Below, piece by piece: positions 1 to 64,000 of a DNA stretch of 64,000 nt (positions are counted from its first letter, which is position 1; the number at the start of each line of letters is the position of its first letter). The position numbers and the translations under genes were made by a program. The notes beneath the pieces are model-generated. The model saw nothing but the letters and a program-made list of their open reading frames with translations, did not search any database and was not told the DNA's origin. Source of the stretch: Hyaloscypha bicolor E (Eukaryota; Ascomycota; Leotiomycetes; Helotiales; Hyaloscyphaceae); assembly GCF_002865645.1 (NCBI RefSeq), contig NW_020194558.1:1268014-1332013 (forward strand). The letters run 5' to 3'.

Positions 1-2
1 TG

Positions 3-197
3 ATAGTAATACCCGACATGGAGGCATTACACAGGTCCGCTCAATCCGCTGAGATCCCGAATGGTGCACGTATTTCGGATCTCGTTAACAGGATAATATC
101 CACCAATCCACCCGTGGCAAGGACACCGACCCCCCCCCCCCAGGACCACACGACCCACTCATCGGGATCCGGTAAACAGGGTCCTGTTTACCGGTAG
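3..197 (+). CDS. 3' end of an unidentified open frame cut by the window edge
   Basis: From base 3 a frame stays open for 64 codons to a TAG at 195-197 and runs off the left edge. It contains one internal Met (codon 6) and a Ser/Pro/Thr-rich tail. A run of 12 C bases (130-141) encodes part of a proline stretch. Base composition is normal, unlike the AT-rich DNA to the right. I do not recognise the product. It could be the tail of a host gene, the end of a retroelement gag-like protein, or a chance frame. Confidence 0.2.
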   Translation: MVIPDMEALHRSAQSAEIPNGARISDLVNRIISTNPPVARTPTPPPQDHTTHSSGSGKQGPVYR

Positions 198-270
198 GCC
201 CTGTCTGGTAGGTCCAGTTTATCGGTGGGTCCGGCCGAGGACAGCGTCCTCCGCACAGGATGTACGGGAC

Positions 271-470
271 AATAGCGCTAGCAGGGGTCCGAACTTTTCA
301 ACCTGGTATCACAACAACAACGTATCGTAAAAACTTAAAAAAACGTAGCACTACTATACGGCACTATTATGGATATTTACAGCGTTTAAACAAACTTTTT
401 GTGTTTTGTATAGCAAAAGTTATCGAGTGTTGAAATCACGAGTTTTCTATTGACCCCTGCTAGCGCTATT
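271..470. mobile_element. About 200-bp inverted-repeat element (MITE candidate)
   Basis: AATAGCGCTAGCAGGGGTC at 271-289 is repeated exactly as its reverse complement at 452-470, giving 19-bp perfect terminal inverted repeats about 200 bp apart. If the element proper starts at GCGCTAGC, the ends are flanked by TA on both sides, as expected for a Tc1/mariner-derived miniature element. The interior is AT-rich and non-coding. The 67-aa minus frame that overlaps it (386-589) looks like chance. Confidence 0.5.
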
Positions 471-471
471 A

Positions 472-788
472 CTATTATTATGGGCTGTACCTCCGTAATA
501 CTTGGGATATTACGGGATGACGCATTGGACACGTGTTTATATATCATATAATCTCGCTTAACTTCTCTAAAGCCGCGAGGAATCCTCAATCTTCTTAATT
601 CCTCGTACTATATCTTATCTAGGACCAATATATATCCGAGAGAAGCGAATCTCTTTTATTACATATTGCAAAAGGCGTCTTTTATAAAGATTGCGATATA
701 TAACAAAATTATGGATTCCAAGACTTATTACCTGATTTGTTCTACTTTGCTCTTATAGGGAAATAATCCAATTACTTTTACAAATTTA
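472..788. other. AT-rich spacer without a gene
   Basis: Between the inverted-repeat element and the palindromic minisatellite I see no coding frame or RNA gene, only AT-rich low-complexity DNA with scattered CG-containing words. Confidence 0.5.
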
Positions 789-970
789 AGGCTAGTAGAT
801 TTCTACTAGTTATATAGAATATAAAAGCCGGAAAGGCGGATTAGTATAACTAGTAGATTTCTACTAACCTTGGATATATTTTAGAAAAAGAGAAAGTGAG
901 TCTATATAACTAATAGATTTCTATTAGCCTTAAATATATTTAGAAAAAAGAAAAGGATTTATATAACTAG

Positions 971-3098
971 TACGAAGCCCGCGGTCAAAAGTCTGGGTAA
1001 TACAGGGCACTAGGCCCTGTAAGGTGCCAGGGGCCCCTGAAATGGGGGCTTAGAGCCCCTGTAGCGAGCAGGTGCATACGCTAAAGCCCCTGAAGAGGCC
1101 CCTATAAGCTCTGATTGGTCAAATCAAGGAGAATAAAGCATGAATTTTTATCTAACTAACTCTCTGCTTTGATTAACCCTTCTTATGCTCTTCTTTATAT
1201 AAATTATCGCCATTACAGTCAATTACCTCTTATATATAATAATAAATTCGCTCAATCCATACTTGAATCCTCTCTTGAAATAGCTCTTTCTAATACTTGA
1301 TCCACGCCTCTCTCAATACCTTTTTAGATATAATTGGCCCCCGCTTTGTCGTTTCTCTCTTTATCCAAAACCACGTGGGCTCAATTATATTGAGATCTGG
1401 TGAGTTTAAAGGCCAGAATATCTTCTGGATCTCCCATAAATTATAAACCTCTTATTAATATCGACTAGTATAAGCAGGAGCATTATTCTCCTGAATAATT
1501 ATTCCGGGTCTCTCCTTCAGGCACTCCTTTGCAAAGGGTAAAAGCTTCGTAATTAGGATCTTCTTTTGGTAATTATACTAATTAATGCCTCCTTATCCTT
1601 CCTTAATAATATATATACTAGTTTCTTCGATATACTTAAACTAAGCCTATAGACCGCTCTAATTACATATAATATAGATACGAGTTATTATATATTCTAG
1701 CTCCCACTTCGACTTATCTAGCTCGAATCGTATATTGTTGGGCGTTCAAGATCTGCTTGTATAGCCTTCCTTTCAGTAACTATCTCTTTCTCCCAAATAT
1801 GGTAAGGTCCCTTGTAATCCTACAAGAAATAGCTCTACTATATAAACTCTTTCCTACCCTTCCACCTTCTTATTACCATATACGGGTAATAAGTCTCCTC
1901 TTTCTTTCTCTATACTCTCCTTTTGCCTCTCACTTCCCCCAAAATAATACTAGTCTTATCTGAAAAAATTACATTTTTCTAGTCCTTAATTATCCAATCC
2001 TTTCTCTCTAAATACCACATAAGACGAGCTCTCTTTACTGCCTCTATTAACCCTGGCTTTATAGTCCTCTTAAAAACACCATAGCCATTCTCAGTAAGTA
2101 CCTTATAAATAGTACTAGCTAATACTGCTTGACGACCAGGTATACTTATAACTTTAGCTATAATGCAAGTATATAACTAACTACGAGTCATAGAGTTCTT
2201 GGTCATTATTTAAATAATAAATAAAGCAGTAGTAGTAGAGGTCTTTATACGGCCAGAGCGAGGAGTATTATTAATATACTCTACCTCTATAACTATACCT
2301 AGTATCTAATCCCGTAAGACGGCCTTTGATCTGAGCTTATAGTATCCTGACTTGGAAATACCAGTTTTTGCAAGGATTATATCGAAATCGGGAGGCTTTC
2401 CTTTATTAAACTTTATAAGGGCAGTAATGCATACTCCTACTGAGTTTCCTCTGCCTTTGGGACGCTCAGCTGGCTGAGAAGGTTCTGCCGGGAGAAGTAA
2501 AGGTAATTGAGAGGGGAGGTTAGTCTCGTAATCAGAAGAATAAACTAAGTCTGGACCATTACTATTATCTGGATCGTCCTTCCAAATATCAAATTCAGGA
2601 TCAGAGAGATTAGTAGTATTATCTAAATTATTAAAGAGGCTCATTTTAATATAGAGAATAATAAAGATTAAAGAAATCAAAGTATAAAGGTAAAGAAATA
2701 AAGAATAGATATAAAATATATATTCCGGTACCGCTTTCTTCCTTATATACTTTACTAGTTCTAACTCTACTTGACTCAGAACTTGACTTAGTATTAAGTT
2801 CTAATCTCTTTGGAGAGTATTATATAAGTGGAAGTTCTTAATAAGGTAAAGAGAAAAGAGAACGTAAGGATATAACTAGCAGTATGCCCCGCAGCTTGCT
2901 TACTTATTGCCGTTATCGGTATGGCTTACGCCTCAAGCCCCCTAATTTCAGGGGCCCCACCCCCCTATTATTGGATAATAAGACCCTAGCTTATAGGCGC
3001 TTTTTATGGCTTAGTACTTACAGGGCCTTTAGGGACCTTTCAGGGGGTTTCGGCGATCAGACGCTGTATTACCCAGACTTCTGACCGCGGGCTTCGTA
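971..3098 (-). mobile_element. Tc1/mariner-type DNA transposon, degenerate
   Basis: Terminal inverted repeats of 33 bp lie at 973-1005 and 3064-3096 with one mismatch; they begin CGAAGCCCGCGGTC. Each is flanked by TA (971-972, 3097-3098), the target duplication of the Tc1/mariner superfamily. Joining the flanks across one TA restores a perfect minisatellite palindrome, which fixes the insertion site. Subterminal inverted copies of a GGGGCCCCTGAAAT-type block occur near 1029-1050 and 2938-2965. The interior carries a minus-strand transposase reading frame broken by stops. The small plus frame at 2884-3084 lies in the terminal region and is not a gene. Confidence 0.9.
1150..2644 (-). pseudogene. 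Broken Tc1/mariner (DDE) transposase
   Basis: Read on the minus strand from the ATG at 2644 (an earlier in-frame ATG lies at 2680), the frame starts with an acidic Ser/Pro-rich region. It then has a helix-turn-helix-like stretch (ILAKTGISKSGYYKLRSKA) and ends at a stop near 2306. Past this stop, recognisable transposase pieces continue in shifting frames: a block around SDKTS that fits the first catalytic Asp motif; a QENNAPAYTSRY block where the second Asp is read as Asn, as G-to-A mutation would give; and NSPDLNIIEPTW with the third acidic residue. The last part matches the usual C-terminal WIERI-type segment. Several stops and at least one frame change make it dead. The family is confident; the exact subfamily is not assigned. 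Confidence 0.85.
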
Positions 3099-5469
3099 GA
3101 TTTCTACTAGTCTTAGAAATACTTAGAAAATAGGAAAGCAGTTCGGTATAACTAGTAGATTTCTACTAGTTATATAGAAGCCCTATAAAATAGTACTTAT
3201 CTAGAGAAAAGGAAAATACTATCTGGTTTCTTAAATACTAAAATAGGGCAAGTAATTTTAGAGTTTATTTTGCTTATATAATTAGCTATCTAGAATACTA
3301 TTTTTAATTAATAAGTATTATTTACTCGGAAATATATCTACTAATTATTTCTTATTATTACTAAAATATATATCTATAATACTAGTTAAAGAAGAAACTT
3401 TATTTAGGAACTAGAAAGCGAAATAACTTTCTTTTTACTTATTTATTTTTCGTTCTCTAAAAATAATAAGTAAACTATTTTATTACTCTTTAAAAATATA
3501 TAAGTTATAAACCTATATCTAGAACAAACTTTTTAAACTAGCTACTAAAACCTAACTTTTAGTATTTGAAATAGATAAAGTTTAAAAGAGTTCTTAATAG
3601 AACTAATTAGAATTAGAATAGTTAAAAAACGAAATAAGTTTAATAATAAATTAAATATCTTGAAATATATATATTATTTATTTTTAAATAATATTATATA
3701 AATATAAAATATTATAAAGAATTAATAGACTTCCAAATACTATAATTAAAATATAATAAAAAAACCGGTTTAAATAATAAAATATATTAAAGTAGTTTTA
3801 AGCGGCTTTAAAATTAATAATAGACTATAATAGAAAATAAAAAGTATTTCTTTTAATTTATTTTAGCTATTATAATAAAAAGAATTCTATAATAGCTATT
3901 TATATACTAATAAATTATTAATTTACTATAACTATTAACTCAAAATTCTTTATAAGAAGAATAATTAATTATTAATTGAAATTAAGAACTATTTTTCTAG
4001 TTCTCGAAAATATTTCTAGCTAAAAAAGTTACTATTAGGTTATTTATTATTTACTAAAATAATTAACTAGTAAACCTTATATTATATTTCTTATATATCT
4101 TAATTTAAAGAACTTCTCGAATTAGTATTATAATAAAGCTATAATATATTCTATTTAAGAATATTTATATAAATTTACTAATTATATTTTATTCTATTTA
4201 GATTTGAATTAATATTATTATATTTCTTATATTAAATAAATCTTTAATAATTTTTAATATTAGTTAAAACTAGTAATTTAAAAATAGAAAAAAGGTTCTA
4301 TTAAATAATCGAGAACTAGTTTAACTATTATAATTATATATTTAATATTAAATATTATAAATATTATATTAAGAAATATAAAATATAAAGAAATATATTT
4401 AATATTAGAGAAATTAAATATTAGCTTAGCTATTTTAAAAATAAAGGCAAATATAAATACTATAAATTATAACTTATATTTAAAGAACCGAAAAAATATA
4501 ATTTCTTTTCTAAAAGCCAAATATTTATTTATTAAGCAAAATACTTATATATATAATTAGAATATTCTATATTAATAAATTACTTATTAAAAGAAAAAGA
4601 GAAAAAGAATTATATTAATTAAAATAGAAATAAATGTTTTATTATTATTTATTAGCTTTATAATAATACTATATATACTAATTAATAAATTAAAGTAGTT
4701 ATTTTATTAAATCTAATACTAATCCTATATTATAATTATATAAATATAGTTAATATAAATAAAAAGAAATCTATTTATATAAAATAAAATAGTTTATTTT
4801 ATTAAATATATAAACCTTAATTCCCGAAATATAATACTATATATAGTCTATATATGGCTTTTAAAATACTATATATATTTAAAAACAAGTTTCTAAAACT
4901 TATATATTAGATAATATTCTATTTTAGCTACCGGATCTTTTCTTATAAAATAATTTTATTTAATATAATTTATTATTTTTAAAGAATAATAAAAAGAGCC
5001 TATTTATTTTTTATAGCTCTTTAATTTATTTTTAATATAAAACAGGTACTAAGTCTTATTATAAATAAAATAAAAATAAAAATAAGGAATTTAATTTTAG
5101 GAAACCCTTTTTTAAAAATAATTAATAAAGGAAAAATAATATAAAAATAATATTATAGGACTATTTTATAATAGCTATAAAAAGCCTATATAAGATTAGT
5201 AATTTAAATCCGGTAGTTAGTAATATTTTATAGAATAATATTTATAATATAAATATAAATAAAATTAGCTAGTTATATTTATTAGAGAATCTAATATTAA
5301 ACTATTAGCTTAATATATTTTTTCTTCTTCTATTTACTATTCTGCTTCTTAATATCTTCTATTAAATAATAATAGAAATAGTTTATCTAATATTTTTTAG
5401 AGATAATATTATAATAAAACATTATTATTATATTGTAATAATAATATATAGATAGATTAAAGGAAAGAG

Positions 5470-5560
5470 AGGTGTGGCACGAGTGGCCAAAGCTTAAATA
5501 CAGGAATGTAGTCACGTGAGCCTGCACGTGACTACTAGCACGCAGTTGCCATGCAACAGA
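5470..5560. repeat. GC island with perfect CACGTG hairpin (1)
   Basis: About 90 bases of normal composition inside the AT block. GTAGTCACGTG (5508-5518) and CACGTGACTAC (5525-5535) form a perfect 11-bp stem with a 6-base loop. A second short dyad, GTTGC-CAT-GCAAC, follows at 5543-5555. No coding frame or tRNA fold was found. Confidence 0.6.
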
Positions 5561-7057
5561 TAATATTTTAATATTTGCTTCTAGTATTACTAATTATAAT
5601 AATAAATTACCGGATTTTTATTTCTATATTTATTCTTTAAACTTTATATATTCCGATCTTTAATTTCTTTTATTTTAGCTTAAATATAATAATATCTAGA
5701 TTAGAAGAAAATATAACTAAAATATTATTTGAAATATAAATCGGAATATAGAAATTATATATAAAACTTATATATATTAATATATAAAAGATATTATTTA
5801 TTAAGAAATATTCGAAAATAATAAACTAAATATTAAATTATATTTATTTATTAATATAGAACTTATTATATATAGCCGAATTCAGGTTATATTATATAAT
5901 TTAGTCCCGAATAATATTAGTAATAATATCTAGAAACTAAGAATATTTATATTAATAAGGCTATTTCTTTATTAAATACTTATAAAATAACTTATAATAA
6001 TATTTACTATTTTATATTAAAAATAATAGCTAGTTAGTATTTCTTTAAAATTTATTATAAGCCTAAAGTAATTAAGGCTATACTTAAACTAAAAGTATAA
6101 GAGAATTCTTTTTAATAATAGATTAATACTATTCTTTTAATAGAAAATAGGTATTTTAAGCCTTTTTAGTTTTTAGTATAATAATATATATAAAACTAGG
6201 CTTTAGATCTTATATTTAAAAACCTGTCTGAAAATTATTAGGCTAGATATCTGAAATATATTATTTATAAAAATAAGAGAAATAAGATATATAATAGAAT
6301 AGAAAATCGAATTATTTATTTTAGTAAAAAATAATATTATATTATAAATATCTATTAATTTAATATAGAAATATATATATAAAATAATTAATTAATTTAT
6401 AATTTGGGATATTTCTTATATTTTTTATAATAAGCTATTATAATTTCTATTATAAGTATATTTCGCTTTTTATTATTAGAGCTATATATAATTAATAAAT
6501 ATATATTTTTATAATAAATTATATTATAATATTTTATATTTCTTTTAAATTCACTTATAATAATAATATTTTCTAAAATATTACTATTATAGTTATAGAG
6601 ATTTATATTTTCGGTACTAAAATTATTATTATTCTTATTTATAATAAAAACTCTATTATTATTAAAATTATTATTCTTAAAATGAGTTTTATTTTATTTC
6701 TTCTTTTTAGTATTAATTAGCTTAATAGGCTAATAGCTAATATTAAAAAAAAGAAATAGAATTAGTATAAACTAGATTCGGTATTACTTAATAGGAAATA
6801 TTATAATATTATAGGCCTAGTAATAATTAAATACAAATAGCAAGTTATTTATATTTAAAACGACTTTTAATTTAATAATATTATTAAGCCCGAATATATT
6901 AATATATTATAGATTTTAGTAATTATAAATTAAATAAATAGTAATAATCCGGAAGTAATTTATTTTTAAGGCCTCTTTTCTAATATTAGTATTTATATAA
7001 TATCTATTCTTTTAGTTAAAGAATATCTTAAATTATATAATATATTATTATATTATA

Positions 7058-7288
7058 TTTTTTATTTATTTTATTTATTTTATTTATTTTATTTATTTTA
7101 TTTATTTTATTTATTTTATTTATTTTATTTATTTTATTTATTTTATTTATTTTATTATTTATTTATTTTATTTATTTATTTATTTTATTTATTTTATTTA
7201 TTTTATTTATTTTATTTATTTTATTTATTTTATTTATTTTATTTATTTTATTTATTTTATTTATTTTATTTATTTTATTTATTTTATT
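7058..7288. repeat. Microsatellite with 9-bp unit TTTTATTTA
   Basis: About 230 bases of TTTTATTTA repeats with one small irregularity near 7150-7175. It lies in RIP-degraded DNA with no gene nearby. Confidence 0.9.
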
Positions 7289-10200
7289 TTTATTATAGAT
7301 ATATTTAAGAAATATAAGTATAGTTTCCAGAAAATAGTTCCGAATTACCGAGTATTAATTCTTTTTAAGCTAATTATTATAAAACCTGCTTATAGATTAA
7401 AATAGTTACTTATATTACTAGTATTTTAATTTGAAAATATTTTATCTAATAAACTTGCTTTTTATATTCGAAAGATTATTCTTTATTATATTAGTATACT
7501 AATATTTAATTATAGTTTTTAGATTATTATATTACTTAATAAGGTTCTAATAATATTCGAATAAATATCTAATTTTTAATTTGAGATAATAACCTTTAAT
7601 ATAATAATAAAGGAATTAAAAACTTTATATTAAGATATTTAATAATTATAAATTAATAAATATATATTATTTCGAAGTTATAAGAATACCGGATTTATTT
7701 TATTTTAGAAAAAAGTCTTAATAATATTATTATTATAAAGAATAATAAGAATAGAGAAATAGGAAAAGAATATTATAGTTAATAAAAAGTAATAGTTATA
7801 AGAGAAATAGAAAAAGAATAAAGATATATAAGTATAGTTAGAAAATAGAAAACTCGAAGTACTAGAAGAATAACTACTATAGTAACCGATTTCTTATTTC
7901 TGGAAAGTGGGAATTATTAAATTCAAAAGAGGTATTTTAAGGTTATAGGAGAATTCTAAAAGCTAATATTTTGAAATAACTTTACTCTAATAATTAGCCG
8001 CTTAATAAAAGCCAGGCTTAATATATAATAGATTTTCTTGGAGTTCGATTCTATATAAAATAGTAATTAAACCTGCCAAAAATAATAGATCTAATATTAT
8101 AATATTATCTAACTTTATAATATAAAAAAAAAGATTTCCTTAAATTCCTCTTTTATAATAATTTATTTTACTTTAAAGTTTTATTATAATATAAAAGAAA
8201 GATTTTATTAAATTATTCTTTTATTATTATTTATTTATTTATTTAAGTTTTATAATAGGTTTTTTTAATTAAAATAAAATTATTAATTTAAATTTAGCTT
8301 TTTATTTAAATCTTTTATTTTTAGAATTCTTAAATAAAATATTAAAATTAAATTTAATAATCTTTATATTAGATTTAATCTTAGCTTAATAAAATAAAAT
8401 AGCTAATTAAATTATATTTGCTTTTTATTAATTTAATTAAATAAAGTATATTACTAGAAATCTTTGAAATTTTCAAAAAAAAATATATTATATTATAAGA
8501 AATTCTCGAAATTTTTAAAAGAAATAAAATATATTATAATTAAATTACTTATAAGCTTTTAGCTAATTTCTTTTTTATATAACTTATTTTTTTTCTTAAA
8601 CTTCTTAGGCTTTAGAAAGTTTTCTCGAAGATTTATAGAATTATTATTAATTCCTATTAAATAATAAATAATTATTAAGTTATTAAAATTAATTAATTAT
8701 TTTTTCTAATTATAAAGCTTTTTTATTATTTATTCTAAAATAGAAAAGAAGTACTAATAACCTCTATAATAAAAGAAGTATATATTATAGAATCTAGAAT
8801 TTAAATATATTTTAATTAAATAATAATAAAAGAGTTTAAGAAAAACCTTAGTTATTTAATACTAATTAATTAAAATCCTCGAAAATTCTAAGAAAATCTA
8901 TTATACTTTTTCTAGTTAGGTCCAAATTAATTACTTAATTAAACTTATTAATTTTTTAAAAAAGAAATCCTTTTTTAATTCTTACTATATATTATTAATA
9001 AAAAAAAGTATAAACTAGATCTAGTTATATTTTCTCTTAATTATAATATAAATAAAAGAACTCAATTTCTAAATATTATATTAGCTATAATAATTCCTTA
9101 AAAATTCCAAAATATTTAGAGCTAGTAATTTATTACTAATTTAATAAGTTTTATAAAAGAGTAAACTAAGTTTGATTTTATTTATTTCTCTAGTTATATT
9201 AATAACTTTAATATAATATACTTTAATTCTAAAACCCTTATTAAAATAAAATATATAAAGAAATATAAGAATATATATTATATAAAATATTATTTATTAT
9301 TAGTAACTTTTCTAGTTTATTAAATTATTATTATTAAGGCTAATAGTAAAGCCTTAATTCTTTTTTAGTATAAGAAATCTTATATTTAATTATAAAGGCA
9401 TTTAATAATATCTTTAGAAATTACTTTAATATTTAAGGAAATCTCTTTTATATAAATCTATTTCTAATTAATTAAATTAGCTCGAAAATTTCAAAAGAAT
9501 TTTATTTTTATTTTTATAAGGTTTTTATATATTTATTTACTTTATATATTAATAAAGAATTCTTTTTCTAATTCTTATATTTCTAATACTTATATTAAAA
9601 ATTATAAATAAAGCCCTAATTAAAAGCTACTTTTATTTTTAAAATATAAAAATAAAAAGTATTCTTAATATTTTCTTTAATTTCTTTATTATATTTTTCT
9701 TTAATAACTCGATTTTTATATATATTTATAATTTAATAAATAATATAATATAATATAATATATAAGCCCTAATTTTAAAGTATTAATTATAGTACTAGTT
9801 ATTTAGTACTTTAATATAGGCCTTAAAGTATTTCTAGAATCTAAGAAAAATTCTTATTAATTTCGAAAATTTCAAAGAATTATATTTATTAATTTACTTT
9901 TTATAGTTCTAAATTATTAATTTTATAAGTATATCTTTAGTAAATATTATAATTACTTCTTTACTTTATTTAAATAGTTTATTATTTTTATTTTTTTATT
10001 TTTTCTTTTCTAATATTAAAAATATATTAAGTTTTAGCTATTTCTGAACTTTATTAAATTTATTTTATATATTTCTTTTTAAATTAAAGTTATTTAGCTC
10101 TTATCTTTTTACTATTTCTTATTTTTGGTTTCAGGTTTTAAAGATATTAATTTTATAATTAATTATTAGAACTTTAAAACTAGTAAACTACTTTTATTTT

Positions 10201-11139
10201 ATATTATTTCAGAATTATTTATTATAGGCAAATTATAGTAATTTATAGAAAAAAGAAATATCTAATTAAGCTATATAAAAAGAAAGCAAAACTGCTTTAT
10301 ATTTATTATATTATAATTATTTTGAAAATTTTAAAGAAAAAAGAGCTATTTATAAAATATAATTTAGTTTAAAATTTTTTTAAAAAATAATAAAATATAA
10401 ATATTTATAAGAAAAATAATAAAAAGTAAAGAGTTATTATTTATTTATATATTAATTTAGTATAAAATAATAAACTAATTTCCTATTATATTATTATATT
10501 AATAATATTACTTTTTATATTTTATATTTCTTTATTTCTATTTACTATTATTATTACTTATTATATTCTTAGTATTTTTTAATATATTTTTGCCTGTATT
10601 TTTCTTTATCTCTATTATTTCAAGTAAATTACTTTTAAAATAAAAGAAGTTTATTTATATAAAGAAAAGTATTATATTATTTAAAAAATAAAAGCTTAAA
10701 AATAAAATTCTTAAATAAGAAACTATATTTATAGAAACTAGTAAAGATAAGTGCTAGTATATTTCTAAAAGAAATAAAATTACTTATTAAGCTAATAAGT
10801 ATATAGCCCTAAATAAATAAATATTTTTTAGAATATATTACTTTTTAGAAAAATAAAAATAAATTTTTTTAAAAGAATTTCAAAGATTTCCTATTCTTAT
10901 ATATTTTATAAATAGTATTAGTTTCTTATATTTTTAATAAAAGCTAGTTTATTAGTAAAATAATTACTATTAAATATAAGAACTATATTATTATTTTTAA
11001 ATCTAAACTTTAAAGAAATATTTTAGGAAATTATTTAATAAATAGTATTTATAATTAGAAATAAAATAATAGAATTATTTATTTTTATTATAAAGAAATA
11101 TATAATAAAAGTACTTTTTAATAACTTATTTAATATAGA

Positions 11140-11400
11140 AAAAAAACTATATAAAGTATATTAGAATATAAAATAATAAAATTAAAAATATAAATAATAA
11201 AGTATAAATAGTATATAATATATAAAAGTTTAATTAATTAAATATAAAAAAGGAATTAATTATTTAGAATTATAGAAAAGCTAGCTTTTTTATATAATTT
11301 TTATAAATTATATATAAAAGACTTTAGCTTTTATTATATAACTAAAATATTAAAACTATTAAAATAAAGTAATTTTAATAAAATATAACTTATTATATTA
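11140..11400 (-). repeat. LTR-like repeat C, copy 1
   Basis: This AT-rich segment is closely similar to 30190-30480 in the same orientation and to 59005-59260 in reverse complement. Shared landmarks include a block reading TATATAAAAG.TTAATTAATT and the end GCTTTTATTATATAA. It looks like a solo LTR or LTR fragment of one family. I could not identify the internal proteins of that family. Confidence 0.5.
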
Positions 11401-11647
11401 TATTTAATTTCTTATTTATTTATTTTTATTTTTTAAATACTAAAAACTAATAGGAAATTTCTATTTAAAATTCGAAATAATAAAATAATTAGAATTCTTT
11501 TCTATTAGTATTTCTATTTTTTTTAATATATTAAAAATATAATTTATTATTCTTAAATAGTTTTATTTTATACTTTCGAATTTATTTAAAAATTATTTAA
11601 AATTATTTAATAATATTCTTATATTAAATATAATATATATTATAGTT

Positions 11648-11684
11648 ATATATCACGTGCGCGGCTAGTCACGTGATGCGTACT
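11648..11684. repeat. GC island with CACGTG hairpin (2)
   Basis: ATCACGTG (11652-11659) and CACGTGAT (11670-11677) are perfect 8-bp arms around a 10-base GC-rich loop, surrounded by pure AT-rich DNA. Confidence 0.6.
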
Positions 11685-13261
11685 ATACTCTCATATAATA
11701 GAATAGCTAATAAGGCTTCTAATCTTATTATTATATCTTTTAGTCTAATTACTTATATAATAAAGCTATTTCCTTATATATATATCTATTAGTCTAAGTA
11801 ACTTGTAATAATATAGTTCTTTTTATTATTTAATATTTGCCTTTAATTATTAGTTAATTTTAGCCTTTATAGCTAGATACTAAAATAGCTTATTATAATA
11901 AATTATACTTATATATTTCAAATAAATAGCTCTTTTGAATTTTATATTAATTTTTAATAAAAGAAAAAAGCTTTTTAGAAAAAGCTTTAATAATTTTATA
12001 AAAAACTTTATTTTTATATATTTTGTTTTAAATAATAATTAGACTTATTAGAATTATAATAAAAGGCTTTTTAAATAATAAATTATTATTAAGCTATTTT
12101 TTAATTACTATTTTATTCGAGAATTATTATTTAATTATAAGTTCAAACTTATAAATTATTTAGCTAAAGATATTTATTTAATTAAATATTTTATTTTTAA
12201 ATACTTTTTTTCTATTTCTTTTACTAGATATTTATTTAATTTCTTTATATTTTTTAAATTAAAACTATTATAAATAGAAAAGTAAATAATACTTTTAAGA
12301 ACTTTTTTATTAAAAAAAGCCATTTTTTATAATTTATAAAAAAAATATAACTAATATTCCGATTTTCCTTATTAAAGAAAAACTCGCTATTTAGAGCTTT
12401 AATAATAGCTAGATTATTAATATTATCTTTATACTAATAATAATTAATATCTTTAGAAATATAATATTAGACTAACTAAAAATAAATAATTAGATAAATA
12501 AAATACTTAGCTAATACTTTATAAAATTCAAGCTATATTAAGAAATTTACTATTAAAAATTAAAAGATTAAAATAAAATAGCTATTATCTAGATTTCTAT
12601 ATTTTAATACTTTGTTTTTTCAGAAGTAAAATTATAATATTTCTATTTCTTTTATTAAAAGTTCTTAAATATTAAGCTTTTTAGTTTATTTTAGGTAATT
12701 ATTTTTATAAATATAATAATATATATTTAAATTAGAGATATTAGATTCAGAAATAGAAGTTATAGTATTAAATTAGAATTATAGATTTAAATAAAATTAA
12801 TTAAAAACCTAATATTTATATTTATAGTTTATAATTCTTTTATTTTCTAAAAAGAAATCTTATATTCCTTATTTATTTAAATAATAGAAATGTATTTCTT
12901 ATTTTTAGTAATTTTATAGATCTTAATTACTATTTTTAAAATATTTATAAGCTTAATATTAATTATATAAATAAAAAGAATATTAGTAAATTACTAAAAA
13001 TATATTTTATAAAAAGCTTTAAAAAATCTATTAATAATTCTATAATATTTTTATTTAAAAATAAGGTTTAAAATACTATTATATAATTTCTTAAAAGTAT
13101 AATTATTCTAATAACTAAATATTAGCTTCTATTTAGCTAATATCTTATAAATATAGTATTTAAATATATTATTAATATTATTAATTTTCTTTTTTTAATA
13201 TTATAATAAGGTAATATTATAGTAGTAATAAAGAGCTTAAATTGAGCTAAAGGCTATATAC

Positions 13262-13322
13262 CGGGCTAAAAGCACTGGCTATACGCTAAGTCACGTGTAG
13301 TGGCACCACGTGACTAGTACTA
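13262..13322. repeat. GC island with CACGTG hairpin (3)
   Basis: AGTCACGTG (13289-13297) and CACGTGACT (13307-13315) are perfect 9-bp arms around a 9-base loop. The island covers about 60 bases of normal composition in the AT block. Confidence 0.6.
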
Positions 13323-16185
13323 TATAATATTTTAGTTCTAGATATATTTCTCGAAGTTTTTCTAATTAATATATATATATATTTTTTTATTTTCTAATAT
13401 ATTACTAGCCTTATATTTAGGCTAATATCTAAATTTATACTATTTATTAGAAGTTTTAGGCTTAGCTTATTTTCCTTTTTTACTAGATTCTTAATTAATT
13501 ATATTAGCTTTATTAACTTTACTAATAATATTAGTAATAAATTTTATTATATTAATTCTAGTTTTATTAGCTAAATTTAATTAAGTTATTACTAAAATTA
13601 TAATAGAAGCCTATTTTTTAGGCTTATTATAAAAGCCAGAAAAAGATTTATTATTATAATATTCTTTAATAAAAATCCCGAAAATATTAAAAATATATTA
13701 TTTAATTTTAAGATTATTAGTTAATAATAGTTTAAAAACTAATTTTCTAGGTTCCGAAATAGTTTTAATATATTTAAATACTTTAGTAATATCTAATTTA
13801 GTAAATATACTAGTATTTTAATACTTTTTATTTTTAATATATTCTAAAATAGCTTTATTAATTAATTAAATAGCCTTATATATTAAAGCTTTTATTTTAA
13901 AAAAAGAATATAATTTCTTATAAATATTTTTACTAATATTATTATAGATATTATTAATATATTAGCTAAAGGCTTTATTATATAATATAATTCTATTCTA
14001 ATTTTTAGTTTTTAAACTATTTATTATAGTTTTAATTTTATTAAGCTTCTTTTATTTATCTTTAATAATACTTTTAATAATATTCTCAAAATTCCTATTA
14101 TTAGCTTAATAGTTCTTTAGCTTCTCTTTAGTTAATTCTAGTCTAGTTTCGTTTTTAATAAAGGTTTTCTATTTTAAGAGCTTATTATATATATTATTTA
14201 GCTTATAAAAGATATTTATATTAAATTTAGTAATTATAGCTATTTTTTCTAATATTAATAGGCCTTTTATAACTATTTAAGTTTTTTAATATTTTGAATT
14301 TTAATATTATTAATTTATAAACTTTTAATAATATTATAGCTTATAAAAACTAGCTATTATATTTTACTAAATTAAAAAATCTATTCTTTAATTATTTTAT
14401 TATTTTAAAAAAAAATTATATAAATATTATTAATATAATAATTATAAGTTATAGAATTAAAAGTTCTCGAAATTATAAGAATTTCTTTTAAATACTTTCT
14501 AAAATAAAAAATAAATTAGAATAAACTTAAATTATATAAAAGTATATATATATTCGAGTTTTCTTTTTCCTAATAAGGAAATAAAGCTAAAATAGTAATA
14601 TATATAATAGAGAAAATAAATATAATAATTAAATATATTTAAGATAATATAATTATAGAAAATAAAATATAGAATTAAGTTTCTATTATAAAGAAAAATA
14701 CTAATATATATATTTAAAGAAATATAATCTGGGAAATAATTAAAGCAAGTTAAACTAAATAGTAATAATAGAAAAATAAGAAAAGAATATAATAAAAATA
14801 TAATAATAATAATAATATTTAAAATATTAGAATATAAAAGAAAATAATAAAAGATTTATAATATAAATATATTCTAATTTTCTATTTATTTAAAAATAGT
14901 TTTATTAATTCAAAAAATAATATAAAGAAAAAGAAATAATAAAGGAAATATATTAAAGATAAAATATATAAATATATTAAAAATATTAGAAAAATATAAA
15001 ATAAATATTAATAGAAAAGAATTTAAAATAATAGAATTAAAAAATAATTTAAAATAAGATATTATTTCTTTTAAAACTAATTCGTATTTCTTTTAAAAAC
15101 TAATTATAATTATTTAATATTTATTAAAATCGATTTTATATAATAGAAAGCTATTTAGTTAATTAGAACTTTAAAATAATATCTATATTTAAAAAAGTAA
15201 TATTATAGAATTTAGAAGCTATAAAAAATAACTATAAGATAATATAAATAAGATTTATAGTATTATTATTAATTTGAAATAATTAATATTAAAATTAATA
15301 TAGAATATAAAAAAATCAGGTATTTCGAATTAGTATTAAGAATATATAAATCGAAAATATCTTTTTAATTATTTAAATAATATTTAATAATAAGAATTAA
15401 TAAATTATACTAACTTTTTAAAGAAGTAATATATTTTTAATAAAGAAATAGTATTATAATTAGGGAATAAGTTTTATATAAAAGAAGTTTCCTTTATATA
15501 GAAATAGAAATATATAATATATTAATTAATTTTTAATATATACTTTTAAAATAGTAATAATTATATTAAAAAGAAAATAAATTTCCTAGTATAAAATAGG
15601 CTTTAAATAGACAAATCTAGTTTATTTAATATCTAAGAGATTTCTATAATAATATATTATTAAATACTTTTAAAAATAACTATTAGATTTAATAAAAAAA
15701 AAATTCTTTTATAAGGCTTCTAATTAGCTATTTCGTTTATATATAACTTCTAATTAGGAAATTTATTTAAATATTATAAATAAACTTATAATAATAGTTT
15801 AAATTAAGATTAAAATTTATAAGTATTATAATTAAGTTTTAAATTAGTATAAACTATAAAAATAGCTAATAGAAAAGTAAATAAAGCTTTTAAAAAGCTT
15901 CTAGTTTAGTTTTCTTTTCTTTTCTAAAAGTATATTAAAGGCTTTTTTTTATTTTTTATATATTCTAATTATTTAAATTACTAAAATATATTAGAAAGAA
16001 TAATAGTTCGGAATTAAAAGTTTATAAGATAATTTCTTAATTTCTTAATTTCTTAATTATTTTTATATTAAAATAAAAGCTTTATATTTAATTCTTAAGG
16101 CTTTAATAATAGAATCTCTTATTAAAAATACTATTTAGTAAAATATATAATAATAATAATAACTAGATAATAATAAAAAATAAAA

Positions 16186-16312
16186 AACAGTAAAAAATAA
16201 ATAATAGTAAAAAATAAATAATAGTAAAAAATAAATAATAGTAAAAAATAATAATAGTAAAAAATAAATAATAGTAAAAAATAAATAATAGTAAAAAATA
16301 AATAATAATAAA
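16186..16312. repeat. 17-bp minisatellite, about 7 copies
   Basis: The unit AGTAAAAAATAAATAAT repeats with a period of 16-17 bases from about 16188 to 16312. It is AT-only apart from the G in each unit. Confidence 0.85.
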
Positions 16313-19300
16313 ACTCGTTTAATTTCTAGAATAGTAATCTAATAATAATATTTTTTAAAAACTATAAATAATAATTAAAATAAAAAGTATATAAAGAATT
16401 AAAAATAATAAGCTTCTTTTTAGATTAAGAAAAGCTCTTATTATTAGATACTTTTTTTTAGTTTTTTATAAAGGAAATATATTTTACTTTTTTGAATTCT
16501 AGTAACTTTAAAATATATATAATAATATTAGTAGTTTTTTTGATTTTCTAAATACTATTTCGCTTATAATATTCTATAATTACTTTCTTTTCTAATTCTA
16601 TATTTGTTTTAAAATATTTATTTATAAATATATACTTATTATTAATTTTGTTTTTAGGGAAATACCAAAATCTATTTCTTTTAATAAATTATTTAAGTTA
16701 ATTCCTAATATATATTTTCTGAAATATAATATTATTAACCTTTTCTAATATATAATATTCTTTTAATTAATCTATATACTTTACTTTATATAAGCTAAGC
16801 TAGTAATATAATAGCTTTATATTTCTTAACTTATTTTAATTTATTAATTTAATATTATATATAAAAACTAGATTATTTTCGGAAATAGACTTTAAATAAA
16901 TCTAGTAAATAATATTAAATTATTTCTTTCTCTTTCGATATTTTTAGTTCTTTTTTATTTTAGCTTCTTTAATATCTTTATCTCTTATTTATATTTGCTT
17001 TATATATAGTTTTAGAAATATTTCTCTATTATAAACTTTATTTTATTTAAGTATTTTTTAGATTAAAAAGTATATTTCTATAAATAATATAGCTTTTTTA
17101 TTATAAATTATATAAATAAATAAAAATCTAGTTAGTTTATATATAGTAATTTAGTTAATAAATAAAATATATAATAATAAATCTATTTAGGGCTTTTTTT
17201 ATCTATTATAAGTATAATAAGTATTTAAATAATTAATTAATATTCTCTTTTAATTATATTATTATTCTTAGAATTATAAACTAAAATAATAATTCTATTA
17301 ATTTCTAGCTTATTAAATTCCTAAATTACTGTTTTTTTAAATTCCGGTTTACTATTTACTTTAAGCTATTTAAATAAACTATATTTATAAATAATTTCTT
17401 TTTAAATAAATTTAGTAATCTTTTTACTAGTTAGGTTTTTTAAAGGTTTAACTTTAACTTATTCTAAGAAATCGTCTCTAGTAATAATTAATAAATTATA
17501 TCTCTTATAATCTAGTAATTTAATTATATTAATTCCAAAATAATAAAAAACAAATATAGCTTTTATTAGATATAGACCTTTTTCTTATTTTCTTTTACTT
17601 TTATACTAATAGACTTTATAAATACTAATATGTTTTTATATATAGTTATAATAACCTTTTTAGTAATAATAATTAGTTATTAAATAAAAAATATTTTCTT
17701 TTCTAATATATCTAATTTTATTATATAGCTTTTTAATAATAATTTCTCTTTATTTTTAATTATTAATAATGAGCCAAAATAGATATATTTTAAATATAAC
17801 TCTTTATAATAATTAATCCCTTATATTATAATTTAAAGCTTCTTTATTTAATTTTCGAAACTCGGTTCTAAATATTTTTTCTAATCTAGAAAATATTATA
17901 AGATATTATATAATATTCTAATATTATTTGAAATAGCTATTATCTAAGAAATCTAATAAAATAATTAGATTATTAAATAAAATATAAGAATTAATATTAT
18001 TATTTATTATTTTACTAGGAATTATATATAAAAGGCTATAGCCTTTATTATATAACTTCCGGATATTATTATTTTTTAATATTACTAATTTATTTCCAGA
18101 TATAATAGGGCTTTAATTATTAATTTCTAGTAATTAGATATTATTATTCAAATATCTAATAAAAGTTTTAGAAATCTAATTCCTTAAAATAATATTATAT
18201 AATTAAATAGGAACTATTTCTTTTAATTAAATTTTTTATTTAATAAATATTATTCTAATAGTATTAAGTTCTATTACTAATTATTTATTAATATTCTTAT
18301 TATCTTTAATATTATTTTCTTATTATAGGTATTTTAATAATCTATTAATAATAATATATTTGATTTTAAAGTTAAATAATTAAATTTATATTAGCTAATA
18401 AATAATTAGAGTTTTAGAAAGGTTTATAGCTATTTTATTTAATTATATATCGCGTATATTAGTATCTAGCTTAAGAATAAAATAAACTTTATATAATTAG
18501 AATTATATTTTCTATAGATATTTTATTAGTCCTTAATATTTTCTTTTAGTAATATTATATTTTTATTTAGTATTATTTTAAATTCCAGATTTAAATTAAA
18601 TAATTTTCTTTTTTTTTTGTTATTATATTAACTAAAAGTTCTATTTTATTTATTTAGGCTAATATTTATTACTAATATAATTATTCTCTAATTTTCTAAT
18701 AAATTATAATATAATTTATAGAATATTAAAATAATAATAAGCTTTTTTTTTTAAATAATTTATATAATTTATATTTATTTATTAAATAATAAATAGTTTT
18801 AGAAATAATTATAAAGCCTTTAATTTAAATAATAATTTTAATAAATATTTTACTTTTAATTATATTATTATAATATTTCTATTTTAAAATCTTAGTAATT
18901 TCTAAACTTAAAAGGCTTCTTTTAAGTATTCTATAAATAAAGCTAATAATAACTATATTATTATAATAGAATTATAATTTTTCTCTAATATTAGTTCTAG
19001 CTTATTTAATTCTATCTAAGGTTATATCTAGATTTTAAAAATATTTAAATATAAAATATTAAATATTAAATAAAATAAGCTATTTATTATAGTTTATATA
19101 AGGTTCTTTTACTTTAATATTATTAATAAATAATATAGCGATTTTGGGAAATAGATTTTCTAAAATAATTTATATAAATTATATAATAGAATTAGTAGCT
19201 TTCTAAGATAATATAATTATTTTTAATAGCTCTAAAAGTATTATAAATATAGTCAAATTTCTATTATAAATATCTAGTATAATTTAATTATATTTAAAGA

Positions 19301-22198
19301 AAAAATTAATTAGAGAAATATAAATATATCTAGTAAACTTCTTTAAGATCTTATTAGTAAATAGAAATAGATTAATATCTTATAGAATTATTAAATTCAT
19401 TTTTATAGTAGTATTAATTAGTTTATAAGTTCTAGTAATTTTTTTTATAACTAAAAACTATAAATTCCGGTAAAGTTTATTATATTTCTTAAGAACTTTA
19501 TAATTTAAATATTTTAATAATATTTTTACTATTATTAATACTAGAACTTTAAAATATAGAAAATTCTTCTTTTATTAGGCTTTATATTTAATAATCTTAA
19601 TTAAAATAAGTAAACTAATATTTTTATAAACTTTTTCTATTTCTTTTTAATTAAATATAATTATTAATTCTCGAAATATAACTAGTTTTTTTTAGAGCTA
19701 ATTACTAATATATAATTATTTAAAACACTTCGAAATAAGTTATAAATCTTTTAGAATAGCTAATATTTTTAATAAAAAATAATTCTTATATTTCCTAATA
19801 TATTTCTATAAATATTTTCTAGTTTTAGATCTTTTAAACTAGTCCGGACATTTATTAGAGCCTTTTCTAGTTCTATTATTAATATTTACTAATTAAATCT
19901 TTTTATTCTTTATCTTATATATTTCTATAACTAGAAATAAACTATAGTTATTATTTTTATTCTTAAGAGCTATAGCTATTTTCTCTAGTATTATTTTTAT
20001 CTAATCTCCGGAATTTATAACCTTTCTATTTAGCTCTTTCTTATTTAGGTATAAAAAGTGCCTTTTTATCCGGTATTCTAAAGTACTTTTTTTAAGCTTT
20101 TATATATTTCAGAATTCTTTCTAGTTTTAGGTTCTAGGTTTTATAGCTTTAAAAATATATTTCTTTATTATTAGAAAATACTATTTTATTTAATGCTCTT
20201 TTTGTTTTCTTTTCTATTAAATCCAGAACTACTTTTAATAATATTTTAATTAGAGTCTTTTCTATTTTAGTTTCTTTAAAAATATTATTAAATTTCTAAA
20301 TTTCTAAATCCAAAATAAAAGAATTTATAAAAAATCCTAGTATTTTGCTATTTCTCTTAATATTACTACTAGTTATAATACTAGACTTTATTTTTTCTTT
20401 TTCTTTTTTATTTCCGGTTTCGTATTATTTAATTTCTTAATTTTAGGAATTTAGTATTTTTAAACTATTATTTTCTTTATTTACCGGTATTCTTTAAAAA
20501 TAAAATAATTATAATAATATAAGTATTTTAATTATTTTTAGAATTAGTAAATCTTTTATTTTATAAACTATTATTTCTATATATAACATTTATTTTTATT
20601 TTTACTAAAAATAATTAACTAAATAAGATTTTTAGAGTTTTTTTTAATTAGAAAAAACATATTTTTATATTTTATTTTATTAGTAATCTTAGCTTTAAAT
20701 TATATTATTTCTTTATATTTAATATTTTCTTATAATTCTTAAAGTACGAATTAGAAATATAAAAATTATATAATATATTTATAAACTAATAATATCCGAA
20801 TATTAATACTATTATTTTTAAATTAAATAATTCTATTAATATTAGATATCTAAACTAGTATTTCTAATTCTTTAAATATTCTATTTATTATATAAACTAT
20901 AACTATTAGTTTTCTAAATTTTCTAATATATATAATTATATTTAATATAATAGTATTTCTTATTTATAAAATAATAAAATAATAAATATTATTCTTAATT
21001 TATTAGTTTTAAAATATAATAGCTAGATTTAGTATTTCTAAAATATTAATAAATATTTTTATTTTCTTTTAAATTTTTAGAAATAAAATAATTACTTTTT
21101 TTAGTAATTTTATTAAAATATTATTAATTTTAGAAGTCTTATATTTATTATAATTAAGAATATACTAGATTTCTAATTCATTTTATTTATTTCCAGAAAT
21201 ATTAATATTTATATTTTTAGCTAAACTATTTCCTTATTTATTATTTTTTAAAATAGTATTTTTCTAGTCTCTTATATAAAATAGCTTTTTTCTTAGCTCT
21301 AGTTCGTTTTCGGAAAACCTTTTTAACTATTTCTTTTTCTTTTTTCTTTTTCTTTAATAAGAAACCCGTTATAGTATTAATAGAAATACTATTTATAGCT
21401 AAATTTTAATATTATTTATTAATTCCAGAACTTAAAATGTTAGTAATTTCAATATACTTTTTTCTAAAATAAAATAGTTATTTAGATTCCCTAAATATAA
21501 TTTATTTACTTTTATATATAAATTCCGGTTAGCTAGTTTCCTTATTTCTTTCTTATCTAATAAATTAGATATTCTTTATTACTTTTTAGATATTTTTAAA
21601 TTATACTTTTAAATTATAATTAAATTCTCTTTTTCGGATTTAGAAAATAATTTAATTAAATTACTAGTATTTACTAATAAAGAAAAAGAAAATACTTTTT
21701 TATTTAGACTTATATAAGCCTCTATATTATATTTTATTAAATTAGTAAATATATTTATAATTTATAAGTTCTTTTATTAGTAAATAATAGAATTAAAAAA
21801 TATAAATATATTCTGAATTAATATTATTATTATTATTTTTACTATAATATTTATAATAAATTTATTCTTTTAATTCTAGATTTATATTATAGACTATATT
21901 AATTTAAGTAATATTCTCTAATTATATTTGAGATTAATTTCTTCTAAAATATAATTATTTAAATTCTTTATTTATTTTAGCTTATTTACTATAGCTATTA
22001 TAGTATTTTTTATAATGTTTATTATATTTTCTAATATATATTTTCTAAAAACTCGAATTATATTTTTTAGACTATTAATACTATTATTCTTATTATAATT
22101 AGCTAAATTATATAAATAGATTACAAATATTCTTTAAATTATAATAGTAATAAATAATTTTTCTAGGCTTTTTATTAGCTAGTTAATATTATAATTCC

Positions 22199-22426
22199 CA
22201 GATATCTTTTAGATATATATAATACGGCTACTTTATTAAAGAAATATACTTGAAATATATTAGAAATATTTAAAAGGCTAAGTTTCTTTAAAACTAGTAT
22301 ATTATAAGATATATATATTTCTTTATAATCTTCTATATTCTAGTTTTTTCTTTCTTAGCTTTAAATCGTTTTTATAAGAGATCTTCTATCTTGCTTTTTA
22401 AGTCCTAAATACTATATCTATAATAG
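22199..22426 (+). repeat. 5' LTR of Gypsy A
   Basis: About 228 bp, starting near CAGATATCTTTTAGATATAT and ending near ACTATATCTATAATA. It aligns along its length with 28192-28417 and, in reverse complement, with 61082-61343. Confidence 0.8.
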
Positions 22427-25400
22427 TATTTAAAGTTTATTTCCTTTAATTCTATAAAGAATTTCAAATAAACTAATTTAGAACTATTAGAAATATAAGT
22501 ACTACTAAGATAATAGAACCTTAGAAATACAAGTAATAGATTTTAGAATAATAAAAGCAAAAAGCTTTAGAATTCTTAAAGAAATCAGATATTTATATCT
22601 TTATAAATATATACTAATAATATATTAGAAATCTTTCCGAAAACCCGAAAATTAAAGAATCTCGAATAAAGGCTACTTTTTAATTAAGTCCTAGAATAAT
22701 AGATATTTATAGGCTAGTAATTTAACTATTACCCTTAAGCTTTATTTTATAACCTTATAAGTTCTATATATATACTAGTAATAAGATTACTAGAAAGAAT
22801 ATAATAGAGAAAAAATATAATAGATTAATTTCCCAGAATATTATATAATCCGGAATAATAATAATTTTTTCTAAGGCTTTTATTAGTTCAGATTATTCTA
22901 TTAGTAGCCCTTTCTAAACTAAATATCCTATTAATATTTCTGGAAGTTTTTTAGATAAATTTATAAAGAAAGAGGCTTTCTTTTTTATTAAAAAGCTCCT
23001 ATATACTAATTAGCTTATTATTATTAAAGAACTATATAAATAGACTAAGAAAGCTAATTACTTGCTTTCAGATATTAATTTAATTATTACTAGCTATTAG
23101 GAAAATCTCAAAAAGGCTATTTTATATAAAATAAGTTATAAAGATATTAAGAGCCTTTTCGAGAATACTAAGCTCTATAATATTAAACTCGAGAATAATA
23201 TTAAATACTATATAGCTATAGTAAATTGGCTTATAATAGCTCTAGCTATTTCTACTTTATTTGTTTTTACTATTCCCGTAATTCCGGCTATTTTAAACTC
23301 TTTTTAAAAGAATTTCGAACTATTTTCTATTTATTTCCGTTTAGAATTCTCTATATCTTATACTTTTTTTTTAGAAATACTAGAATTACTAAACTTCTAG
23401 ATCTAACTCTTTTTACTAGAAATTATACTATCTTTAATAACTAGCTAGTTTAAATTAAAAATAAGCTATAAAGAAATACTAATTTATATTTCTTAAAGAA
23501 TCTCAAGATTATTTATATTTCTAGTAAACTTATAGATAATACTCTTGCCTTAATAAACTCTTATATAAATAAAAATAGCCCGAATTAGTATTATTAGTTC
23601 TTAAAGTTATATTTCTATCTAAAAAAGCTATATTCTAATTCTAATAAGATATAGAATATTTATTATAACTTTAGTAAGCTTTAAATATATTCTAGTTAAG
23701 TATTTTAGAAATTCTATATTCTTTTCTTATAACTATTTATAGAAGGCAATATTAGTTTTTAAAATATTAAATATAAATTAAATAAGAAACTTTTACTAAA
23801 GCTCTAGAAATTAATATATATTATAATAATTCTTTTATTAATACTATTTGCTTTACTTAATACTATATTACTAATAATTAGTAAATTGAGGCTATATATA
23901 AGAAAACTAAAGAATATAAAAAAACAAGAGCTATTTTAGCTAAATATACTTCTAGTACTATATTCTTTTATATTTCTAAAAAGTATATTTCTAAAAAGAA
24001 ACTCAAGAAACCTATATTAACTGCTTTTATTAAGTATATATTCCCTTATAAATATAAGTAATATCTTGTAAAAACTAAAGATCTTTTAATTATTAAATAT
24101 TTTAACTATAACGAGTTTGGCTACTATATTAAATACTATCTAATTAGATATAATAAGGAAACTAAGATAGCTTTTTCTAGAATTAAATTAGGCTTAGTTC
24201 CTATTTTATTAAAGTATCTAATTCCTATTTTAGTAAAATATTTAAAGGATTTAAGCTCTAATTCTAGTATAAAACCGAAAAACAAATATCTCTAAAAAAA
24301 AGTCTTTACTTTAGAGGCTTATAATATAAATTTAATAGAAATTAATTTGATTTATCTAATAAGAAGAAATACTTTTATAATATTTTATATTATTAGTATA
24401 AATAAATTAGAAATCAAGTCTTTTTCCCTTATTAATACTAGAGCTAATAGTTATACTTTTATTAATATAAAGCTTATTTAATTTATAGAGTAATTTCTAG
24501 AAATAGAACTATAATTCCTTTTCTTATTCTATATTATATACGGGTTTAATAGAAAGCTAGCTAAGTTTACTAAAAAAAAAATATATATAGAAGTTTTATT
24601 TCTAATTAATAAATAAAGTATTAATATATCTATAATTATTCTAAATCTTAGAAATTATAATATTATTCTTAATAGAAAATGGGCTATATATATTAATATT
24701 CTAATTAATTATAGAAAATATAGGCTTATATAACTAAAGAATAAGCCTAAATTTATATAATTTAATTATATTATTAGTATTTCTTAGTAATAGCTAAAGA
24801 AATAGAAAAAAATTCTTAATAAAAAGCAAATATTAAATCTAGCTATTTTTATTTTTATAATATTTAATTATATAACTAAGAGAAAAAATAATATTATTAG
24901 TTAAATCTCTATTTATAAGATTAATAAAAAACTTAAAGCTCGGGGAAAAAAAGCTATTTCTAGCCTAGGGAATTAATAACTAGAAGAAATAAAGCTTTAA
25001 TAGCTCTAGAGAATATTATTTCCGGAATTTAAGAAATATACTTCTATTTTCTTTAAGAAAGAATCTAATATTCTTTCTTTTTATAAATTATATAATTATA
25101 AGATTTAGATTAAAGGCCTAAAGGAAACTAAAATATTAAATACTAATCTCTCTAGTAATAATCTATTTAAGAGCTTCTAGAAATCAAGTATTTCTTAGAA
25201 AATAATCTAGCTAAAGGCTTTATTAAAGCTAGTTAAGCTTCTTTTACTTTACTAGTTCTTTTTATAAAAAAAGCAAATAGAGGTTTATACTTTTATATTA
25301 ATTTCTACTATATAAATAATATACTTTTTAAATATTTAGATTACTTTTATATAATATATTTTAATAATATTCTTATTTATTTAAAGAATCTAATAAAGTA

Positions 25401-28191
25401 TAAATAGTATATATAAAAAGTACTAAACCGCTTATATTTTACTAGCCTTTAAATAAATATTAAGAAATCGGAATTTAAGATTATATATATAAAATACTTG
25501 GGCTTTATTATTTCTATATCTATTATTAAAGTAAATTCTAATAAAATCGAAATAATATATAATTAGTAATTCCTAAAAATAGTTAAGAATATATAGTTCT
25601 TTTCGGCTTTTATAATTTCTATAAATACTTTATTAAAAAATATAAACGAATTACTAGATATCTTATTTTATTTATAAAAAAGAGTATTTCTTTTAAATAG
25701 TCTAAATAATATTAAGAGACTTTTAATTATTTAAAGAAAGCTATAATTTCTATTCTAATACTATAATACTATAATCTAGATTTACTTATAATAATAGAAA
25801 TAAATATATCTAAAAAAAGTAATTACTGGCCTACTTTTTTAATAGAATCTAGAAATAGGTCTTTAGTATCCTATAGCTTATTTTTCTAAAACTATATTTC
25901 TAATAAAGCTTAATTATAATATATATAATAAAGAAATACTTATTATAATACAAGTATTAGAAAAATAGAAAACTAAGCTAAAGAACTTTTAAAATACTTC
26001 CTTTAAAGTTTATTCTAATTATTATATTTTAGAATACTTTATAATTATTAAAAAGCTCTTTTTTTTAATAAGCTAGATAGGCTAAGCTTTTATTTTACTA
26101 TTACTTTAAGTTTATATATTATTCTAGAAAATCAAATAAATAAATAAATACTTTATTATAAAAATAAAATAAAGTAAATACTTAGGGCCAGATTAAAAAG
26201 AAATTATAAACTCAAGTATTTCTTTTTAGAAATAATATTAATTCGAAGATTATTTATAACTTATAGCTTATAGTAATACTTTATAAAATATACTTATTTA
26301 ATGAGGAATTCGGCCCTAAAAACTAAATATATACTAAAGACTTTCCGAAAGAATATATTTCTATTAGAGATATAATTCTCCTAGAAAAAGATATTCTTTT
26401 AGAAGCTTTACTAGTAGACTTTACTATAATTGCTTTTATAGAAGTACTATTAGAAGCTTCTATTAAATATAATAGCTTATAACTTATAAATAAAATTCTA
26501 TAAAATAATTATATATTACCGGATTTAAAAAGCTATATATAATAGCTTAAGCTAAAAGTAATATCTGAATATTATAAGATAGTTTCCTTTTATATTATAA
26601 AAGACTTTATATTATAAAGAATAAAATAACTCCCGAACTACTTTTATAAATTACTCTAATTCGGAAAATATATAATAAATTTCTTTTTAGATATCCTAAA
26701 TATATAAAGCTCTATTAGCTATTAAAGAAGTAATATTACTAGATATTTATAAGCAAGAATATTAATTAATACTATAGTAATTACTATATTTATAAAAGAT
26801 TATATATATCTAGAAATAAAAGGCTTAATTTGCTTTATTTTTTTCTAGTTTCTAATTACTTCTAATAATATATTATTATAAATTTTAAAAGCTATTTAGA
26901 AGATAAATTAGGCTATAATAAAATTATTATATTCGTAAATTACCTGTCTAAATACCTAATTATAATTCCTATATAAAATATAATTATAACTAAGTAACTA
27001 GTACTTCTATTTTTATTTTATATAATATACTAAATAGATATTTTAGAAATAATTATATTATATTAAAGACTTTAATTTATATCCGATTTTTGAAGCGAAT
27101 TCTATATAAGAATTAATATAAAGCTCAAATCCTTAATAGCTAATTACTTTTAAATAAATAAATAAATAAATAGAGATTATTAATTAGTATTTTAATTAGA
27201 AATTATATTTATATATTAATTATTACTAGAATAACTAAAATAAATAGATTACTATAATTAATTATTAATAAGTCTTTCTTTAATACGAAACTATTAGCCA
27301 GTTTCTATTTATAATAAAAAAGATTTATAAGCCTTATATCTTTCTAGACTAGAACTTTTCTATTAAGGCTAGCTTATTTAAAGAAAAGCTAAATAGAGAT
27401 AAAGCTAAAGTATTAGTAAATTAATTATATAAATTATAATAACTTACTTAAAGTTATATAAAGTAAATATAGAAATAATATATAGTATAAGCTAATAAAT
27501 ATTACTATTTAATTAATTTCAAAGTCAGAAATAAAGTATAAGTTATTATAAAGTACTAGAAATCTAATTATTTAAGCCAGAAGCTAAAGAACTAAATAGA
27601 AGACCTATTTGAGATTTTGGAATAATATAGCTATTTATTTCTCTTAAAGCTACCGGAAGCCATAAAAATATATCTAGTTTTTTATATAAAGAAGTTATAA
27701 AAGAACTTCCAGAATTCTTTACTAGATTAAATAAATCCGGAACTACTTCTATTAATACTAGAGAATAGTAAATAAGAATATAGTATTAAATAGGTTATTA
27801 TAATTAAGCTAGTAAGAAATAAACTAAAGTATAGAATTTAGTAAATTAGTTAGAATAAGAATCTAGTATAGTATTTAGCTTTAGTACTAAATAATAGCCT
27901 TCTGGTTTTATAAAGCTTCTATAATAATAATATTAATATATTAGAACTTTTATAAAACCTGTAATATTAGCTAGACTATATAAAGAATAATATTTATCTA
28001 GAACTATATAGAAATAATAATAAATTCTTTTAAGTTATATATTAAAGGCACTTGCCTTTTATATATAATATTTATATTCGAGATATTAGTTTATTTTAGA
28101 AAGGAAAATAGTATGAAATTAAATGAATTAATAGCTTTTATAAAGCTTAGAAATAAGCTTATTTTAAAGAAAGAAATAATATTATAATTTT

Positions 28192-28417
28192 CAGATGCCT
28201 TCTAGATATATATAATATAACTACTTTATTAGAAAAGTATATTTGAAATATATTAGAGATATTTAGAAAGCTAAGCTCTTTTGGAACTAGTATACTATAA
28301 GATATATATATTTCCTTATAGCCTCTTATATTCTAGTTTTCTTTTTTTTAGCTTTAAATTATTTTTATAAGAGATTTTCTATCTTGCTTTTTAAGCCCTA
28401 ATACTATATCTATAATA
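28192..28417 (+). repeat. 3' LTR of Gypsy A
   Basis: Second LTR copy, with scattered transition differences from the 5' copy. Shared landmarks are ATCTTGCTTTTTAAG and the A/T-run TATTATAAGATATATATATT-like block. The exact ends and the target duplication cannot be fixed because both flanks are AT-rich. Confidence 0.8.
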
Positions 28418-28984
28418 ATTAATATTATTTCTCTTGGATTTACTACTTTTAATAAGCTTTATATAATTAGCTATAGGCTAGGTTTTTTTATTACTAATAT
28501 TTATAATAGCTTTAGGAAATATAATAAAAGAAATTAGTAAAAAATAATTATTTTTTAATTTAGGAATTATATTATAAATTATTATATTTAAGTATTTTTA
28601 TTTAAATCTAGATATATTTAAATTATTAGTAATATTAAAATAGTATTTCTTTTTTTATATTAATAGAATATTACTATTTTCTAATATATTTTATTATATT
28701 TATAAATAGAAATATTTATAGGCTTAAAGTTTATATTCTTAAAAATATAATCTTTTATTAAAATAAATAATTTTATTTATTTCTTTTCTTTTTAGTAATT
28801 TTTTTAATACTTTATTAAATATATTAATATAAGACTTAAAAGAAATTCATTTATTCTAGGCTTATATAATAATTTAATTAAAAAAGTTATAGCTAATTTT
28901 AAGTATTTTCTAGTTATACTTTCGGAATTTCTTTAATAAAGCCTTAAAGAATTTAGTTTCCTAATAATTTCCTGAATTATTAGT

Positions 28985-30130
28985 ATAGTATTCCGATATA
29001 GCCTTAATTTAATTCTTATAAATAAGAGAAATATAATAAATAATTCTCTTTTTTTAATATTATTAGAAATATAATAGTTTTTATATATATTTATATATTA
29101 TTTCAAGAATATAAAAATATTATTTCTTTAAAACTATAGTATTTCAGGAACTTTTATAAATAATAGATTTAAATCCGGTACTAATATATATTTATTTTTA
29201 GTTATATTAATTTTAATAATTTCTTTTATAACTAATTATAAAGTTTCTATATCTGAGACTTCTATTAATAAAATTCCTAAAAATCTAATTTCCTATTTAA
29301 ATATATCTTTTAATTTAGGAACTAGGATTTAGATAAAACTAGTTAATAATAATAAATATAATTTAAATTTAAGTTTTAATATTAATAATAATAAAGTAAT
29401 AGCTTTTCTAATTTTATTTCTATTACTTATATTTTCTTTTCTATTCTATTAGCTTAATACCTATAATATCTTTTCTTAACTTTACTAAACTAAATGTATT
29501 TAATAATAATAATAAATATTATTTTACTAATTTCTCTAATTTTTCCGAATTCTTTTTTTATTTCTATTTAATATCTTTTTCTTTTTTTAAAAGCTTTTCT
29601 AGATTATTTATATAATTTCTTATTTCTAATTTCTTTTTAATTTTTAATTTTATTTCCGGTTTCTATTTACTATTTTACTTAATATTAAAAGTATTTTCTT
29701 TTTTAAATATTTTTTCCGAATTTAAAAATAAGCTTTATTATTAAAACTAAAGCTATTTCTATTTCGGTTTTTATTATAACTAATAATAATATATAAGTTA
29801 ATAATATAATTTCATTTCTATATACTAAAATCTATTTTTAATTAAAGTTTAATTTATATTATTTTAATATAATATTTTCTATTTTATTTTCTTTATTTCT
29901 TTTTTTTTTATAATTAGCCTCTATTTTTATTATTTCTATATATTATATTAGTAATTATATTTTATAGCTAATTTATATCTAAATTACTAAATATATTAGA
30001 AATCAATATAAGATATTAAAATTAATATTTATATATTTTTAATATTTTAGCCTTAGATTTAAAGTATTATAATAGCCTTTTTCTTTTTAAATTTATTAAG
30101 CTAATAATTCGCCTTATAGAAATCCTTTAA
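28985..30130. repeat. 1.1-kb segment repeated at 60021-61075
   Basis: This segment and 60021-61075 run parallel for about 1.1 kb in the same orientation, with shared blocks such as AGATTTAAATCCGGTACTAA and TATTTCAGGA. One indel near 29330-29410 is missing in the other copy. In both places it abuts a Gypsy A LTR. It is presumably coding DNA of another retroelement, but RIP has erased enough that I cannot name the protein. Confidence 0.65.
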
Positions 30131-30189
30131 AACTTTATAAAAATATTACCTTAATTATAAAATTTTAATCTCCTTATATTATTTATTAT

Positions 30190-30480
30190 AAAATATATAA
30201 AAAGAAAACTATAATAAAATAAAAATTTATATAAAATATACTAAAATATAATATATAATTTAATAATAAAATAATAAAATTAAAGATATAAATAGTAAAA
30301 TATAAATAATATATAATATATAAAAGCTTAATTAATTAAATATAAAAGAGAAATTAATTATTTAGAATTATAAAAAAGCTAATTTTCTTATATAATTTCT
30401 ATAAGTTATATATAAAAGGCCCTAGCTTTTATTATATAATTAAAATATTAAAATTAATAAAATATAGCTTATTATATTAT
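30190..30480 (-). repeat. LTR-like repeat C, copy 2
   Basis: Same family and orientation as 11140-11400, opposite to 59005-59260. It starts with the AAAACTATAATAAAATAAAA block that is also seen near 59966, and ends with the GCTTTTATTATATAA block. Confidence 0.5.
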
Positions 30481-30618
30481 ATTAGCCTATTATAAAAGTT
30501 TAAAATTAATAACTTAAACCCGAAATATATTATAAATAATATTTCTGAAATTCTTATTATTATTTATATTATATAAAACTATTATTTAATTCCCTAAAAC
30601 TAGAAAGCTTTAATATAT

Positions 30619-33600
30619 CTAGTATAATAGCTAATATAAAAATATAATTTACTAAGAATAGAATATTAGAAACAGATATAAAATAAAGTTAAGCCGGAAT
30701 TATTTAGGTAAAATAATATTAAAGATTAAGATATTCTTTGAATTTTAAGCCTTTAATTATTATATTAATTCCGCTATTATATAATACTAAACTTACTTAA
30801 TTTAATCTATAAAGGCAATATAATATTACTAATAAAGAACCCGTATTTGTTTTTAGAAAGCGAAAATAGAATACTATTTTTAATATTTAATAACTTTTTT
30901 AAATTATAAAGAATTAGAAAGCTTAGCTAGAAATATAATATCTTTTATAACTTAGGAGTCTGGCCCTTAATTAAAGCAGATAATACTTTCCTTTTAATAA
31001 TTAGTTTTTTACTAATATAGAAGAAAAAAATACTATTTTCTATAATTTAATTAATCTTAGAGTTTGGCCTTTAACTAAAGTAAATAATATTTCCTTAATA
31101 CTAATAAAAGTAAAAGAATTAGCTTTTTTTTTTAATATAAGAAGAATTAATTATAGTTTATTAATTTAAAATAAGAAAAAATAATAGTTAGTTTTAGTTT
31201 ACTAATTTAAAACTAAATAAGATAATAATTAATTATAGTTTATTAATATTAAATAAAAAGAACTTATTTAATATTTATTTCTATAGCTAATATCTTTTCT
31301 GAAACTATTATAAATAGCCCGGAACCAAGTACTACTACTATAAATATATTAGATAAGAGGCCCTAATATAATAAAATAAAGAAATCGGGCTTTAATATTA
31401 TAAATCTATACTATTAGAAAAGTTATTATAATACTATTTTAGAAGAAGATATTAAGGAATAACTAGCCGATTTAGAACTTAAAATTAGTATAAATATTCC
31501 AAAAATAGATAAGGCCTAGTAGAAATTACTAGTATAAGATAATTTTATTAATAAATACTACCTTATAGCTAATAAATAAATAAAGTACTATTAGAAATTC
31601 CATTTATATATTAATTAATTTATTAAGAAAATTAATAAGCTAGAAGTAATTACTAGTTAATTTTATATAAGGAAAAGACTAGTATAAGAAGAAGCTATAA
31701 AATAAAAATCTAAATAGGCAGATATCTAGAAATACTATAGGTTTCTATTAGAAAAACTATATAGGAACTAATACTAAGACTTTTTTCTGCTTTTAGTTTA
31801 TAGTAATTAACTATAGCTTATTAGAATTAAGAATTCTACTCTATTTATAAGTAAAGATAATTATTAGATTAATAATTAGATATTTAATATAAGAAATAAA
31901 TTAATATAGAATTCTTTTGAATTTAATAGCAAATTACTAAAAATTACTTATATAGTATAATTAATTACCAGAAATACCCATAATTTTATTTATAATTAAA
32001 TAGAATCTAAATTAGTTAAATAAATCTCGATTATTAAATAAATCTTTAAAATCTTCTAGTAAGCTTATAGTAAAAATAAAGAAATATACCGGTATTTTAG
32101 ATAAAGAAATAAGCTATTTCTAGTATTCTAAATAGAGTTTATTTATTTAATAATAAAACTAGAGAAATTACTAGATAATTAATATAATAATTTAAAAAAT
32201 AAAATAAATCTCGAGCTATTTAAGAGCTTAAATAATAAGAAGTTTAATTTACTTAAAAGTTTTACTAAATAATATATAAAATAAGAAAATAGGCTTCTTT
32301 TAATTAAAAACTAATAGTTTTAGAAGAAATAACTAATAGAAATTATTTATTATTAAATATTATCCCGGGCTAGAAAGTCTATTAGAAACTAAAAAGCTAT
32401 TATAATTCTATATTTAGTAAATTAATTATAATAGCCAGTATTTTTATAATTAAAAAAAGCTATTTACTAAAAATTTAAGAAAGAATTAAACTAGCTCGAG
32501 AGTTTCTATTATTATATCTATAAAAAGCCTGGATATATAAATAGAGCCTATTTTAATACTAATAAAATTATATTTATTAAAGAGAATTATTTAGAAAAAA
32601 CCAATAATTTAAAAGCAAATAATAAGAATACCGACTTTTATTTATTATCTAATAAGAAATATAATATTAGTAAATCGGGAAAAGCCTAGTTTTAAGTATA
32701 AAAATAGCTTTTTTAGAATAAGAATTTTATTAAGAACCTATAGATCTTATTTAATTAATTAGTAGAAACTAGTTTTTTATTAAATATAAAATATATTAGA
32801 AAAATAAAACTATAACCTTTTAATATTTAATAAATATTAAAGCAAATATATATATTTTAATTAATTAAAAGTATATTTGCCTTCTAATAAAAGTATTATA
32901 AATATTTTTATATAAACTTAAAATCTCTATTTTTATAAGATTTTAATAAATAATCTAGTAAAGCCATTTAATATATAGTTATAGTAAATCTAAATATTAA
33001 TTAGTATTTTTAAACTCGATAATATTTATTTATTACTAATCTCGGCTCTTATAATATAATTTTAGAAAGAAAATAGCTTATAAAATATAATATTTTATTA
33101 AACTATTAATAGAACTAGCTTTACTAGCTAAAAGATTATAGAATAAATTAGCTAAATCTTATTTAGAAGATTTAATATTTTAATAAAAAGTATTAAAAAA
33201 AATAGGTATCTAGAAAGTATTCTAACTAGAATTCTAAAAGAAACTAGTAAAATAAAACCAGAAAAAAAGGTTTTATTTTTTATTTTTTTATAAAATCTTT
33301 TTATTAAGAAAATTAAATATTAGATAAGAAAAAAAGAACTAGATTTTAATATTCTCGAAATAGATAAATTACCGAACTATTTCTCTTATTTTTTTAGAAT
33401 AGCTGCTTTCTAATTAAGTACTAGAGATCTTAATAATTTAGTTAAATTAGTTATTATTAATGAAATTAATTATATATTTAAGAAATAAAATTATAAACTA
33501 AAAAGATATTTATTATTACCTATAGTAATTAAATAACTAATATTATAATTTACCGAATATTATATTTAAATTAGTAATTTTATATACTTTCTAAATATAA

Positions 33601-36600
33601 ATAAATTAGATACTTTTAGTAATATTTCATCTTTTAATCTTAAAGAATTTCAAGAACTCCGGATATTTTTTCCTATATAGTTATATAATATAGCTAGGAC
33701 ATTTTCTAAGAAAATAATAAATATAGTTTTATAGTTTTAATTCTTTAACTATAAGCTCTATTTTAATAAATTAGATTCCTTAATAAAAATAGCCTATTTC
33801 TATAAAATAAGCTCTTATAAACTCGAAAAAATAAAAGAATATTTTATTAAAAACCTATAAAAGAGCTTTATGAAATTATTTAATTCTTTCTTTTTATTAT
33901 TCTTTTTATTTATTAAAAAGAAAAATAGTAGTTTATAATTTTATATTAATTATTATTAAGATATTTAACTAATTAGCTAAATTATTAGTATTTATTAAAT
34001 TAAATATTTAATATATTTTTAATTAAATCTATATTAAACCAGCTTTTAGAATAAGATATAAATTCTTTAAATTAGTAATTCTATTATTTGAATTCTATAA
34101 TAGTTCTATAACTTTTTAATAATATATTAATACTATTTTAATAAATTATTTAAATAACTTTTATTTAGCCTATATTAATAATATATTTATTTTCTTTAAG
34201 AATAAAAAGAAATATAAATAATATATTAGAATAGTCTTATAAAAGCTTTAGGATACCGGATTATAAATTAATATTCGTAAATATAAATTTAAAGTTTTTA
34301 AAATAATATTCTTGAAATTTATTATTTCGAATTAAAATATAAATAAATTCTACTAAAACCTTTATTATTCGAAACTAGTATTAATTTATAAAAAAAAATA
34401 TAATTATTTTTAGGCTTTTATAATTTCTATTATAGGTTTATTTAAGCCTACAAATATATTTCTCGTTTCTTAAACCATTTAACTAAAAAGAATACTTTAT
34501 TAAAGTTTATATTTAATAAATTCAGCTAAATCCTTTTAATTAGCTTAAGAAGTTATTTTTCTCTATTTTAATACTTTTTTATTTCAAATATAACCGGGAA
34601 ACCTATCTAGAAACTAATTATTTAAATTTAATTATTATAGATATATTTTATTAAAAAAGCCCAGAAAACGAATAATAATATCTAGTTATATTTTATTTTA
34701 AAGCTTTTTAAGGAACTAAAAGCTATTATAAAATTTATAATAAGGAACTTTTTATTATTATTTAAGGATTCTAGAAATAATAAATAGAACTAATTAGCTT
34801 ATTTAATTTTCTAATTATTATAACTATAAAGCTCTTAAATATTTTAATATTAAAAGACTTTTAAATAATAATAAATCTAATAAATAAGGTTTCTATTATA
34901 ATTTTATTACTAAATTATTTATTAGCTAAGTAAAGATTATACTATTACTAATATCTTATTCCGAAAAAAACAAACTTATACTAATTTAGAAATAGGCTAA
35001 AGAAGCTAAAAAGAACTAGATTAATTATTTTACTAGATCTAATTCTTACTTTTATTAAGGCAAAAGATACTATTTTTATTTCTATTAAAATAGAAAAAAT
35101 AAATAAGCTATTAGTTATAATTAAAGTTCTATAAACTAATTAAACGAATCCGGCTCTTAAGAATAAATAAAGAAAAGCCCGGGAAAATACGAATTTATAG
35201 GAAATATTAAATAGCTATTTATTTTATAATAAAAGACTTATTATATTAAATAGATATAATAATCTATAAACTAGGCTCTTATAATAAATCTATAATATAA
35301 TAATTATTATTTATTCCAGTTAAAATAAAACAAAAATTCTAGTTTAAAATTTTTATTAATAGCCTATTTTTTTTAGTAAATATTAATTGTTTTATAATAA
35401 ACTACTATAAATATTAAAAGTTTTATAAGCCGAGAAATAAAATACCAGGCCTATTATATCTCTTATTAGTTCCGCTAAGAATATAGAATAATTTATTTAT
35501 AAACTTCTATATTTCTAATTCTATAAATAAAAAATATAATAATATATTTATTATAGCTAATTAATTATTTAAATAATATATTAGTTTACTAATAATTAAA
35601 AAATACTATAGCTAGAACTATTACTAGCCTATTTTACTATTATATTTAGTAATTTCGAAGTTCTTTTTTATTATTACTAGTAACTAAAAACTCTAGTTTA
35701 TTTCGAACTTTATAAATAAATTATTAAGATTAACTAGAACTAAGCTAAAGCTCTCGATTATAGAATATATTTAAACTAATAGATAAATAGAAATTATTAA
35801 CTAGATTATTAATACTCGATTTTGCCTTTTTATTAATTACTTTTAAAATAACTAAATAAATTTATTTCCGGTATTTAATATTATAGATATTGTCTGCCTA
35901 TATAAATTAATTAGTTTATTTCCCTTAATAATTAATTACGGATATAAATTCAGGCTAAATTTTAATTAGATACTACTAATAATAGCATTTAAAATATTAA
36001 GAAAGAAATTTAATTAGAAAGAAATATAATAGTAAACTAAAAGAATTAATTATATCCGAGAATATATAGCAGTAGCTTAGAAATATTAAGCTAAATAAAC
36101 TAGTAAAAACTAGTAAAAACCGAATTTCGATTTAGGAAATATAATTTATATAATTAAAAAAAAATATAAAAAACAAATTATTTATTTAATAAATTAGATT
36201 ACTTCTTTATTAGATCTTTTAAAATTAATAAAATAGTAAGCTATTTATATTAATTAAATCTTTTTTTATTTTATAGGATTTGGCTAATTTTCTATATAAA
36301 TAGATTTTATAAGAATTCTATTAATTTATTATTTAGCCAAATTAATAAAAAGCCTAGTTTTATTAAAATTAATAATAAACTCGAATAGGAAATCGAGAAG
36401 ATTTTCTTTTCCAAGATATTTTATAATAAGCTTTATTATAAAATTAAATAGAAGAAATAAAATATAAATAATAAATAATATTCTATATTAAATTTTAAGA
36501 ATTTAATATTTGAATTATATAAATTCTATAAATAAAACCCTAGTAAAATAGAATCTTCTATTTGGCTAAATAAATAAATTTAATATATTAAAAAAAAATA

Positions 36601-37203
36601 AGTTTAATAAAAACTATTTAAATAATAATAAACCTCAATAATAAGGCTTCTATAATTAGAGAAAGAGCAAAAAAACCTAGATATTTCCCGGATTTTTTTT
36701 AAATTCTAATATATTTTCTTTTCTAGAAATCTGAGTAATATATCTTTCTTTACTATATTATATTATATTTTACTATTTAGGCAAATTACCTAAAAAAGTA
36801 AATTCTTAAAGCTAAGTTAAAAATAAATACTTTTTTATATTAGTTTAAAATATTATTAAAAATCGAGGGAAATCTTTCCAATTACTTTAACTTTTATAAT
36901 CTTAATTATTTATACTACTATTATTATTTTAATAGAACTATTAATAAAAATAGAACAGATAAGAACTTTAGTAATATATTATTTATAGCCAGATTAAATA
37001 AGGCTATTTACTAAATTTAAGATAACTTAAATAATAGTAGTAATATTTTAAGTTTAATAGCTATAATTATTTATAATATAACTACTAGCCAAACTACTTT
37101 TATAAATAAAAATAGTAATTCCCTTATTTAAAAATAAGTTAATATATAAAATATAGCTTATATTACTTTTGAAAATATACCTGAAATTATTATAAAAGCT
37201 ATT

Positions 37204-37248
<45 letters not shown>

Positions 37249-38202
37249 GCTAAATTAATATTAAAATATCTATTATAACTAAGAAATATATAATACCAAA
37301 TAGTAATTATTATATAAAGTATTAGTCTGAGACTAAAAGCTAATAAAAGATTCTAAAAGCCGAAATAAAGAACTAATATTTTATAAATATTAATGAATTA
37401 ATATATAATACTATTAAATAAATCGGAAAACTCTTTAGAAGTTCTTATAAAATAAAAATCTTAAAGCTTAAGGCCCGTGAGTTTAATAATAAAATAGCTA
37501 AAGTAGCTGGCTTTAATATATAAGTTACTAAAATAATTAATTAATTTAAAAATATATATATTAAACTCGAGAAGGCCCAAAAATTAATTAAATAGCTTAG
37601 AAATAGCTTAACTAAGCCAGATATTACTATCCCAAATAAGAAAAAGAATAAATAAGCTATTATATTAAAGTTTACCTTAATAAATAGACTTGATTTACTA
37701 TTTCTATTTAAAGACTACCTAATAATAATAGTTCTAATATTAGCTATAACTTATATAATATTTCTAGACTATATTATTAATATAAATATAAATATAATAC
37801 AAGTAATAAATAAAAAGAACTAGCTGGAATATACTAGAAACTAGATTATTTTAGTGAAATTAAGACTATATTTTAATTATAAATAAGCTGCCGGAATTAA
37901 ATAAAATGAAATTAATAGTTATTATTTTCTTTTTTCTAATATAGCTAAATAATTTTTTAAATAAGAGTATTTAGATTTTTCTTTAGGAAAGAGTAATATA
38001 ATAGCTAGTATAAGGGCATAATTTATCAAGAATAGAATATTAGAAACAGGTATAAAATAAAGGTAAGCCGGAATTACTTAGGTGAAATAATACTAAAAAT
38101 CGAGATATTTTTTAAATTTTATTTTATAGCTTAATATTTTCTAATATATAAGATTTTTCAAACTTTAAGCTTTTAACTATTATATTAATTCCGCTATTAT
38201 AT
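30619..38202 (+). mobile_element. Gypsy-type LTR retrotransposon B, RIP-inactivated
   Basis: Direct repeats at about 30619-30783 and 37992-38202 share the ordered blocks GAATAGAATATTAGAAACAG, AAGCCGGAATTA and TTAATTCCGCTATTATAT and are taken as LTRs; the right copy has about 45 extra bases. Between them on the plus strand an RT region is readable near 33890-34260: FFLFIKKKNSSL (family: K-K-D-G-S), a F.LSNS-type block, then YINNIFIFFKNKKK, where the family has a Y-x-D-D box. Later segments contain integrase-like pieces, too degraded to place exactly. Stops are dense. The element is about 7.6 kb and unrelated at LTR level to element A. Confidence 0.7.
37204..37249. repeat. (AAT)n microsatellite
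   Basis: About 15 uninterrupted AAT units inside the 3' part of Gypsy B. Confidence 0.9.
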
Positions 38203-38882
38203 TTAGTAATTAGGAAAATATTTATTTTTCTAAAATATTAAATAGAGATTTATTAAAAGAAACCTATAATAAAATAGAAATATTAATAGAATAAATAAAG
38301 GCTCTAGAAAATAGACTTTTTTAAACTTATAAAATTTCGGAATTTTTAAAGAATTTACTAACGTTTTTTTAGAATATTTTTATTATCTTTTATTTAATAA
38401 ATTTTAATTAGAATATCTTCTATAAATAATATATAATTATTAGATTATTTAATAGAAACTCTTATTCCGAAAATAAATTTAATAAGATTTATACTAATAT
38501 TATAGCTATATAAAAAATATAAAATATAAAATATATTAGATTTATAAAATAAGAATATATTTAATAGAAGTTTAAGAAATATTTTAGTTTTTATAAGAAT
38601 AAAAAGATAATTATAATAAAGAAAATATAAGAAATTATTTATTAGTATAAAAAATATAAGAGAATTATTTTTATATAAGATAAGTATTTTAATTAGTATA
38701 TATATATATATATTTTCTGAAAATTTTAAAGATTCTAATATAATATATTATAATTTTATAAATTATAAAGTAATTGAGAATTATATAAAAATAATAAACT
38801 AATAGAAATTAAAAAAGCTAAAAATACTTTTAATAAAAATAAAATCTTCGAAAATAAAGCCAGAATATAATATAAAAAATAT

Positions 38883-38931
38883 AAAAAAATATAGTTTTAT
38901 TTAAAATTATATTTTAAAACTATATTTTTTT
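38883..38931. repeat. AT-only hairpin
   Basis: Perfect 17-bp arms (38883-38899 and 38915-38931) around a 15-base AT loop. Such structures are frequent by chance in this composition, though 17 perfect pairs is long. Confidence 0.5.
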
Positions 38932-39479
38932 AATTTCCTATTTATTTATATTTTTTCTACTATAATTTTATATAGGCCCTATTATTATAAAAAGAAAATT
39001 TATAATAAGAAAACTATAGTTCTAAAATATATTAAAAGAATAAAAATAAAGTAATTATTTATTTAACTAAAGAAAGAAATTAATAGATATATTTTACTTA
39101 AAGTATTATATATATAAATCCGTTTTTTTTTCTCGGCCGCCTATAATAGCTAATTTTTAATAATATTAAATAGAAGCTATAAATTAAAATTATTATTAGC
39201 TTCTGCTTTTTTAGAATCTAAAGTTCTTTTATTTTTATAATTACTTCTACTAAAGTTATAGCTATATAATAAGGGGGTAAATTAGAGAAATATAGTATTT
39301 GCTTTAGGGCTTACTTAATATCCTAAAGCCCCTGCCCTTAAACTACTATTTACTAATATAATATATATACGAAAAAATAGCACTTTTTGGCTGCCCCTAT
39401 AGACCGTTTTGACTAATTTTTGATTCTAGAATCGTAAAACCGTATATACACTTTTAGAATCTCAAATTTTTAGGCCCGT

Positions 39480-39600
39480 ATAATAATTTTTGGGGTAGGT
39501 ACGGGGTGCGGGGCGGGAGGGGTGATTGCGCGGGCGGCCGGTTTGGTGAGGGCGCAGGGGGTGGGGGGCTAGGGCGGGAAGGGGCTTAGCACGAATGGGA
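39480..39600 (+). other. G-rich block at the edge of the gene island
   Basis: About 100 bases of plus strand with many G runs of three to six, from GGGGTAGGTACGGGG to GGGGCTTAGCACG. It has strong potential for G-quadruplexes. It follows directly on AT-rich DNA and precedes the first HET gene by less than 120 bases, so it lies where that gene's promoter should be. Confidence 0.7.
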
Positions 39601-42052
39601 TGGGACCGTATTTTCTTGGGGGTTCAGGCTTAATTCGCAATGCCACTTCGACTCCTCCCATTTATAATTCACGATGCCACTCCAGAAGGCTACTCCTCAA
39701 CAACATGCAGTCCACATTTCGCAAGGTTGTGCGAGAGAGAAGAAATAAACTGGTCGAAGTCTCGACATTATGCGCGGAGAAAGTCTACCTTGAACTTCGA
39801 GTTCCCAAAGAAGCTTACTCGATTCACGAAGTCGTCTTCAGGACCCTATCTCACGATCAGGGTATGTGACTCCATGTCGAACATAAGCCAACCCACTGAG
39901 TCCTTTAGGTTATAGCGGTGAACCTCAGTACTATGGAACATACAAAAACTCTTTCACCTGGTTTGTCGCCTCTGTCGCTACTCCCGGTGGTCAAGAACGA
40001 TTACCCAGGAAAGTCCTACATCACAACGTCCACGCCGATGCAACTTTCAGATCGCATGAATTGTGTTGGAGAGCAGACGATCAAGATCAAGTGATTGCAG
40101 AATGGATCAACGCTATTCAAGGAGGAGACGCAATTCAGATTATCCCAGTCGCACAATATCCAGCTTGGATCAACTTTGTTCAAGAGGCGGAGATTGAGAT
40201 TCATTACATCTTGGCCCCCCAAAATGCTTCAACTTTCGGTCCTCCAGCTGTGGTTTCAGATGCTACAGGGCACCAGCTCTACCGAAGTCTCGACACAGAA
40301 ATTGACGAAGTACGGCTCATACGCTTGAATCCCGGCCCGTTCGAAGATCCGATATCATGTTCAATAACATATACGTCCCTAAAAAGATGCACAGACTCGG
40401 CCTACGAGGCTCTATCTTATTGCTGGGGAGACCATAGGCAAAGAAAAGACATCAAAGTTACTGTCACTGATCTGAAAGGCCACTCAGAGTTCATCATGTC
40501 CATCACCCTATCTCTGTACTCGGCACTGCAGAAACTTCGACCACAGAATGGGGTCGCCAGGGTACTTTGGGCTGATTCAATTTGCATCAACCAAAATGAC
40601 CTCGATGAGAGATCGTCTCAAGTCTCTCTGATGTGTGATGTCTATCGCAAGGCACAAGGGGTCGTCGTTTGGCTGGGACAAGGTACAGAGCTCATGCATA
40701 AATCCATTATGACTTTGACTACTATCAAGAATCGGTACAAGCCAGACGAGTCCATGGATCTGCCAGCAACCCAATTGTCTCGTCTCCATGACCCATTGAT
40801 GGAAACTGTTAATGGCGAAAAGCATCCTGGCATGTACGACTTTGTTGATGACTGGACATTGTTCGAATCGCCATGGTTCAGTCGCACCTGGGTCGTTCAA
40901 GAAGCTTTCAATGCACGAGAAACAACCTTTTATTGTGGGGACAATACACTCAATCTGGCAACGATGCTGCGAGTCAATAAATGCATCTCATCACTTAAGG
41001 GTCTAAAGGTAAACTCTTCTCACAAGGCTATGATGCCTCCAATCTATGACGATCTCTTCCATGCTAAATTTGCGACTGGTAACTCACAGTCCATGCAGAA
41101 CGGGATTCTCGAAGTCCTCATCAAAGGACTTGATCTGGATGCTACAGACCCTCGCGACAAGATCTTCGCAATGCTGCAATTTGGAAAAGAGACCCAGAAT
41201 CCGGAATTGCTGCCGCTTGAGCTTGTGCCTGATTACCGCAGGTCGGTTTCGGAAGTGTTTTCAAGTTTCACAAAATGGTGGATTGTGAAGCATGAGTCTC
41301 TGAGAATTCTCTCTGCAATTCATGCATTGGACGGGAGAGCATGGCAGGCAAACAAGTGGGAGACAACTCCCAAATACGATGCAGATCAGCCGACGTGGTC
41401 TTGGTGGTTCCGTGGACGGAGCAATTGGACTATTGGAATCCTCGGCCTCAAAACAGATAACTCGTACCGCGCTTCTGCAGACACCAAACCGAATATTTCC
41501 TTGATTTCTGAAGGTGAACAGATGTCAATTCTCGCTTTGGCTGGGATCAAGATCGATTTCATCGAAAGTTTAATCCCTTATCCATATTTCAGCCCACCGC
41601 AAAATCTTGAGAGCCTTCACCGGGCATACGTTGGTATCTTTGATCCCCTGAATCTTACCGGAAAGTGGCAACACCAACTGGCGCCAGAAAACATGGACGC
41701 CTACGTCTTCTTGGACGACACTGCGAAGATGAGGGCTCACTACGCTGCACATCAAGACTTTTCAATCAAGACTAATGCGGTAGAGTGTAACGACTCCTCT
41801 TTCTTCAGCACACGAGGAGGTTTGGTTGGACTTTGCCCACCTTCGGCTCGGGTTGGTGATATACTTGTCGTTCTCTATGGAGGTCCAGTTCCTTACGTTC
41901 TTCGAGAATTACCAGGTCCACATCGTGCTACTCACCAACCCGCCAAAAGGTACGAGTTTATTGGGGAATGCTACCTGGAATCGTATATGGATGGTCGTGG
42001 TATCAAGGATAATGAACGAGGAGTCGAGACTGAAATATTTTCTTTGATCTGA
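39600..42052 (+). CDS. HET-domain protein 1 (heterokaryon incompatibility)
   Basis: Two exons. The intron 39862-39908 (GTATGT...TTTAG, 47 bp) joins a G from the first exon to GT of the second, and the frame then stays open to TGA at 42050-42052. Starting at ATG 39600 gives 801 aa; the ATG at 39705 gives 766 aa and looks more natural. Residues below use the shorter form. Residues about 30-145 form a domain seen in fungal hypothetical proteins (HDQGYSG, TYKNSFTWF, CWRADD, AQYPAWINFV). The HET domain follows with its three signature blocks: YEALSYCWGDH (about 218-228), LWADSICINQND (about 272-283) and WFSRTWVVQEA (about 374-385). HET proteins trigger incompatibility cell death when non-self nuclei meet; the effector function is known for the family and inferred here. 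No lesion is seen. The start codon is the uncertain part. Confidence 0.9.
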
Positions 42053-42063
42053 TTGTCTTATGA

Positions 42064-42627
42064 AATGACAGGGCTTGGGATGCAGATATCACCAATCCTT
42101 CTCCTTTTCCACTCTACTCTCCATACGACGAAACAGCAGAGATATTAGTGGTATTCAGAGGTTGTCCGTACAATTGCTCCGGAAACGAACTGATTTCCCT
42201 CTCTACCGCTCCTTCATTCCTGGGTTCATACATCAAGCCATCTTCACCTATCTTCCCGGATTCAAACGAAGATTCCGTCTGGCGCGATAGAAGAGGATAT
42301 TGGCACATGCTTCTTCACTCCTTGGAAGCAGATGGTGGAATTGGAAATGGTCCAAAAGTTGGGAGACATGCATTTGCAGTGGAGCTAGAAGGACCATGGT
42401 ATTTTGATAACGAGACTTTGGCGTTTAGTACTGAAGTTAGCTTTGAGGATGGGAATGTAGTGGGTTATTATCGGAGGGAAAGATCGCAGTTGTTTTTTAG
42501 TGAGGATGGAGAGATGAGGCCGTTGTATTTGACGACTGGTGCGCAGGAGGGGGGTAGTGGGATGTCGTATAGTTTGATAGAACTGATTGAAGGAGCGGGG
42601 GCGTACGAGAGGAGTTTGGGGTTTTGA
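42064..42627 (+). pseudogene. 5'-truncated glycoside-hydrolase-like gene remnant
   Basis: A frame opens right after a stop at 42061, only 12 bases beyond the HET 1 stop, and runs 187 codons to TGA at 42625-42627. The first in-frame ATG is at 42148, but homologous-looking protein clearly starts before it (TNPSPFPLY, VFRGCPYNCSG). Later blocks are NED.VWRDRRGYWHMLLHSLE and YYRRERSQLFFSEDGEM. This is the repeat pattern of fungal five-bladed beta-propeller glycosidase-like proteins, roughly the C-terminal half; assignment to the GH43-like group is from memory of the family and tentative. The N-terminal half is missing and the remainder has no stop, so the truncation may be recent. Its breakpoint lies at the 3' end of HET 1. 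Confidence 0.6.
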
Positions 42628-43068
42628 GTGGAGGCTTTTAGTCAAAGGCCGCTTGCTTTAATTTGAGTGTAGAGTTTAAATGACCGAGGACCAGCAAGAT
42701 CCGATCTGTGAGCCGGAGACTTAATAAACAATCAAAAATTCAGTTGTTCAAATTTCAGCTCAGTCTTGCATTTACTTGCCCATAATTCTTCAGTGGTTGT
42801 TCCGTTCAGCCAAAGGTGAAGCCAGGGCCACTGACATCAAGGAATATGAAAGAAAGATTACAGAGGAATCCACAACTTCGAGGTACTGTTTTTGCAGTCA
42901 GATTCATATGTGAATGACATGTGAAGAAGGCTGCAAACATTATGCGGCTGTCAGCATGACAGCACTTCCACAGTGAAGCTATAAAGCCAAGGCTGTCGGT
43001 TATCGCCAAGTCGAAATTCCGACCCCAGAACAAATTTCCTTGCTGACACCTCACTCAACCTGCCCATC
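42628..43068. other. Intergenic, no gene seen
   Basis: Normal composition. Overlapping minus frames at 42806-43054 and 42951-43178 lack any recognisable motif and I treat them as chance. A TATA-like CTATAAAG at about 42978 lies 90 bases before the short frame at 43069. Confidence 0.5.
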
Positions 43069-43182
43069 ATGGCCTTCATTCCTCTCCCCTCCTTCTGGCC
43101 CGTCGCAATTGTAATTGTCAGTCTTCTCCTTCTGCCAACCATCATAGGTATCTTCGGGGGAAACAAATTCAACGTCAACTAG
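43069..43182 (+). CDS. Possible 37-aa single-pass membrane microprotein
   Basis: ATG at 43069 in a favourable context (ATCATGG) starts 37 codons and stops at TAG 43180-43182. The peptide has a proline-rich start (MAFIPLPSFWP), one strongly hydrophobic stretch of about 18 residues (VAIVIVSLLLLPTIIGIF) and a short polar tail (GGNKFNVN). A TATA-like sequence lies about 90 bases upstream and the leader is pyrimidine-rich. Length and composition fit a small membrane protein, but a frame this short can arise by chance and I recognise no family. Confidence 0.3.
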   Translation: MAFIPLPSFWPVAIVIVSLLLLPTIIGIFGGNKFNVN

Positions 43183-43481
43183 CCATCGTGCTAATTCTGG
43201 GAGTTCTAAAGCTTATCCCCTACCAATACTGGGGACCTTAATAGGCTAGAGGCACGCGACAGTATACGGAGTATATGCGTATATCTTGAGCGCGTGTATT
43301 GGGGATATACTTTTTTAAACGATTACAAGGGGCAAGAGAGGAACGTACTTCTTGCCTGCCTTTTGTACGCGTAGCAGGGGCTAAAGAATAGCCCGGGGAA
43401 AAAGCCTAACTTTACAATAAAATTACAAAAATTAGCTTGCTAAATGCGGGGGGAGGGGGCTAGAAGAGGATCAAGTTCTCA

Positions 43482-43532
43482 AATGCATAAGCATCCGTTC
43501 TAGGGTTTGCCTAGAGAGGGTGCTTATGCATT
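43482..43532. repeat. Hairpin of 15-bp arms
   Basis: AATGCATAAGCATCC (43482-43496) pairs with 43518-43532 with one mismatch around a 21-base loop. It could be a terminator-like or transposon-end structure; nothing in the context decides. Confidence 0.5.
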
Positions 43533-43871
43533 CTAATCAGAGTTGGCCTCCTGTTATTCCCGCTTTGGGCGTATACCCATATTTTAGAAATCCTACGCAA
43601 GCAGAACAGGGGTGTTGCAGGGATTTGCAGGGGCACACTGATTTTCTTTTCAAAGGCAAGGTACTGTGGGAGGGAAACTGCGACAAGACAAAAACCCACA
43701 TAAAGTACACCAGAGCGCAAAACGTGACTTGACAGCAAAATAACAAATCAAAAGCGTAAACAGTAAAGCATAAACAGTGCACAGTGTGCAAAAGCTCAAT
43801 TGATTGAATACTCATGAAGGATTGTTCTCTAAGTCTACAGAAAAACCAGCTTTCTTATGTGATTTCCGCAA

Positions 43872-43907
43872 GTCACGTGCAAAAGGCCGCGGCCTTTGCC
43901 ATGTGAC
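43872..43907. repeat. 36-bp loopless dyad with GTCACGTG / CATGTGAC ends
   Basis: Left arm GTCACGTGCAAAAGGCCG and right arm CGGCCTTTGCCATGTGAC match at 15 of 18 positions with no spacer. Its outer motif resembles the CACGTG hairpins in the AT block. Possible binding site for a bHLH factor of the Cbf1 type (inference). Confidence 0.5.
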
Positions 43908-44191
43908 CTAAACCTCAAAACCGCCAAAACGACATGATTTTTGACGAGTACGGCCTGCCGTACCACAGTACCCAAAGTGCTCAATGCTTACGAGAGGAAT
44001 AGTTGTCGATGTATTATTATGGAGTTTATTGAAGGCTAGATGCTTGAAAAGGCGTAGCCTTACCTTGCCCCTTTAGAGCAGAGCATGGTTTTATCCCAGC
44101 TAAAGGGCTATATGCGATAAATGCGCCAGATCAGACCTCCTGGCGGTACAAGAATAGGCTCGGTCGCCGGCGGTCCTGAAATCGATAGGCG

Positions 44192-44375
44192 GTCCCTTAC
44201 AGTGTGTCAAAAAAAAAATCAAGGCTAGTTAATTATAATTAACTATAGTTGATTATAGTTGATTATAATTTGATTAAGTAGATTTTGACTTGATTAAGTA
44301 GATTTTGACTTGATTTGATTTGATTCAGAGGCGATAATCAAATCAAGCTAAATCATTTGACACACTGGTCCCTTA
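44192..44375. mobile_element. hAT-like MITE, 168 bp
   Basis: The element 44200-44367 has 12-bp perfect terminal inverted repeats, CAGTGTGTCAAA and its complement TTTGACACACTG. It is flanked by an exact 8-bp direct repeat GTCCCTTA (44192-44199 and 44368-44375). The CAGTG-type ends and the 8-bp target duplication are those of the hAT superfamily. The interior is non-coding and made of overlapping copies of GATTATAGTT and GATTAAGTAGATTTTGACTT. It lies about 180 bases beyond the 3' end of the large minus-strand gene. Confidence 0.85.
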
Positions 44376-44556
44376 GTATAGTCAAAGGTAGGCCTCAGTG
44401 GTAATTAGTCCTGAAATTCAAGGAGAAGAAGAATGTGAACCTCACACATCTGTCAAATAGCAGAAGAGAAATAGGCTCGATAGGTTAACAAAAGTGGTAA
44501 CTGATATACATTGTATTGAACCCCTAGCTATTGATACCGATTATCTCTTCAGTGGC

Positions 44557-47500
44557 TCACTCATTAATCCTCCATCTTTGTATAACACTCGGATGCGTTA
44601 CTGCTCCTGCTGCTTCTAGTATCTCCGTACACCTCGTAAGGCGGGTGCCCCTGTTTACCAAGAATTCCTTCAACTTTTTATCCGCAGAAAACGGATTTAT
44701 CCGGATCCTCTCATTCAGCTCCCTTATCTCTTGAAAAACCCATGCGCGCACACTCCTCTCAACCCCATCTACGCCTATCGAGCATGCATTCACCATGGCC
44801 ATCCCCCTTGCCGGAGTTTCGAGCTCTAACACATATTGTAGGATCTCATCCAGTCCTCTTACTGCAATATTGCGCACTAGTGTGTGGCCTTCTGGGTCTA
44901 AGACGTGTAGAGCTTCGCGCAGCGTGGGGTCGCCGGGTGGAATCAAAATGCGGAACAATTCAGCTGTTTGTGCTGGAGTTTCGTCCTGGCCTTGATTCAA
45001 ACGCTCTTTCGTGATGATGGCGTGAGCAGGCGTTAAACCCGTCTCATCTGGCGCGTTTCGATCTCTACCATTAGCACAAGCGCACTTCATCTGATCGAGA
45101 TAAGAATTCGAATGCTTGTTGGTCTGGTTGCAGATTCGGCAATTGAATAAACCGAACCAGGACTCCCCTCTGGCACCGCGGGCGATATCATTAAAGTTAT
45201 ATTTGGTCCGCCGCCGCCGCCACTAACGCCAAATTCTGCGAGCAGTTGCTTGATGTCTGATATGCCGTCTTGGATCTTCAGGTAATCTGATTCCGATTCC
45301 AGCCGTAGCTTGAGAGAGGCCACATTCATCATTTGAACGACAGATTGCCCGGTGGTGTTCAAACATAGGAGTTGGTACTCAAAAAAGGGAAAAACCTCCA
45401 GAATGTGGGAATAATGCGTCCGTGGGAAAGGATGTTGGAGAAGAGTGTGGAGGGGAGTACGCCCGTAGATATCCCGTTGTATTAAAAGGATGCCTGGCGG
45501 GGTTCTGCGTGACTTGAACCATTCTAATAAAAATACCAGGTCGTCCCCAAGGTCTTGGGGATTGAGTACATGGAGAGGGTTTTGTCCAAAAACGTTCTGG
45601 TTAGTGCTATCGTGTCTGTTGGCTAAATGGCTAAAATAAGCGATTTTGACTCCAGCTGCCATAAGGAAGTGTATCGGAGAGTTTCCTGCATAATCATTCG
45701 TCTTGATACTGCTGCGATCCAGAAGGCTCATAGCTGCAACAAATTCATCGGCACTCATGCTCCGGGAGTTGATCATTAGCGCGTGCCAAGGCGTGAACCC
45801 ACAGATTGAACAACTGGCAAAAGATCCCTGCCAATCTGTACTCTGGTGATTGTCTCCGCAGGGTATAACTCGAAGAGTATCATTCCAAAGCCCGCGTTTG
45901 GGATCATGTATTGGTGGTTTGAGTGGCCGACGTAATTTCAAGGCTTCTGGTTTGGATGGGGCTTCCGGGTGGGATAGAACCGAGGATCGACTAGTAGAAG
46001 AATTTGTTGTTGCAATCGAAGCTCGATCAGAGAAGATGTCACTAGCTGTCGAAAAGATTGATGTCGCGCTTGACGACAGCCAAGTCGTATTACTCGACAT
46101 CGTATCGATTGTTGAGATGGAATTCCTGTCTGCGCCGTTGTGCTTTGAGCCTGGGGGGTGGGTCGAACGCCCGTATGTCTGGGATACTTCTTGAGCAAAG
46201 TTCGCTGAGGATGGAAGAAGGGGGAGACGAAGTCGAAGTGATAGAGGCTCAAAGGAAGGCACGCTCCCTAACTCAGAAGGGACCGGCGTAGTGGTGGAGG
46301 TAGTGGGGCTCGATCTCGACACTGAAGAATATAATTGCATAATCCTTACGCCTCTCTGAGCCAGATTTATAGGGAAGCACCAATCTCGAAAGCGGTTTGA
46401 ATATGTCTTGTACCTGTTTGCTTGTCAGTACAGCCTTCGGTTCGAATCTGTAGAGGGCTTTAACTTACGACCAGGTCAACCTCGGTGTCATTGCAGACTC
46501 CATCTGTGGGAAGCTCATTCCAGTCATATATAATCGTATAAGTTCCGGCTGATGCTTCAACTCCCAACCTCTTTGGGGTCGCCTCTCATCTGGATCAAGG
46601 ATATCTTGAATCCTCTGACATTGTTCATCGGTCAAAGCGAAGCACTGGTCCTTGGTAGGCAGGAGCAGGTGACGCCGTATTCCTCCTTGGATTTGGATGA
46701 GGCCAGTTCCGAAGGGGACCGTTCCATGGTCATAGCCGTAAACCTTCTCTCCTACATTACTTAATATTAGCATCCTCCTACCATAAAATTCCTGTTTGGA
46801 ACGAGGGGGAAACTTATTATACAACTCACCTTCCGAATTGGTTTGGGTGCGGCACCACCTCTGCCGTTCCTCATCCCACTCCCATGCAGACCACCCAGCC
46901 GAGTTAGACGCTTCTGGTGACTTTCCTTTTTGTTTCAAAGGTCCTCTGGATGAACGCTCAACCTCACGGTCCTTGTTCGCTTGTTCTTGTTCGATCTTGT
47001 GAGATAATTCAGGCTTCCGCCTCTTGCTTCTTGACACCGGACCTGCCTCAGCAGGCTCAAACGTGGCGGACTGATCTTGGGCTTCAAAAGTTTGACCTTT
47101 CTCCAGTTTGCTCCGAGCGGTTTCAATGAGCTCTCTTGAAGGCAAAGAAATTTTTTGGTACTGGCCTAGACAATTCACCATATCCTCAAAGACTTCTTCA
47201 ACCAGCAACATATATCCCCATGGCAGGGAATCTCGCCCGGCGATAATGAAGCCACTGAGCTTCCCCTGGGCGATTACCCATGAGCCAGAGTCTCCATGTT
47301 CTAGAATAAACGTTAAACATGACTAACAAACTTTGAAGGGTTGGAACTCACTCAAGCTCTCATCAAGCATGATTTGTCTAACATTTCGGAAGGATCCTCG
47401 GAGAAAGATGGACGCTGGGTTTGGATTGAGTACACCCTTGCGGACACCGCTGCCTGCAGCTACCCATACTAGATCTTTGACAAGCTCGTGTGTACTAACT

Positions 47501-48945
47501 ATTTGATCAACAAAAGTTGGATGTTCATCTCCAGGAACTTGAAATTTGTTCGGGAGCAGTGAAGAAGGAGATAAGCCCATGAGCAATACGGCCCAGTCGT
47601 TCCCATTGTCCTTAATCGCGGGTTCTTCCGGACGAAGCTGAGCATATGGACCGAAGTGAGATAAGACACCCTTATGACGAAGCGGCTGGAAAGGAGTAGG
47701 ATCTTTTTGCATTTCGAGGCTTATGTTAGACCTTGCTGATAGGCCGGGTAAGCCCGGAGGACTTCTGGGTTTCTGACCAGTATAGTCGCCCTCAGTATTA
47801 TCGGTTTCGGTCTCAGAATGAGACCCAGAGATTGAGTAATCCGAGTCCTCGTCCTCAGATCCAGAGGATTCTGTTTCACACTTGTCTTCCCGAGTCAAAG
47901 GCAGAAATGGGTGGCCAGCAGTTAAGCAAGCAAAATCGTCGTCCATGCAAATAAGTCCCCCGATGGTAAACTCTATTTGTAGCTTCACAGAGCCGCGGCC
48001 AAGAATTGAATTGACTCTCGTTGGTATGCCACAGAGTGTCTCGGGAACTGGGGGTAGTCTCGCCTCGATCAACGTCTGGTCATCGAGCTTAGTCGAATCA
48101 TCAGTACGGTAACCAAAGGTCTTGTCAACACGGACGAAGTATTGAAACCCAGAGTCTTTAAGCCATTGCAATGTCTTGAGGTGAGATTTCAGTTTCTTTT
48201 TCATCCTGGAGCTGCAACACGTTATCCATATTGACGGCTTAAGAACTCCTTTTGTGCGGCCTGCCATATAGGCTTCCAGCATCAAAGCTGCCTCGGTGTC
48301 ATCTCTGATTGCTAATGAGCTTGCGATAGAATTTTCCAATTGCTTCTTGATGCGTCCTTCCCATTTGCTCGTGTAGTGCGATGGCATTGGCAGGTCCATG
48401 GAAATGTAGTGCTTGGCATCGATGCGAATAGTTGTGTGATGCGGAAGACTGGGGGAAGAAATAGCCTCAGATGAAGATGGTACAGCGTTCACGGAAAGAG
48501 CGCTGCCCTGCTGAGCAGCTGGCGAATTCGAGCCGTCACACTCCGCTATGCCGACTGATGGCTGCAAGCCGGGCACGGGATGTGAAGACGGAGCTGTAGC
48601 TAATTCGGGCCCTTCCTCTATCTGAAGCGGCGTAAGAAAGTTCAAAGAGTCGAAAGATCCCGATTGATCATCGTGTACATTGCCATCCGCAAGCGCTGGT
48701 ACGGATTGTTGGTTGGCCGTGGGTGTGAGAAGGGTTGGATGCCACTCCGGGGAAAGCTTTTCATTGTTCGTATTGAGGTCTTAAATGGATGCAATGACTT
48801 TGGCAGGCTTAAGATGCTGTAACCTGCGGTAACTCTCTTTGAGCCTGGTACTGAGAGTAGCTTGGGGACCTGATTCCTCAACTCGTAGACTAAGGCTTTC
48901 CATCGTCCAATTGGGATCACGAGACTGGACCAGAAGAGATCGCAT
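44557..48945 (-). CDS. Large protease-fold / Clr5-like / ankyrin protein, multi-exon
   Basis: I join segments that otherwise look like separate genes. Introns on the minus strand: 47301-47351 (GTGAGT...TCTAG), 46752-46829 (GTGAGT...GTAG, 78 bp), 46414-46468 (GTAAGT, branch CTGAC, AACAG). All splice in frame. Product about 1355 aa if two weak introns are also used (48780-48851 and 45163-45227). Residues 1-430 hold a trypsin-like core with LTAGH (His about 321) and NDWAV (Asp about 426); the Ser is in HGDSGSW (about 512), created across the first intron. A WEWDEERQRW segment follows, then a Clr5-like stretch (about 722-770: ELIRLYMTGMSFPQ, YKTYSNRFRDW), a Ser/Thr-rich linker, ankyrin-like repeats (about 964-1090: NSPIHFL, QNPLHVL, GRTPLH) and a Cys-rich part (CRICNQ, MKCACANG, TPAHAII). 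Two places disturb the frame; see findings. The function is unknown; a role with the HET genes is only suggested by position. Confidence 0.7.
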
Positions 48946-49442
48946 TCGAGGCACAACGTCTCCTGGCTTTGTCCGGTCCTAGACAAGAATTGATTTCGCG
49001 AATACCCGTGGGCTGTCAGATTAAGGGACTTTCGATGAGTTGAGAGGAAAAGTTGAGGCAGTGCCCCCGTGGCTTTTGCGAACCGAGGCCAGCAGCCAGT
49101 CACAGTCAACCACCCCTGTGCAAGGCTTTTCTTCAGGCTCGCCGCACCCCTGTTTGCACTGGCGTGGCTTGAGCCAAAGAAGGGAGCGATTGCCTCTGAC
49201 CGCTCTGAATATGTTCTTCCAGGGGCTCGGCAGCTTTCTTTGTCCTCTCAATCCCTTCACCGATAATCTCATGAGCTCTTCCACAGCCCTATCCACCATC
49301 CTCCGGCTTTCGTCCACCAGATTTCTAGCGGGACTAGTAGAACGCTGTTCCCTCGTCTTATACGCTCCTTGGTTGTCCCCCAAAACTCAAGCCTTGTTCT
49401 CAATCTACGAGATCACGCAGGCTTCACAAGAGATCGAGCAAA
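48946..49442. promoter_or_regulatory. Divergent intergenic region
   Basis: About 500 bases between the putative start of the large minus-strand gene and the start of the plus-strand membrane-protein gene. Frames exist on both strands (49021-49383 minus, 49040-49492 plus) and overlap each other. Neither shows a recognisable domain, so I treat the stretch as a shared upstream region that could also hide 5' exons of either gene. Confidence 0.35.
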
Positions 49443-50576
49443 ATGGCATCAATCCGGTCCCTGCTCAGCGACCGCCCCTGTGCCGACGTTGAAGCTTTCA
49501 TAATCAGCCAGCTTTGGGGAACGGATATCCAAACGCTCCCGGGATCGTACCAGTCATATTTTCGCTACTACGGAACAGAATGCCGACGCCTCCAATTTGG
49601 GATCTCAAAGGAGGCATGGCAGTCAACATCGATGGCGGCAAACACCCACGAGCACGTGATTCTTATAGTGAACACTCTAGCATTAGACAAGAGCCGCGAT
49701 CGGCCTGCCGTTCGGGCGTTGCTTCGTCAGCACTTCCCGAGTTCTCATGATTTGGCTCTTGATCGATCAATCGACTTCGCCTTGCGAGCATGGCTTACAT
49801 TGAACGTCAGAGAAGAGAGTTTTGCTTTGCATACTCCACGGACACCAACGATCCAATGGGATGACTCGTCCAGCCTCGCTGGCTTCGTACTTCGCAACTT
49901 TCCACGAGCAACAACAACGAGCTCTTACCCCCTCGATCATACATTCACGGCAGCGAACATCAATCGCTTAAGTGGCATCGACATTGAATGGACTCCCTGT
50001 CTTGCGGATCACTTGAGGTTCGATAAGAGACGGAGGCTTTTGAGGGTGTATCCATTCAAGCAAACTTTACTCGACCATTTGCAAATATGGGAGTCCTCGA
50101 AAACTACCCCCGAGAAAGTTTCCCGGTGAGTTGAACCTCTACGCTATACTTGAACTGGTATCTAATCCCGTTAGGGCTTTGATACCACTCACCGTTCTCA
50201 AAGAGGCACTGCTGTCACTCGACTTACTTTTCCCTTACCGGGATCCACTCACAGATAGCTTCATGCGGCAGCATGACCAGACCTTCCACCTCAAGGGCCC
50301 TTTGATGATTCCGGCCCTCTCAGCCTCATGGATTTTGATCACTGGAGAAATAGGCTTCTAGAGCTCCATCACATGTTTCACTCTCCTCCCGTTGGGTGGA
50401 GCCAGATTTGGGCCGATAGACGAAATCCGCTGCAGTGGTACACATTCTGGCTGGCAATTGTTATCTTGGTACTCACTCTAGCCTTTGGTATCATATCCTC
50501 GGTAACCGCCATTATTCAGACATGCCTGGCGTACGAAAGTATTAAGATAGCAAGGTCTCAGCAGACTCCAAGTTGA
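49443..50576 (+). pseudogene. Fungal protein with C-terminal membrane anchor, frameshifted
   Basis: Exon 1 is 49443-50125 (ATG, SLLSDRPCADVEAFIISQLWG). The intron 50126-50174 (GTGAGT...CGTTAG, 49 bp) joins in frame to exon 2 (ALIPLTVLKEALLSLDLLF). Near 50298-50303 the coding sense moves by one base: before it the frame reads FHLKGP, after it FDDSGPLSLMDFDHWRNRL in the next frame. One base seems to have been lost from the GGGCCCTTT tract. The second part ends at 50576 with a hydrophobic helix (WYTFWLAIVILVLTLAFG, then a second apolar stretch) and a short tail. Family: fungal hypothetical proteins with conserved GIDIEWTPCLADHLRFD and RRNPLQWYTFW blocks; function unknown to me. As read it would stop at 50361 without its anchor. 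An assembly error is possible. Confidence 0.75.
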
Positions 50577-51261
50577 GAAGATGCTTCCACGACCTGAGGA
50601 AAAGCGGGTGTGGTTACTGGAGCATAGGCTCGAACATTCTCGTGGCAGAACAAATATTTGTGATGAAATAGAATGCCACGTGCAAATACTAGAATACTTC
50701 AAGCGATGCAAAACACAAATATTGTCTCTTCTTGAGTAATTCTGCACTTTCTTCCTTTACCTTAAAAATGATCCGGAGGAATTTCGCCATATTGCTAATA
50801 TTCGGGCTTGATTGGATGAGGAGGGCTTCGATTATGGGATCGATTTTGGTAATTGGAGGGAAGGGGTGGAATTCTGGATGTATTAGTTGGACTGTATGAG
50901 GTTGCATGCGGGAGGGGCGATAATTGGAGGGTGGGGGGTATTTTTTGTCTGGGACGGGGGATGCAAGATATTGAGTCCGGAGGGCTGAATAATATTAAAA
51001 TTAATAGTAAGTTATTAAAGGTAAGTTTTATTAATAATGGCTTCGGGGTTATATAAGGCATATTTAATTTGCCCGACTATATATAGTAGCAAACAAATAC
51101 CGGGCTTGGGCACTAATGCTATTAGGGATCTAAAGACAAGCAAGCATTCTATTATTCGATTAACTTACTTTATAATCTGGAGTTATTATTATTGAGCAAT
51201 TCGCGATTTAGTAATATTGGGTCATAAGCAATGCGGCTCCAGATGTGTTTTCCAAAGCTCG
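50577..51261. other. Intergenic, no gene seen
   Basis: Normal composition, shifting to AT-rich towards 51000. Small frames on both strands (50689-51061) have no recognisable content. The phrase AATTGGAGGG occurs at about 50853 and 50920 in a purine-rich stretch. Nothing else stands out. Confidence 0.5.
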
Positions 51262-51802
51262 GTAAAAAAGGGAAAATGTAAAACGACCCGCCGCACCCTC
51301 CCCCCCCCCCCCCCCCCCCGGGTGTCGATTGGGGGCCGGACTAACCTAAAGTAGAGAGGAACACCAAAAATCTAGTTTTCCTTTAAGTTTAATTTACTAT
51401 ATAAAGAATTATTATAATTTAATTATTTTTTTATATTATAAAAAGCCAGATTATAAGCTAATAGAATATAAAGTTTTTATTATATAATAATAAGAAAATT
51501 TAAGAAAATTTAAAGAAGGTAAGGAAAGTCGGGATTTTTTAAGGCACTCTGAGAGCCTGAAAATTTAGCGATCAAGCGCCTGGAACTAATTTACCTCGTG
51601 CGCAATTATTGCCTTGCCTGTTTCACACCCCAAATTAGAGCTCTTATATATAAACTTGTTTATACCTATATTAGCAAATCTGATTCGAGAGAAAGACTTA
51701 AGTAAGTACAAGTAACTAATTGGCTTTATTAAAACTCTAAAATCCACTGATTCGTATAATCGACACCCGGGGGGGTGTCGTTTTACATTTTCCCGTAAAA
51801 AA
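51262..51802. mobile_element. 525-bp inverted-repeat element with 8-bp target duplication
   Basis: The element 51270-51794 begins GGGAAAATGTAAAACGAC and ends with its exact complement. An exact 8-bp direct repeat GTAAAAAA flanks it (51262-51269, 51795-51802). Next to the outer repeat, both ends carry CGGGTGTCGATT or its complement, so the terminal repeats are about 37 bp. The left copy has extra bases and a run of 20 C where the right has seven G. The interior is AT-rich and non-coding with a TATATATAAA stretch near 51645. A hAT-like or other 8-bp-duplicating superfamily is likely; no transposase is present. Confidence 0.85.
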
Positions 51803-51816
51803 TGGTGTTTTAAAGC

Positions 51817-52515
51817 CAGTTTCTACGGAAAGCCGTAAGGATCAGAAGACCAAGCGATTTTCGAATCTGGTTTTCGACCTTCAATGTCTGATTTGTGGCA
51901 CGTGCGCACCCCACCAAAAATCACAAATACCTATACACCACGCCTATATATTATACCCCCTCTCCCTGTGCCTCTATTATTACTTCAAATATTTCCTCTC
52001 TTTGATTCTTCTCGCTCTTTTTATAAGTATAAGGGTAAGAGAGGGGAGAAGGGGGGGAGGGGGAGGGCAGGGCAAGGGGACCTTACTAAAAATTTACGTT
52101 GCAAAGCACTAAATTTTTAGTACCTATAGCCTATAATTTAGTGATTGTGGCCCTAAAATTTAGCGATAAGTAGCCTATAATTATAGGGCTTCCTTTTCCT
52201 CGCGAGTCGCATGCCTTAAAGCTCGCTTTTCGATTTTCGCTTTTCACTTTTCACTTTTCACTTTCACTCTCCTCCCCCCCACCCCCATCCCCATCTACCC
52301 CTCTCTCGCCCCTCTCTCGTATATATATAAATAAGAATTGAAAAGAGAGTAATATTTTAAGTAGTAATAATAAGTAGAGGCACAGGAAGAGAGGGCATAA
52401 TATGTAGGCGATTTTTGGTTGGGTGCGCACGTGCCACAAATCAGACATTGAAGGTCGAAAACCAGATTCGAAAATCGCTTGGTCTTCTGATCCTTACGGC
52501 TTTCCGTACAGTTTC
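51817..52515. mobile_element. Foldback (long terminal inverted repeat) element
   Basis: The element 51824-52508 starts TACGGAAAGCCGTAAGG and ends with its complement. About 99 bp of each end match with one mismatch, and weaker similarity continues to roughly 230 bp per arm. CAGTTTC directly flanks both ends (51817-51823, 52509-52515), a 7-bp target duplication. The centre (about 52080-52200) repeats AAATTTAGCGAT-like words. The two frames beginning MSDLWHVRT (51884 plus, 52448 minus) are mirror images produced by the arms, not genes. It sits about 265 bases upstream of HET 2. Long arms suggest a MULE or foldback type, but 7 bp is shorter than the usual MULE duplication. Confidence 0.85.
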
Positions 52516-52774
52516 GCCTACCGCTGTAAGCCCATATCCCAAAAATCCATTTTCGCTTCGTCCTTCTAACACTTCTTGCTAAACCTCTCTCCGGATCTCC
52601 GATGGCTTAGTCCATCCCGAAATGGTGCAACCTATGCCGAATACGTTTCTATTCGTGTGTCGAGTGAGAGTTTGCCCACAGTGAAGCTCGCCCTCCCGTG
52701 TTTTTTAGCTTTCGCGGGTCGCATGTCTAAGCTAGAGAGGTGTGAAGCGGTGTTTGTTACTAATTCACCGCGCA

Positions 52775-54826
52775 ATGCGAACGTATCAATACGAGCCTTT
52801 GGGCGCCAACGCCGAAAGGGGATTCAGACTCGTAAATCTACTCCCTGGGCAGTTTAAGGACGAAATTCGTGTTGAAATTTTGCGTACAGAGTCGCCCCCT
52901 GGACATTCGGTTCAGAATGATTTGAGCTACGAGGCGTTGTCGTACGTCTGGGGTCCAGAAGAGAATTCATCGATCATTGCCGTTCGAGATGCTTCGTTGA
53001 GACTCTATGGAAGGGAATCGAGTTCCATCCTTGACGACACCACATTGAAGCCATCATACATTTCCGAAGCAAATTCTCGGACTCTGTCTATCAGACAAAA
53101 CTTGGTTGTTGCCCTACGGCATCTACGAAAGTCTTCCGAGGGCAGAATCTTGTGGATAGATGCAATTTGCATCAACCAGGAAGATGTGGAAGAACGGAAC
53201 AGAGAAGTTGGCCGGATGGGCCAGATATACGGCAAGGCTACTCGAGCCTTGATTTGGCTTGGTCCCGAGGGCGAGAACAGCTCTCTGGCTATACGGTCTC
53301 TGCGGCTTTTCGCCGAAGATTTGACTAATGAATTCGTCATGGATTATTCGGGTAGCAGATACCGAGCACCAGGTTCGAGAACTGAGCTACTTCTTGCATC
53401 CCCGATTCCATGGTATGACGAAGAAGGACCCTGGCTGGCGATTCGAAGGTTGTTTCACCGCAAGTGGTTTACTCGCCTTTGGGTATATCAGGAGTGCCGC
53501 CTGGCTGCTGACGTACTTGTGATTGTGGGCTTCGATACGTTGCCACTGCTGGAATTCGTTCGAGCTGGGATGTGGTTCGCTGAAGCCTGTTTGGAAACGC
53601 AAGATTTTTTGGGGGCACAAAGGCTTGCTGCTTCGCTGAACATCATCCGGCCAAGACCGGCTGCCGGTGGAATGGACGTGATCAGTAGAACAAGAGGATG
53701 TGACTGCGAAGATCCAAGAGACCGAATATATGCAATCATGGAACTGTTTCCAAAACACATCAAACACAACCTACATCCCGATTACAGGTTGCCAGTCGAA
53801 GTTGTCTACAAGGACTTCTTTCTTGCATACCTGAATAATTCTGGAGTAATGAACTTCATTGGGTTACCATTGATCAGCAATCGTTCGACTCATTCCTCTG
53901 AATCAATTCCATCCTGGATACCAAACTTGGCATGCCCTGTTCGTCGCTTACAGTTTGGCCTGGCTTGTGGAAAGTCTGAGCATACGGTTGTTCATTCAAG
54001 CACGAACGACAGCCTTCGAGGGCATGGGACCCAAATTGCTAAGCTTTCTAGCGTCGGGGGTACTCTTCCTCTTGGTGCCACCAATAGAGAAATACTCGCA
54101 TACTGCGCTGCTCACCAACCCCGAGACTTGTTTAAAGGAACATACGTAGATGGCCGAATGCTGCTCGAAGTATTTGCGGAAACATTAGTCTCCGGATCGA
54201 GAGACAAGCTTTTCGGTATAGATTTTCCCTCATCGGAGCAATTATGTGACGAATATTTGCAGTTTTCGACAACTGGAAAGCAGCCTTCGCCATTCTTCCT
54301 CTATCAAATGAGAACATACCTACCAGGAAGGGCGTTCTTCAATGCTCACGGTGGCTACTTCGGAACGTGCCCTCCTACAGCTGCCCCAGGGGACATTGTC
54401 TGCGTGGTCCTTGGCTTCCAATTTCCCATAGTTCTTCACCCGATCGCAGAAGAGCCAGGCTGCTTTGAACTACGCGGAGAATGTTATGTACCTGGCTTAA
54501 TGGAAGGCCAAGGTCTGTTAGGGCCAATCACACAGGGATGGAGGTTATTTAAGTTATTGAGGCCCAGACCCTGGGGATATCTTTTCACAAATGGCCAAAT
54601 TCAAACCCAGAATGATCCGCGATTGCCTGCTCTGCCTCCGAATTGGCGAGTGAGCTTTCAGTTTGGAGACATTCTTCAAGATAATGAATATGATTCTGAT
54701 GGAAACGTTGGGGAGACAAGATTTGTCAACGAGAAAGAAGGAAAGGTGCAGTGGCATGACCCAAGGTTGACACCGGAGTTGTTGAAAGCACGAGGAGTCA
54801 AAATTGAGCAGCTGTCCATCAAATAG
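52775..54826 (+). CDS. HET-domain protein 2 with WW-like C-terminus
   Basis: Single exon, 683 aa from ATG 52775 (MRTYQYEPLG, the usual HET start); an in-frame ATG at 52742 would add 11 residues. The HET domain begins at about residue 50 with YEALSYVWGPEE (52-63), continues with ILWIDAICINQEDVEE (125-140) and RALIWLGPEGE, and closes with WFTRLWVYQECRLA (231-244). DCEDPRDRIYAIMELFP (about 308-324) matches the conserved block after the domain. The tail has a GGYFGTCPP/GD block and, from about 620, a WW-like segment (LPPNWRV, then RFVNEKEGKVQWHDPRL). Role as for HET 1: incompatibility-type cell death (family knowledge). It differs from HET 1 in lacking the N-terminal extra domain and in having the WW-like end, so the two are not recent duplicates. 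The foldback element lies in its upstream region. No lesion seen. Confidence 0.92.
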   Translation: MRTYQYEPLGANAERGFRLVNLLPGQFKDEIRVEILRTESPPGHSVQNDLSYEALSYVWGPEENSSIIAVRDASLRLYGRESSSILDDTTLKPSYISEANSRTLSIRQNLVVALRHLRKSSEGRILWIDAICINQEDVEERNREVGRMGQIYGKATRALIWLGPEGENSSLAIRSLRLFAEDLTNEFVMDYSGSRYRAPGSRTELLLASPIPWYDEEGPWLAIRRLFHRKWFTRLWVYQECRLAADVLVIVGFDTLPLLEFVRAGMWFAEACLETQDFLGAQRLAASLNIIRPRPAAGGMDVISRTRGCDCEDPRDRIYAIMELFPKHIKHNLHPDYRLPVEVVYKDFFLAYLNNSGVMNFIGLPLISNRSTHSSESIPSWIPNLACPVRRLQFGLACGKSEHTVVHSSTNDSLRGHGTQIAKLSSVGGTLPLGATNREILAYCAAHQPRDLFKGTYVDGRMLLEVFAETLVSGSRDKLFGIDFPSSEQLCDEYLQFSTTGKQPSPFFLYQMRTYLPGRAFFNAHGGYFGTCPPTAAPGDIVCVVLGFQFPIVLHPIAEEPGCFELRGECYVPGLMEGQGLLGPITQGWRLFKLLRPRPWGYLFTNGQIQTQNDPRLPALPPNWRVSFQFGDILQDNEYDSDGNVGETRFVNEKEGKVQWHDPRLTPELLKARGVKIEQLSIK

Positions 54827-55137
54827 CAGGATCATATTCTATGAGGACATGCAGAACATTCCTGTTACAAATTTCTTAGAATCTTCAAGATCAGCTTTAC
54901 TTCCAAAGCGGTCCCCTTCAGCAGGCTTCGATTTATCTTGTAGGCAGTTAATTTATGAAAACGAGTATGGGGCGAAGAGCTGTAACATGAATAAAGAGAA
55001 TGGCATACCCGCGGCAAATGAAGTCTGCCACGAGCTGGGAAGTCGAATGCCGTGCAAAGACCAAGAAGTGTGTAAACACCAAGTACTGTATAGAAACCAA
55101 GTGGCGTGTACACACCAAATGTGCAAGGATCTCCATC
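54827..55137. other. 3' flank of HET 2 with an 18-bp tandem repeat
   Basis: A plus frame from 54804 to 55166 overlaps the HET 2 end and has no family content; I do not call it a gene. The word ACCAAG (last copy ACCAAA) recurs at 55060, 55078, 55096 and 55114, an exact 18-bp period, with related spacers of the GTGTAxACA type. Confidence 0.6.
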
Positions 55138-55289
55138 TCGCCTCGCCTTTGGATGGTCTTTATTAGGATAACCCCCTTAACCTTTATTTAGTGGGCCCGT
55201 TAGACGTTACCGATCACCTCGCCTTTTGGATGGTCTCTATCCAAGATAAATCCCAGAACTTCTATATAGTGGACTACCTAATCTCGAGT
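55138..55289. repeat. 76-bp tandem duplication
   Basis: CCTCGCCTTTGGATGGTCT at 55141 and CCTCGCCTTTTGGATGGTCT at 55217 begin two units with 76-base spacing. Both continue with AGGATAA or AGATAA and, later, TATTTAGTGG or TATATAGTGG. The units are diverged outside these blocks. Confidence 0.6.
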
Positions 55290-55399
55290 CAGTATAGTGC
55301 AAAATATAGGAATACTCTGGATTTTTATATTATTAGCCGGAGTAGTTCAGGTTTTAATACAAATTTTCAGCCATTCAAAGTTTTACTAGGCTAAATTCG

Positions 55400-55465
55400 T
55401 ATACTTTAAGCCAAAGCAGTCCAAATTATAGTAGTGCAATTCGGACTGCTTTAGCTTAAAGTATA
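55400..55465. repeat. 28-bp-arm hairpin
   Basis: The left arm 55400-55427 starts TATACTTTAAGCCAAAGCAG and pairs with 55438-55465 with two mismatches around a 10-base loop. It lies at the start of the second AT-rich block. It could be a very small foldback element or a source of a hairpin transcript. Confidence 0.7.
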
Positions 55466-55693
55466 TATAAGATATATATGTAATCTTATAATATATTAAG
55501 GTATCTTACTTTAGATACAACCACTTCGAGATATATTATTTCAAACTAATATAGTCGTAATTATAGTACTCCGAATATAAAAATAGTTTCGAAGTAAGCT
55601 TATTTACAGGGTAATTCGTTATACTATATTTTGTATAATTTCCAGGTTTGCCTGTCTAGAGATTATACTTGAGGGGCCGAATTAGGTCCCAAG

Positions 55694-55865
55694 GCGCTAG
55701 CATTAGGAATAGAGTAAGATTCGGCTCCTGATACTGGCGTATCTATTGCAATAGTACTAAAGAAACGCCGGCATTAAGAAGAGAGCAGAAATTGGATCCT
55801 TAATACTAGCGCTTGACCAATGCCAGTATTGGGAATAGAGCAAAATTCGGCTCTCTGGATACTGG
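55694..55865. repeat. Three diverged units of about 46 bp, each a hairpin cassette
   Basis: Units at 55694-55739, 55766-55812 and 55820-55865 share a pattern: GCxxxxATTA.GAATAGAG..., then ATT.GGCTC or ATTGGATCC, then ATACTGG or ATACTAG. Their ends are complementary to each other, clearest in the third (CCAGTAT at its start, ATACTGG at its end). Confidence 0.55.
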
Positions 55866-58800
55866 AAAGCGCTTATTATATAATAATAGCTTACTTAAAT
55901 ACGTGTCCTTATATACTAATATACTAGTATAGCTAGCCAGTATTATAAATAACTTCGAGAGCTCGCCTTACTCGCCTTATTCTTTTCTCTTTAGCTTGGA
56001 ATTATTAACTAAAATAGAACTAGTAAAAGGGAAAATTATTTCTAAGTCTATAAATATATACTAGTATATATTTAATTCTATAAAGATAATATAATATAAG
56101 ATTTAGACTTATTCAGACTTAATATCTATTAAATATTAGCTTTCTATATTTAATTTATTTTAATTTTAGAAATACCTATATTAATCTTTATTTTTAGGAA
56201 TAATATATCTTTTAGATCTACTAATTATTCTTAATATACTAAATAATACCAAATAGTATTATAGAAATAATAAGTAAAATAATAACCCAAAACTATTATA
56301 TCTTCTTTTAATTATTAAACTATTATTACTTAAATATATAAGGCTTGAATTTATTAAAGAACTATTTAATAATAATAAATTAGTTATACTAGTATTTGAA
56401 TTAGGTAATTTATTAATTATTAAGTTTGAGTTAGTTATAAGTAATAGCTATAGAATTAAAATAGAGTTTTATATACTTCTTTTAAAATTACTTTATTAGA
56501 AACAGAACTAGACTAGAATTAACTAAAGAGAAGCTAAAGAACTACTAAGCTAATAATAGAGAATTCGAGAATATTATTAAAGATATTATTAAAAATAGAT
56601 AAGAAAAGCTTAATAAGATTAAGATTATAGTAAATAGTTTTAAAACTAAGAATTAAAATAGAATTATATAATATAATAAAGCCTTTAGTTAATATATTAA
56701 TAATATTAATAATAACCTTAATAAAAACGTTTATAAGAAGTTATATTTTCTTTTTAAGATAAATCTTTAGTATATAAAGCTATTTAGTTAATTAATAAAG
56801 CTATTTTGGAATATATTAAAAACAAGAAATATTAAAATACTAATATATTTACTAAATCAGATATTATTAAGATATTTAAGTATATTAAAGTTATTTCGGA
56901 ATTTGGAGAATTAGTTTTTAAGCTATTATTAGCTAATAATTTTAAGGCTAAATAATATATCTTTAATATTTCCGGAATTCTAATTAAAGAAATTTATAAT
57001 AATAAGCCTTTTTCTATTTTCTAAAATAAGTCTAAAGAATAAACCCCTATTATAATTTTAGCTTTAATTTAATCGGATTTAGTTAATAAGAATAAAACTA
57101 AGTTAATATAGCTTAATAATAATTCTATTAGTAAAACTAATAGAACTAGAATAATTAGATAAGAAGAATCTAATAAGAAAAGAAAAGAAGCTAAGCCTAA
57201 AACTTCTAATAAATAGTAAAAATTCAAGTACTAGTTTAAATATAAAACTAGTAAAATAAAGGAAAATAAAAAAGAAATAAGTAAAAAAGAACTTTCTATT
57301 TTAAAGAGAAAAATACTATTTAGAAAAACTCTTATATTTATATTTAAAACTAAAAAGTAAAAGATTAAAAAAATTAAATCCGGGGAAATTAAAAATAATA
57401 AATATACTTATAAAATACTAGCTAAATATAAGTTAATACTTATTTAATAAAATAAATATATTTCAAAACTTATTTATAAATAAGAATACTATAAAGTTAT
57501 TAATAGATTTCTTAAAGCTTTTTATAAAATATATATTTAATAGTTTACTAATATTCTTTTTATTAATATAAGAGATATTTATATTATTAAGAATATTTTA
57601 AAGCTAGTTACTAAAATCTATAAAGTTACTAAAGGCAAGAAATATATTTTTATTATTTAAATAAATAAAGAGATATATAATTTCTTTTTAGAAAACCAGG
57701 AAATTAAAAAATATAAATATAAGTATTATATTTCTAATTAATTTTACTTAAATTTATAATTTTAATTTAATACTATAGTTTCTATTCCTGAATCTAATAT
57801 TACTAATCTGAATATAAATAGTTATATTTATAAGAAAGATTATCTAAAACAAATTAAAAAGCTTAGTATTCGAGAGCTTTTAATATAAGAAATAGAAATA
57901 TTATAATTCTATTTCTGAAAAAATAATATAATAAAATCTAGAAACCTAGATAATAGCTATTTTATCTTAGTCTTTTAATTCTTAATAATAGATCTATTAA
58001 TATAGCTCGGATTTTATAAGGTATTAAATAAGTATTTTATTTATCTAGTTATTTATTTTTAGCTAGTTAAATATTATATTTCTAGAAATATTAATTATAA
58101 TTAGTATTAAAGTAATATTAAAAATCTGGCTATTATTAAAGCTTTAAATAACAAATTCTATTTTAATAAAAAGTATTAGAATATTAACTATTTTTTTTAT
58201 AAACTATAAGAAAGCTATTAATTTTAGTAAAAAGTTTTTTAAAAATATTAGTTATTTCTTTATTTTTAATAATTTTAAGCTAGAAATAATAAAGGAAATA
58301 GGCAAGTATTTATTAAAAGTAATAAAAGAAAAAACTTCGAATATAATTTATTTAATTAGATAAATAATCTATAAGTCTGAAATTATAGGCAAATAATAAT
58401 TCTCGAATAATATAGAAACCAAAAAATAGCTTAATAATAATTTATTATTTAATAGGCCTTTTATTATAATTCTAATAAATCTAGTTATTATTAAGAATAA
58501 AATATATAAAAATGAAATCTCTTATAAAATTATTAAAGCCTTTTATTTAGAGCTTTTCTTTTCTATTAAAGATTAATTTAAAAGTATTATAAATAATACA
58601 AAATTCGAAAAAGCTATTTATTTAGAATATATTAATATAATTTAGAATATGATTTATTATAATAAGTCTTTTTAATATCTAGTAGTAAAGGCAGAAATTA
58701 AGTAATAATTAAAAATAAATACTAACTAATATAAAGAAATATATTGGATTTAATATAAGAATATAATTAAACGGATTTGAATTACTTTTAAATAAATTCG

Positions 58801-59004
58801 GGAATATAAAATAAGACTATTTAAAAATAATAGATCTTATTTTAAATATATTAAAAAGAAATTAAATTAGCTAATAGAAAAGAATTCTAATTATTTTATT
58901 ATTAAATAGAATTTTTCTATTAGTTTTAGTATTTAGAAAACAAATATAAATAAATAAGAAATCGAATATAATATAATAAATTATATTTTCTAAAAATTAT
59001 ATTA

Positions 59005-59260
59005 TTTTAGTAATTTTAAGGTTTTAGTTATATAATAAAAGCTATAGTCTTTTATATATAACTTGAGGGAATTATATAAAAAGCTAGTTTTTCTATAATT
59101 CTAGAAAATAATTTCTTTTTAATATTTAATTAATTAAGCTTTTATATATTATATATTATTTATATTTTACTATTTATACTTTTAATCTCATTATTTTACT
59201 ATTAAGTTATATTTTACATTCTAATATACTTTATATAGGTTTTTGTTTTATTATAGTTTC
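59005..59260 (+). repeat. LTR-like repeat C, copy 3 (reverse orientation)
   Basis: Reverse complement of the segments at 11140-11400 and 30190-30480. It carries the same TTATATAATAAAAGCT start and the AATTAATTAAGCTTTTATAT block. A short further piece of the family (AAAACTATAATAAAATAAAA) lies at about 59966 in the opposite orientation. Confidence 0.5.
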
Positions 59261-59574
59261 TCTTTTATATTAAATAACTAAAGCTTAGACTTTATAACTA
59301 ATAAGTTCAATTTTACTAGTTTATATATTTAAAGTATTTTAGTAATATTTTAAAATTTCAAACCTTTAAATTCTTAAAAATTAATTAATAAAATTATATT
59401 TTAGTTATTTTGCTTTTTAGATATTAGATATTAAATTATATTTATTTATTATTATTTTATAATTATTAAGTAATTTTATAGACTTTGGTTTTAGTAAGCT
59501 TATAAATAAATTTATTATATTTAAATCTGTCTAAAAAATACTTTATATATATAAACTAGTAAGATTAAACTTAT

Positions 59575-59760
59575 AAATAGCTAAAGTTTAATTTTAATAA
59601 TTAAATAGCTAAATCTTAAATTTTAATAATTAAATAACTAAAGCTTGAATTTTAATAATTAAATAACTAAAACTTGGATTTTAATAATTAAATAATTAAA
59701 GATTTGGATTTTAATAACTAAATAACTAAAGCTTAATTTTAATAATTAAATAGCCGGAAT
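59575..59760. repeat. 29-bp minisatellite, 6-7 copies
   Basis: The unit AATAATTAAATAACTAAAGC plus TTGAATTTT repeats with a period of 29 bases; the CTAAA word falls at about 59581, 59609, 59638, 59667, 59696 and 59726. Substitutions between units are mostly single transitions. Confidence 0.8.
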
Positions 59761-60020
59761 TTTAGTTTTAGTTATTTAGCTATTAAAATTAATTAGGGTA
59801 AGTTAAAAAAAAGTAAATATTAAATAAAGAAATTATATAAATTTATAAAAAGAAATAATTCTTTATAGTTATAATTTATTAAAATTAATCCGGAAAACTA
59901 TAATAATTCTTAATTAATTATATATATTATATATTTTTTAAACTTAAAATATTATAGAAAGAAAACTATAATAAAATAAAAACCTATATAAAATATATTA
60001 GAATATAAAATATTAATATA

Positions 60021-61075
60021 GTATTTTAATATAGCCTTAATCTAATTCTTATAAATAAAAGAGATATAATAAATAATTCTCTTTCTTTTAGTACTATTAG
60101 AAATATAATAGTTTTTATATATATTTATATATTATTCTAAAAATATAGAAATATTATTTCCCTAAAATTATAATATTTCAGGAGCTTTTATAAATAATAG
60201 ATTTAAATCCGGTACTAATATATATTTATTCTCGGCTATATTAATCTTAAGAATTTTCTTTATAATTAATTATAAAGTTTCTATATTTGAGACTTTTACT
60301 AATAAGATTCCTAAAAACTAATTTCTTATTTAAATATATCTTTTAATTTAGGAATTAGGATTTGAGAAAAACTAATTAATAATAATAAAATAATAACCTT
60401 TCTAGTTTTATTTCTATTACTTATATTTTCTTTTCTATTTTATTAACTTAATACCTATAATATTTTCTCTTAATTTCACTAAACTAGATATATTTAATAA
60501 TACTATTAAAAGTAATAATAAAAATAATAAATATAATTTTACTAATTTTTTTAATTTTTTTAAATTCTCTTTTTTATTTTTACTTAATATTCTTTTCTTT
60601 TTCTAGAAACTTTTCTAGATTATCTATATAATTTCTTATTTCTAATTTCTTTTTATTTCCGGTTTCTATTTACTATTTTACTTGAAATTAAAAATATTTC
60701 TTTTTTTAAATATTTTTTCCGGACTTAAAAATAAGCTTTTTTACTAAAATTAAATTTACTTTTATTCCGGTTTTTATTATAATTGAAAATAATATATAAA
60801 TTAATAATATAACTTTATTTCTAACTAAGGTCTAATTTATATTATTTTAATATAATATTTCTTTATTTATTTTATTTTTATAATTAGCCTCTATTTCTAT
60901 TACTTTTATATATTATACTAGTAATTATATTTTATAACTAATTTATATCTAAATTACTAGATATATTAGAAATTAATATAAAATATTAAAATTAAAATTA
61001 ATACTTATATATTCTTAATATTTTAGCTTTAGGCTTAAAGTATTATAATAGCTCTTTTCTTTTCTAATTTACTAA
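60021..61075. repeat. Second copy of the 28985-30130 segment
   Basis: Same orientation as the first copy and about 1.05 kb long because of the missing 80-base stretch. It ends directly at the Gypsy A LTR at 61082. Confidence 0.65.
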
Positions 61076-61081
61076 GCTAAT

Positions 61082-64000
61082 TATTACGGGTATAGTATTT
61101 AGGGCTTAGAAAACAAGGTAAAAAGTTCCTTATAAAACGATTTAAAGCTAAGAAAAAGAAAACTAGAATATAGAAAGCTATAAGGAAATATATATATCCT
61201 ATAATATACTAGTTCCAAAGGAACTTAGTCTTTTAAATATCTCTAAATATATTTCAAGTATATTTCTCTAGTAAAGTAGCTATATTATATATATCTAGAA
61301 GATATCTAGTATTTAGTAAGATATCTCAAATACCGGATATCTGGAAATTATAATACTATTTCTCTCTTTATAATAAGCTCGTTTCCGAGCTTTATAAAAG
61401 CTATTAATCTATCTAATTTTATATTATACTTCTTCCTAAAATAAAACTAGTATTTCGAATATAAATATTATATATAAAAGGCTAATATCTTTATTATATA
61501 ACCTAGAAGAATTTATTATTATTATTATATAGTTCTAAATAAGTATTATTTTTTTATATAGTCTAGCTAGTATTATAGGTTTTATAAAAGTTCTAATATA
61601 TTAATATTATTATTATAGAAACTTTATAAAATTAGGGAACTATTACTTAATACTAAAGCTAGATACTATACTAGATCTTTATTCTAACTAATTTACTAAA
61701 TTTTATACTTTAGCCTATTTCTTACTAGCTTAACTATAATAACCCGTTTAATACTATATTCTTATTTATTATTTTCTAGTATTAATAAAGGCAGTTCCGG
61801 ATTTACTTAATCTAGTAAAGAATTCTAGGAATCTTTTTATAGCTTCTTTATATAGAAAACTAGATATATTCTTATAATTTCTAGTAGTTTTAGAAGAAAC
61901 GAATAGCTATATTATTCTAGAATCTCAAATAGGCCCTTTATTTAGTTCCCTAGCTTCTGGCTCAAATAATTAAATTTCTAGTACTTTATAATAACTTATA
62001 TTTTATTCCCGACTTTGAAATTAATTAAATAGTAATACTTATTAGCTTATATTATATATTATTTCTATATTTATTTTATATAGCCTTAAGTAAATTACTA
62101 TAATTTATATAATTAATTTACTAATACTTTAGCTTTATTTCTATTTAGCTTTTTCTTAGGTAAGTTAGCTTTAATAAGAAAGTTCTAGTTTAGAGAAATA
62201 TAAGGCTTATAATTCTTTTTAGTTATAAATAGAAACTAGCTAATAGTTTTATACTAAAAAAGGCTTATTAATAATTAATTATAGTAATTTATTCGTTTTA
62301 GTTATTCTAGTAATAGTTAATATATAAATATAATCTCTAATTAAGGTACTAATTAATAATCTCTATTTATTTATTTATTTATTTAGAAGTAATTAGTTAT
62401 AGAAAGCTTAAGCTTTATACTAATTCTCGTATAGAATTTGCTCTAAAAATCGGATATAAATTAGGGTTCCTAATCTAATATAATTATTTCTGAAATATCT
62501 ATTTAATATATTATATAAAGTAAAAATAAAAATACTAGCTATTTAGCTATAATTATATCTTATACTAGAATTATAATTAGGTACTTAAATAAGTAATTCA
62601 CGAATATAATAATTATATTATAGCCCGATTTGCTTTCTAAATAGCTTTTAAAGTCTATAATAATATATTACTAGAAGTAATTAGAAACTAGAAGAAAATA
62701 AAATGAATTAGGCTTTTTATTTCTAGATATATATAATCTTCTATAAGTATAATAATTATTATAAAAATAAAACAAAATAGATATTTAGAGCCAAATTAAA
62801 AAGAAGCTATAAACCCAAATACTTCTTCCTAAAAATAAAATTAATCCGAAGATTATTTATAACTTATAGCTTATAGTAATACTTTATAAAGTCGGCTTAT
62901 TTAATCCGGAATTCGGCCCTAAAAACCAAATATATATTAAAGACTTTCTAGAGAAGAATATTTCTATTAGAAATATAATTTCCCTAGAAAAAGATATTTT
63001 TTTAGAAGCTTTACTAGTAAACTTTATTATAATAGCCCTTATAGAAATACTATTAGAAGCTCTTACTAAATATAGTAGTTTATAATTTATAAATAAGATT
63101 CTATAAAATAGTTATATATTACTAGATCTAGAGAAGCTATATATAATAGCCTAAGCTAAAAGTAATATCTAGATATTATAAAATAGCCTTTTTTTATATT
63201 ATAGAAAACTTTATATTATAAAAAATAAAATAATTCCCGGACTATTTTTATGAATTACTTTAATTTATAAAATATATAATAAATCTTTTTCTAGATATTC
63301 TAGATATATAAAGCTCTATTAGTTATTAAAGAAGTAATATTACTAGCTATTTATAAATAAGAATATTAATTAATATTATAATAAAGTATTTATTTATTTA
63401 TTTAATTTTCTAGAATAATATATAAGCTTGAAATAATAATAAAATAAAAGCTTAGCTTATCTAGCTTATTAAAAAAAAAGCTTTTTAGTAATTATAAAGT
63501 ATTCTAAGATATAATAATTAGAATAGACTTTAAAAAAAGTATTTTAAAGATTCTTTAGTTTAGTTTTTTATTTTTCTAGTACTTATATTATAGTAAATAT
63601 TTCCTTATTATATATATTATAATTAAGCTTTATTAGAAGTATAATTTTAAAAAAAAATAAGTTATAGAATATTAAAGGCCTATTTCTGGGTTTTATTAAA
63701 AGAATAAACTAGTAATTATTTCTTTAAATATATTTATTTCTATTATTATAAATAAATCTAAATTATAGTATTATAGAACTAAAATAGAAATTATAGCTTT
63801 CTTTAGATAAATAGAAGCCTTTTAATATTACTCGAATTATTTAAAAGAAATATTCTCTTTTATAAATAAAATAAAAAGTCTAGTAATCTATTTATATTTT
63901 CTAATAAAATACTTATAAAAGTTATAGAAGCTAAAGAAGAACTATATGCCCTTAATTATTTTTAGAAATTACTAGTTATATATTATTTCGACTTTATTAG
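61082..64000 (-). mobile_element. Gypsy A, second copy (minus strand), cut by the window edge
   Basis: Reading the minus strand from 64000 downward gives sequence matching Gypsy A from about 25540 to its 3' LTR, which here is 61082-61343. This LTR contains about 34 bases near its start that the plus-strand copies lack. The part 62755-63388 runs in the opposite direction: it matches 26150-26790 of the first copy on the plus strand, so it is inverted inside this copy. The element continues beyond the right edge. RIP-type changes and stops are dense. Confidence 0.8.

Follow-up and report, generated by a model that had tools for sequence, protein, structure and literature searches.

The window analysed here, a 64,000-nucleotide stretch of the Hyaloscypha bicolor E genome, holds a gene island (39001-56000, 36-53% G+C) set between blocks of 12-22% G+C (3001-39000 and 56001-64000), a pattern of fungal genomes with repeat-induced mutation. 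Within the island, the minus strand of 44557-48945 carries a protease gene for which the list of open reading frames and their translation give three short GT-AG introns. Exon 1 (47352-48945) runs from an ATG at 48945 through a low-complexity N-terminus and a pre-protease domain to two motifs of a catalytic triad; in the spliced translation, LKPSIWITCC of the pre-protease domain lies at 48243, the codons of TAGH start at 47922 and those of NDWAV at 47601. Exon 2 (46830-47300) contributes the nucleophile motif GDSGSW (47295), the end of the protease domain, a basic linker and WSAWEWD (46893), and exon 3 (46469-46751) holds LLPTKDQC (46665), where homology to a stand-alone protein family sets in, together with the first part of a Clr5-like segment. 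The first frame of exon 4 (45217-46413) completes this segment and continues into a low-complexity linker, a C-H-C-C motif and ankyrin-like repeats. At 45208-45216 the homology leaves one frame and picks up in another, in which a second Cys cluster and the last ankyrin-like repeats follow (44557-45207) up to the end of the reading frame at 44557. The order in the spliced frame is thus TAGH, NDWAV, GDSGSW, basic linker, Clr5-like segment and ankyrin/Cys-rich region.

A preliminary description of this DNA had proposed that three introns (47351/47301, 46829/46752 and 46468/46414) join these motifs and domains, and the spliced frame bears this out. Intron 1 (47301-47351; 51 nt, GTGAGT..TAG) has a junction matching P0003, P0108, P0109 and P0116, the four NCBI-named proteins among 20 relatives checked in which GDSGSW directly follows the common conserved stretch. 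The remaining 16, including the NCBI-named P0119, either lack GDSGSW or stop short of it; P0101 and P0102 are among those whose sequence runs into intron 1 and then stops. Intron 2 (46752-46829; 78 nt, GTGAGT...TAG, with TGCTAAT close to the 3' end) is in phase and free of stop codons, so that the frame leading from the protease into the Clr5-like part is open whether or not it is spliced. Intron 3 (46414-46468; 55 nt, GTAAGT...CAG) coincides in position with an intron of the C70 paralogue, and P0001 reads in spliced form at the same place. The further claim that GDSGSW exists only in the spliced product had to be dropped, as the motif is already present in the raw frame 46465-47322 and splicing only brings it into frame with TAGH and NDWAV. 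The W..W.WD linker motif is common in fungi; among all proteins and loci fetched, the window gene and its own loci were the sole ones to contain it.

The C-terminal half was examined for its domains and relatives. The Clr5 domain (PF14420) scored 14.9 bits in the window product, compared to 18.6 bits in P0001 and 17.1 bits in P0040; because all of these values lie below the Pfam cut-off of 22.3 bits, we label the segment Clr5-like, in which form its earlier identification stands, and the ankyrin-like part was likewise confirmed by fold or profile. Stand-alone proteins of Helotiales (P0001, P0002 and others) repeat the order of Clr5-like, ankyrin and Cys-rich parts seen towards the C-terminus of the window product. 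Identity to P0001 is 60% across 40% of the query, with homology beginning at 46665. These proteins differ in having a starting Met of their own and no protease; the Clr5-like and ankyrin/Cys-rich module forms a gene by itself in P0001, in P0002 and at the C70 locus. A search of the own genome for the closest Clr5 matches returned 75. In one paralogue of this C-terminal family, on the minus strand of G000:C51:698000-707900 (L010, frames 4880-7411 and 7440-8012), caspase-type motifs (YYAGHG, LLDCCASG) stand in front, the first frame scoring 17.7 bits for Peptidase_C14 (cut-off 21.4); LLDCCASG also occurs in P0058, P0060 and P0071, and a transposase frame (DDE_3, HTH_Tnp_Tc3_2) lies nearby at 9070-9900, minus strand. 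Swapping of protease-type domains beside a repeat region is likewise seen in fungal NLRs with their exchangeable N-terminal effector domains. Unlike those receptors, the spliced window product contains no NB-ARC or NACHT domain in a Pfam scan with E up to 1.

Comparison with C70 over 449 codons of the Clr5-ankyrin part gave 122, 94 and 258 differences at codon positions 1, 2 and 3, with a dN of 0.27 and a dS that could not be computed and is taken as saturation; this codon pattern indicates that the part has been under constraint. The present locus looks damaged. The frame from the ATG at 48945 meets an in-frame TAA at 48783-48781, the next in-frame ATG being at 48399, and the relative P0102, which shares 92% identity across 69% of the query, has no stop at the TAA site. 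Further downstream, the frame switches between 45087-46424 and 44557-45222, and homology to P0001 changes frame at 45216/45207; the C70 paralogue continues in one frame across this site and has no intron there. An intron at the frame change was considered and rejected, since the nearest GT-AG pairs, judged by eye, would cut the conserved DIARGARG and C70 is uninterrupted. Because of the TAA and the frame change, the three introns alone do not yield a single open product from 48945 to 44557: the proposal of one multi-exon gene holds as one reading unit at the level of the reading frames, but not as one intact frame.

This damage bears on a simpler explanation, in which two neighbours, a protease gene and a Clr5-ankyrin gene, were joined accidentally or because signals were lost as the locus decayed, leaving a fusion without a function of its own. 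A stop and a frame break within one locus are consistent with such an event, as is the Met that the Clr5-ankyrin family possesses just upstream of the homologous region in P0001, P0002 and C70. Moreover, gene models can merge neighbours, as illustrated by P0003, which extends into a transporter-like stretch, and by the MFS frame behind the C38 protease. The joint itself argues against an accident: 128 codons between the protease tail and the Clr5 module are free of stops, which occurred in 0.24% of base shuffles, and a well-formed, in-phase intron lies within it. In addition, P0040 of Bisporella sp. PMI_857 unites trypsin-type, Clr5-like and ankyrin parts, although as a gene model only and with a different interleaving, the Clr5-like segment lying within the protease, after the His and before the Asp motif, and the ankyrin part following the protease. 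Weighing both sides, we regard a mere running-together of genes as somewhat unlikely.

The protease domain belongs to no trypsin family that Pfam recognises above cut-off in the window product, P0003, P0108 or P0109, and a sequence-profile search of the family against the PDB returned one meaningless match; a fold search performed better. The predicted structure of a homologue shows a protease-like double beta-barrel in Foldseek, in line with the fold that had been anticipated for the window protein, the model being of low confidence outside the core (mean pLDDT 52.9). The H-D-S order is present as TAGH, NDWAV and GDSGSW in one spliced window frame and corresponds to H393, D499 and S582 in P0109. 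Among the copies, the nucleophile motif varies between GDSGSW, GDSGAW, GDCGAW, GDCGSL, GDCGSA and GLSGCW, with GLSG on C24:2305, and some copies may therefore be inactive. L034, L054, L060 and L062 are among the proteases in which Cys replaces the nucleophile Ser (GDCG), a Cys nucleophile being comparable to that of viral 3C-type proteases.

The closest solved structure in Foldseek is NARROW LEAF 1 (NAL1), a plant trypsin-like serine protease with 15-19% sequence identity, for which the VIA alignment spans both the pre-protease and the protease domain. NAL1 differs in lacking a Clr5/ankyrin part, and the passages of NAL1 literature consulted mention no membrane partner. Given that Clr5 is a silencing factor of fission yeast, the Clr5-like module could take the protease to chromatin for the removal of a co-repressor, in which case the gene would be a NAL1-like regulator and no death or non-self device. 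The inclusion of the pre-protease domain in the structural match favours this idea, and for maize, degradation of a TOPLESS-like co-repressor by NAL1a has been described (PMC12915138). The match to NAL1 has an rmsd of 5.4, however, the other protease loci, some of them read over partial length, showed no Clr5 segment, and the recurring companion of the protease, described below, is probably a membrane protein. A regulator of this kind is thus an unlikely identity for the window gene.

A partner gene on the plus strand (49443-50576; exon 1 49443-50125, intron 50126-50174, exon 2 50175-50576) faces the protease gene head to head, the start codons being separated by 497 bases. The partner product has one hydrophobic segment near the C-terminus and is probably a tail-anchored membrane protein; in the partners tested, no Pfam family exceeded the cut-off and no known killer domain was found. 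When the own genome was searched with the window partner, 15 loci were obtained, 13 of which adjoin a protease gene. A second partner query raised the total to 22 loci, some weak or degraded, with a protease within 2.4 kb in 14. In the reverse direction, the paired protease of C19 retrieved 12 protease loci including itself, and three from another search brought the number to 15. Within this one genome, 14 of the 15 protease loci have a partner match at a distance of 316-2397 bp; in 13 of these pairs the genes stand head to head and in one (C74) in tandem, leaving C51:1363 as the lone protease, which in turn found six loci, none of them new. These numbers treat C42:366 (N-terminal half) and C42:372 (C-terminal half) as one protease; counted separately, there are 16 loci, 14 of them adjacent to a partner. 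The two halves, at G000:C42:365670-372699, are about 6 kb apart, as if by an insertion between them. Under uniform and independent placement, 14 of 15 loci would fall within 3 kb by chance with a probability of about 1e-38, a figure that overstates independence because the reverse query (L034) is itself paired and copies may share their linkage by descent. The partners have diverged strongly, with identities to the C24:169 partner of 20-37% in one set of frame pieces and 20-56% in C-terminal pieces, so the linkage of the pair has outlasted long divergence.

Eight of the 22 partner loci have no protease within 2.4 kb (C26, C44, C24:2301, C10, C22, C1:865, C62:2447 and C3). Around C44, no protease or other gene was seen in the 1.5 kb flanks, C24:2301 is a partner fragment with the C24:2305 protease some 4 kb away, and C10, C22, C1:865, C62:2447 and C3 are weak matches, counted without reading their flanks. 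At C26 (L038; G000:C26:1122536-1126174), the gene facing the partner homologue head to head is a HET gene instead of a protease; the part of this HET gene that was seen scores 32.9 bits in Pfam. Another pair, at G000:C1:3812466-3815716, is dead, both genes being full of stop codons, and is still adjacent. At least two of the 14 pairs found are damaged. The partner at L041:1066-2139 (minus strand) is open in a single frame. In the window, the partner's reading frame is broken near 50290-50305, and, unlike both frame-broken genes of the pair, the two HET neighbours have uninterrupted frames of 721 and 696 codons. Either the window pair is decaying or some of the breaks are assembly errors; the window copy is probably decaying.

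The preliminary description had also pointed to two HET genes nearby, and both are present in the island, at 39887-42052 (102.7 bits) and 52736-54826 (112.3 bits), with Pfam HET above cut-off. A receptor for non-self recognition that works together with these neighbours would fit their presence in the same island, the C26 locus, where a HET frame takes the place of the protease head to head with a partner homologue, and the HET match at C51:698122, about 5 kb from the caspase-like paralogue. Yet the genome carries at least 150 HET loci, and a single one of the 22 partner loci falls within 10 kb of a HET match, compared to 0.8 expected, when the 150 loci scored out of 785 candidates are used, a list that misses at least two real HET frames (39887-42052 in the window and that of C26 in L038). 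In addition, the product lacks a nucleotide-binding domain in the Pfam scan. On this incomplete list, HET association did not emerge as the organising feature, and we consider a HET-linked receptor very unlikely. What does recur beside the protease is the divergent gene at 49443-50576.

Other copies and close relatives of the protease carry different parts at the C-terminus. The frame of C21:120 runs on into an F-box (31.9 bits, cut-off 20.5), and behind the C19 protease comes a BTB frame, either fused or separate. The first 80 residues of P0120 match the window protease tail at 70%, with 52 of the first 56 agreeing by eye up to FEPAEA, beyond which the frame encodes a protein kinase; being a single frame on a contig of 1,907 bases, P0120 may be a chimeric assembly. 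For this kinase, an own-genome search of the closest matches gave no close copy beside the window gene. Behind the C38 protease (L031, G000:C38:212800-222700) lies an MFS transporter frame (2993-4720, minus strand, Pfam 104.6 bits). Because its transporter-like stretch resembles this frame, P0003 of Cudoniella may be a merged gene model; the resemblance to a transporter was judged by eye, and P0003 matched no Pfam family.

We give about even odds (roughly 0.5) to the reading that the window gene belongs to a two-gene module of a protease and a membrane partner, which recurs through one genome with exchangeable C-terminal domains on the protease and whose function we infer. What speaks for it is the protease-like fold predicted for the homologue, the H-D-S order, the pairing and its orientation, the hydrophobic segment of the partner and the differing C-terminal parts. 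Two-gene clusters of a protease and a gasdermin were reportedly described in fungi by Clave et al. in 2022. Our module resembles such clusters in that a protease gene, in the window fused to repeats, is clustered with the gene of a probable membrane protein, the clustering being seen at 14 of 15 loci; it differs in its chymotrypsin-fold, NAL1-like protease and in a partner that matches no Pfam family above cut-off and bears a hydrophobic segment near its C-terminus. In the excerpts of one report, over 80% of the gasdermin genes of fungi lie in a cluster with a protease gene, the protease types named are S8 and CHAT, and a large fraction of the clustered proteases carry ANK, TPR or WD40 repeats (PMC12881547). 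The same excerpts describe protease-plus-repeat proteins as sensors in fungal cell-death clusters (PMC12881547), with which the proposal of a protease joined to repeats as a fungal recognition architecture agrees. As the partner is a putative membrane protein with no gasdermin assignment, the likeness is one of gene arrangement, and we claim no membership among protease-gasdermin clusters. In the titles and abstract openings searched, an incomplete coverage of the literature, we found no description of a Clr5-protease-ankyrin protein or of the protease/partner pair, and no work treating Clr5, serine protease, ankyrin repeat and fungal jointly.

The working that we propose for the module is taken from the protease-gasdermin clusters. 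The gene product would be an intracellular chymotrypsin-fold protease of a family unrecognised by Pfam, equipped with a C-terminal Clr5-like and ankyrin/Cys-rich module. The protease would be kept latent, and the C-terminal module may serve as the input that senses a trigger. Upon this trigger, the protease would cleave the membrane partner or be released from it, the partner acting as executioner or restraint at the membrane by analogy to the protease-gasdermin clusters of fungi and bacteria. That these pairs constitute an undescribed system of regulated death or self-defence, built from a NAL1-like protease, a swapped C-terminal sensor (Clr5-ankyrin, F-box or kinase) and a tail-anchored partner that is cleaved or restrains, is possible but on the doubtful side. 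If true, the system would be a counterpart of the protease-gasdermin pairs in which both the protease and the executioner are of another type, with 14 pairs in one genome. Other pairs of this genome, which look intact as far as they were read, would be direct test objects. Two-gene clusters of protease and effector are one route of controlled cell death in fungi and bacteria; a paired family of which neither member is in Pfam, and whose C-terminal modules vary from copy to copy, would be a second architecture of this kind.
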